Shown here: positions 1-44,785 of the stretch, piece after piece | How positions within the stretch are numbered: the stretch's first letter is position 1 | Layout of the letters: every line of letters starts with the position of its first letter | Program-made: the position numbers and the translations under genes | The notes under the pieces: model-generated | What the model saw: only the letters and a program-made list of their open reading frames with translations | Databases searched by the model: none | What the model was told of the DNA's origin: nothing | From: Candidatus Poribacteria bacterium | GTDB lineage: Bacteria > Poribacteria > WGA-4E > WGA-3G | Reading direction: 5' to 3' | DNA: 44,785 nt | NCBI GenBank assembly: GCA_028820845.1 | Contig: JAPPII010000032.1 | Location: 1 to 44,785 of the forward strand

Positions 1-1934
<1,934 letters not shown>

Positions 1935-1941
1935 GAATCCG

Positions 1942-1999
1942 CTGGCGAGGTTTTGCAGCGTACACGCACAAATGCGAAGTGCATTCCTAACCTCGCCAG
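1942..1999. repeat. Palindromic element, 11-bp inverted repeat
   Basis: CTGGCGAGGTT (1942-1952) is perfectly complementary to AACCTCGCCAG (1989-1999) across a 36-nt loop. It lies just after katG and could act as its transcript end, but no T-run follows. The GCGAGG...CCTCGC core recurs at 3409, 35651, 38841 and 44584, so it belongs to a dispersed palindrome family. Confidence 0.7.
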
Positions 2000-2043
2000 T
2001 TCTCTCATTCCAGCCTTCGTATCTTCCGCCCATGAAAATTCGT

Positions 2044-2071
2044 TTGACTTTTCCCACGAATCTGTTATCAT
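2044..2071 (+). promoter_or_regulatory. Sigma70-type promoter of the UMF1 transporter gene
   Basis: TTGACT (2044-2049), 16-bp spacer, TATCAT (2066-2071). The ATG is at 2078, only 6 nt after the -10 box, so the transcript would begin at or next to the start codon (leaderless). No Shine-Dalgarno sequence is present. Confidence 0.65.
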
Positions 2072-2077
2072 CTCCCT

Positions 2078-3400
2078 ATGAAGAACGATAAAAAGACAAT
2101 CTTCGGTTGGTGCATGTACGACTGGGCGAATTCAGCCTATATCACCACTGTGATCGCCGCTATATTGCCGAATTACTTTGCGAAAGCCATTGTAGGCGAA
2201 GCCGGTGTTGATATCCTTGGTATGAATATGACTGCTACAACATTATGGGGATATATGTTGGGAACAGCGGCGTTCTGCGTCTTCCTCTTTGCACCCGTAC
2301 TTGGGGCGATTGCCGATTTTTCCTCAGCAAAAAAGAGATTTCTTATAGGCTTTGCGTATATGGGGAGTCTCTTCGCAACGCTGCTCTATTTTTCCAAGTC
2401 TGGCGATGTAGGATTGACTGTTGTGTTATTTCTTGGTTCTCAAATCTGCTTTGTCGGCGGTAATGTTTTCTACGACGCATTTTTACCGCAGATCGCCTCT
2501 GAAGACAAAATGGATTCCGTCTCTGCCAGAGGGTATGCTTTCGGGTACGTCGGCGGATCGCTCCAGTTTGCCATTGCACTCGCGCTGGTCGCTATGCAAA
2601 AGACCCCAGAGGACCAGGCGATGGCAGCGCGTATCGGGATGGCGATGACAGGCGCGTGGTGGGCAGGCTGGACGTTATTGACGATGAAATACCTAAAAGA
2701 GGAGAAAACCCCGTATCAACTCCCAGAAGCCTACCGCAACCGACCGAAAACTCGCGCATACCTCTCCCTCGGCATCAGTCGAACGATTTTAACGGCGAAA
2801 AAGGTCGGACGCTTTAAACACCTCACCCTTTTCCTCGTCGCCTATATGATTTACAACGACGGCATCCACACTGTCACGAGCATGGCGACGATCTACGGCA
2901 CTGAGGAGTTAGGACTTTCGACAACTGCATTGATGGTAACGCTCCTGTTGGTCCAAGTCGTTGCAATCGGTGGCGCGCTGATATTCAGTCGATTGGCGGG
3001 CCGTATCGGCGCGAAACGGTCGGTGATGTTTGCATTAGTCCTATGGAGCGGGGTTGTCACCTACGGATATTTTATCCACACCGCAACAGAATTCTTCGTT
3101 TTGGGGATGATTGTTGGGATCGTCCTTGGTGGAACGCAGGCACTGAGCCGTTCCTTGTATGGTGCGATGATTCCAGAAAACGCAAGTGCGGAGTTTTACG
3201 GGTTCTATTCCGTTTTTAGCAAGTTCTCATCTATTTGGGGTCCCGTAACTTTCGGCGTTATCAAACAGATTACCGGCAGTGCCCGCCTCTCGATTATTTC
3301 GTTGATGGTTTTCTTTATCGTTGGGTTGATTCTGTTAGGATTTGTGGATGAGGAAAAAGCGAAAGCGGATAAACTCGCGTTCCAATTTAGCGATACTTAA
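2078..3400 (+). CDS. MFS transporter, UMF1 (Atg22-like) family
   Basis: Integral inner-membrane permease of 440 residues with about 12 hydrophobic segments. The N-terminal motif GWCMYDWANSAYITTVIAAILP is diagnostic of the UMF1 branch of the major facilitator superfamily (Atg22-like; the yeast homologue is a vacuolar amino-acid effluxer). A conserved loop, GAIADFSSAKKRF, follows the second or third membrane segment, and the second half carries GGTQALSRSLYGAMIPENASAEFYGFYSV, the usual second signature. Substrate cannot be told from sequence; small nutrients or amino acids are typical guesses. The start is fixed by the promoter immediately upstream. A perfect hairpin follows the stop. It stands alone between katG and a convergent tonB cluster. 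Confidence 0.9.
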   Translation: MKNDKKTIFGWCMYDWANSAYITTVIAAILPNYFAKAIVGEAGVDILGMNMTATTLWGYMLGTAAFCVFLFAPVLGAIADFSSAKKRFLIGFAYMGSLFATLLYFSKSGDVGLTVVLFLGSQICFVGGNVFYDAFLPQIASEDKMDSVSARGYAFGYVGGSLQFAIALALVAMQKTPEDQAMAARIGMAMTGAWWAGWTLLTMKYLKEEKTPYQLPEAYRNRPKTRAYLSLGISRTILTAKKVGRFKHLTLFLVAYMIYNDGIHTVTSMATIYGTEELGLSTTALMVTLLLVQVVAIGGALIFSRLAGRIGAKRSVMFALVLWSGVVTYGYFIHTATEFFVLGMIVGIVLGGTQALSRSLYGAMIPENASAEFYGFYSVFSKFSSIWGPVTFGVIKQITGSARLSIISLMVFFIVGLILLGFVDEEKAKADKLAFQFSDT

Positions 3401-3408
3401 AATAAGTA

Positions 3409-3430
3409 GGCGAGGTTTCCCAACCTCGCC
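3409..3430. terminator. Hairpin between convergent genes
   Basis: GGCGAGGTT (3409-3417), loop TCCC, AACCTCGCC (3422-3430): a perfect 9-bp stem 9 nt after the UMF1 stop codon. It is followed by an A-run on the plus strand, so on the minus strand it is preceded, not followed, by T. It probably serves as a transcript end for UMF1 and is one copy of the dispersed GCGAGG palindrome. Confidence 0.6.
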
Positions 3431-3484
3431 ATAAAAAATCCATGAAATTTGTGTAATCTGCGATTCAAACAATTAACGTCTCTA

Positions 3485-3536
3485 CCAATCGCTAACTGCT
3501 AATTGCCAACTGCTAATTGCCAACCGCTAATTCGCC
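3485..3536. repeat. Tandem short repeat at the 3' end of tonB
   Basis: About four imperfect copies of a 13-mer of the form GCTAATTGCCAAC lie end to end and run into the last codons of the tonB-like gene (stop at 3527-3529). A related string occurs at 42160-42191 and a variant at 36688-36700. Confidence 0.7.
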
Positions 3537-4399
3537 AACTCAAAAATAATCGGAATTTCAAGCCGTAAACTGAATCCTTCTTGTCCGTCAGGGAACGGTG
3601 GATACGGCACGGCATTTCGGACAGCGGCGAGCGCAGCGTTGTCGAGTGCTTTTGATCCGGACGAAATAGTGACTTCGGGATTCCGAACCGTTCCATCTTT
3701 GAATAGTGTAAACCGGATGGTTGCAGCGGCACCGGCATCCAAACTTCGGACGCGTGGCGGGAAACGTTGCACCTGTTTAATCCGGTCTCGGACGGCTTTT
3801 AGGAACTCGTTAAACGACTGTTTCGCATCTCCCAAGTTCATGGAAGCGAGCTCAAGATTTCCGGGGTCATTGAATTCGGTCTGCGCGAGGTTCGTTCCCA
3901 TATCCAGCCTTGAAACTAAACTCGTGTTCTCAAACTTCGGTGCCTCAAACTTCGGCATCGTTGTAACAACAGCTGCCTGCCGAGTTCCCGAGAACAGGTT
4001 CCGACCGATCCCCACTGTACTAGGTGCCATCACCGGACGTGTAGGAACGTCGTTCGCGAGTAGTGTAAATCGGGCATTGCCTACTGGAATTTTAGCACTC
4101 GTCTTGACAACTTGCCCCTTAGGGGCGCGGACTTGAGAGAACTTCGGTTTTGTGGGTTTCCGTTTGGCACGCGGCGGTGTTCGGCGTTTCGTCTGTGGTT
4201 TTGACGCTTCTAATACCACACTCTCCACTTTATCCTTGTTCATATCTAACACCGTCTTCTGCACAAAATAGACCGCTCCGGCGATAATCCCAATTACATG
4301 CAGCCCAATTGCGAAGGTACCCGCAATCCGCATTGCTTTCTTTTTCCGCGTTTGCACGGCTTCTCGGTTCTGCCGTTGAACGTCGGCAATCGTCATCAT
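3527..4399 (-). CDS. TonB family energy-transducing protein
   Basis: 290-residue TonB-like protein linking the inner-membrane proton-motive force to outer-membrane receptors. Visible parts: a cytoplasmic basic N terminus; one transmembrane anchor at about residues 24-46 (AGTFAIGLHVIGIIAGAVYFV); a basic Pro/Lys-rich periplasmic stretch at about 70-95; and a TonB C-terminal domain at about 200-290 containing RFPPRVRSLDAGAAATIRFTLFKDG and the NAVPYPPFP motif typical of the domain. It is the last gene of a minus-strand cluster with the TonB-dependent receptor, so it probably energises that receptor. No exbB/exbD are present in the window. The start ATG at 4399 is followed by a second ATG codon. 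Confidence 0.88.
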   Translation of the reverse strand: MMTIADVQRQNREAVQTRKKKAMRIAGTFAIGLHVIGIIAGAVYFVQKTVLDMNKDKVESVVLEASKPQTKRRTPPRAKRKPTKPKFSQVRAPKGQVVKTSAKIPVGNARFTLLANDVPTRPVMAPSTVGIGRNLFSGTRQAAVVTTMPKFEAPKFENTSLVSRLDMGTNLAQTEFNDPGNLELASMNLGDAKQSFNEFLKAVRDRIKQVQRFPPRVRSLDAGAAATIRFTLFKDGTVRNPEVTISSGSKALDNAALAAVRNAVPYPPFPDGQEGFSLRLEIPIIFELAN

Positions 4400-4432
4400 A
4401 TTTTTTTTCTCCCGTTCCTTTCAGCTCAGTAA

Positions 4433-4954
4433 TTAGTCTTCGTAACTCAGTAGTTTATATCTGCCGTTTTTAACAACGACCGAGCCGAGTACTTCCAGCT
4501 CCTGTTTCTCCCCAGCGGCGTTCTGTAACGTCAAAACCGTCCCACGCAAAAGATGGAAGCCATCATAGTTTTCCTGCGGTTGATCGAAGCGGATACTCAC
4601 GAACTGTAGGTGCTGCCCGCCGTAGCGATTCATCCACTTTCTCATACCGATGTTACATTTCGTATTCAGATTCGACCACGCAAATTCACCTGGAAAATTG
4701 CTCGGCGGACGACTCGCTGGGAATACCGGCCAAATCCACGCAAGATATTCTTGGCGTTGGACCCGTAGGCGGTTCAACTGTTCAATGTCTTTTCGATTTA
4801 ATGCGTCAACGACCGCCAGACCGAGTTGGTCCGGCGAGTCGAGACTCTCTTTCCATACCGACGTCTCACATCCAACCCAGCTGCTCCAAACGAAAAGCAG
4901 GATTAGAAAGATGTGAGATAGAAAAAAAATAGTGCGTTTCCTAATTCTGTGCAC
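4433..4954 (-). CDS. Small putative lipoprotein of unknown function
   Basis: 173 residues. The N terminus MHRIRKRTIFFLSHIFLILLFVWSSWVGCE has a basic region, a hydrophobic core and a Cys at residue 29 (WVGC), consistent with a lipoprotein signal peptide although the lipobox is not ideal. The remainder is a soluble domain of mixed helix/strand character ending in short hydrophobic strands (LEVLGSVVVKNGRYKLLSYED), reminiscent of NTF2-like or DUF4878-type lipoproteins, but I do not recognise the family. The start overlaps the end of the preceding beta-helix lipoprotein gene by 14 bp, and the gap to tonB is 33 bp, so it is very likely co-transcribed and functions with the receptor locus. Confidence 0.7.
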   Translation of the reverse strand: MHRIRKRTIFFLSHIFLILLFVWSSWVGCETSVWKESLDSPDQLGLAVVDALNRKDIEQLNRLRVQRQEYLAWIWPVFPASRPPSNFPGEFAWSNLNTKCNIGMRKWMNRYGGQHLQFVSIRFDQPQENYDGFHLLRGTVLTLQNAAGEKQELEVLGSVVVKNGRYKLLSYED

Positions 4955-6311
4955 TCGTTGTCCATCCGGTTGTCCAGTTGTTGGACGGGCTCACGCCCCC
5001 GATGAAGTTAACGTTTTCAAAGAAACCATCAGCGGGTGGGGCTGCGGGAGAAACCGCGACGGCACCCGCACCGGGTGTGAAATTGGGAGCACTCTTATTG
5101 AAGGGTGCTGCCAAGTTCGGATCCGTCTCTTCGTTGTAGTTGGCGGCTGCGAAAGCGGCTTCATCAAAACCGTCGTTGTCTTTTTCGTCGCCGAAATTGC
5201 CTTTGCCGTTCTCAAAGAAGATACTGTTTTTGACAACCAGTTTCCCACTATTTGCTTGGGCATGCGTCGCTGCGTTGTTGATATCAAGACCGACTTTATT
5301 GAATCCAGTAACAATGAAATTTGCGAATGTGCCAGCGGCACCTTCACGAATCAGCATACCGTTATCGCTTTCAGGGCCTGATGGGTCACCGACGAGCGTG
5401 GCGTTGTAGATCGTCGCAGCGGAACGCGGTGTCGCTTCGTTATCTTTACTGCTGTTATCAACTTCAAAACCGTTATCGGCATCATCACCATACTGCTGTA
5501 CCACGAGGAATTGCGCTTTACCCGTCCAACCATCTGTCCAGTCGAAGGAGTCATCGCGCGCCCCTGTAACAATGACGTATTTAAGGTTGACAGTGCCGCC
5601 GAACATTTCAACGCCGTCGTCTTGGTTCATGTGGACTTGGACGTTCTCAACGATTGTACCCGATCCAACGCCTTGGAAGGCGATGCCGTTTAGTTCGTTA
5701 TCAGGGCTAAACTCAATACCTGCATACTCAACACGGACGTAACGCAGCACACCGCTGCTATCCGCAGGGTTATTTCCGCCGAACGCACCCGTGTCCCCTT
5801 CACCGAACGTTACACCTTGGTTCGTCGGGGCGTTCCCATTGACAATCAAACCGCCCCACTGCCCACGCGCCCGGCTGCCGATAGCCGCATCACTGGACAT
5901 AACAATCGGGGCATCCGCTGTACCCTGTGCCATAATTTTTGAACCTTGGGCGATGATGAGTGTGCCATTGGTCGCTTGCTCACCAAAAATTTGAACGCCA
6001 GCCTCGATGGTTAAGGTCGCACCGCCTTCAACAAATACAGCACCGCGTAGGAGGTAATCGTAAGCCGATGTGAGCGTTTTATCCGCATTTAGTCTACCTT
6101 CCAGTATCACTACTTGTCGTCCATCGACCTCAATAATAGTTTCTTCAGGGACTAATGCTGCTTCGGTATTTTCAGTATTTTCTTCATCGCTACCACAACC
6201 GGCGAACGCCAACGTCAATCCGATGGCGAAAATGGCTATTACCTGAAAAAGATAGTTTTGATATAGACCCTTTGTCCCTGTGGATGCGGGGGTCGACCCA
6301 ATATTTAACAT
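4941..6311 (-). CDS. Secreted lipoprotein with right-handed beta-helix fold
   Basis: 456 residues. Signal sequence with a clear lipobox, LAFAGC (Cys at about residue 39), followed by an acidic Asn/Glu linker, then Val/Ile/Gly/Asn-rich short strands of parallel beta-helix type: LRGAVFVEGGATLTIEAGVQI, GTLIIAQGSKIMAQGTADAPIV, GGLIVNGNAP, VRVEYAGIEF, VQVHMNQDDGVEMFGGTVNLKYV. The architecture matches a family of bacterial outer-surface lipoproteins often annotated only as hypothetical. It lies directly downstream of the TonB-dependent receptor (62-bp gap) in the same orientation, suggesting it is the surface or periplasmic partner that captures the ligand or modifies the substrate. No catalytic residues are recognised. 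Confidence 0.8.
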   Translation of the reverse strand: MLNIGSTPASTGTKGLYQNYLFQVIAIFAIGLTLAFAGCGSDEENTENTEAALVPEETIIEVDGRQVVILEGRLNADKTLTSAYDYLLRGAVFVEGGATLTIEAGVQIFGEQATNGTLIIAQGSKIMAQGTADAPIVMSSDAAIGSRARGQWGGLIVNGNAPTNQGVTFGEGDTGAFGGNNPADSSGVLRYVRVEYAGIEFSPDNELNGIAFQGVGSGTIVENVQVHMNQDDGVEMFGGTVNLKYVIVTGARDDSFDWTDGWTGKAQFLVVQQYGDDADNGFEVDNSSKDNEATPRSAATIYNATLVGDPSGPESDNGMLIREGAAGTFANFIVTGFNKVGLDINNAATHAQANSGKLVVKNSIFFENGKGNFGDEKDNDGFDEAAFAAANYNEETDPNLAAPFNKSAPNFTPGAGAVAVSPAAPPADGFFENVNFIGGVSPSNNWTTGWTTSAQN

Positions 6312-6372
6312 TAGCTAACTAAGCTCCTTTTTTGTTTTTTTATCCCTAACTGATTGAATAGTCAGGCACCGA

Positions 6373-9237
6373 TTACAAATCGTAACTTACCCCAAACGAG
6401 AACGCTCTGCCCAATTTATACTGAACATAAGTTTCTTCACCTTGCCTAAAAAAGACATAGGGATCGAGTAAGTTTTTCGCCGAAAAACTAACCTTGAAGT
6501 AATCAGCAACGACCCGACTGAAACTCACGTCCAGTTGACCGCGCGGTTGTTCGTAGACATCCGGGACACCGTGGTTCCCCACTTCAGAGAGCCTACGTCC
6601 AAAGATGTTATACGCAATCGCGCTTGAAATACCCCAGTTCGGGGCTTCATAACCGATAGACACGTTGACAATGTAAGGACACTGACCCTGTAGTGGACGC
6701 TCAGAGGAGGTTTGAATACCGACATCTGGGAGTACCACCTGCGAGGAGATTAACGCTGCGTTTGTGTTAATCGAGAAGTTGCTCAGTGCTGGTGTAATCA
6801 CGCCCAAATTCTGACGGGCTTCTAACTCCAGTCCGTAATTGTTCGCGGCATCAGCATTTTCATAAGTAATCCGAACTTCTGCCTGGGGTTGCACAATCTG
6901 CTCAATCGGTTTCTGGAATCGTTTATAGAAGGCACTCACGGCTAAAACACCACCTATCTGTGGAAAAGCCTCCCAGCGGAAATCGTAGTTATCGATCTGC
7001 GTCCGCTCGAGTTCTGGGTTACCGAGGATTGTTCTACCACCGACGAAATCTGTAAATTCAAACGGAGCCAGTTCTCGGAAATCCGGACGTGTGATCGTCC
7101 GAGATGCCGCGAGACGCAAGTTCATCCGTTCTGTTAAGCGATACGTTAAGTTCGCACCCGGCAGTAAGTCGAGCGTTTCCAAAACCGCTACAATCGGTTG
7201 CGCGGAGGCGGAGAATGGATCGTAGGTCGTGACCTTTTGCGCTGAAGATTCCAATCGTGTTCCCATCATGAACTGCCATTTCGCGCGAATCGGCATATCA
7301 AGCATCAGGTAGCCTGCGTAGATAGCGTGATCTGCGAGGTAGTTATCAGTCGCACGCGTTGATTCTCGTAATTCAAAGACGCGAGGGGCAATGTTTTGGG
7401 TTTGGAAAAGGACTTCCGGTTGTGCAGATAGATCGACCGTCGTATCTACCTGGTCAGAAGGCAGGAACCTGAAGCGACGGGCATCAAACGTACGGGATCT
7501 GTCCCGGAGGAGTCCACCAAATTTGAAGAGCCCTTCAGCACCGATCGGAATCTTCCAATCAGCACGGGCGTTGTATTCGTCGTCTTCAAGGTCGAAGAAG
7601 AATCTGCTACCGCTGTGTGTAACGTCGCGGAAGGTGTAGGTGCCGTCGCCGCGATCTTCGTAGATATTTTCGCGGGTATCCGGTTCATCTCGCGAAGCAC
7701 GGGAATATGTAAGCCGCCACTCCATAGAGGCATCCGGCTGCTCTGGACCCTCCGCCAGTTCAGGTTCACCGAAATTGAAGTCGTGTGTGCCAGCGAGTTG
7801 CCCTGAGAAGAGTTGACGTTCAACATAGCGCAGCCGCGTACTCCGCATATCCGTATTTCTATCGGCATTGAAGCCTTCCCATGTCCGCGTCTCATCTTCA
7901 GCGGTATGTGTGAAAAGCGTCCGGACGCTGACTTGATGTTGCGGGGAGAACCGTAGACTTCCGTTCAACACACTCCCCCAGTCTACTTCATTGCCACTCC
8001 GTTCAACCTTATAGGAAGTCACGGGTGAAAGCGTCTCGTTGAGACCGATACGGAAGGCGTTGCGCACCTGTGTGCCGTAACTATGGCTATTCCCGTAAGA
8101 GATAACCCCTAAATAGCCGAACTCTTTACCCAAAAGGGTATTACTATTGCCGAGACTGAATTTGTAACCTTGGTTAACTGGGATGGATTGTCGTTCCGGG
8201 GACCAGACGTTGTCAAACGATTGTCCGAACTCTTGAATCTGTTCGGCGGTGAATCCTAACGGCGTAAAACGACCGCGTTCCCGGATGGGTAAACCCGCCG
8301 CACGCGTTTCGACGATAGACGGCAGCGCTCGCGAACCGTCGTCGAACCCGAGAAAATCGAGACCACCGCCCGGGTACGTTAAACCGTCTTCGCCTGTCGC
8401 TTGTGTGTTAAAACCGCTCGACATTGATAGCGACATCATCAGTTCTTCGGGAAAATCTTTGGTGAAAACTTGAACCGAGCCGCCCGCGAAACCGCCAGGC
8501 TGATCGGGTGAGAAGGTTTTCACCGTCTGTAAACTCGCCAGAAGGCTTGCCGGGAATATATCCATCGGCACGACCCGTCGGTTCGGTTCAGGACTCGGAA
8601 TCTCGACATTGTTAAGGAGCGTATTGCTGTAACGTTCTCCCAAGCCGCGGACAAATACATAACGACCGCCGACAATACTAACACCTGTTACCCGTTTTAT
8701 CGCCTCACCCGCAGAAGACGCTGGCAGGCGGCTAATTTCTTCTGTACTAATGCTATCCTCAATTCGCGATCTACGCATCCGTTGTTCAAGGAGGCCGCGC
8801 TCACTCGCCTGGCTTAACTGGACGGGCATCTTAATCGCGTCAAGTTTGACCACTTGCGGCACCAGTAATATTTGCACGGGCTGTGGTGCTTCTGCCACGT
8901 TGACCTGAAAATCCGATATTACATAACTATTGTAAAACGGCGCGGTTGCCTGAATTCTGTGGGTACCACTTGGCAATTCAAATGAAAATGTACCTGCTTC
9001 ATCGGTTGTTACCAGAATCTGTGTATCTATAACCCGAACGGTTACGCCAGCCAGCGGCTCTTGGGTTTCACTATCGACAACACTACCTGTTATTTTGACG
9101 ACTTGTTGCGTTTCTGAGTCGGCGGCGCTTACGTCCCCAAGCCCGAACGACATCCCAAGGATCAAAAGCAGCAAGCCGAGGTAGAAGTGCTCCCTAAAGC
9201 GTGGAGTTTGGCAGCCCATATTTAGAAGTCCTCTCAT
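6373..9237 (-). CDS. TonB-dependent outer-membrane receptor with N-terminal CarboxypepD_reg-like domain
   Basis: 954-residue outer-membrane active transporter. Order: signal peptide with hydrophobic core LGLLLLILGMSFGLGDVSAA; a carboxypeptidase-regulatory-like beta-sandwich at about residues 45-130 (GSVVDSETQEPLAGVTVRV...AGTFSFELPSGTHRI); a plug domain at about 150-270 with RLPASSAGEAIKRVTGVSIVGGRYVFVRGLGERYSNTLLNNVEIPSPEPNRR; then a long 22-strand-type barrel that ends in an aromatic residue region (FSFGVSYDL). The plug variant RYVFVRGLGERY is common in receptors of Bacteroidetes and related phyla for complex organic ligands. It heads a minus-strand cluster with two lipoproteins and TonB. 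The ligand is unknown. Confidence 0.93.
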   Translation of the reverse strand: MRGLLNMGCQTPRFREHFYLGLLLLILGMSFGLGDVSAADSETQQVVKITGSVVDSETQEPLAGVTVRVIDTQILVTTDEAGTFSFELPSGTHRIQATAPFYNSYVISDFQVNVAEAPQPVQILLVPQVVKLDAIKMPVQLSQASERGLLEQRMRRSRIEDSISTEEISRLPASSAGEAIKRVTGVSIVGGRYVFVRGLGERYSNTLLNNVEIPSPEPNRRVVPMDIFPASLLASLQTVKTFSPDQPGGFAGGSVQVFTKDFPEELMMSLSMSSGFNTQATGEDGLTYPGGGLDFLGFDDGSRALPSIVETRAAGLPIRERGRFTPLGFTAEQIQEFGQSFDNVWSPERQSIPVNQGYKFSLGNSNTLLGKEFGYLGVISYGNSHSYGTQVRNAFRIGLNETLSPVTSYKVERSGNEVDWGSVLNGSLRFSPQHQVSVRTLFTHTAEDETRTWEGFNADRNTDMRSTRLRYVERQLFSGQLAGTHDFNFGEPELAEGPEQPDASMEWRLTYSRASRDEPDTRENIYEDRGDGTYTFRDVTHSGSRFFFDLEDDEYNARADWKIPIGAEGLFKFGGLLRDRSRTFDARRFRFLPSDQVDTTVDLSAQPEVLFQTQNIAPRVFELRESTRATDNYLADHAIYAGYLMLDMPIRAKWQFMMGTRLESSAQKVTTYDPFSASAQPIVAVLETLDLLPGANLTYRLTERMNLRLAASRTITRPDFRELAPFEFTDFVGGRTILGNPELERTQIDNYDFRWEAFPQIGGVLAVSAFYKRFQKPIEQIVQPQAEVRITYENADAANNYGLELEARQNLGVITPALSNFSINTNAALISSQVVLPDVGIQTSSERPLQGQCPYIVNVSIGYEAPNWGISSAIAYNIFGRRLSEVGNHGVPDVYEQPRGQLDVSFSRVVADYFKVSFSAKNLLDPYVFFRQGEETYVQYKLGRAFSFGVSYDL

Positions 9238-9795
9238 TTCTTATCGTTGATTAACCCCTATTAAAATCCTTTCTATTTTGTAAATTTGTTTATCCGGCGC
9301 GCTTGGACGGATTTGACAATCCGTCCTTCGTTACTTTCACATAGAACGCGCGAATGGTGTTTCACCAACATTTCTATTCTCAATGCTGTTCCAATGGTAG
9401 AAAAATTGTAATCTGTGAATGATACAAAATTGTGTTATTTTTTTGTTAAAAAGTAATTCTTTAGCGTTCAGCAGTCAGGTCGGTTTTCTGCGAAAACCTT
9501 TCAGGGGTCGGGTATGAGTCGGAGCATCTTGTTACAGGCAAAGTTGAAAGCGCAGCACCGTAACGCAGATCCGACGGATTGCTAAAAGCGCAGCGCCCTG
9601 ATGGCTGAAAGTGCGGTGAATGCCATTAAGGCATTCATACCGTTGATTTGCGCAGCGGAACGCCCTGATGGCTGTCTATTTTCCCTTGCTATTTCCTCGC
9701 ATAAATCCTATAATAGTTAAGCCGAACGTCCGCGATTTTTTGTTTCTTTCAGGAATCCTGAAAAATGGGCGATCAGGTGCTATGGAGACGAATTC
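9238..9795. other. Divergent intergenic region with dispersed repeats
   Basis: 558 bp between the divergent receptor and lipid-kinase genes. The first 200 bp are AT-rich and should hold the receptor promoter, though I cannot assign boxes confidently. 9460-9670 is more GC-rich and carries degenerate direct repeats: AGCGCCCTGATGGCTG near 9590-9606 and GAACGCCCTGATGGCTG near 9658-9674, plus a string (9465-9481) shared with 18543-18559. No ORF in it looks coding. Confidence 0.5.
9686..9714 (+). promoter_or_regulatory. Promoter of the DGK1/SEC59-type kinase gene
   Basis: TTGCTA (9686-9691), 17-bp spacer, TATAAT (9709-9714). The predicted start of transcription near 9721 would leave a leader of about 75 nt before the ATG at 9796. 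Confidence 0.6.
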
Positions 9796-10389
9796 ATGTT
9801 AACCGAACTCCTTCGGAAAAGCATTCATTTATCAGGACTGATCTTACCGGTTATCTATTTTTTTCTTGATAAGTCGACGATGTTAATTTTTGTCGGCATA
9901 TTGACGGGAATCGCGATTGCCGTAGAATTGGTAAAATGGTTTTCCCCGAGTTTTGGGGGTTTCTTTTTGCAAATTTTCGCGCCTATGCTCCGTAGCCATG
10001 AACGGAGGGGCGCGATGACGGGCGCGACCTATTACATCATCAGCGCGTTCTTGTGTATCCTTTTTTTTAGTAAGACGCTGGCTGTTGTCTGTATCTTTTT
10101 CATGGTCCTTGGGGACCTCGCAGCCGCACTGGTAGGAAAAAAGTGGGGGCGGACGAAACTTCTTGGCACAAAAAGTTTAGAAGGCAGTGCTGCGTGTTTC
10201 GTCGTTTGTGCTGCAATCGCCCTCATCAAATTACATCCTGTTATCGGGATTATCGGCGCATTAGTTGCCACAGTCGTAGAGATGCTTCCGTTCCCGATTG
10301 ACGATAACTTGACGGTCCCGTTGGTTTCGGGGGCAGTCATGCACTTTTTGATGCAGAGTGCCTTCATTCAGTCTTTAGCCGTGTGGTAA
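9796..10389 (+). CDS. SEC59/DGK1/VTE5-type lipid kinase (CTP-dependent phytol/diacylglycerol/dolichol kinase-like)
   Basis: 197-residue polytopic membrane protein. It starts with RKSIHLSGLILPVIYFF, the conserved His-containing first segment of this family, and carries the signature MVLGDLAAALVGKKWGRTKL...KSLEGSAACFV (GD followed by G-x-K-x-G-R and K-S-x-E-G), then PFPIDDNLTVPL near the C terminus. These motifs define the CTP-dependent polyprenol/phytol/diacylglycerol kinases of eukaryotes and their bacterial relatives. The exact lipid substrate is not deducible; recycling of phytol-like or polyprenyl alcohols is possible. An ABC ATPase gene follows after 25 bp in the same direction and may be co-transcribed. 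Confidence 0.85.
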   Translation: MLTELLRKSIHLSGLILPVIYFFLDKSTMLIFVGILTGIAIAVELVKWFSPSFGGFFLQIFAPMLRSHERRGAMTGATYYIISAFLCILFFSKTLAVVCIFFMVLGDLAAALVGKKWGRTKLLGTKSLEGSAACFVVCAAIALIKLHPVIGIIGALVATVVEMLPFPIDDNLTVPLVSGAVMHFLMQSAFIQSLAVW

Positions 10390-10414
10390 TTGTTTGGCAT
10401 GCAACGAATAAATA

Positions 10415-11533
10415 ATGGCACATATCAAACTTGAAAATATCCTAAAACGCTTCGGTGATTTTGTCGCCGTCAGAGATTTTAACTTGGAGATTCAGGACAA
10501 GGAGTTCGTCGTCTTTCTCGGTCCCTCAGGCTGCGGTAAAACTACGACGCTCCGTCTCATCGCAGGCTTGGAGCATCCCGAAGAGGGTGATATTTTCATT
10601 GATGGTCAACGCGTCAACGATCTTTCGCCTTCAGACCGGGATATAGCTTTCGTTTTCCAGTTCTATGCCCTCTATCCGCATCTGACCGTCTACGATAACA
10701 TCGCTTTTCCGCTTAAAGCCGTAAAGGTCTCAAAATCAGATATTGATACGCAGGTCAAGCGCGTTGCAGAGATTTTGCAAATATCCGATATGCTGAATCG
10801 GAAACCGAGCGTCCTCAGTGGTGGGGAGATGCAACGCGTCGCACTCGGACGCGCCATGGTTCGACAACCGAAGGTCTATCTCCTTGATGAACCGATGGCG
10901 AATTTAGATGCCAAGATCCGGGTTGACACGCGTGCCGAGATTAAACGACTCCAACACGAAATCGGGGCAACAACGATCTTTGTGACCCACGACCAAGTTG
11001 AGGCGATGTCTTTGGCTGACAGGATAGCCGTCATCCATCACGGGGTCCTACAGCAAATCGGAACACCCTACGAAGTCTATAACAGGCCCGAAAGCCTCTT
11101 CGTTGCCGGATTTATGGGGATGCCAACAATGAACCTCCTTGACGCTGAACTCACGGCACGGGAGGGCGCGCCTGTCCTGCAGCTCAGTCACACCGATGTT
11201 TATCTACCGCTATCATCTGAAAGACAAGCGACCCTCAGTGCCGATGCACAAGAGAACGGCTTAGTCTTCGGCATCCGTCCTGAGCACGTCACTGCTGACA
11301 ATCAACCCGATGTGCAAAAAATTGCTGCCGATGTTCACCTTGTTGAACCCCTCGGCGCGGTGAACGTTCTTGATATTCGTCTCGGTACACATCCAGAGAC
11401 ACAAGAACCGATTTTACTGCGTGTGCGAACCCACCCGACGTTCCGTGTTGCAGTCGGCGATACCATCTGGTTGGATTTCAGTGAAACCGAAATACATCTC
11501 TTTGATCGGAAGACAGAGCAAGTGCTTTCGTGA
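10415..11533 (+). CDS. ABC transporter ATP-binding protein, MalK/UgpC (CUT1 sugar) type
   Basis: 372-residue cytoplasmic ATPase subunit. Walker A GPSGCGKTT at about residues 37-45, Q-loop in FVFQFYALYPHLTVYDN, signature LSGGEMQR, Walker B VYLLDEP, switch His in FVTHDQ. A C-terminal TOBE/OB regulatory domain (about 240-372) places it with MalK/UgpC/MsmX ATPases that serve CUT1 carbohydrate importers. No permease or binding protein is next to it, so it may be shared by several importers encoded elsewhere, as is known for MsmX. One oddity: the usual Q-loop string FVFQNYALYPH has Phe in place of Asn here (FQFYALYPH). Confidence 0.93.
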   Translation: MAHIKLENILKRFGDFVAVRDFNLEIQDKEFVVFLGPSGCGKTTTLRLIAGLEHPEEGDIFIDGQRVNDLSPSDRDIAFVFQFYALYPHLTVYDNIAFPLKAVKVSKSDIDTQVKRVAEILQISDMLNRKPSVLSGGEMQRVALGRAMVRQPKVYLLDEPMANLDAKIRVDTRAEIKRLQHEIGATTIFVTHDQVEAMSLADRIAVIHHGVLQQIGTPYEVYNRPESLFVAGFMGMPTMNLLDAELTAREGAPVLQLSHTDVYLPLSSERQATLSADAQENGLVFGIRPEHVTADNQPDVQKIAADVHLVEPLGAVNVLDIRLGTHPETQEPILLRVRTHPTFRVAVGDTIWLDFSETEIHLFDRKTEQVLS

Positions 11534-11627
11534 ATAGCGGACCGCAAATCGCGAACCGCATACCGCGAATAGCGAACCACGAATAGCGAACCACGAATAG
11601 CGGACCGCAAATCGCGAACCGCGAATA
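11532..11627. repeat. Tandem repeat tract between the ABC ATPase and HAD genes
   Basis: About seven imperfect units of roughly 13-15 bp alternating the words GAATAGCGAACCAC, GAATAGCGGACCGC and AAATCGCGAACCGC. It begins at the ABC ATPase stop codon and ends just before the HAD ribosome binding site. Same general style as the repeats at 3485 and 42160, but a different word. Confidence 0.75.
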
Positions 11628-11643
11628 AATGGAGGAAAAGAGA

Positions 11644-12459
11644 ATGGAAAGTGAAGGCGCGAAAATCCCATGTCGATTGGCAGCCTTTGATTTAGATGGG
11701 ACACTCCTGAACAGTGAACACGCGTTATCTACTGAGAACTGCGACGCGCTCCGTAACCTCACGGCGAATGCTATTCTTGTCGTTTTAGTGTCGGGAAGGA
11801 TGCACCGTTCTATGCAACCGATTAGCGACCAAATCGGTTTAGAAAACCCTATTATTTCGTATAACGGCGGCATGGTACAGCACGCCACGACCGGTGAGGT
11901 TTATCATCACACACCCGTGCCAGCAGATTATGCAATGGAAGTCGTTGCTGCTTGTAGGCGACACCATCTGCATCTCAATTTCTGTTTGAATGATGAACTT
12001 TATGTGGCTGAACGCAATGCGTGGAGTGATCTTTACGAGGTGCGCACTGGCGTGCCAGCGACACCGGTTGGCGACTTACGCGAATTGGCAGGGGAAACGC
12101 CGACGAAACTGCTGATTATTCACACGTCCGAAGAATTGCCTTCACTTTTGAGCGATTTTCAAAACGATTACGCAGGAAAACTTTACGTCACACAGACCCA
12201 ACCAGAATATATTGAATTTATGAATCCAGAAGTTACAAAGGGTCGAGCACTTTCCGCACTTGCCAATCGTTTTGACATCCCCATGGATACGGTTGTTGCT
12301 TTTGGAGATAGTTACAACGATGAAAGTCTGATCAAGACTGCTGGCTTCGGCATAGCAATGGCAAACGGAGTCCCCCCGGTTCGTGCCTGCGCAGATTATA
12401 TCACAGGAACGAATGACGATAACGGAGTCGCAAAGGCCATCTATGAATTGATTCTCTGA
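11644..12459 (+). CDS. Cof-type HAD-IIB sugar/nucleotide phosphatase
   Basis: 271-residue haloacid dehalogenase phosphatase. Motif I is FDLDGTLLNSEH (nucleophile Asp and acid Asp), motif II is VLVSGR, and the C-terminal motif IV is VVAFGDSYNDESLI, typical of the Cof/YbiV/SupH group with a large C2B cap. The group dephosphorylates sugar phosphates, PLP or FMN; substrate here is unknown. An upstream in-frame ATG at 11629 overlaps the ribosome binding site GGAGG (11631-11635), so the start at 11644, 8 nt after that site, is preferred. Convergent with minE. Confidence 0.9.
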   Translation: MESEGAKIPCRLAAFDLDGTLLNSEHALSTENCDALRNLTANAILVVLVSGRMHRSMQPISDQIGLENPIISYNGGMVQHATTGEVYHHTPVPADYAMEVVAACRRHHLHLNFCLNDELYVAERNAWSDLYEVRTGVPATPVGDLRELAGETPTKLLIIHTSEELPSLLSDFQNDYAGKLYVTQTQPEYIEFMNPEVTKGRALSALANRFDIPMDTVVAFGDSYNDESLIKTAGFGIAMANGVPPVRACADYITGTNDDNGVAKAIYELIL

Positions 12460-12527
12460 TACAGTTAAATAGGAGTTGCAATTTCCTGTCGTGCGCCGTC
12501 TCAACGCGTTAATTTGCCAAAAGGCAC

Positions 12528-12800
12528 TCACCGATTCACACGCATTTCGTGTACTTCCTTGTAGGGGAAGTCCGCCACGAGTGTGCAAGAGTTGCCTTCA
12601 TGTTTCAAGGATACCTGTACAGAGTTCATCGAAAATTCAAAGTACTTTGCTAATACCTCTGTCAATTCATGTTGTAGCCGCATCATCATGCGGTCATCGA
12701 CATCGAATCGGTCTTGTGTAATGACGAGCTTCAAGCGCTGTTTGGCGATGCTGCTTGATTTTGATTTGCGCCCGAATAGTTGTCGGATGCTTATATTCAT
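12528..12800 (-). CDS. minE: Cell division topological specificity factor MinE
   Basis: 90 residues. The N-terminal amphipathic membrane-targeting segment MNISIRQLFGRK is followed by AKQRLKLVITQDR, the MinD-contact/anti-MinCD region, then a C-terminal topological domain with LQHELTEVLAKYF. MinE stimulates MinD ATPase and drives pole-to-pole oscillation. It is the last gene of minC-minD-minE, 11 bp after minD. Confidence 0.95.
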   Translation of the reverse strand: MNISIRQLFGRKSKSSSIAKQRLKLVITQDRFDVDDRMMMRLQHELTEVLAKYFEFSMNSVQVSLKHEGNSCTLVADFPYKEVHEMRVNR

Positions 12801-12811
12801 GTACGGACTCC

Positions 12812-13606
12812 TTAAGTTTTTCTCGTGAACCAGTTGAGAATGCTGGTGAACAGACCTTTCTGTTCTAAGTCTGGGATCGGAATCTGCTGTCCAGTCAACC
12901 GTCGTGCGATGCGCATATATGCTTGTGCCCCGGCGGAGTGTTCTTCATAGACAAGAGGGATCCCCCGATTTGTAGAAGTGATGACACCTGTGTCTTCCGG
13001 GACGATACCTAAGAGGTCAATATTCAGGATGTCTATAACATCGGCTTGATCCATCATACTCCCATTTCCGACAAGTTCCGGCGAAAAACGATTGAGTACG
13101 AGATTAATCGGCTCAATTCTTGCATGTTGTAGCAAACCGATAATGCGGTCAGCATCCCGAATAGCGGAAACATCTGGGGTCGTGACCACGATTGCTTCAT
13201 CAGCACCTGCGGAGGCATTGCTGAAACCGCGTTCAATACCAGCAGGCGAGTCAACAAGGACAAAATCGTGCGTTGAACGCAACTTATCACAAATCGCTTT
13301 CATCTGTGCAGGTTGGACATCGTTCTTATTGTTTTTTTGTGAGGCTGCCAGAAGCGTGAGACCGTCAACCCTTCGATCTCTAACCAGTGCTTTCGCAAGT
13401 TCGCACTGTTTATCAATGACATCCATTGAAGTGTAAACGATTCGACTCTCAAGCCCCATCACGATATCAAGATTTCGGAGCCCGACATCCGCATCAACAA
13501 CAACGACTGTTTTACCGAGAAGCGCGAGGGCTGTCCCTAAATTCGCTGTAGAGGTTGTTTTTCCGACACCTCCCTTTCCTGATGTTACTACGATTACTCT
13601 TCCCAT
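12812..13606 (-). CDS. minD: Septum site-determining ATPase MinD
   Basis: 264-residue ParA-family ATPase that recruits MinC to the membrane. Deviant Walker A GKGGVGKTT at residues 10-18, Walker A' VVVDADVGLRNLD, Walker B FVLVDSPAGIE, and a C-terminal amphipathic membrane-targeting helix (KGLFTSILNWFTRKT). Typical length. Sits 17 bp after minC and before minE. Confidence 0.97.
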   Translation of the reverse strand: MGRVIVVTSGKGGVGKTTSTANLGTALALLGKTVVVVDADVGLRNLDIVMGLESRIVYTSMDVIDKQCELAKALVRDRRVDGLTLLAASQKNNKNDVQPAQMKAICDKLRSTHDFVLVDSPAGIERGFSNASAGADEAIVVTTPDVSAIRDADRIIGLLQHARIEPINLVLNRFSPELVGNGSMMDQADVIDILNIDLLGIVPEDTGVITSTNRGIPLVYEEHSAGAQAYMRIARRLTGQQIPIPDLEQKGLFTSILNWFTRKT

Positions 13607-13623
13607 AACCGATATCTCCTTTG

Positions 13624-14298
13624 TTAAAACTTGACAAACCTTTCAACAATAATCATATCTTCTTTCCCGATGCGCGCAATTTCTGGGTAACCTCGGGATT
13701 TTTTGCCAATAGGTATACGGTTGAAATAATTACTGATTTGAAGCTGCAGCGGTACTAAATGCATAGCAATGATGACCGCTGAGAGTCTGCCGTTCATTCC
13801 TGCATGCGCGTTACCCCGCAATGCTCCCAAAACAACAATATCACCGCCCGCTCTCACTTCAGCACCCGAGTTGACATCCCCATAGATAATCAAACTCCCT
13901 TGGGGGAACTCCTCTGTTTGACCCGACCGAATTGTGTAAGGAACAATCCGAGACGGTTCGCTCTCGCGGCTGTCTGGTGGATTCACCACTTGTGTTACGA
14001 TATGCGTTGTGGGTGCAGCGGCAATAGGTGGCGGCGGCGGCTCTTCGGAGACTATCATGAAGTCTCGCACTGTTACATTGTAGACCTCCTTAAGTTTTGA
14101 CCGGAGATACGCCATTTCCTCCTCTTGCAAGGTCGGCCCCTTGAGATCAATCTGAAGAGATGTCCCATTTAACGGGCGATTCATCCGAGAAATTTCTTCT
14201 TGAATAGCCTCTTCAATCTCTATTATAGAGAGATGCGGTTTGATAATTAAATGCAAACCGTCTCTATATGCTCTGAGTGCTACAATTGAATTTGCCAT
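13624..14298 (-). CDS. minC: Septum site-determining protein MinC
   Basis: 224-residue FtsZ antagonist. An N-terminal alpha/beta domain (residues 1-85) is joined by a linker containing a run of five prolines (EEPPPPPIAAAP) to the C-terminal beta-helix, with the diagnostic GDVNSGAEVRAGGDIVVLGALRGNAHAGMNG. First gene of the minCDE operon, whose order is standard. A hairpin (CTCAAC...GTTGAG) lies in the 83-bp gap between larA and minC. Confidence 0.95.
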   Translation of the reverse strand: MANSIVALRAYRDGLHLIIKPHLSIIEIEEAIQEEISRMNRPLNGTSLQIDLKGPTLQEEEMAYLRSKLKEVYNVTVRDFMIVSEEPPPPPIAAAPTTHIVTQVVNPPDSRESEPSRIVPYTIRSGQTEEFPQGSLIIYGDVNSGAEVRAGGDIVVLGALRGNAHAGMNGRLSAVIIAMHLVPLQLQISNYFNRIPIGKKSRGYPEIARIGKEDMIIVERFVKF

Positions 14299-14381
14299 TT
14301 GCTACTTAAATCTCAACTCAATGATGTTGAGGGGACTTCCTCAGTAGAGACGATCTATTGATTGCTATTTTCTATGGTGTA

Positions 14382-15659
14382 TTAGGAATCTTCCAACTGT
14401 GCTAAGACATAGGGACCCTCTGGAATCACGGCAATTTGGGCATCTGCTCCGTAACGGTCTAAGATTTCTTCGATACCCTCTTGGGGGGTCTTCAGCGGAT
14501 GCACAAATAGTTTGGATCGTTGGTGATACGGAATCCCATCGGTATAGAAATAGATGTCAGCTTTCCTGGCAACTTTTGCCAATTCTTCGAGCTGCCACTG
14601 ATCAATGACGAAGTTTGCTGGATTGTAAAGTCCCTGCACAAACGCAGTGAGATCGTCGGTCTTAAAAATTAAGTCTGTGAACGGCTTGCTGCCGATCCCT
14701 TCACTGCACGCTGCCACAAGCAAGATACTACCGCCCTGTTTGACGACCTCAACAGCCGTCAACAAGCCTTTGATCGCTTGATAGAATGTTGAATCCAGCG
14801 GGTAACCCGCACTCGACACGACGACAGCGTCTGCGGAGGCAGGAAGTGTGACCTTCGCCTGTTTTTCGACGAACGCCGCGCCGACAAGATGAGATTTAAC
14901 CATGTCACCGGCGAAAATGCCTGTGATACTGCGCTGCTTATCAATCGCTACGTTCAGATTAAAGTCAACGCCAGCCATCAGTGCGATTTCTGTCGCTTCT
15001 TTGTGGAACGGGTTTCCGTCCAAGATGCCGACAGCCGACTTCGGGTGCTCCATCAGTTCGGGACCGTGCATCACCTTCATCGTTTCAACGGACGCGATGC
15101 CTGGGCAGATTGCCTTTCTGCCCCCAGAATAGCCTGCCATTAAGTGCGGTTCAATCAATCCGGTGATGACTTTCAGGTCCGATTCAAGATAGGTTTTATT
15201 GATATAAACGGGAGTGCCGTTCTCAGTTTTGCCTAAATACGCCTGCGTTTCTGTCTGCTGCGAGAAGTGGTTGACGATTCGGTAGGTCTCCATAATATCG
15301 GAGCCAACCATCGTTTCGAGTTCTTCCGCATTATTTGGACGGTGGATACCAGTGGCGATAAGAATAGTGATTTTTTCGCGGGGGATACCTGACGCTTCAA
15401 GTACTTCCAACAGTGGAGGGAGGATCACTTTGTTGGGTACGGGGCGAGTTATGTCGGAGATCACAATACAAGCCGATTCGCGACCTCCGGCTAATTCAGC
15501 CAAGGGCGGTGAGGCGATGGGACGCGCGATTGCCTCCCGAACCGCTCCGTTTTCATCCGACAGTGGAACACTTTCTGCAATCTCAAGGATCCCAGCAACA
15601 TTCTCCTCAGGAATCTCCATCGGTAACGTGCCAGTGCCGTATCTCATTTCCACTTTCAT
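14382..15659 (-). CDS. LarA-family nickel-pincer racemase/epimerase (DUF2088)
   Basis: 425 residues. The family (lactate racemase LarA and relatives) uses a nickel pincer nucleotide bound through a Lys to racemise or epimerise 2-hydroxy acids. The N-terminal domain shows DITRPVPNK and TGIHRPNNAEEL; the core shows GLIEPHLMAGYSGGRKAICPG, containing the conserved His and the cofactor-bearing Lys, followed by MHGPELMEHP with the second catalytic His. Length matches the family (about 420-430). The genes that make the cofactor (larB, larC, larE) are not in the window, so cofactor supply and true substrate are uncertain. Same strand as minCDE, 83 bp upstream. Confidence 0.88.
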   Translation of the reverse strand: MKVEMRYGTGTLPMEIPEENVAGILEIAESVPLSDENGAVREAIARPIASPPLAELAGGRESACIVISDITRPVPNKVILPPLLEVLEASGIPREKITILIATGIHRPNNAEELETMVGSDIMETYRIVNHFSQQTETQAYLGKTENGTPVYINKTYLESDLKVITGLIEPHLMAGYSGGRKAICPGIASVETMKVMHGPELMEHPKSAVGILDGNPFHKEATEIALMAGVDFNLNVAIDKQRSITGIFAGDMVKSHLVGAAFVEKQAKVTLPASADAVVVSSAGYPLDSTFYQAIKGLLTAVEVVKQGGSILLVAACSEGIGSKPFTDLIFKTDDLTAFVQGLYNPANFVIDQWQLEELAKVARKADIYFYTDGIPYHQRSKLFVHPLKTPQEGIEEILDRYGADAQIAVIPEGPYVLAQLEDS

Positions 15660-15913
15660 GTTGAAGTTGTCCCTTCAGACTGACTTAAAAACGCCAATGT
15701 TAGTGTACTGTTGGGTTGGTATACTATCCCCTTGTACAATTATACCTATTTTTGAAAAAAAAGCAAATTTATTTTATACTATTGTACGCTAAGTTGTTAT
15801 TTGAGCAAAAAAAACGTCATTTTTTCTTCACATATCGGTATATTTTACGCTATTTTACCTTGTATCTGCTGATTAAGTCAAGTGGAATCGGCAACAATTC
15901 CGAATCCATATCC

Positions 15914-15942
15914 TTGACTTTTTTCAGCAAACGTGTTAAAAT
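15914..15942 (+). promoter_or_regulatory. Promoter of the 128-residue unknown gene
   Basis: TTGACT (15914-15919), 17-bp spacer, TAAAAT (15937-15942). It overlaps an in-frame upstream ATG at 15933, which shows that the translated start must be further downstream (16002). The rest of 15660-15913 is AT-rich with no coding signal. Confidence 0.7.
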
Positions 15943-16001
15943 TGCTCCATGAAACTTGTGTATCTAACTACTGGAATTCTCAAGACGGAGAAACGAAGAA
16001 T

Positions 16002-16388
16002 ATGCCACGGATTGAAATTACCACGAAACCGAACGGCGCAGGACGCAATTGGCTGGAAGTCGGCCATTTTGAGACGGATACGCTCGGTCGTAAACAGTGG
16101 ATTAAAAAGAACGTACCGCATCAGGAATCGAAACTCACTGTAGATAGACAATACTCCGCCCGTGGTGAAACTATCGACTGGATCGTTCTCATTCCTGAGA
16201 ACTATCCTTTCTCTCTCGCTAAGATTACCTACGATCGGCTGAATCCAAAAGAAATTGAGGTGCTCTGGGACCCTGAGGGGACATCTCAAACCGAGACGAA
16301 CCGGGAAGAGAAAATCAAACGCGTCTTTGAACTCGCCGCGGGTAACGATGAACTCGTCAACCTGCTCAAGGAGCTCCTTACCCCTTAA
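16002..16388 (+). CDS. Uncharacterised 128-residue soluble protein
   Basis: Not recognised with certainty. The sequence MPRIEITTKPNGAGRNWLEVGHFETDTLGRKQWIKKNVPHQESKLTVDRQY is a small alpha/beta domain, followed by a charged region and a short C-terminal helix (IKRVFELAAGNDELVNLLKELLTP). It has no signal peptide or membrane segment. The start at 16002 is chosen because the promoter -10 box lies at 15937-15942, upstream of which an earlier ATG (15933) sits. The gene is convergent with the nucleotidyltransferase gene (20-bp gap). Confidence 0.7.
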   Translation: MPRIEITTKPNGAGRNWLEVGHFETDTLGRKQWIKKNVPHQESKLTVDRQYSARGETIDWIVLIPENYPFSLAKITYDRLNPKEIEVLWDPEGTSQTETNREEKIKRVFELAAGNDELVNLLKELLTP

Positions 16389-16408
16389 TCCTGACCGCTA
16401 ACGGCTGG

Positions 16409-17805
16409 CTACCATCCGTAACGCTCAGGTCCCCACGGTTTTGTAATCAATTCCTGTTTCGCCATCACTATCGTTTTGCTCGGTACATCGTCGTATAAAA
16501 TGACCCCCGGTCCAACGACGCTATAAGAACCGATGCGTCTCCCCGGCATAAGAATCGCGTTCACACCCGTCCGGCAATAATCGCCCATATAGGTTGCGTT
16601 TGCCCCCGATGGCGGCACCTCGTAACGTCCCTCTACCTGTATTGCGGTATCCTTGTCGTCGAATCGGAGCGTTCCGCATACCGTTGCAGCACCGATGTCC
16701 GTGGCGCATCCGAAGACCCCGGACATCTCACAGTAGTGATAGAGATAAACCTTATCGAACAAGACCCCCGCCATCTCGGCACCGTGCCCAATAATACACC
16801 GATTTCCGATGGTGCTGCTACCGACATCGCAATAATCGCTAATCCTACACTGATCTCCGACGAAGATGTTTCCGTGTAAGATTGCCCCGTTTGTAATGTT
16901 GTTGTTCGCGCCTGCAATGAGTGTGCCGTTGACAACGACGCGCGGACCAATCACAGAGTTTTTTCCTAAAACGACGTGTCCATTGATGTCCGCCGCATCG
17001 GAAATCGACGCGCCGGGAGCGATCTGATCTGCCGTGACCTGTTTCGCCAGATAGTCAACCATCCGCGTGTTTGCTTCCAGCACGTGCCACGGTTTATCGA
17101 CATCGACGCAGAACTCGTTGGTCTGAATTGCCAGCACCGCTCTGCCGTCGTCAATCATAAGTTGTAGGGATTGGGCGATTTCGGATTCAGGCGGCGGCAT
17201 CCCACCGACTGGGACCCTTGTGACTATTCCTGGATTCCTTAAGAGATAAGAAGTCGCGCTACTCCGAAAAGCGTACACGCCGCAGAGCCGATGTGAACCC
17301 CCGCGTGGGTGTCCTTCGATACCGGTCAGTTTTGAGAGGTTTTGGTCTTCGGTACCCCCGGTATCAATGCCAGCACAGAGCCAATCGCTTGCGTCTTCGC
17401 TACCGAGGGGTTGTACCAATGCTGCAGCTGCTACGTCGTGGGCGCAAAAGTCGCTAATTACAGTGCGTAGGTTTTCAGAAGTGGTTACAATATCGCCGTA
17501 AACGACGAGGAAAGGTTCATTTTCGAGGTGTTCTGAGGCGGTTAACACTGCGTTTGCAGTGCCGTCGAGGGGGTGTTGTGTAACAAAAACGACGTTTGGT
17601 ATATCGGCAACGGCACCCCGTACCTGTTGTGCGTGATGCCCGACGACAACGATAATGCGTTCACACCCGACTTCGACCAAATTCTCTACAACTCGACGCA
17701 CGATCGGTTTGTTGGCGACGGGGATCGTACATTTCTGTCGAAATTCCCCGTAGGGCCATACCTTACGTCCTAATCCTGCGGCGAGCACAATTGCGGTATG
17801 TATCA

Positions 17806-17806
<1 letters not shown>
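16409..17806 (-). CDS. Sugar-1-phosphate nucleotidylyltransferase with C-terminal left-handed beta-helix
   Basis: 465 residues in GlmU/GlgC-like order. N-terminal Rossmann nucleotidyltransferase domain: LAAGLGRKVWPYGEFRQKCTIPVANKPIV is the pyrophosphorylase signature with the catalytic Arg/Lys positions; VYGDIV holds the metal-binding Asp. The C-terminal half (about 265-460) is hexapeptide-repeat beta-helix (NGHVVLGKNSVIGPRVVVNGTLIAG...). A Lys replaces the usual Met/Thr in the GLGRKVWP string. It could make an activated sugar for cell-surface glycans; the specific nucleotide is not clear. The ATG at 17806 overlaps the bioD stop as TGATG, indicating translational coupling. Confidence 0.85.
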
Positions 17807-18555
<749 letters not shown>

Positions 18556-18608
18556 TCAGGATCGTTTAGTTTTACATATTTACTTTATTTTTGTGAATAT
18601 TTTCTTCT

Positions 18609-18638
18609 GTAGGAGCGAGCTGTGCTCGCGATCCCTAC
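18609..18638. repeat. REP-like palindrome
   Basis: GTAGG (18609-18613) pairs with CCTAC (18634-18638), enclosing GCGAG (18615-18619) paired with CTCGC (18624-18628). It lies in the 299-bp divergent gap between bioD and the WYL gene, which otherwise shows no gene. A repeat string at 18543-18559 is also found at 9465-9481. Confidence 0.55.
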
Positions 18639-18797
18639 GCGGAAATGCATAAAAAAACTGACAATTGAATGGTTCTGAACAGCTCTAAGGGAATGTTGCG
18701 TTCAGGGTTCTTTTTCTGTTATACTTGATACAATCATAACTAATTCTTGTTTCTCTTGGGTCGGGACAGTTCTTACAGCTATTTATAAGGGGGCAGT

Positions 18798-19841
18798 ATG
18801 GGCTATAGTGATGGTAGGAAACAGCTACGGCGTATCTTGAGCCTAATCGATCGTCTCGAAAAAACAACACGTGGTATTAAGGTACGAGAGTTAGCAAGAC
18901 TCTATGACGTTGATATGACGCGTATCTATGAGGATCTGAAAGTTATCGGAGATTTCTACGAACTGAAAAAGGATAGGGGTTCCTATTGGATTGAGGCAAC
19001 CCGTCCACTGCGCTGGCCCCGTATCGACTCGGAAGAAGCACAGGTTCTGGAATTAGTGATTACGGCTTCGCCGCTTGCAAAAGAACAGCGTTTTGAGGCA
19101 TCTCTCAAAAGGGTTTTGGAAAAACTTGACACGTCCCTTGCTGAACACATCCAATCAAAATTAGAGAAGGATGGTCCCGCGCAACTTGAGCGTGTCAACA
19201 ACAGCGATGTGGTTAAGGAGCCTCTCCATCTCTCTGAGAATGTAGAGCCCTATGGGCGTGATAGTGATAATGACGTTGAGGAACATTTTCGTGTTTTGGA
19301 GGAGGCACTTTACGAACAAAAGGCGGTTCGGGCGGCGTATCGACCGGGTGGCAAAATGGAGTCTGTGAGACATGTCCTTCATCCGTACGCCATCTTTTTC
19401 CGGAGATCGGATTGGTATCTTGAGGCACGTTCCAATTTATCCGAGAACACATCGCTGACTTTCAAAATCCTGCGTTTCCAAAGCGTGACGCTAACAGATG
19501 AAACCTTTGAAATGCCTGCGGACTTTTCATTGTCCGAGGATTTGGCTTCTCGATGGGAACTCTTTAGCGGGGAACCGCTCAGCGTAACGCTCAAGATTGC
19601 CGCGCACAAGGCGTATCTCGTTACGGAAAAGGAACGCCATCGGTCGCAAGAGATTATAGAACGATGTTCAGATGGATCGGTGATTGTCCGTTATGAGGTG
19701 CCGAAAGAGGAATTTACGTTTTGGGTGTTGAGTCTTGGGGATGCAGTAGAAGTACTTGAACCACCCGAATTTCGATCAGAATTTCAGGAGATTGTGCGTA
19801 GGATGCATAATGTCTATTCTGGAAATTTGGAAGGGGTGTAG
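18798..19841 (+). CDS. WYL-domain transcriptional regulator of the CRISPR island
   Basis: 347 residues. N-terminal winged helix-turn-helix (residues 8-70: RRILSLIDRLEKTTRGIKVRELARLYDVDMTRIYEDLKVIGDFYELKKDRGSYWI), then a WYL domain at about 180-245 (AVRAAYRPGGKMESVRHVLHPYAIFFRRSDWYLEARSN) and a C-terminal WCX-like extension to the end. WYL proteins bind nucleic acid ligands and regulate defence loci; in Synechocystis 6803 a WYL protein (Sll7009) is reported as a negative regulator of the type I-D CRISPR. The ribosome binding site AAGGGGG precedes the ATG. A palindrome in the cas promoter (21039-21055) is a plausible operator, with a half-site at 19847-19853. Confidence 0.88.
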   Translation: MGYSDGRKQLRRILSLIDRLEKTTRGIKVRELARLYDVDMTRIYEDLKVIGDFYELKKDRGSYWIEATRPLRWPRIDSEEAQVLELVITASPLAKEQRFEASLKRVLEKLDTSLAEHIQSKLEKDGPAQLERVNNSDVVKEPLHLSENVEPYGRDSDNDVEEHFRVLEEALYEQKAVRAAYRPGGKMESVRHVLHPYAIFFRRSDWYLEARSNLSENTSLTFKILRFQSVTLTDETFEMPADFSLSEDLASRWELFSGEPLSVTLKIAAHKAYLVTEKERHRSQEIIERCSDGSVIVRYEVPKEEFTFWVLSLGDAVEVLEPPEFRSEFQEIVRRMHNVYSGNLEGV

Positions 19842-19859
19842 AAGTTTTTGCGTTTTTTA

Positions 19860-19888
19860 TTGACCAGCCCGATAAAATAGTGTATAGT
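19860..19888 (+). promoter_or_regulatory. Promoter of the CreA-like guide RNA
   Basis: TTGACC (19860-19865), 17-bp spacer, TATAGT (19883-19888). Predicted start of transcription is near 19895, immediately before the first repeat-like element. The heptamer TTTGCGT (19847-19853) just upstream equals one arm of the palindrome in the cas promoter. Confidence 0.75.
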
Positions 19889-19894
19889 AAGTAT

Positions 19895-20018
19895 TGGAGT
19901 GTTGGCGAGAAGTATCTCGATTACGAGATTGAAAAATTGGAATTTTTGTATGCCACATTCCAACATTTTAAGCATTTTAAGATGGCGATAAGAAGTGTCT
20001 CGATTACGAGATAAAAAA
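19895..20018 (+). ncRNA. CreA-like guide RNA: two degenerate CRISPR repeats flanking a 46-nt guide
   Basis: Repeat-like element 1 (aligned 19899-19935) and element 2 (19982-20018) share the 3' part of the array repeat: 19909-19934 and 19990-20012 keep GAAGTATCTCG/GAAGTGTCTCG, the loop ATTA and CGAGAT; element 1 ends ATTGAAAA where the array repeat ends ATTGAAAC. The 5' halves have diverged. The stem is 6 bp (ATCTCG/CGAGAT) in element 1 and 5 bp in element 2, enough for Cas6 recognition. The stretch between them (19936-19981) is a spacer-like guide whose first 11 nt equal 20065-20075. The guide also contains an inverted repeat (19937-19943 with 19957-19963). This is the architecture of CreA RNAs described in archaeal type I-B systems; calling it functional is inference. 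Confidence 0.75.
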
Positions 20019-20020
20019 AT

Positions 20021-20049
20021 TTGCAATACGGATAAGAATGTGCTATCAT
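20021..20049 (+). promoter_or_regulatory. Promoter of the DUF3800 gene
   Basis: TTGCAA (20021-20026), 17-bp spacer, TATCAT (20044-20049); predicted start of transcription near 20056. The -10 region (TATCATTAA, 4 nt, TAGTA) has the same words and spacing as the cas operon promoter at 21066-21083. Confidence 0.7.
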
Positions 20050-20061
20050 TAATTTTTAGTA

Positions 20062-20088
20062 GTTATTGGAATTTTAAGTATGACACAT
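20062..20088 (+). promoter_or_regulatory. PAM plus protospacer-like target of the CreA-like guide
   Basis: GTT (20062-20064) fits the GTN/GTH PAM reported for type I-D. The next 11 nt (20065-20075, ATTGGAATTTT) are identical to guide positions 1-11. The first mismatch is at guide position 12, a position flipped out in type I crRNA duplexes. After a one-base shift, 20078-20088 matches guide positions 13-23 at 10 of 11. The site starts about 9 nt after the predicted start of transcription of the DUF3800 gene, where a bound effector would block the polymerase. Confidence 0.7.
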
Positions 20089-20104
20089 AAAACAGGCAAA
20101 AGGA

Positions 20105-20707
20105 ATGTTGAGAAAACTTGGATCAATAGAAGTGAAACGAATCGATCTCTGGGTCGATGAGTCTGGGCAAGACACAAGAGGTAAATTGTTCATTGTCGCG
20201 GGGGCAGTAGTGGCTGCAGAAAATAGAGATGAGGCACGCCAATTCTATGCCTCCCTAGAAAAAATCTCGGGCAAAGGCAAGGTCAAATGGGCAGCTGCAG
20301 ACAAAAATAAGCGTTTAACTTACCTACATACCGCAATCCAAGAAGCCGCTGCTCTTGATGTCACGCTCTTCTACAGCGAATTCCATCAAACAACGGATTA
20401 TGACGGCGCAACAGTTGAAGGTATTGCAAGAATAGTCCATAAACTACACCGTTCCGCTTCTCGCATATACGTCCATGTTGATGGACTCACCGAATCTAAA
20501 TGCAGCGATTACAGGGTTCGCTTGCGAAGGTTAGGGTGTCGTCGTGTTAGAGATGTGAGGGGAATTAGAAAAAGACAAAACGAGCCGCTCATAAGATTAG
20601 CAGATGCTCTAGCCGGGGGTATAGGAGCATCGCGAAAACATCAGAATAGCCAACTTGCTGGCCTTCTTTCACAAGCTGAGAAAGACGGAATTCTTGTTAA
20701 ACTTTAA
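20105..20707 (+). CDS. DUF3800 protein (RNase H-like fold), candidate guarded effector
   Basis: 200 residues. The N terminus IDLWVDESGQDTRGKLFIVAGAVVA is the DUF3800 hallmark (acidic DES near the start, then a hydrophobic strand). Further acidic positions are YSEFHQTTDYDG, VHVDGLTES and a C-terminal LIRLADALAGGIGA, consistent with the RNase H-like fold predicted for this family. DUF3800 proteins are common in defence and phage contexts and are accompanied by structured RNAs; biochemical activity is not established to my knowledge. The start at 20105 lies 1 nt after AAGG, which is poor spacing; TTG 20108 or GTG 20129 are alternatives. Its promoter carries a target for the CreA-like guide, suggesting control by the CRISPR effector. 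An overlapping 26-codon ORF (20080-20160) is considered under rejected items. Confidence 0.8.
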   Translation: MLRKLGSIEVKRIDLWVDESGQDTRGKLFIVAGAVVAAENRDEARQFYASLEKISGKGKVKWAAADKNKRLTYLHTAIQEAAALDVTLFYSEFHQTTDYDGATVEGIARIVHKLHRSASRIYVHVDGLTESKCSDYRVRLRRLGCRRVRDVRGIRKRQNEPLIRLADALAGGIGASRKHQNSQLAGLLSQAEKDGILVKL

Positions 20708-20712
20708 AACAG

Positions 20713-20809
20713 AAAACCACCCTCGTCAGAGAGTGGACAACCTATTCTCCCGGCCGGCCGGGGGACAGCTCAACCTACGTAATAGTTTTCGGCTGTGATT
20801 TTACTTCTG
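20713..20809 (-). ncRNA. Structured RNA, copy 1 (distal)
   Basis: Minus-strand RNA similar to copy 2 (period 108 bp). Stems: ACAGC/GCTGT (20796-20792 with 20769-20765), a palindromic CCGGCCGG hairpin (20748-20764), and CCACTCTC/GAGGGTGG (20736-20729 with 20724-20717) followed by TTTT. Compared with copy 2 the outer pair changes A-U to G-C and the palindrome changes sequence while keeping pairing. In the last stem the single non-Watson-Crick pair is U-G on the minus strand but A-C on the plus strand, which points to the minus strand as the RNA. Its end lies 6 nt from the DUF3800 stop codon, antisense to it. Confidence 0.65.
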
Positions 20810-20820
20810 AGATTGGGCAA

Positions 20821-20930
20821 AAAACCACCTTGGTGAGAAGGTGGGCAACCTATCCTACTGACCGGTCAGCAGGCAGCTCAGCCTACGCAAAGTTTTCGGC
20901 TGCTACTTTACTTCTGCGAATGAACTACAT
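20821..20930 (-). ncRNA. Structured RNA, copy 2 (promoter-proximal)
   Basis: Predicted 5' end near 20930 from the promoter at 20937-20965. Stems on the minus strand: GCAGC/GCTGC (20903-20899 with 20877-20873), the perfect palindrome CTGACCGGTCAG (20858-20869), and CCACCTT/AAGGTGG (20843-20837 with 20830-20824) followed by TTTTTT, a textbook intrinsic terminator. Conserved single-stranded words shared with copy 1 include CAGAAGTAAA, CCGAAAACT and ATAGGTTG. Structured RNAs next to DUF3800 genes are known (the DUF3800 RNA motifs found by comparative genomics); I infer this is one or a relative, but I cannot assign a numbered class. Confidence 0.7.
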
Positions 20931-20936
20931 GATAAT

Positions 20937-20965
20937 AGTATAACCTTTTTTAGAAAAAAAGTCAA
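20937..20965 (-). promoter_or_regulatory. Minus-strand promoter for the tandem structured RNAs
   Basis: On the minus strand: TTGACT (20965-20960), 17-bp spacer, TATACT (20942-20937). One of the best promoters in the window; it faces away from the cas operon and toward the DUF3800 gene. Confidence 0.8.
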
Positions 20966-21038
20966 GGAATTCTTATAATTTCTAATTTTTTTTGAAAAAA
21001 ATGCTGAATTTTCAAATTTTTAAGTCGATTTTTTTACT

Positions 21039-21083
21039 TTTGCGTAAAACGCAAATTTTATATGGTATCATTAAAGCATAGTA
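21039..21083 (+). promoter_or_regulatory. cas operon promoter with palindromic operator
   Basis: TTTGCGT-AAA-ACGCAAA (21039-21055) is a perfect 7-bp inverted repeat. A -10 box TATCAT lies at 21066-21071 within TATCATTAA-N4-TAGTA (21066-21083), the same pattern as the DUF3800 promoter. The expected -35 (21043-21048) falls inside the palindrome and is poor (CGTAAA), so the palindrome is a good candidate for regulator binding, for instance by the WYL protein. Confidence 0.55.
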
Positions 21084-21111
21084 ATAGACTCTAAGTTTGT
21101 AGGAAAATAGA

Positions 21112-23178
21112 ATGAACCCTATTAAAGTTTTACCTGTCTACTCTAAACTCTCTCAATCTGAACCAAGCGCGGACATACCAACAGGACTTTCTTTGCGAGA
21201 ACACCAAGTTAAAACTTTTGATGCAATTCGAGATCCTGACGTTGATGTTGTCTTCAACACGGCAGTGACTGGTGATGGAAAGAGTCTTGCAGCGTATCTT
21301 CCCGCATTAGTTGACAATCACCGCGTTTTGGCAATGTATCCAACGAATGAGTTAATCCGTGACCAGCGTGATCAGATAGAAACTTATTGTGGTTTGTTCA
21401 GTAGCAATATTACACCAGAGTGCATGTACAGTGAGCACCTATATGATCTCCGCGCGGAATTGGAGTTAGGCAGCCAAGCGGGCGCGATAGAGTTTTTGGC
21501 AGAAGGACATGAAGTTTTACTCACAAACCCGGATATTTTCAACCTGATTGCCAACTTCAAATACATGAGCGAGCACCAAAACCCTGATCGGCTACTGCAG
21601 ACTATCTTGAATTGTTACGATGTATTTCTGTTTGACGAATTTCATATCTATGACGTTTCACAGGTGATTTCTGTGTTAACTGCGATGTTGTACATCATTG
21701 AACAAACACGAGGGACGCGCGACCGGAAGAAATTTGTCTTTCTTTCTGCTACGCCAAACCCTCTGCTGTTAGAGTGTTTGAAGCAATCCGGGCTTCGGTA
21801 TAAAATTATTGAAGGGGACTATCGTTTTGAAAATGCCGACGAACAGCGTTGGAGTCAGATTTGCAAACCTTTTACCCTTCACTTTCATGGAATTGGGCGG
21901 CAGACCGAGGCATGGATTCAGAGCCATTATGAGGAAATAGCGAACTGGTTTTCAGAAAATCCTGGGTCGCGCGGGGCAATCATTGTTGATTCAGTCGCAT
22001 CGGCGAAACGTATTGTAGCATTTCTCACGGAACGTCACGATGCAAAAGAGTTTCCAAGTGTTGGGGAAATCACAGGCTTAACCGGAAAATTGGACAGAAA
22101 ATCAGCACGGGAAAAAGATCTACTTGTCGGAACATCAACGGTTGATGTCGGCGTTGATTTCAAGATCAACTACCTCATTTTTGAAGCACTTAACGCGGGC
22201 TCATGGGTTCAACGTCTTGGGCGTCTTGGGAGGCACAAAGGGTATAAACAAGATGATGGTACGAAGATTAACTTTACCAGTTTTGTGGCACACTCCTTGC
22301 TCCCGAAGTATGTAGCCGAACGGATAGAAGCAGCTGATATTCCTGAAGAGGTCAACAAAATTTCGTTGATAGATTCCATGCGAAACGAAGAAAAAGATAA
22401 ACGTATTTTCTCACCAACCAACGATTTTCGGAACTATCAACGCTCATGGGGTTGGCTACATCCTGCCCACGTCATTAATATATTGGGACACCCGCGGTTG
22501 CGTGATAATTACGCGTCGCTACGCGAACAACTAACAGAAACCTACAACAACGTCTTCAAGCTGAACATCGGTGAGCGAGTAAAGTGGTATTATAAAATCA
22601 CGCAAGAGCGACCTGAAATCATTGAAAACGTTGTAACTCACTTTCGCGGTGAAACGCCCTTCACGTGTGGTATCCTTGATCAAAATGATGGTGAAATTAA
22701 AACCTATGATTTGCTATGGATTCTCAGGAATGCTGAGACTGAATGGATAAATAAGCACGATTTCATGGAAATCGCTCAAGCACGAGATATTCAACCTCAT
22801 CGGTATAAGTATGTTGATGTCTATCTACGGTTGCTAAAGTATCGTCCTGAACCTGAACGACTGCGGCTACGCTCCAATAAGGCAATTTTCAGCAGATTTA
22901 GTGAAGACGCATATTGCAAAGTAAAAGTGCGTCAAGGCTTTCAGATTGATGGCAATTTCCAAGGCATTAACAAAATAAACCGTTTACTCAAGCGTAAAAA
23001 ACTTTTGTGTCTGATCCGTAAAGAGTCAGTAGATAAATTGAGAGCCTATTTACGCCTACCACCACTTTTTGGCATTTCTCGCTTAATTGACTCCGAAGGG
23101 AATCCACTGAGTGTTATCTTTTTTAAAGACGCGCTCTTGTTACAATCGTTGCCCTACATTTGGGCAGGGGAGGAATAA
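21112..23178 (+). CDS. cas3: Type I-D CRISPR helicase Cas3' (no HD domain)
   Basis: 688-residue superfamily 2 helicase that unwinds target DNA after Cascade binding. Motif I NTAVTGDGKSLA (GDGKS, residues 54-58), motif II FLFDEFHIYD (DEFH in place of DEAH) at about 175, motif III FLSATP at about 213, motif VI WVQRLGRLGRHKG at about 365. The HD nuclease that is fused to Cas3 in other type I systems is absent; in type I-D it resides in Cas10d, which is the next gene. The ribosome binding site is TAGGA, 7 nt before the ATG. The stop lies 2 nt before the cas10d start, so translation is likely coupled. First gene of the cas operon. Confidence 0.92.
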   Translation: MNPIKVLPVYSKLSQSEPSADIPTGLSLREHQVKTFDAIRDPDVDVVFNTAVTGDGKSLAAYLPALVDNHRVLAMYPTNELIRDQRDQIETYCGLFSSNITPECMYSEHLYDLRAELELGSQAGAIEFLAEGHEVLLTNPDIFNLIANFKYMSEHQNPDRLLQTILNCYDVFLFDEFHIYDVSQVISVLTAMLYIIEQTRGTRDRKKFVFLSATPNPLLLECLKQSGLRYKIIEGDYRFENADEQRWSQICKPFTLHFHGIGRQTEAWIQSHYEEIANWFSENPGSRGAIIVDSVASAKRIVAFLTERHDAKEFPSVGEITGLTGKLDRKSAREKDLLVGTSTVDVGVDFKINYLIFEALNAGSWVQRLGRLGRHKGYKQDDGTKINFTSFVAHSLLPKYVAERIEAADIPEEVNKISLIDSMRNEEKDKRIFSPTNDFRNYQRSWGWLHPAHVINILGHPRLRDNYASLREQLTETYNNVFKLNIGERVKWYYKITQERPEIIENVVTHFRGETPFTCGILDQNDGEIKTYDLLWILRNAETEWINKHDFMEIAQARDIQPHRYKYVDVYLRLLKYRPEPERLRLRSNKAIFSRFSEDAYCKVKVRQGFQIDGNFQGINKINRLLKRKKLLCLIRKESVDKLRAYLRLPPLFGISRLIDSEGNPLSVIFFKDALLLQSLPYIWAGEE

Positions 23179-23180
23179 TA

Positions 23181-26100
23181 ATGGCTGAGCAACTTGAAAT
23201 GTTTGATCAGTTAGATAACAACCAAGATAACAGCGAAGTGACACCTACACCTACGCAACTTGATCAGTTGGTTGATTTAACGGATGACGGAATTGAAGTC
23301 GAAGAGGAATCCGCTTATATTGCGCTGCTGAAAGGATCAGTTCCCGCTAATGATCATGTTTTGCAAGATTACGTTGAGATCGTAGGACCCCGAATGCAGA
23401 GAGAATACACGCTGCGATCGGCAAAAGGGAGTTCCGTTGAAAAATACGCGCTCAATGACGACCAAAGTATGCTGGCGCATATCCTGAACGGAGTTTTTCC
23501 AACCTTGCAGATTATGAGGGAATCTGAAGCGGATTTGAGCGATATTGAGAAACATCTCTATCTCATTGCTTATACACTTCATGACTTGGACAAGTTGGTA
23601 AATGTCCGAAAATTAAGTGTTGCTAATGCTAACGAGAAACGCGAATTTTATGGCTATCTGGATGAATGGGTAGAGCGGTTACACTTTGATAATTTTTGTC
23701 CAGAATATAATACTTACCGTGAGGACATTGGCTATTTAATCCTGAATACGCAAGTAAAATATGGTGCAGATCTCAACCCACAAAATTTTGATCGCCAACT
23801 TTCAGGGAACCGCTATGAGTTTTTGAAAAGGATGTGCCGGTTTTCCGATCTCATCGCTTATTTTATGAAAAATCCCGCAAGTTTTTTAGAGAGACGGGAC
23901 ATTTCGGAATCGCTTACTCATTTAAGTCGTGGAAAACTTGTGTTTGCGTATCACAAAGTTTCCGAGAATCGAGGGATGCTGACTAATGTCATTAACAATG
24001 CTGTGCTTGCGGAGATGCGAGACAATTTTGGGTGGAAACCGTTCTTATTTTTTCCTACTGGTGTGACATATCTGCGATCTCGGAATTTGGATGACAAAGC
24101 ACTCCCAACAGGAGATGATATTGCTGAGATTGTTGTAGAGAAGCTCAAGACATACTGTACCTCCCGGCTTCGACAGAATCTAAACGGATTTACACGCGGC
24201 GGGAAAGGTTTCAAATATGCAGATTATTATGATGCCTTCTTTCAACCGGACGAAATGTTGGAATTAATCCAAAAAGGCTGCTTTAAGATTCTCCGACAGG
24301 ATAAAGCACCTTCGGCAGGGAAACGATTGGCAAAGCTCCAGCAGCTTCAAACGGATGGTAAAATTCCTGAGGATATTTCACTGGATTTTGAAGACGATCT
24401 CCGCGTAGATCAGTTGGCGGAGTATCTCGTTGAGGTGGAGAAGCTGCTTGGCAAATTCGCGTCGCGGGAAGCTGTGGCCAACGAAATTCTTTCTTATTTA
24501 GGAGTGAATAACTTGCAAGAAGCCTTTGCATCTATCCCAAGTCAGGGGGGGGTGCCGTTGCCCTGGTATTTCGTCGCTGGTAAGTACCTCTTGCAAAATC
24601 GCGGCAAAGATGAAAATGACATGAGGGCTTTGTTTGAGGAAATAGCTAAGCATGTTACTAAGGTGTTTGCTGAAACTATCCAGAATCAGCCACAATCGGA
24701 TAGCTTTACTACGCTGCGGGACTATGTTAAACAAACGGTTGATATTAACGGGCATCAAGGCATCCACCAAGACTTCCAGACTGAGCTCACTCGGTACACC
24801 AATACAAAAAAAGTTGGGAGGGGTTCAGATAAAGGATGTTCTCTCTGTTCATCGGTTTTTCAAACACAGGAATCTAGCGAAACAGACGTGATTTTTGCAC
24901 CGCAAGTTTTTAGTCATAAAAGTCCGATTAATTCTGGTCGAGTTAGGAGAGGTATTTGCCAACTGTGCAAGTTGGAAATGATGCTTCGTCAAATTCTGAT
25001 TCGATCACGATGGAATCTTATTGGCGCGGGGTATGAGAGTGTCAAAATTAAGTGGCTCTATTTTTATCCAAGTTATTTCTTTACGTCAGAAACATCTAAG
25101 GTTATCGGTAAGGCTTATCAAAACCTGAAATCCTTGAATTTTTTTGATGTGCGGCGAAAACTTCACAAGGGTAGTGCTGCAACTGATTTAGTAGAACTTG
25201 ATGAATTTATCATTGACACTGAAATCCCTGAAACTGAGAAGGAAAATTTGTTCAAAATGGATTTTAGTGAAAATGATTTGGCAACATTCTATTTCTGCGG
25301 TATTCCAACCCTTGGCACGCGACCAACCGATACAGAATCTTGGGCAATGCCCACGTTCCTGGGACTTCTCTCAACACTCGCTTTTAATGCTAAAGTTGTT
25401 GTGACGGAGTCGCAAGTGCCACTTTACCACAGTGCGGAGGATTTTAAAGAGACGGTGGTTCTCAATGCTCCACATTCTTTTGTTACACACGTTTTGAAAA
25501 AAGATAGACTCCGTATTGATGAGATAGAGACGGGTTTAGAAAAGCTCGCAGCTACCTACGACATTAACATTGATGCTTTTCGCGACGGAGCTAAACCGCA
25601 GTGGCAACATCTCAATGGTGTCGCTGGGAATATAGAGAGTGATCCACTCTATGTGTTCCACTATCTTGATGTACTTCGCCGAAAAAATAAGTGGGATAGT
25701 TTTCCGAAACCCAGAGACGGAGATATATTCATTCCGGAACGCTATTTGCAATTCTATGAAACCCTTGGAGGTGACAAAATGAGTCTAATTGAAGGCATTG
25801 CCGAGAGATGCTTCAATTTCTATGGACCCGATTCTTTTAACGCCAACAGCATATTGAAAGTAATCGCTTTAGTGGAGGATGTCATCATTAACAGTGATCC
25901 TACAATTGACCCAATTGACCTAAAATGGGAAGCACGCGGTGAGGTTCACAATCTAATGCAACGCGTTAGAAGTAGTCGGGCACAAGGCTTCGCCCGTTTG
26001 CTCCAACGAGAGGAGTCTGCGGCTATTGAAGCATTGATCAATTACTTCTATGACCAAGTATTTATGGATGATTACAAAGGGCAGCGGGCAATTCTGCGCG

Positions 26101-26204
26101 CCCGCCGGAACCGTCTTAATGCTGGTATCAACGCTTGGTATCAGGCGAACTGGCAACAATTCCGAAAAGAAAAAAATGAGGAGGCAACTGATGTCAATAA
26201 TTGA
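23181..26204 (+). CDS. cas10d: Type I-D large subunit Cas10d with N-terminal HD nuclease
   Basis: 1007 residues. The HD domain is seen as YTLHDLDKLVN (H134, D135), with an upstream His at SMLAH (H100). Two CxxC pairs, CSLC at about residue 553 and CQLC at about 593, form the zinc-binding treble-clef typical of Cas10 proteins. No GGDD cyclase motif is seen in the palm-like part, as expected for Cas10d. It cuts DNA and forms the large subunit of the I-D effector with Csc1 and Csc2. The start at 23181 (MAEQLEMF) is chosen over an in-frame ATG at 23160 because GGGGAGGA sits 7 nt upstream. It overlaps csc2 by 14 bp. Confidence 0.9.
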   Translation: MAEQLEMFDQLDNNQDNSEVTPTPTQLDQLVDLTDDGIEVEEESAYIALLKGSVPANDHVLQDYVEIVGPRMQREYTLRSAKGSSVEKYALNDDQSMLAHILNGVFPTLQIMRESEADLSDIEKHLYLIAYTLHDLDKLVNVRKLSVANANEKREFYGYLDEWVERLHFDNFCPEYNTYREDIGYLILNTQVKYGADLNPQNFDRQLSGNRYEFLKRMCRFSDLIAYFMKNPASFLERRDISESLTHLSRGKLVFAYHKVSENRGMLTNVINNAVLAEMRDNFGWKPFLFFPTGVTYLRSRNLDDKALPTGDDIAEIVVEKLKTYCTSRLRQNLNGFTRGGKGFKYADYYDAFFQPDEMLELIQKGCFKILRQDKAPSAGKRLAKLQQLQTDGKIPEDISLDFEDDLRVDQLAEYLVEVEKLLGKFASREAVANEILSYLGVNNLQEAFASIPSQGGVPLPWYFVAGKYLLQNRGKDENDMRALFEEIAKHVTKVFAETIQNQPQSDSFTTLRDYVKQTVDINGHQGIHQDFQTELTRYTNTKKVGRGSDKGCSLCSSVFQTQESSETDVIFAPQVFSHKSPINSGRVRRGICQLCKLEMMLRQILIRSRWNLIGAGYESVKIKWLYFYPSYFFTSETSKVIGKAYQNLKSLNFFDVRRKLHKGSAATDLVELDEFIIDTEIPETEKENLFKMDFSENDLATFYFCGIPTLGTRPTDTESWAMPTFLGLLSTLAFNAKVVVTESQVPLYHSAEDFKETVVLNAPHSFVTHVLKKDRLRIDEIETGLEKLAATYDINIDAFRDGAKPQWQHLNGVAGNIESDPLYVFHYLDVLRRKNKWDSFPKPRDGDIFIPERYLQFYETLGGDKMSLIEGIAERCFNFYGPDSFNANSILKVIALVEDVIINSDPTIDPIDLKWEARGEVHNLMQRVRSSRAQGFARLLQREESAAIEALINYFYDQVFMDDYKGQRAILRARRNRLNAGINAWYQANWQQFRKEKNEEATDVNN

Positions 26205-27198
26205 AATTCCCCAAACGCTTGTTCCTGAAACCTATTTCTTGGATACGATTCCCAAGGCACCCGAGGGGCGATACGCACACATTATCTTGGTTCGGGAGAC
26301 CGAATCCTATCCAGTCTTTCAAACCGATGGAACTCTAAACATCGCCAACGTTAAAAGCGGTTTGCAACAAACAGAACTATTGATCCGACTCGCAATGTTT
26401 AAACGTAAGCAAACCTCTCCAGAGCGTTTGACTGGACGTGAACTCCTGCGACGGACCGGTATCACACAGAATCAGAATGATAAAGCAGACAGGTACTGCG
26501 ACTACAATGAGCACTTCTGTCAGAGCTGTCCAGATTGTGTCTACTATGGGTTTGCTATCGGGAACGCTGGTGCTGAAAAGTCAAAGGTTTATGTGGATAC
26601 TGCTTACTCTATCAGTGGTTATGATGAATCGCATCAACAGTTCTCATTTAACGCCCTATTTGAGAAGGGAAACATGAGCCAAAAGGGCACAGTCAGATCC
26701 AGTTTTGGGGAACAGGATCACATTGTCCCGCAGGTCTACTTTCCTTCTGTAATTACTATTAAGGACGTGACATCCAATAGTTTCGCGTATGTGCTTAACA
26801 ATCTGCTGCGGACAAAACGATACGGTGCACAGACGACGCGAACAGGTAGGCTTGCCAATCATGTTGTTGGTATTGTATTTGCTGATGGAGAAATCTTTTC
26901 CAATCTTAAGCTGACTCAGGCAATCTATGACAGGCTTTCCGATTCTGAACAGTTGGAAAATACCCCGTTGAATCAAGCCGAAGTTATCAAAAATACCGAA
27001 ATGGCGATACCACAACTTCTCACTGAAGACGGAGTCATCTTTCATCATGTCCACGGCAGTGATCTTGGTGAATTAATGAATTGTGTGACTGCTGTAACTA
27101 CTGATGCTGACAAACTTAGGACATTCCTTGAAGAAACAGACGCGGAGACTACTGAGTATTCAGAACGTGTTATCCAAAGTGAGAAAAAGAAGAAGTAA
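26191..27198 (+). CDS. csc2: Type I-D backbone subunit Csc2 (Cas7 family)
   Basis: 335 residues. The N terminus (MSIIEIPQTLVPETYFLDTIPKAPEGRYAHIILVRETESYPVFQTDG) and LTGRELLRRTGITQNQ are characteristic of Csc2. The cysteine cluster YCDYNEHFCQSCPDC (about residues 108-122) is the zinc-binding insert of this subunit. Csc2 polymerises along the crRNA as the Cas7-type backbone. The start at 26191 has GAGGAGG 6 nt upstream; an earlier in-frame ATG (26050) would overlap cas10d by 150 bp and is unlikely. The C terminus ends in a Lys run (SEKKKK). Confidence 0.92.
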   Translation: MSIIEIPQTLVPETYFLDTIPKAPEGRYAHIILVRETESYPVFQTDGTLNIANVKSGLQQTELLIRLAMFKRKQTSPERLTGRELLRRTGITQNQNDKADRYCDYNEHFCQSCPDCVYYGFAIGNAGAEKSKVYVDTAYSISGYDESHQQFSFNALFEKGNMSQKGTVRSSFGEQDHIVPQVYFPSVITIKDVTSNSFAYVLNNLLRTKRYGAQTTRTGRLANHVVGIVFADGEIFSNLKLTQAIYDRLSDSEQLENTPLNQAEVIKNTEMAIPQLLTEDGVIFHHVHGSDLGELMNCVTAVTTDADKLRTFLEETDAETTEYSERVIQSEKKKK

Positions 27199-27208
27199 GG
27201 AGTTACTG

Positions 27209-27865
27209 ATGCACGTCGCAAAGTGCCAACTTATTTTGCATGACTCGCTCTATTATGCAACTCGTGAAATGGGCCGGCTCTATGAAACAGAAAAAGTCAT
27301 TCACAATTGGGCACTAACTTATGCACTTGGATTCATCCAAAGACCTTACTATTGTGCCGATAGTGTTCCTACGTATCAAGATGACCTCCAACCGATTAAC
27401 AAGGCAGGCGTTTACGTTACGCCTGCCAAACCTATTCGTTGTGATTATGTAATTAACACTTTTAAGTTCGCGGATAACCGACATCGTGCTTTCTCAACCC
27501 CGAATCGCACCAACAAACCCTCCTATGGAAAGGCGAAGGAACTCGCGCCTGAGAGCAAGTTTGAGTTTTTCATCATCGGTGAATTAGAAAAAAAACTCCC
27601 TAAGTGGATACGATTAGGTTTGTGGATGAGCAAGGCGCGGATAGAGATCAAAGCTGTGGAATCTCATTTAACACCGAAGCGCGGCACGTTTACCTGTCGA
27701 CATCTTTTGAATCCAATCGACCTCCCTATTTTGCCGGAGTTGTACGATCTCATTTCAATGCCACCAGTGAGTTTGCTGCAAAACGCACGATTTAGCGGCG
27801 AATATGTGGAATTTGGTGATGTTTGTTTGCCAGCATCCATGGCTTACTTTGCTGGTGCATCATAA
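27209..27865 (+). CDS. csc1: Type I-D subunit Csc1 (Cas5 family)
   Basis: 218 residues. MHVAKCQLILHDSLYYATREMGRLYETEKVIHNWALTYALGF is typical of Csc1, the Cas5-like protein that holds the 5' handle of the crRNA. The start at 27209 has AGGAG 6 nt upstream and follows csc2 by 10 bp; a longer reading from 27104 would overlap csc2 by 95 bp. cas6 follows after 12 bp. Confidence 0.9.
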   Translation: MHVAKCQLILHDSLYYATREMGRLYETEKVIHNWALTYALGFIQRPYYCADSVPTYQDDLQPINKAGVYVTPAKPIRCDYVINTFKFADNRHRAFSTPNRTNKPSYGKAKELAPESKFEFFIIGELEKKLPKWIRLGLWMSKARIEIKAVESHLTPKRGTFTCRHLLNPIDLPILPELYDLISMPPVSLLQNARFSGEYVEFGDVCLPASMAYFAGAS

Positions 27866-27877
27866 GGAGACCCACCC

Positions 27878-28708
27878 ATGCCAATCAGCACACTCATATC
27901 GCTCATACCCGAAACCGACGTAACACTCCGACCCACCATGGGACACCATGCCCACGCAGCCTTCCTCTCTATCCTCAAAAAGAGCAACCCGGAAGTCGCA
28001 GCGGCGGTTCATGCCCACGCAGCACAAAAACCCTTTACCGTCTCGCCACTCATCGCGAAGATGGAGAAGCGCGGGAATCTCTGTCACATCAAAGCAGGCA
28101 CAGCGTGCAAACTCCGATTCACCTTCCTTGATGACGAATTATTTCAACACTTCGGAAAAGCATTCTTGACGCTCGCGATGCCACCTATCCGTTTGGGAGA
28201 GGCAGCGTTTCAGGTCAGACAGATGGTCTCGCACGCTACCGAGGAACGCAGTTGGAGCAAGAACGAAACCTACGCCGAACTCATCCAATCCGCAACAACG
28301 GATACCCAGATGTGCTTCCGATTCTATTCACCGACTGCCTTCCGTAGAATGACACCGCGCGGACGGAAAACCCGTAGCGACGCGTATCTTGATCTCGTGC
28401 GATGCTATCAGAGCTGGATTAACAAGTGGAATGCCTTCGCTCCCATAAAACTTGACAAAGCCAAAATCCTCGAATTCGTTGCGGAGTATGGGCAGGTGAT
28501 GACCGTGAGATCGGCATCGAAGCGACTCAACTTCGGGAAACACGCTGAGACCGGATGGGTGGGGACCTGCTCTTGTGTTTTCTATCCCGAAGATGCACTT
28601 GACACCGAGCTGCTCCGAACTGTTAACTGCTTAGCAGCCTTTGCATTCTATTGTGGCACGGGCTATAAGACAACAATGGGGATGGGACAGACGCGAAGGG
28701 TTGATTAA
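27878..28708 (+). CDS. cas6: CRISPR RNA endoribonuclease Cas6
   Basis: 276 residues. Processes the pre-crRNA at the base of the repeat hairpin. N-terminal ferredoxin-like fold with GHHAHAAFL (H23, H24, H26 are candidates for the catalytic His) and a C-terminal Gly-rich loop, CGTGYKTTMGMGQTRR, diagnostic of the RAMP superfamily Cas6. From this gene onward the sequence looks clearly more GC-rich than cas3'-cas10d-csc2-csc1, and closer to the genomic background of the window. If Cas6 recognises the degenerate repeats upstream, it would also mature the CreA-like RNA. Confidence 0.9.
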   Translation: MPISTLISLIPETDVTLRPTMGHHAHAAFLSILKKSNPEVAAAVHAHAAQKPFTVSPLIAKMEKRGNLCHIKAGTACKLRFTFLDDELFQHFGKAFLTLAMPPIRLGEAAFQVRQMVSHATEERSWSKNETYAELIQSATTDTQMCFRFYSPTAFRRMTPRGRKTRSDAYLDLVRCYQSWINKWNAFAPIKLDKAKILEFVAEYGQVMTVRSASKRLNFGKHAETGWVGTCSCVFYPEDALDTELLRTVNCLAAFAFYCGTGYKTTMGMGQTRRVD

Positions 28709-28720
28709 AGGAGATTTCAG

Positions 28721-30358
28721 ATGTCAGAAACCTATATTCCACTTTCGCAGATAAATACTTATGTTTTTTGTCCGCGACGGTTCTACTACGAATCTATTGA
28801 AGGACATCAGGTTGTCAACGATCACGTTGAAGAGGGCAAAATCAAGCATGAACATGTCCACACAGCCGTGAAAGATCGGAAAAAAGGAGATAAGACTGTA
28901 TCCCGACGGCAGTACCTCGCTTCCGATACACTTGGTGTATCAGGTTACACCGATCTGGTAGAGGAGAAAGACGGTATTCCGTATCCAGTCGAATTCAAAA
29001 AAGCAGGCACGGGCAATTGGCTTAACGATCAGGTGCAACTCTGTTTGCAGGGACTGGTGTTAGAAGAAAAGACCGGTGTTTCAATCCCACACGGCTATAT
29101 CTTCTATATCGGTTCTAAGCGGCGACGGAAGGTTCCGTTTGACAAGGAACTCCGCGAAACAACACTGCGGTACGTCGCGGAAGCACGGGGATTGCTTGAT
29201 TCCAGAGAGATTCCGAAGCCTGTCCACGATAACCGGTGCAACGGGTGCAGCGTTCGCCCGATCTGTCTACCCGATGAGGTCGCTTATCTTCACGAATTGG
29301 ATGAACGACCGAAACGGATAAAGCCCGCACTCGGCATTGATAATGTGCTGTATGTTGACGAACAAGGCTGTGCTATCAAAAAGACAGGGGAACGTCTGCT
29401 CGTCGTCAAAGAGGATGATGTGTTGCGCGATATTCCGCTCATTCATCTTGGACAGGTGGTTATCTCTGGCAACGTCACCCTCACCACGCCTGCGATGCAA
29501 ACGCTTTTGCACGAAGGTATTCCTGTTGTGTTTCTCTCTGCATACGGACGGTACCACGGGGCTTTGACACCGCAGGTGTCCCGAAATTCACTTTTGCGGC
29601 ATGCACAGCATAAAGTCGCGGATAATCCAGACGCATGCCTTGCGCTTTCAAAGGCATTTGTGCAGGGAAAAGTGGCGAACATGCGGACGATGCTCCAACG
29701 CCGAAAATGGCAGGCTCCGGACAGTACAGACGCTGCATTGGAACCTTTACTTGCTAATATTAAAGCGATGAAAGCAATGGAAAAACGCATTGACACCACA
29801 ACTGAACTTCCAGAATTACTGGGCGTAGAGGGAAACGCCTCTGCTATATACTTCGGGTCTTTTGGTTTTATGCTCAAGTCGGAGGTGGGGTTTGATTTTC
29901 AACGCCGAAGCCGTCGGCCACCCGCAGACGCGACAAACGCCCTGCTGAGTTTCGCCTATTCGTTACTGACAGCGGATCTCATGGCTGCGATTCAGACAGT
30001 TGGGCTTGATCCATACATCGGTTTCTTCCACCAAATTAAGTATGGGAAACCCTGCCTTGCCCTTGATTTGATGGAGGAATTTCGATCGGTTATTGCCGAC
30101 TCCGTTGTGATTACGTTAATCAACAATCGGCGTATTAAGCCGGAGGATTTCACGCAATCCCACGGTGGATGGTATCTCAAGGAACGTTCTCGAAAGGTAT
30201 TCTACGCGGCGTACGAGACACGGAAAAATGAGACTATCACACACCCTGTGTTTAAGTATAAACTCACATTTCGGCGTGCGATGGAATTACAGGTGCGTTT
30301 GCTGGCGAAGTATCTAACGGGAGAGATTGATCAATACGCACCACTGACAATTCGCTAA
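28721..30358 (+). CDS. cas4-cas1: Cas4-Cas1 fusion (spacer acquisition nuclease/integrase)
   Basis: 545 residues, two domains in one frame. Cas4 (1-190): RecB-like nuclease with acidic motif D78 and E91-F-K93 (YTDLVEEKDGIPYPVEFKK) and the four Fe-S Cys C17, C173, C176 and C182 (CNGCSVRPIC). Cas1 (from about 205 to 545): GVEGNASAIYF with E370, then FFHQIKYGKPCLALDLMEEFR with H437 and D449/E452, the three integrase metal ligands. Cas4 trims prespacers with PAM specificity and hands them to Cas1-Cas2; fusion enforces that coupling. Cas4-Cas1 fusions are best known in type I-G (former I-U); in typical I-D loci they are separate genes. GGAG precedes the ATG by 7 nt. Confidence 0.93.
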   Translation: MSETYIPLSQINTYVFCPRRFYYESIEGHQVVNDHVEEGKIKHEHVHTAVKDRKKGDKTVSRRQYLASDTLGVSGYTDLVEEKDGIPYPVEFKKAGTGNWLNDQVQLCLQGLVLEEKTGVSIPHGYIFYIGSKRRRKVPFDKELRETTLRYVAEARGLLDSREIPKPVHDNRCNGCSVRPICLPDEVAYLHELDERPKRIKPALGIDNVLYVDEQGCAIKKTGERLLVVKEDDVLRDIPLIHLGQVVISGNVTLTTPAMQTLLHEGIPVVFLSAYGRYHGALTPQVSRNSLLRHAQHKVADNPDACLALSKAFVQGKVANMRTMLQRRKWQAPDSTDAALEPLLANIKAMKAMEKRIDTTTELPELLGVEGNASAIYFGSFGFMLKSEVGFDFQRRSRRPPADATNALLSFAYSLLTADLMAAIQTVGLDPYIGFFHQIKYGKPCLALDLMEEFRSVIADSVVITLINNRRIKPEDFTQSHGGWYLKERSRKVFYAAYETRKNETITHPVFKYKLTFRRAMELQVRLLAKYLTGEIDQYAPLTIR

Positions 30359-30488
30359 CTCCAAAACCCACGAATGAGCAGAAAAAAGAATGGAAGCATG
30401 GAGGGATGGAGGTGCCTTCGTCCTTCTGTCCTTCCAATCTTCCAATCCATACAGGCTTCAGCGGAAAAAATTGAATGAGGAGTCACTG

Positions 30489-30761
30489 ATGCATTACACA
30501 GTCGCTTATGACATCGCCGATGACAAGCGTCGGAACAGCGTTGCTAAAATTCTCAAAGACTTTGGGACTCGCATCCAGTATAGTGTTTTTGAATGTAATA
30601 CGGATCGGCGCGCACTCTTACGCCTGCAAAGCCGATTGGAGAAGGTCATTGATTTTAAAGAGGACTCAATCACCTTTTATCATCTCTGCGCGGCGTGTGA
30701 AAAACAGATTGACCGGATAGGTTTAAAAAAAGGACTTGACAAGCAGTCTTATATTGTGTAA
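30489..30761 (+). CDS. cas2: Spacer acquisition protein Cas2
   Basis: 90 residues; MHYTVAYDIADDKRRNSVAKILKDFGTRIQYSVFECN is the ferredoxin-like Cas2 N terminus with Asp8 in YDIADD. Homodimer that bridges two Cas1 dimers during spacer integration. GGAG precedes the start at 30489. The 130-bp gap from cas4-cas1 contains an imperfect purine/pyrimidine palindrome around GGATGGAGG...CCTTCCAATC, probably a dispersed repeat inserted in the operon. Confidence 0.95.
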   Translation: MHYTVAYDIADDKRRNSVAKILKDFGTRIQYSVFECNTDRRALLRLQSRLEKVIDFKEDSITFYHLCAACEKQIDRIGLKKGLDKQSYIV

Positions 30762-30970
30762 AATTGAAAGGTAGATATGCGTGTTATGAATTCTGTGAGC
30801 GATAGGAAACCAAAAAACCCTTACCGCTCACGGAGAGGCGGGAACCCTTATGACCTGTGCTTTGCACTTTCCTTGGTATCTCGATTATGAGATTGGAACA
30901 AGGCAAAATACCTCGCTCACAGAAATACCTATAGTTAAGGCAGGCACGGTAAGGCTTCAAACGAGGCGGA
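30762..30970 (+). promoter_or_regulatory. CRISPR leader with inverted repeat
   Basis: 209 bp between cas2 and the first array repeat. TTCTGTGAGCGA (30791-30802) is perfectly complementary to TCGCTCACAGAA (30913-30924), and a partial third copy, CGCTCACGGAG, starts near 30825. A degenerate repeat lies between the two arms. Leader assignment rests on cas2 proximity and on repeat decay at the opposite end. No promoter box is called with confidence. Confidence 0.7.
30863..30899 (+). repeat. Solo degenerate CRISPR repeat inside the leader
   Basis: 30879-30899 reads TCTCGATTATGAGATTGGAAC, differing from the array repeat by a few bases; the stem CTCG/TGAG keeps G-U compatible pairing. The 5' half has no similarity to the array repeat. 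It is 71 nt from the first array repeat, about one spacer-plus-repeat unit. It shares TATCTCG with the trailer-end repeats. Confidence 0.65.
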
Positions 30971-32652
30971 CTTGAAATCAGAAGAAACTCGATTACGAGA
31001 TTGAAACTCGAGAAACGCAATCAGTACCCGATACCGCGCCGGTGCTTGAAATCAGAAGAAACTCGATTACGAGATTGAAACCGTCTCGAACATTCCGCGT
31101 TCGGCGTTGGAAAACGTCACTTGAAATCAGAAGAAACTCGATTACGAGATTGAAACCTTTGTGTCTGGATGGACAAAGTGAAGTTGTCGCTTCACTTGAA
31201 ATCAGAAGAAACTCGATTACGAGATTGAAACCGACATGCTACCCCTCGAACATACCCGCAATATTCATCTTGAAATCAGAAGAAACTCGATTACGAGATT
31301 GAAACGATCGGTATCTCGGTCGACGAGGCGCATCGCATGAAGCCTTGAAATCAGAAGAAACTCGATTACGAGATTGAAACTTGACGGACAAGGTCTTTGT
31401 CGAGTCTGGGCTGGCAGCGGTCTTGAAATCAGAAGAAACTCGATTACGAGATTGAAACACTTTGTTTTTCATGTGGCACGCAAAAACGTACTGAACTTGA
31501 AATCAGAAGAAACTCGATTACGAGATTGAAACTTTGATAAGATGCTCGCCTCGCTCTCGGATGGGCTGGCTTGAAATCAGAAGAAACTCGATTACGAGAT
31601 TGAAACACGAATTACGCCTTCAGTAAGTTCGTCAAGGTTCTGGCTTGAAATCAGAAGAAACTCGATTACGAGATTGAAACATGGAGGTAAAAGAAACTAT
31701 CGGCATCAGCTTCCTTCCTTGAAATCAGAAGAAACTCGATTACGAGATTGAAACGCATGAAACCGACGCGGTCATCATTTGTAAAGGTTTCTTGAAATCA
31801 GAAGAAACTCGATTACGAGATTGAAACCGTTGGTAAAGGCATTACTGACGCATTTTAATGTCGCCTTGAAATCAGAAGAAACTCGATTACGAGATTGAAA
31901 CAGTGATACTGGGGACACCCGAACGCTCGGGGGAAGCCTTGAAATCAGAAGAAACTCGATTACGAGATTGAAACCTGCCGGTGTGTTCGGGAGGCTACTC
32001 AAGTCGGGCATCTCTTGAAATCAGAAGAAACTCGATTACGAGATTGAAACCTGTGGGCATGGCGGGGGCTTGGGGTGCTTGTACGCCTCTTGAAATCAGA
32101 AGAAACTCGATTACGAGATTGAAACCGAGACTCCGGCATCGGTATGATTTACGCTCCGCTCGCCTTGAAATCAGAAGAAACTCGATTACGAGATTGAAAC
32201 TTGACGATGATGAGATGATATTAAAAGCAAAAGCGCACCCGCAGAGCTTGAAATCAGAAGAAACTCGATTACGAGATTGAAACGTACATTGACTGTACCT
32301 CCAGTGCCACAATGTTAACTTGAAATCAGAAGAAACTCGATTACGAGATTGAAACGTTCTTTGTTGGCATCCTGTACCACGCGTTTTTGCCTTGAAATCA
32401 GAAGAAACTCGATTACGAGATTGAAACCTGCGCTTTCGACCCTTTTGAGAACGGGTTGCCCCACACTTGAAATCAGAAGAAACTCGATTACGAGATTGAA
32501 ACGGCACCGATTCCCTATACACACCAATTCGCGCATATTGACTTGAAATCAGAAGAAACTCGATTACGAGATTGAAACTCCGCTCGGTCTATCGAGGCGG
32601 GTGGCACGGTAATTGCTTGAAATCAGAAGTATCTCGATTACGAGATTGAAAC
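30971..32652 (+). CRISPR. Type I-D CRISPR array, 23 repeats and 22 spacers
   Basis: Repeat of 37 nt beginning CTTGAAATCAGAAGAAACTC and ending GATTACGAGATTGAAAC, with the hairpin CTCG-ATTA-CGAG. Repeat starts: 30971, 31045, 31120, 31195, 31269, 31344, 31422, 31496, 31570, 31644, 31718, 31791, 31865, 31938, 32014, 32089, 32164, 32247, 32319, 32391, 32466, 32542, 32616. Spacers are 35-41 nt except one of 46 nt (32201-32246). Repeats 1-22 look identical; repeat 23 has TATCTCG in place of AAACTCG. Decay at the distal end sets the orientation, with the leader at the cas2 side. Confidence 0.98.
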
Positions 32653-32920
32653 TTCGTTCTACTCATACAAAACTTTGGATAATTTTTTAATATCCTACAC
32701 ATTTCGCCCCGCTTGGGCTTAGGTTTTGGGGAAGGACGGTGTTCTATAGACATTTCGTCCCGCTGGGGCTGACCCTTGGCACATCCCAGTTTATTTTTCT
32801 GGGAGTTGGGTCTATATGGGAAACTTTCAGAAAAATCAAAAGCACTTTGTATGATCATTATGCCCGTACAGATATTGTCCAAACTTTAGTACTCATACGG
32901 GTCATTATTAAATCCTTCCT

Positions 32921-32957
32921 CTTGAAATCAAAAGTATCTCGATTGCGAGATTGAAAC
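32921..32957 (+). repeat. Isolated distal CRISPR repeat (24th)
   Basis: A 37-nt repeat with a few changes (AAAAGTATCTCGATTGCGAG in the middle), 268 bp beyond repeat 23. The intervening 32653-32920 holds no gene; it carries two copies of a string like ACATTTCGCCCCGCTTGGGC (32698 and 32749), probably a dispersed repeat inserted in the old end of the array. The repeat abuts the hsdM remnant. Confidence 0.9.
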
Positions 32958-32960
32958 TGA

Positions 32961-33564
32961 CCCTTTGAAGCACAAAACGAATACGGCGACATTGCCCTCC
33001 CTTTCCTCGTCCTACGCCGATTCGACTGCATCTTAGATGAGGACGGACAAAAAGAAAAAGCCATCAATACCTATAATCAGTTTAAGGACAAAGTGTCCAA
33101 AAACGGACTACCATCGATTATCCTGAGTGCGACAAACACCAGTTTCTATAACATCTCCCAGTACGACCTCTCTCGCCTGAAAGCCGACCCGAACAACATC
33201 CGACACGGCTCCAGTCTTTCCGACGACCAATTTCAAGGGCAACGTTTTGATTATATGATTACAAATCCGCCCTTCGGCGTGAATTGGAAGTCTGATGCAG
33301 ATGCTGTGAAAGCGGAAGCACAGACCGCCACAGGTAGATTCTCCGCCGGTACGCCTCGCGCCTCGGATGGAGCATTGCTGTTTTTGCAACATATACTCTC
33401 TAAGATGGAGGACCGCGGGAGTCGGGTTGGCATCGTCTTTAACGGGTCACCGCCGGTATTTCTACCAGTACACGCCGCTCCGGTCACTGCAAGAAATTAC
33501 GGACGAATTGTTGGCACTGGAGCGGAAAAGTGAAGGCTTGTTGAATGAAGTTTTGGCGTTGTGA
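32961..33564 (+). pseudogene. hsdM: Decayed type I restriction-modification methyltransferase (hsdM)
   Basis: Starts without a start codon, 3 nt after the last CRISPR repeat: frame FEAQNEYGDIALPFLVLRRFDCILDEDGQ is the HsdM N-terminal helical domain, missing its first part. A stretch around 33100-33445 gives RFDYMITNPPFGVNW (methyltransferase motif NPPF) and GSRVGIVFNGSP. At about 33448-33456 the frame shifts and jumps directly to the HsdM C terminus (YFYQYTPLRSLQEITDELLALERKSEGLLNEV), ending at 33564. Parts between the early motifs and the C terminus, probably over 200 residues, are gone. Deleted at both the N terminus and the middle; not functional. Confidence 0.85.
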
Positions 33565-33580
33565 GAGATTAAGGTGTCAT

Positions 33581-33609
33581 TTGACAAGGCACGGCAGATG
33601 TATTATACT
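33581..33609 (+). promoter_or_regulatory. Consensus promoter of the toxin-antitoxin pair
   Basis: TTGACA (33581-33586), 17-bp spacer, TATACT (33604-33609), then 6 nt to the ATG at 33616. A leaderless toxin mRNA is predicted; the antitoxin has its own ribosome binding site (AAGGAG before 33947). Confidence 0.8.
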
Positions 33610-33615
33610 TAAAAC

Positions 33616-33969
33616 ATGCAAATCGTTGCCAGAGAGGTCCGGAACTATATCACACCAGAGGGACGTAACCCTTTCCGCGAGTGGTTGACACAACTACGGG
33701 ATAAACGAGCACGTGCAAACGTTCAGAGACGAATTGCACGCCTACAAGAGGGAAACTTTGGTGATTGTAGAAGGTTGAACAGAGATTTATATGAACTGAG
33801 GATTAATTACGGCCCGGGATATCGGGTCTATTTTGGTATTTTTACTTCTCGTATCGTTATTCTGCTTTGTGGTGGACAGAAAAGGACGCAACAACGGGAT
33901 ATCGTAAGAGCTCAAAACTATTGGAATGAAATAAGGAGTAGGGACAATGAACACGGAAACTCTACTTGA
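33616..33969 (+). CDS. HigB/RelE-type toxin (phage Gp49-like family)
   Basis: 117 residues. MQIVAREVRNYITPEGRNPFREWLTQLRDKRARANVQRRIARLQEGNFGDCRRLNRDLYELRINYGPGYRVYFGIF is typical of the addiction-module killer proteins of the RelE/ParE superfamily (mRNA interferases), with RINYGPGYRVYF as signature. The last residues (NEIRSRDNEHGNST) overlap the antitoxin gene by 23 bp. Toxin-first order is typical of HigBA-like pairs. A complete, apparently intact module. Confidence 0.9.
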   Translation: MQIVAREVRNYITPEGRNPFREWLTQLRDKRARANVQRRIARLQEGNFGDCRRLNRDLYELRINYGPGYRVYFGIFTSRIVILLCGGQKRTQQRDIVRAQNYWNEIRSRDNEHGNST

Positions 33970-34273
33970 GCGGACTACCAGTTTTAGAGATGATCTTTTA
34001 AAAGACCTTGCGGATACGGAGTTTGCGATGTATTATTTGGAGGCAGCCTTAGCGGACTATAAAGCAGATGGGAATACAGAAGCACTCTGGATGGCATTGC
34101 GTGATGTTGTAGAAGCACAAGGTGGAATTGGTAAGCTCGCCCAACGAACGCAGGCTAATCCCCAGCATCTTAAGAATATATTTGCCTCTAAACAGAAACC
34201 TCACTTGGATAATTTGCAAAGCATTCTCTCAGGCTTGGGGTTTCAGATTCGATTGGATTTCGCTGAAAACTAA
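33947..34273 (+). CDS. HigA-like antitoxin (HTH, addiction module antidote family)
   Basis: 108 residues. N-terminal TSFRDDLLKDLADTEFAMYYLEAALADYKADGNTEALWMALRDVVEAQGGIGKLAQRTQANPQHLKNIFASKQKPHLDNLQSILSGLGFQIRL is the pattern of the probable addiction module antidote proteins, with an Xre-like helix-turn-helix in the second half (GGIGKLAQRTQANPQHLKNIFAS). It neutralises the toxin and represses the pair's promoter. AAGGAG lies 10 nt upstream of its ATG. Confidence 0.9.
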   Translation: MNTETLLERTTSFRDDLLKDLADTEFAMYYLEAALADYKADGNTEALWMALRDVVEAQGGIGKLAQRTQANPQHLKNIFASKQKPHLDNLQSILSGLGFQIRLDFAEN

Positions 34274-34398
34274 CGACAATCAGTGCATGAAGTTTTAATG
34301 GAACGCCTTTCTGATCCAGAAGATGTTATCGGCTACCTTACTTGGTAATAGAGGAATATTCCGAAACAGCTTGAATTTCCGCGTCAAAGGAGGCGTGA

Positions 34399-35550
34399 AT
34401 GGATACCTTATCTACGCATAACTGTTCCCCGAAAAACCGTGTGGACGATCTGTTACGACCAGAAGTGCTTCAGGCGTTTGATCGTGCGACGTTTGAGCGC
34501 GATGGATATTGGGTGTGGGAAGGAATACTGACAGACACCGCCCGTAAACGCTGGACAGCGAGCTTGCAGAAGTTACAGCAGATGAACGATGCGATCCTCA
34601 TGGATACGGAGTGGAGTGCTATCGATTTTCAGGCGCGGGGATTTCCGCCGCCTTTGCCGGAACAAATCACACCGGCGTTTCTGGCAGCCTGCTGTGGCGG
34701 TTCAGAGCAAATGCCGGGGTTCCTCAGAACCGCTGAGTTGCGGCGATATATGCACACCTACGGGCTATTCGGACCCGGAGCGGCGTTGGTCACACATGGT
34801 TTCGAGTCGCAAGGCGTTATGCCGGAATACTTCCCCGCCGGATATGACGACTTTATCATGGATGTAACCAGTGCTCACCCGCAAATGATGGCACTCTTCA
34901 GAAAACTTTTCGGAGACCGATTCATACTTGACCACTGTTTTATGCTCAACCGGGCGATCGGTTCAAAAGGGCGTCGATGGCATGCCCATCAGTATCGGGA
35001 GGGGCAGTACGAAGTTGAGGACCCCATTGGGACTGGAAACGCCCTTACCCCTGAATTTCTAAAACGACAGTGTATTCGGACGCTCTGCTATCCAGAAGGG
35101 GCAACCCTCGAAGATGGTGGAGAACTCGCAATTATTCCTGGCGCGCATCTCTATCGCATTCCGTACAAATGGAGCACAGAACGCCCCGATGATGACGCTG
35201 CCATGAAATCAGGGTGGTTGAAGGGTAAGATCCACGCCTTCACAAGAAAACCCTTAGAAATCGTACACCTCTCGCTACCGCCCGGAAGCATGGTGTCCTT
35301 TGTCCATCACATGCCGCATTATGTTGGTTATCGAAAGCCGGGGACGACAACGCGGTGGGGACTCCTTATGGCGTATCGAACGCCCGATCCGGATGCAGAA
35401 CCGGAAAAGTGGACAAATGGTATTCCCACCCATTGGGTGGAACAGGCCGCGGCCCAAGGAAAGCTGTCTGCGGCAGCGCAGCGTGTATTTGAGGCGGATA
35501 ACCCCATCCACAAGCATCTACTGGAATTTCAACGACAAACCTTATCTTAA
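34399..35550 (+). CDS. Phytanoyl-CoA dioxygenase (PhyH) family protein
   Basis: 383 residues. Predicted Fe(II)/2-oxoglutarate-dependent oxygenase. FERDGYWVWEGILTD near the N terminus is the usual PhyH opening (the enzyme family often begins with a short helix, then F-x-x-x-G-Y). RRWHAHQYREGQYEVEDP offers the first His of the metal triad, GGELAIIPGAHLYRIPY the conserved Gly/His region, and HHMPHYVGYRKPGTTTRWGLLMAYRTPDP the distal His and 2-oxoglutarate-binding Arg. Substrate is unknown; the bacterial family is large and acts on diverse small molecules. AAAGGAGG is 6 nt before the ATG. Confidence 0.85.
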   Translation: MDTLSTHNCSPKNRVDDLLRPEVLQAFDRATFERDGYWVWEGILTDTARKRWTASLQKLQQMNDAILMDTEWSAIDFQARGFPPPLPEQITPAFLAACCGGSEQMPGFLRTAELRRYMHTYGLFGPGAALVTHGFESQGVMPEYFPAGYDDFIMDVTSAHPQMMALFRKLFGDRFILDHCFMLNRAIGSKGRRWHAHQYREGQYEVEDPIGTGNALTPEFLKRQCIRTLCYPEGATLEDGGELAIIPGAHLYRIPYKWSTERPDDDAAMKSGWLKGKIHAFTRKPLEIVHLSLPPGSMVSFVHHMPHYVGYRKPGTTTRWGLLMAYRTPDPDAEPEKWTNGIPTHWVEQAAAQGKLSAAAQRVFEADNPIHKHLLEFQRQTLS

Positions 35551-35640
35551 CTTTGCGAAATTGTGGTCTAAATAAGCGTATGCACTACAGTCACCTACAC
35601 GAATGCCTTGTAGCATAAACTGTTAGTTTGTGCCTCTGGT

Positions 35641-35695
35641 GAGATTCGGAAACCTCGCCAGCGAGAATGTCTCATTAATTCTAAGGTCCACCATA
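35641..35695. repeat. Right end of an IS630-like MITE, plus palindrome half
   Basis: AACCTCGCCAGCG (35651) and then ATTAATTCTAAGGT (35674-35687), CCACCATA (35688-35695). The 14-nt word is identical to the right end of the element at 38740-38886. No matching left end was found upstream. The whole gap 35551-35864 (314 bp) holds no gene; its last part contains the ribosome binding site of the next gene. Confidence 0.55.
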
Positions 35696-35864
35696 AATGC
35701 CCTAAAATGATCTTGAATTTTCTATAAGAATATGGAATAATATGTTACGTGGAACACAGGTTAGTAAAGATGAGTAGCGTAAAATGGGTGGTATCACTCA
35801 AACGCACCTACTTAACGCGAAACTCATGTAAACGTCAGATTTATTTTTTTGGAGGTTGAACGAT

Positions 35865-36563
35865 ATGAAAATTATGCTGGTATTAGCAGGAGTTATGCTG
35901 ATGATCGCCTATCTTGTTATCAGCCCGATCGACATAGCACAGGCGGAGGAAGTCTTGGGAGAAGGAACCGAGTCACTCCTCGGAGGCGACCTAACCGACC
36001 CGGAAGACGATGGTGACCCTGAATCGGATAGCGGTTACAACGCTATTTTCTCAGCCAACGATGAACCCGGGTTCGCGGGCGGCGAATTTGCCTTTAACGT
36101 CTTCGATAACCGTCTTGGCCCCAGCAATGACAAATGGTGCTGCGGACTTGGGGGCGGCATTCCCGAGGAGGGGCTACACGTGACAGCTGAGTTGGACGCA
36201 CCGTACGGATTGACACACTTCACCGTATCCTCAGCCAACGATGTTCCCGCGAGGGACCCGACAGTGTGGGAAGTTCAGGGGTCAAACGACGGCGAGAATT
36301 TTACCACCATCTTTTCTCACGATGGGGATAGCTTTTGGGAACAGCGACTGCAAGTCGTCCTTTTTGAAGCAGGCGAAGATTTTGAAGTCCAAACCACCGG
36401 GTATCGGTTTTTTCGGCATGTTACTTTTGACACCGCATCCAACCCGGCTGGGGCGTACTTTCAAATCGGCGAAATTGAGTACTTCGGCGATGCTAATCTT
36501 ACCCCCGTAGACCCTAAAGCCAAGCTCACAACTACATGGGGACACATCAAAAACGCCCGATAA
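35865..36563 (+). CDS. Exported protein with discoidin/F5-8C-like domain
   Basis: 232 residues. Signal peptide MKIMLVLAGVMLMIAYLVISPIDIAQA with cleavage after AQA. The rest is a single beta-sandwich: FAFNVFDNRLGPSNDKWCC, PYGLTHFTVSSANDVPARDPTVWEVQGSNDGENFTTIFSHDG and TGYRFFRHVTFDTASNPAGAYFQIGEIEYFG are the hallmark strands of the discoidin/galactose-binding-like domain (WEVQGSNDG, IGEIEYFG). Likely carbohydrate binding on the surface or in the periplasm. GGAGG (35851-35855) lies 9 nt upstream of the ATG at 35865; a TTG at 35856 is inferior. Gene ends with WGHIKNAR, a hint of a truncated sorting tail. Confidence 0.78.
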   Translation: MKIMLVLAGVMLMIAYLVISPIDIAQAEEVLGEGTESLLGGDLTDPEDDGDPESDSGYNAIFSANDEPGFAGGEFAFNVFDNRLGPSNDKWCCGLGGGIPEEGLHVTAELDAPYGLTHFTVSSANDVPARDPTVWEVQGSNDGENFTTIFSHDGDSFWEQRLQVVLFEAGEDFEVQTTGYRFFRHVTFDTASNPAGAYFQIGEIEYFGDANLTPVDPKAKLTTTWGHIKNAR

Positions 36564-36589
36564 GCGCACATATCGAACATTTTCTAAAT

Positions 36590-36627
36590 CGGCTTGAATC
36601 CAGTAATAACTTGGTTTGAGCCGTTTT
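36590..36627 (+). terminator. Intrinsic terminator after the discoidin-like gene
   Basis: CGGCTTGAATCC (36590-36601) pairs with GGTTTGAGCCG (36613-36623), one wobble and one bulge, followed by TTTTC. Confidence 0.75.
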
Positions 36628-36711
36628 CATATCCGCAGCAACTCTCTACCTCGGGGCAAAGGAGCGGTTACAGGCTGACTGTCAATCGCCAATCGCTATT
36701 TAATCTTTTCC

Positions 36712-36740
36712 TTGACTGCTTTGAGCAGATGCCTTATTAT
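36712..36740 (+). promoter_or_regulatory. Promoter of hflKC
   Basis: TTGACT (36712-36717), 17-bp spacer, TATTAT (36735-36740). It leaves a leader of about 58 nt before the GTG start at 36805, with AAAAGGAG 11 nt upstream of it. Confidence 0.75.
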
Positions 36741-36804
36741 TCTATGGTAGATTATAGGGGCCTTCCTTAAAAAATATCGTCAAAAATAAAAAAGGAGCAT
36801 TCTT

Positions 36805-37773
36805 GTGCAAGACCTCCAAGAATTGATTACACGACAACCCTACACGCGTCTCGTTACTCCGAAGCGGATTTTATACGCCGTTCTGGGTTTGATCGTTTTA
36901 GGGTGCTTAGCGACAAGTTTCTATACAGTTGAGGCAGATGAAATTGCAGTCGTACTGATGTTCGGTAAATCTGTCCGGCAAGCCGAACCCGGACTCCACT
37001 TCAAGTTACCACTCGGCATTGAGAGAGCCATTAGCGTGCCTGTCCGAAAAGTCTTCAAAGAAGAATTCGGTTTTCGCACCCTTAGAGCCGGTGTCCGTAC
37101 GCAGTATGACACCCGTGATTACTCGGACGAATCCCTCTTACTGACGGGGGACCTGAGCATCGCCGATGTTGAATGGGTAGTGCAGTATAAAGTCAAAGAC
37201 CCGAAAATGTTCCTGTTCTCTGTGAGGAATCCACAGCAGACGTTACGCGACCTCTCCGAAGCCGTCATGAGCCGAGTCGTTGGGGATCGGATTGTCACGG
37301 AAGTGTTGACTGTCGGACGTATTGAAATCGCGGCGGAAGTTGAACAACACCTCCAACAATTGTTGGATATGTATCAAACCGGATTAGATGTGACAACGGT
37401 GACCTTGCAGGATGTGAACCCGCCGGAAGCCGTGAAATCCGCCTTTAACGCCGTTAACGAAGCGAAACAGGAGAAAGAGCGGTTAATCAACGAGGCCTGG
37501 CGCGATTACAACCAATCCGTTCCGAAAGCCAAAGGTGTAGCAGCACAAAGGATTTCGGAGGCACAAGGTTACGCACTGAAACGGGTTAACGAAGCGCAAG
37601 GCGATGCCGATCGGTTCAAAGCAATCCGTTCGGAGTACCAAAAAGCGAAAGAGGTTACCCGGCGCCGACTCTATCTCGAAGCGATGCGAGAAGTGTTGCC
37701 ACAGGTGAAAGAGATTTATGTCATTGACGGGAACGCCAATACCCCCATCCCAATCCTGCAACTCAAAGAATAA
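36805..37773 (+). CDS. hflK: HflK-like SPFH/Band 7 membrane protein
   Basis: 322 residues; GTG start. One N-terminal transmembrane segment (about residues 24-41), then the SPFH/Band 7 domain (VEADEIAVVLMFGKSVRQAEPGLHFKLPLGIERA), and a long Ala/Glu/Arg coiled coil (about 215-285: AFNAVNEAKQEKERLINEAWRDYNQSVPKAKGVAAQRISEAQGYALKRVNEAQGDADRFKAI). In Proteobacteria HflK/HflC form a cage around the FtsH protease and regulate membrane-protein turnover. The absence of the Gly-rich N terminus of E. coli HflK is normal outside Proteobacteria. hflC follows after 11 bp. Confidence 0.88.
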   Translation: MQDLQELITRQPYTRLVTPKRILYAVLGLIVLGCLATSFYTVEADEIAVVLMFGKSVRQAEPGLHFKLPLGIERAISVPVRKVFKEEFGFRTLRAGVRTQYDTRDYSDESLLLTGDLSIADVEWVVQYKVKDPKMFLFSVRNPQQTLRDLSEAVMSRVVGDRIVTEVLTVGRIEIAAEVEQHLQQLLDMYQTGLDVTTVTLQDVNPPEAVKSAFNAVNEAKQEKERLINEAWRDYNQSVPKAKGVAAQRISEAQGYALKRVNEAQGDADRFKAIRSEYQKAKEVTRRRLYLEAMREVLPQVKEIYVIDGNANTPIPILQLKE

Positions 37774-37784
37774 GGAGTATTCCG

Positions 37785-38735
37785 ATGAAATCGAAAATAG
37801 TGCTTATACCCTTGATTATTATTGGGGTTCTGGCAGTAGTGCTTGCGTCAGGCGTATTCTATACTGTTTATGAAGGTGAGCAGGTCGTGATTACCGAGTT
37901 CGGCCGTCCTGTTGGGCAACCGATCGTCACGGCTGGATTAAAAATAAAAACGCCTTTTATTCAGCAGGTGCACCGCTTTGAGAAACGGGTACTTGAGTGG
38001 GATGGTTCGCCGAATCAGATTCCGACAAAGGACAAGAGGTTCATCTGGTTGGATACCACGGCGCGCTGGCGTATTAAGGATGCCCTCAAATTCTATCAGG
38101 CACTCGGAACAGAAGTATTCGCACAGTCCCGCTTGGATGACATTATCGATTCCGCTGCGCGAGATTTGGTGACAGCACAACTCCTGATTGAAGTCGTCCG
38201 AGATTCAAATCGGGTGTTGAGTCTCGATCTCGAGGTCCTGGAAGGAGAGGAGGGCCAGACTGGTGAACCTTTAGAAGAGATTCAGATTGGCAGAGAGCAG
38301 ATTACACGGATGGTTCTCGAAAAAGTCCAAGAAACCGTTCCACAATTCGGCATCGAACTCGTTGATGTTCGGATCAAACGCATTAACTATGTAGACGAGG
38401 TTCGCAAAAAAGTCTTTGACCAAATGATTTCGGAGCGTCAACGGATCTCTGAGAAGTACAAGTCAGAGGGTGAAGGCGAAGCCGCCGACATCATGGGACA
38501 GAAGCAGAAGGAGTTGGAGCGGATACAATCTGAAGCCTATAAAGAAGCCGAGCAGATTAAAGGGGATGCCGATGCACAAGCCATCCAAATCTACGCCGAA
38601 GCACACGGGCAAGACCCGGAGTTTTTCGCCTTTATTCAGACCTTAGAAACGTATCGACAGACAACGGGTGAAAGCACGAAACTCATTCTGACGACAGATA
38701 GCGACCTCTATCGGTATCTTAAGAACAGCGAATAG
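37785..38735 (+). CDS. hflC: HflC-like SPFH/Band 7 membrane protein
   Basis: 316 residues. N-terminal membrane anchor (IVLIPLIIIGVLAVVLASGVFYTV), SPFH domain (GEQVVITEFGRPVGQPIVTAGLKIKTPF), and the HflC signature VDVRIKRINYVDEVRKKVFDQMISERQRISEKYKSEGEGEAADIMGQ, followed by ADAQAIQIYAEAHGQDPEFFAFIQTLETYRQT. Partner of the preceding HflK-like protein in the FtsH-regulating complex. Confidence 0.92.
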   Translation: MKSKIVLIPLIIIGVLAVVLASGVFYTVYEGEQVVITEFGRPVGQPIVTAGLKIKTPFIQQVHRFEKRVLEWDGSPNQIPTKDKRFIWLDTTARWRIKDALKFYQALGTEVFAQSRLDDIIDSAARDLVTAQLLIEVVRDSNRVLSLDLEVLEGEEGQTGEPLEEIQIGREQITRMVLEKVQETVPQFGIELVDVRIKRINYVDEVRKKVFDQMISERQRISEKYKSEGEGEAADIMGQKQKELERIQSEAYKEAEQIKGDADAQAIQIYAEAHGQDPEFFAFIQTLETYRQTTGESTKLILTTDSDLYRYLKNSE

Positions 38736-38739
38736 CAAT

Positions 38740-38886
38740 TATGGTAAACCTGAAAAACAAATAGACATTCGCCCTCCCCCGGTAGGGTTTTTGCTGGAGG
38801 TCTTTGCTTGGGTATTTCTGCGGATTTCTTCAAGGTTTCTAACCTCGCCGGTGTAGAGTGTCCAATTAATTCTAAGGTTTACCATA
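38740..38886. mobile_element. MITE with 12-bp perfect terminal inverted repeats (IS630/Tc1-like ends)
   Basis: Left end TATGGTAAACCT (38740-38751) and right end AGGTTTACCATA (38875-38886) are perfect complements; similarity extends inward with mismatches. The element starts and ends in TA, as IS630/Tc1 elements do when they duplicate a TA target. 147 bp, no ORF. Related ends occur at 35674-35695 and 44657. Confidence 0.7.
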
Positions 38887-38906
38887 AAAGTACTATACTG
38901 TGATGT

Positions 38907-40832
38907 TTGTTGAAATCTGAAATCGAGGGGCCTCCGCATTACGTGAAGCGTCAATTCTCTCCTCTCAGTTTGAAAGCCGTTTGCATCGGGCTCGTGCTGA
39001 TTCCCGCGAATGCGATGTGGCAGATGATGGGGCTACGCTGGGACATCGCGCACATGTCGATGATCTCGCTGCTCTATAACACCATCACACTCCTCTTCGC
39101 GCTGACACTCATCAACCGCTTCACGAAAAAATACGCACCGCAGCTCTCGCTTTCCGCAGGTGAACTCCTAACAATCTATGTCATGTTGTGCCTCTCGACT
39201 GCTATCGGTGGGCACATGTGCGTCCAGATACTCCTCCCGATTATCAGTTACGCCTTCGCCTACGCAACCCCCGAAAACGATTGGCAATCCCTCTTTTGGC
39301 ACTATGTTCCGTCATGGACATCCGTTAGCGATAAGCGTGGACTCGCAAACTTTTTCGATGGCGGCTCGACGTTCTACCCGCACATTGAGGCGTGGATAAC
39401 GCCGCTGTTGTGGTGGGGACTCTTCCTCGCTGCGCTCTTTTCCGTGATGCTGAGCATCAACTTTATTTTCCGAAGACAGTGGACGGAGAATGAGAAGTTG
39501 AGTTACCCATTGATCCAATTGCCGCTTGCGATGGCGAATCCGGGAAGCGGATTCTTTCGCAGCAAAGCGATGTGGATCGGGTTTGGTGTCGCTGCTGCCA
39601 TCGATCTGCTCAACGGGGTTAACTACCTATTTCCGCAGGTCCCTCGGCTGAGTGGTATCCGCGCCTACGACATCGCAGACTTCTTTACTGTCCGTCCGTG
39701 GAATGCGATTACGTGGTTTCCCGTCGGCATTTACCCGTTCGCCGTTGGACTCGCCTTTTTCATGCCGTTGGAGTTATCGTTCTCCTGTTGGTTCTTTTAC
39801 CTCTATTGGCAAGCACTTCGTGTGTTAGGCAGTGCAGTCGGTTTAACGGCACCGTTTCCTTATGCAGAGGAACAGTCTTTCGGGGCATATCTCGGTATCG
39901 GTGTGATTGCTATCTGGAGCGCGCGACGATACTTAGGGCAGGTACTCCGTAGACTTCTCGGTATGAACAACGCACTGAGGGATCGAGATGAACCGATCTC
40001 TTATCGGGCGGCAGTGATATGGATGGTGGTGAGTATCGCTTTCCTGATTGGGTTCTGCTATAAGATGGGAATGTCGTTATGGGTGATTGCAACCTTCTTT
40101 GGACTTTTCTTTGGGTTGGCGACGGGAATTACGCGGATGCGCGCGGAACTCGGTTCACCCGTCCACGATCAGCACTATGCCGGTCCTGACAGGATGATGT
40201 ATTCTGTGTTCGGTGCGAAGCAGCTGGGGGCAAGCAATCTGACAGGATTGGCGTATCTCTACTTTTTCAATCGTGCCTACGATTGCCTCTTGATGCCCCA
40301 CCATCTTGAAGGTTTGAAGATAGCAGAGCGCGCCAACATCGAAAACAAGACCTTCGCGAAGGCGGTGATTATCGCTATCGGTGTGAGCATCGTCGCAACA
40401 ATCTGGGCATACCTACACGTCTCGTATCAAGACGGCGTTTATACAGCGTGGGCAGGTAGAGAGACCTTCAGTCGGCTCGGTAGACGACTCGTTCAACCGG
40501 CGGGTCCTGATACCGCCGTGCTGAGTGCAATCAGTGTTGGAACAGTCGTTGCGATTCTCTTGGCTTTTCTACGGGCGCGATGGATGTGGATGCCGTTCCA
40601 TCAAGCCGGTTATGCCGTCACGAGCACCTTCACAATGAATTTCTTCTGGTTTTCCCTGCTTGTGAGTTTCATCTTGAAATGGATTATCACGAAGCATGGC
40701 GGCATCGGCGGTTTTCGGAAAGCAGCCCCGTTTTTCCTCGGTCTCGTGTTGGGTGAGTTCGTCGTGACGACTTTCTGGGGTACAGTGGCGATCCTGTTCC
40801 GTGTGGAGACCTATATTACGATTAATTTGTAG
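38907..40832 (+). CDS. Polytopic membrane protein, DUF6785-like
   Basis: 641 residues with about 14 hydrophobic segments. Recognisable family traits: LSAGELLTIYVMLCLSTAIGGHM near residue 80, NEKLSYPLIQLPLAMANPG near 200, and RMRAELGSPVHDQHYAGPDRMMYSVFGAKQLGASNLTGLAYLYFFNRAYDCLLMPHHLEGLKIAE near 410. These are typical of large membrane proteins with DUF6785/DUF6784 domains seen in Poribacteria and Planctomycetes, with distant similarity to oligopeptide transporters. The role is unknown; transport is inferred. The reading starts at TTG 38907; GTG 38943 is an alternative, since a -10-like TATACT lies at 38894-38899. The upstream MITE ends 20 bp before the start. Confidence 0.75.
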   Translation: MLKSEIEGPPHYVKRQFSPLSLKAVCIGLVLIPANAMWQMMGLRWDIAHMSMISLLYNTITLLFALTLINRFTKKYAPQLSLSAGELLTIYVMLCLSTAIGGHMCVQILLPIISYAFAYATPENDWQSLFWHYVPSWTSVSDKRGLANFFDGGSTFYPHIEAWITPLLWWGLFLAALFSVMLSINFIFRRQWTENEKLSYPLIQLPLAMANPGSGFFRSKAMWIGFGVAAAIDLLNGVNYLFPQVPRLSGIRAYDIADFFTVRPWNAITWFPVGIYPFAVGLAFFMPLELSFSCWFFYLYWQALRVLGSAVGLTAPFPYAEEQSFGAYLGIGVIAIWSARRYLGQVLRRLLGMNNALRDRDEPISYRAAVIWMVVSIAFLIGFCYKMGMSLWVIATFFGLFFGLATGITRMRAELGSPVHDQHYAGPDRMMYSVFGAKQLGASNLTGLAYLYFFNRAYDCLLMPHHLEGLKIAERANIENKTFAKAVIIAIGVSIVATIWAYLHVSYQDGVYTAWAGRETFSRLGRRLVQPAGPDTAVLSAISVGTVVAILLAFLRARWMWMPFHQAGYAVTSTFTMNFFWFSLLVSFILKWIITKHGGIGGFRKAAPFFLGLVLGEFVVTTFWGTVAILFRVETYITINL

Positions 40833-40883
40833 GGAGAATGGCGTGGTTGTATGAAGTCTAAAGATTTAAATCGGTGTTTTTTC

Positions 40884-40945
40884 GGATGCCCCAACTTGTT
40901 GGGGGTGCAGGCCATCGAAACACTCCCGAACAAGTTCGGGCATCC
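40884..40945. repeat. Palindromic repeat, possible bidirectional terminator
   Basis: GGATGCCC (40884-40891) pairs with GGGCATCC (40938-40945). Inside it are two hairpins, CCCCAACTTGTTGGGG (40889-40904) and CCCGAAC-AA-GTTCGGG (40925-40940). It lies between the convergent DUF6785-like and Gfo/Idh/MocA genes. Confidence 0.6.
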
Positions 40946-40967
40946 AAGTGTAAATTTGATGTCTGGT

Positions 40968-42047
40968 TTAATCTACTTCCCACTCCTGCAAACCGACGGG
41001 CATTGGATCAGGACGTTCCGCTGTACTTCTTATCTCAACGTGCTCACCGGTTTCAGAAGATTTATCGAAAGCGAGCATCACCTCCAACACATGATACGCC
41101 AACGCACCGTTTGCGCGATGCATCCGTCCCGATTGGATTGCCGACACCATATCAATCACGCCAATCATCCGGGCGTTGTTCGGAAACTGGATTTCCTCTG
41201 CTTCCCAATCGCCGCCTGCGGGACAGACATTAACGGGACCGCCGAAACCGTTTGGATCTGGGACCGTCATTGAGCCGGTTTCGCCGTAGATTTCGATGCA
41301 CGGAAGACTGTGCCGCCACATATCGAAACTCATAATCATTGTGATAATCGCACCGTTCTGGAATTCAAGTGTGCCGGTGAGGTGGGTCGTGATTTTGACA
41401 GGAATACGTAAGCCACGCACGGCTTGACTCGTTGCGACGCGCTCTTCAAACGCTTTCGTCGTAATCGCTGCGACGCGCTTGACGGGACCGAGGATATTAA
41501 CGAGCGCGGTGACGTAGTAGGGTCCCATGTCCAGCATTGGACCGCCACCGATGTCGTAATAGAAAGCCGGGTTCGGATGCCAACTCTCGTGTCCATGTCC
41601 ACACATAAATGCGGTACCAGCAATCGGTCTACCAATTTTCCCAGCATCTAACGTTTGCCGCGAGGTCTGGATCCCTGCCCCGAAGAAGGTGTCGGGTGCT
41701 GATCCCACTTGCAACCCTTTTTCTGCTGCGGTGTCAATCAGCTGTTTCCCACTTTCAACATCCACACCGAGCGGTTTCTCGCTATAGACGTGTTTTCCGG
41801 CTTCCAAGACTTGCAAACCGACTTCGACGTGTGCTCTCGGAATAGTGAGATTGACGACCAGTTCAATCTCTGGGTCTGCGAGGAGTTCATCGACGCTGCA
41901 TGCGTGGGAGTTGTATCTTTCGGCTTGTGCCTGTGCCGCCTCCATTCGGAGGTCAGCGCAGGCTTTGATTTCTAAAATGTCGGTTTTTCGTGCCCCCTCA
42001 AAATAAGCACTGCTGATGGTTCCACAGCCTATAATTCCAATGTTCAT
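40968..42047 (-). CDS. Gfo/Idh/MocA family NAD(P)-dependent oxidoreductase
   Basis: 359 residues. N-terminal Rossmann domain: IGIIGCGTISSAY (G-x-G-x-x-S/A), then the strand VNLTIPRAHVEVGLQVLEAGKHVYSEKPLGV with the catalytic EKP. The C-terminal domain has GGGPMLDMGPYYVTALVNILGPVKRV, holding the D-x-G-x-H-like substrate motif in which the usual catalytic His is replaced by Tyr (GPYY); in many family members this reads DxGxHxx. Acts on a sugar or inositol-like polyol; substrate unknown. The gene stands alone. Confidence 0.9.
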   Translation of the reverse strand: MNIGIIGCGTISSAYFEGARKTDILEIKACADLRMEAAQAQAERYNSHACSVDELLADPEIELVVNLTIPRAHVEVGLQVLEAGKHVYSEKPLGVDVESGKQLIDTAAEKGLQVGSAPDTFFGAGIQTSRQTLDAGKIGRPIAGTAFMCGHGHESWHPNPAFYYDIGGGPMLDMGPYYVTALVNILGPVKRVAAITTKAFEERVATSQAVRGLRIPVKITTHLTGTLEFQNGAIITMIMSFDMWRHSLPCIEIYGETGSMTVPDPNGFGGPVNVCPAGGDWEAEEIQFPNNARMIGVIDMVSAIQSGRMHRANGALAYHVLEVMLAFDKSSETGEHVEIRSTAERPDPMPVGLQEWEVD

Positions 42048-42204
42048 GTATATCTATTTCCCTTTCAGGTGGTTTTTCAATTGCGGGTTGATGAATTAAA
42101 TCTGTGTTTATTATATCAGTTGTATTGGATATTCCGCAAGATTTTATGGACAACTTGCTAACCGCCAATCGCTAACTGCTAATTGCCAACCACGAAAAAA
42201 ATAA

Positions 42205-42233
42205 TTGACAGATTACAAACCTATTGCTATGAT
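42205..42233 (+). promoter_or_regulatory. Consensus promoter of glcB
   Basis: TTGACA (42205-42210), 17-bp spacer, TATGAT (42228-42233). Predicted start of transcription near 42240. It covers an in-frame TTG start at 42205, which is therefore not the true start of glcB. The remnant of the tandem repeat (GCTAACTGCTAATTGCCAAC) lies just upstream at 42171-42190. Confidence 0.8.
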
Positions 42234-42239
42234 AATTGA

Positions 42240-42357
42240 AAACCGAGGCAATGCTTGTTGTCGATGCAACGATGCATCGGTTAGCAGAAACCTGCCCTTT
42301 ATAGTAGGGGAAGCCTACAAGCAATATCCCGCAGCCCCTTGGAATGGAGAAGTGAGT
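42240..42357 (+). ncRNA. Structured 5' leader of glcB, candidate cis-regulatory RNA
   Basis: 118 nt, with CGATGCA-ACGA-TGCATCG (42262-42279), GCAG-AAAC-CTGC (42284-42295) and GTAGG-GGAAG-CCTAC (42304-42318). AACCGA (42241-42246) could pair alternatively with TCGGTT (42277-42282), competing with the first hairpin, and GGGG (42307-42310) with CCCC (42335-42338). The ribosome binding site GGAG follows at 42345-42348. The alternative pairings hint at a switch. I find no match to a riboswitch class I know. Confidence 0.5.
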
Positions 42358-44541
42358 ATGGGAAACCGAATTGAAATCGGGAACCTCAGAATAGATGAAG
42401 GTTTGTACGCATTGGTAAGAGATGAAATCGCGCCTGGAACTGGGATAGAGCCGGATGCCTTCTGGAAGGCGTTTGGTGACATCGTAGCAGCGTTCGCACC
42501 GGAAAACAGGGCACTCTTAGATAAACGCGATGCCCTCCAGCAACAGATAGATGCTTGGCATCTGGCACGTAAAGGTGAACCGATTGACGGTGAGGCGTAT
42601 GCAAAGTTCCTGACGGATATAGGCTATCTACTCCCGGAAGGACGAGACTTCACTGTGATTACCGAGGACGTTGACACAGAGATTTCGCTCATCTCAGGTC
42701 CACAACTGGTTGTCCCAACCGATAATGCGCGCTACGCGCTGAACGCAGCGAACGCACGTTGGGGAAGCCTCTACGATGCACTCTACGGAACGGATGTGAT
42801 TGATGAATCAGAGGGTGCGACAATGGGAACGACCTATAATCCGATCCGGGGTGCAAAAGTTATCGCCTACACCGAACAGTTTTTGGATGAAATGACCGGA
42901 CTGGAAACAGGTAGTTTCTCTGACGTTACCCAATTTTCCCTTGAAGCCGTTCAAGATGGGCAACAGTTACGCGCAGTGCTTCGTGATGGCAGTGAAGTCG
43001 GTTTGGCGGATCCAACTAAATTTGTAGGTTTCACCGAAGACAACGGCAAACTCACTGCGATTCTCCTACGAAACCACGGACTCCACATTGAGGTCCGAAT
43101 AGACCGAGCGCATCCCGTTGGCAAGGAGCATCCCGCTGGTGTCTACGATGTTATCCTTGAGTCGGCAATCACGACGATCCAAGATTGCGAGGATTCTGTC
43201 GCTGCTGTAGATGCAGCGGATAAGGTGCGCGTCTATAGCAACTGGAACGGGATCATGAAAGGGACGCTGGAGACGACGTTTGAGAAAAATGGCGAAATGC
43301 TGATCCGTCGCCTCGCACCTGACAAAACCTTTACCGCCCCGGATGGAAGCGAATTGACATTGCCCGGTAGGAGTCTCCTCCTGATTCGGAACGTTGGACT
43401 CCACATGTACACCGATGCCGTTACAACAGCCGACGATGAAGAGGTCCCAGAAGGTATCCTTGACGCGATGGTAACCTCCTTCGCCGCCATGCATGATGTC
43501 CAAGGGAAGGGGCTCCACACAAACAGCAAAACAGGGAGTATCTACATCGTCAAGCCGAAGTTCCACGGACCTGAAGAAGTGGATATGACGATTCGGATGT
43601 TTGAGTGGATAGAATCCGCGCTCGGACTCCCAACGAATACTATTAAAATCGGGATTATGGATGAGGAACGGCGGACGACTGTCAATCTCAAAGAGTCGAT
43701 TCGCGTGGCACAGGAACGACTCGTCTTTATTAATACTGGGTTCTTGGATAGAACCGGCGACGAAATCCATACGAGTATGGAAGCTGGAGCGATGATCCCC
43801 AAAATGGAGATTCGCGACGCACCGTGGATGCTCGCTTATGAGGATTGGAACGTTGATATGGGCATTGAGACGGCACTCCTCGGCACCGCTCAGATTGGGA
43901 AAGGGATGTGGCCGAAACCCGACCAAATGGCTGAGATGGTTGAGACGAAGGTGAATCACCCATTAGCTGGGGCAACAACTGCATGGGTCCCTTCCCCGAC
44001 AGCCGCAACGCTGCATGCGATGCACTACCATCGGGTTGACGTTGGAAACTGGATAAAGCAGTTAGCCGCAAGGCAGCGTGCGAGTATGGAGGATCTGTTG
44101 ACGCCACCGCTATTAGAGGAACGCGTCCTGCGAACTGACGAGATCCAGCGTGAGTTGGATAACAACGCCCAAGGTATCTTGGGATATGTTGTCCGGTGGG
44201 TGGATCAAGGTATCGGCTGCTCAAAGATACCCGATATTAACAACGTCGGTTTGATGGAAGACCGAGCAACACTCCGGATTTCGAGTCAACATATTGCGAA
44301 TTGGCTCCACCAAGGGATCGTTACGAAGGAACAAGTAACCGAAACTTTCCAACGCATAGCAAAGATCGTTGACCAACAGAACGCCGGTGACCCGAATTAT
44401 CGGGACATGGCACCGAATTACGACGAGAGTGTCGCGTTTCAAGCGGCTTTAGACTTGGTTTTTAAAGGATGTGAACTCCCGAACGGATATACCGAGTTTG
44501 TACTCCATCCACGTCGGCGGGAAGTTAAAGCAGGCGGTTAA
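42358..44541 (+). CDS. glcB: Malate synthase G
   Basis: 727 residues. Condenses glyoxylate with acetyl-CoA to malate in the glyoxylate and glycolate pathways. The sequence tracks E. coli GlcB along its whole length: [70 protein letters not shown] (catalytic Arg), [57 protein letters not shown] (metal-binding Glu and Asp), [21 protein letters not shown] (catalytic Asp region: [19 protein letters not shown]). The start at 42358 has GGAG 9 nt upstream and gives the family length; 51 preceding codons in the same frame overlap the promoter and leader. No isocitrate lyase or glycolate oxidase gene is in the window. Confidence 0.97.
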
Positions 44542-44582
44542 TCCAAGGTGGACAAGGTTTCCCGACCTCTATTTAAAATAGG

Positions 44583-44608
44583 TAGGCGAGGTTTTCTAAC
44601 CTCGCCTA
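44583..44608 (+). terminator. Terminator-like hairpin after glcB
   Basis: TAGGCGAGGTT (44583-44593), loop TTCT, AACCTCGCCTA (44598-44608) forms a perfect 11-bp stem followed by TTTTC. Another copy of the dispersed GCGAGG palindrome, here working as a plausible terminator. Confidence 0.75.
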
Positions 44609-44656
44609 TTTTCTTTCTCATATTCACTTTTCCGTACCATACCGGTTATCACCAAC

Positions 44657-44785
44657 TATGGTAAACCAGAAAAATAAATGAACATTTTACCCCGGCCTGG
44701 TAGGTGCGGTTTCTAACCGCACCGGTCCTGAATGTCTACGTAGTGTTTACATTTTGTTAGCAGTGATCAATATAGCTGCGAAATA
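44657..44785. mobile_element. Left end of a second MITE, cut by the window edge
   Basis: TATGGTAAACC (44657-44667) followed by AGAAAAATAAATGAACATT resembles the left end of the element at 38740. The interior keeps a GCGGTTTCTAACCGC hairpin. A right end is not recognisable before 44785. Confidence 0.5.

Follow-up and report, generated by a model that had tools for sequence, protein, structure and literature searches.

The window, that is, the whole stretch of 44,785 nucleotides of Candidatus Poribacteria DNA that was analyzed, carries a type I-D operon (21112-30761, plus strand) coding for a Cas3-type helicase, a Cas10d-like protein, Csc2, a Csc1-like protein, Cas6, a Cas4-Cas1 fusion and Cas2. 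The helicase, Csc2, Cas6, Cas4-Cas1 and Cas2 were named by Pfam; the Cas10d-like and Csc1-like proteins have no Pfam match and were named by operon order and homologues. CRISPR arrays with the cognate repeat are found at 30980-32578 on the same strand. On the other side, at 18798-19841 (plus strand), there is a gene for a regulator with WYL and WCX domains (Pfam), which is retained in most relatives of the locus. A palindrome, TTTGCGTAAAACGCAAA (21039-21055), located just 5' of the -10 box of the cas operon and kept in most loci, is a possible operator, maybe for the WYL regulator.

The region between the regulator gene and the operon contains a mini-array of the creA type, a gene encoding a DUF3800 protein and two tandem structured RNAs. 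The mini-array (plus strand) has its own promoter, TTGACC-17-TATAGT (19860-19888), and consists of a single spacer (19936-19990, ATTGGAATTTTTGTATGCC...) between two degenerate repeats (19908-19935, cf. the array repeat from 30980 on, and 19991-20018). It is followed on the same strand by the DUF3800 promoter (20020-20049, 9 of 12 consensus matches) and the DUF3800 gene (20105-20707, 200 amino acids, assigned by Pfam, structure model and alignment). The two RNAs, designated RNA-A, are encoded on the minus strand: copy 1, which is cas-proximal and the first transcribed, at 20818-20916, and copy 2, which is DUF3800-proximal, at 20710-20809, whose 3' end and the stop codon of DUF3800 are about 2 nt apart. 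Their common promoter, TTGACT-17-TATACT, lies at 20937-20965.

Predicted CRISPR control of the DUF3800 gene

The seed of the spacer matches a target located directly past the -10 box of the DUF3800 promoter (20062-20075, plus strand), which comprises a GTT PAM (20062-20064) and an 11-nt protospacer seed, ATTGGAATTTT. The same arrangement, a spacer between two degenerate repeats matching the region just past the -10 box next to a PAM, was found in 10 of 10 loci, the PAMs being GTT, GTC or GCT. Since position 6 is flipped out in type I complexes, it was left unscored. In nine of the ten loci the match extends over all 10 scored positions of the seed, and only 0-1 of 5000 shuffled spacers were as good there; the first 12 positions of these nine show mismatches at 6 and 12. 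In the remaining locus (L036), 8 of 10 seed positions match and 14 of 5000 shuffled spacers were as good. Variants at positions 3, 4 and 7 in individual loci occur in both spacer and target, and the mini-array is missing where DUF3800 is missing. Since PAM and seed match the promoter in every one of these loci, Cascade very probably represses DUF3800 in the manner of CreTA/CrePA, a conclusion drawn from sequence, and the earlier description of the gene as CRISPR-controlled is borne out to that extent. The frequent decay of the DUF3800 gene hints at a product that is toxic when Cascade is lost.

In the known CreTA/CrePA loci (PMC9458426, PMC12737573), which likewise adjoin type I operons, two degenerate repeats also surround one spacer with a partial match to the promoter of the gene that follows, and a PAM is present. 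The product under control there is an RNA toxin in the case of CreT and typically a KilA-N domain protein in the case of CreP (PMC9458426, PMC12737573), whereas the gene apparently controlled here encodes a DUF3800 protein and has a second, structured RNA attached to it. The locus would thus represent CreTA/CrePA-like control extended to a new type of gene. A second I-D locus of genome G048 (L307, G048:C29, about 8354-8580 of the reversed stretch; L165) combines the same kind of mini-array and target with a different subfamily of the protein, DUF3800-C, and a further small RNA, RNA-C, and therefore protein and RNA seem to have been swapped together under a constant guide.

An AlphaFold2 model of the DUF3800 protein (46 sequences) reached a mean pLDDT of 94.6, and its best structural matches were RNase HII/H2 enzymes (1eke: Z 12.7 over 155 residues, 2.9 A). 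The residues D18, E19, D126 and D167, conserved in the DUF3800 alignment, probably correspond to the acidic residues of the RNase HII fold, and with this predicted fold and these residues the protein is a putative nuclease. A PDB sequence search with DUF3800 revealed no significant relatives, PADLOC gave no DUF3800 match, and none of the papers found reports toxicity of DUF3800. An RNase H fold has been described independently for DUF3800 near Cas12a2, in a paper that also cites the link of DUF3800 to noncoding RNAs (PMC10910872). The DUF3800 accessory proteins of Cas12a2 and type VI-F loci (PMC10910872, PMC12669027) share with the present one the RNase H fold and the vicinity of CRISPR, but those loci belong to class 2, whereas here the system is class 1 and the DUF3800 gene is the predicted target of repression and has a partner RNA.

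Structure and distribution of the tandem RNAs

The two RNA-A copies are direct repeats with a spacing of 108 nt. Single-sequence folding of both was unremarkable (z -1.5 and -1.25), so that the structure is not provable from these two copies alone. In an alignment of 55 RNA-A homologues, the 28 base pairs make up five helices, and standard pairing is seen in 97.7% of their cells; shuffled alignments gave a mean of 89.8%, and none of 500 was as high. Compensatory double changes are present in 17 of the 28 pairs. The alignment contains 71 G-U cells and 15 A-C cells, which marks the minus strand as the transcribed one. The earlier note, made from the sequence of the window, had proposed two tandem minus-strand RNAs with covarying stems and a promoter, and all these points are confirmed, including the conserved homologues with compensatory changes that had been set beforehand as a test. 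Its list of stems was incomplete: an outer CAGAA/UUCUG stem, a GCAGCC/GGUUGC stem and a small hairpin, which itself covaries (A-U/G-C and G-C/A-U), had been missed. The terminator it had described, CCACCTT..AAGGTGG with six T, does exist but belongs to the cas-proximal copy, and in fact both copies end in a terminator-like hairpin on the minus strand (20844-20825 followed by TTTTTT in copy 1, 20736-20717 followed by TTTTCT in copy 2).

Both ends of the RNA are conserved, the 3' end being the terminator, and a variable segment resembling a guide is lacking outside the P3 hairpin. The P3 hairpins (20746-20765 and 20854-20873 in the window, for example) are near-perfect palindromes with CCGG loops, and consequently two RNA-A copies could pair together. 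A protein-coding reading of the plus strand was unsupported, as the differences between the copies include single-base indels and compensatory pairs. A mobile-element reading was also rejected, with no further copies in the genome and a locus type that is always the same.

The 55 RNA-A copies are distributed in 26 of the fetched Candidatus Poribacteria loci, many of them from metagenome-assembled genomes, and these locus counts depend on the genomes sampled; in a BLAST search of 85 genomes of the phylum, significant copies were confined to the same family. RNA-A is nearly always present as tandem pairs with a spacing of 106-109 or 131-136 nt, the exceptions being triples in two loci and two pairs in one locus. 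Within the 108-spacing class, first copies are 85% alike among themselves and 77% like their own neighbors, which points to an old duplication with both copies kept distinct. The minus-strand promoter is retained in almost all of the 26 loci. One locus (L045, 9210-12063) has the RNA pair and DUF3800 without creA, upstream of an hsdM-like type I restriction-modification gene instead of cas genes. An open reading frame of about 250 amino acids is found at L049 (10165-10917) and L048 (1597-2322); in L049 it replaces DUF3800, and PADLOC gave no name for it.

Association of the RNAs with DUF3800

Among 59 related genomes, the RNA adjoins 16 of 16 detected copies of the window's DUF3800 subfamily, fragments counted, and lies beyond the end of the gene, whether whole or broken, at a distance of a few to about 120 nt. 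A second subfamily, DUF3800-B, about 36% identical to that of the window, is accompanied by an RNA of its own, RNA-B, which is distinct from RNA-A yet homologous to it and is located on the opposite strand, about 10 nt beyond the stop codon, in 9 of 9 loci.

A protein-only scan of bacterial genomes was used to pick further DUF3800 loci from Chloroflexi, Patescibacteria and other groups. A covariance model, R2, was built from 29 of these foreign RNAs and zero Poribacteria sequences, and in this alignment 12 of 14 pairs show compensatory changes. R2 matches were found beside the gene in about 40 of 41 foreign loci, a figure that counts model matches in fetched loci; the tail-to-tail placement was directly read in about 35, and wherever the flank was read the RNA was on the opposite strand just past the DUF3800 stop codon. 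The top two R2 matches in the window are the two RNA-A copies (27.3 bits, E 1e-5; 20.1 bits, E 0.0014), and the model also recovers other RNA-A and RNA-B copies as well as loci excluded from it. In the reverse search, all seven foreign RNAs that were tried were recovered by model R1, built only from Poribacteria RNAs, with E values down to 1.8e-11. The 29 foreign genomes, which had been chosen for containing DUF3800, have about one RNA each; most extra copies also adjoin DUF3800, and for one (L299) there was no DUF3800 within the fetched stretch. The pairing of the RNA family with DUF3800 is thus strongly supported by these comparisons, in agreement with the association originally suggested for the window. 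A search of viral contigs gave no DUF3800 relatives. A convergent putative RNA is also present in the 3' flank of a 254-aa DUF3800 (L163) from another family of the order; it has a sigma-70-like promoter, and its end resembles a terminator.

The RNA family is related to the DUF3800 families of Rfam without reaching any of them. An Rfam scan of the whole window revealed no DUF3800 family and a single, spurious CrcZ match, and no Rfam DUF3800 family attains its cut-off on these RNAs. RF02968 (DUF3800-IX) gave no match up to E 10 in the window region 20600-21110; relatives score 13-24 bits against it, its gathering cut-off being 36.8 bits, and one of them, the L237 RNA, aligns over its full length at 13.4 bits, the others attaining 16-24 bits. 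Conversely, strong DUF3800-IX matches in the same genomes were missed by R2. According to the L237 alignment and that of the window copies to R2, both families have a closing stem, CCGAA, a hairpin with CCGUAUGG, a second hairpin and UAGG, and two inspected strong RF02968 matches are also tail-to-tail with DUF3800. The window RNAs differ in being tandem and in having an outer stem and a longer P3. This shared architecture, at scores far under the cut-off, indicates a sister family of DUF3800-IX and not a member of it, so that membership in an Rfam DUF3800 family, which the earlier note had had in mind, was not sustained. At L210, a true DUF3800-II RNA (853-922, 57.5 bits) lies on the other side of a DUF3800 gene with a convergent RNA, two DUF3800-type RNAs thus flanking one gene.

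The association is one-sided. Of the 26 RNA-A loci, 10 have an intact DUF3800 gene, 6 a broken one and 10 none at all, absence being called on contiguous sequence from the upstream gene to the RNA, and RNA-A cells are paired in 98.8%, 97.6% and 96.5% of cases, respectively. DUF3800-B is missing from 21 of 30 examined RNA-B loci; the orphan RNA-B is 88.8% identical across these 21 loci, its flanks 31-44%, and it is under purifying selection. Most genomes with orphan RNA-B have no DUF3800 match whatsoever. Many of the orphans occupy one syntenic place after a gene that we take to be glgB, where DUF3800-B is still there in two relatives; at L131, L110, L111, L122 and other loci the orphan is 3' of this gene, sometimes behind a toxin-antitoxin-like gene. 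DUF3800 without the RNA was found in at most one locus. From the 16 of 26 RNA-A loci lacking an intact DUF3800 and from the conserved orphan RNA-B, it follows that the protein is tied to the RNA, which can outlast it. The earlier expectation that homologues would be placed according to DUF3800 genes held in one direction, DUF3800 going with the RNA, and failed in the other, with RNA persisting where the gene is broken or absent and the sister RNA present in genomes where no DUF3800 was detected. The conservation of this sister RNA suggests an additional or trans-acting role.

Possible functions of the RNA-protein pair

CRISPR-controlled genes of this type have so far been toxins, which makes a Cascade-repressed DUF3800 a toxin candidate and the RNA its likely antidote or cofactor. 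The option raised in the earlier note, that the RNA is a substrate or inhibitor of the DUF3800 protein, stays a conjecture, and its interpretation is upheld in part. We give about even chances to the proposal that the tandem RNAs are the dedicated partner of DUF3800 and that both form a toxin-antitoxin-like module guarding the CRISPR-Cas locus. In normal cells, the I-D Cascade with the CreA-like guide would block transcription of the gene for the RNase HII-like nuclease just past its -10 box, as the target site suggests. The RNA, driven by its own promoter, ends against the DUF3800 stop codon and is predicted to fold into a closed multi-stem structure; it would most likely bind and neutralize leaked DUF3800, like a type III antitoxin RNA. 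If Cascade disappeared or was blocked, an anti-CRISPR being one possible cause, DUF3800 could exceed the RNA and attack the cell or the invader. As in ToxIN and other type III toxin-antitoxin systems, a small tandem structured RNA adjoins a putative ribonuclease gene. Here, however, the RNA runs convergently to the protein gene from a promoter of its own instead of lying upstream of the toxin gene and being cotranscribed with it, the protein has a predicted RNase HII fold, and neutralization is putative.

Alternatively, the RNA might be an obligatory cofactor, DUF3800 and RNA forming a ribonucleoprotein nuclease active only when assembled, which we consider rather unlikely. Other RNase H-fold nucleases do use RNA (the RuvC domain of TnpB/IscB, Argonaute), and the near-invariable pairing, the structure kept across phyla and the almost complete absence of DUF3800 on its own would be expected of a cofactor. 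On the other hand, the RNAs remain intact where DUF3800 is gone, orphan RNA-B is under purifying selection, and a guide-like variable segment is lacking outside P3; OMEGA-type guide RNAs differ in this respect, neither end of the present RNA having a variable guide segment. The asymmetry between protein and RNA fits a toxin that needs its antidote better than a cofactor.

The same asymmetry is also compatible with an RNA that has a job of its own in the cell, DUF3800 being an accessory that would process, degrade or exploit it, an explanation to which we attach a low probability. It would account for the 21 orphan RNA-B loci, many after glgB, with their contrast to the flanks, and for the RNA-A loci devoid of intact DUF3800. 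It would not predict that outside Poribacteria the RNA is almost only beside DUF3800, about once per genome in genomes chosen for DUF3800, nor that the type of RNA switches together with the type of DUF3800. The orphans bear on the guard module as well: for an antitoxin to be kept under strong selection without its toxin, something more has to be assumed, such as protection from incoming DUF3800 genes or a separate function, and this conservation is the main weakness of the guard-module explanation.

It is very unlikely that the RNA acts as a tail-to-tail antisense or terminator limiting DUF3800 expression, in a type I-like manner and without binding the protein. In most loci the RNA is convergent and follows the stop codon immediately, and read-through from DUF3800 would yield a transcript complementary to the RNA pair; for such a function complementarity suffices, yet the fold is kept by compensatory changes, even without DUF3800. 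Regulation of the cas operon by the RNA pair is suggested by its position, with DUF3800 on one side and the divergent operon on the other, and by its presence in most cas loci whose upstream region is complete. This is nevertheless the most improbable reading, as the same RNA precedes operons of types I-D and I-B and also a type I restriction system, and in other phyla adjoins DUF3800 irrespective of cas genes.

The guard module in its fullest version would be doubly locked: an RNase HII-like toxin silenced transcriptionally by Cascade and CreA and post-translationally by the tandem antitoxin RNA, with the protein-RNA cassette exchanged under a constant creA and the orphan RNAs serving as antidotes against incoming DUF3800 genes. 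This version is put forward tentatively, with less than even confidence.

To our knowledge, no function has been established for the DUF3800 RNAs since their discovery by comparative genomics. The locus described here suggests one, and the small, ready-made RNA-protein pairs from several phyla make it directly testable. If the proposal is true, an RNase HII-like protein would join the CRISPR-controlled toxins, so far reported as RNA toxins and KilA-N proteins.
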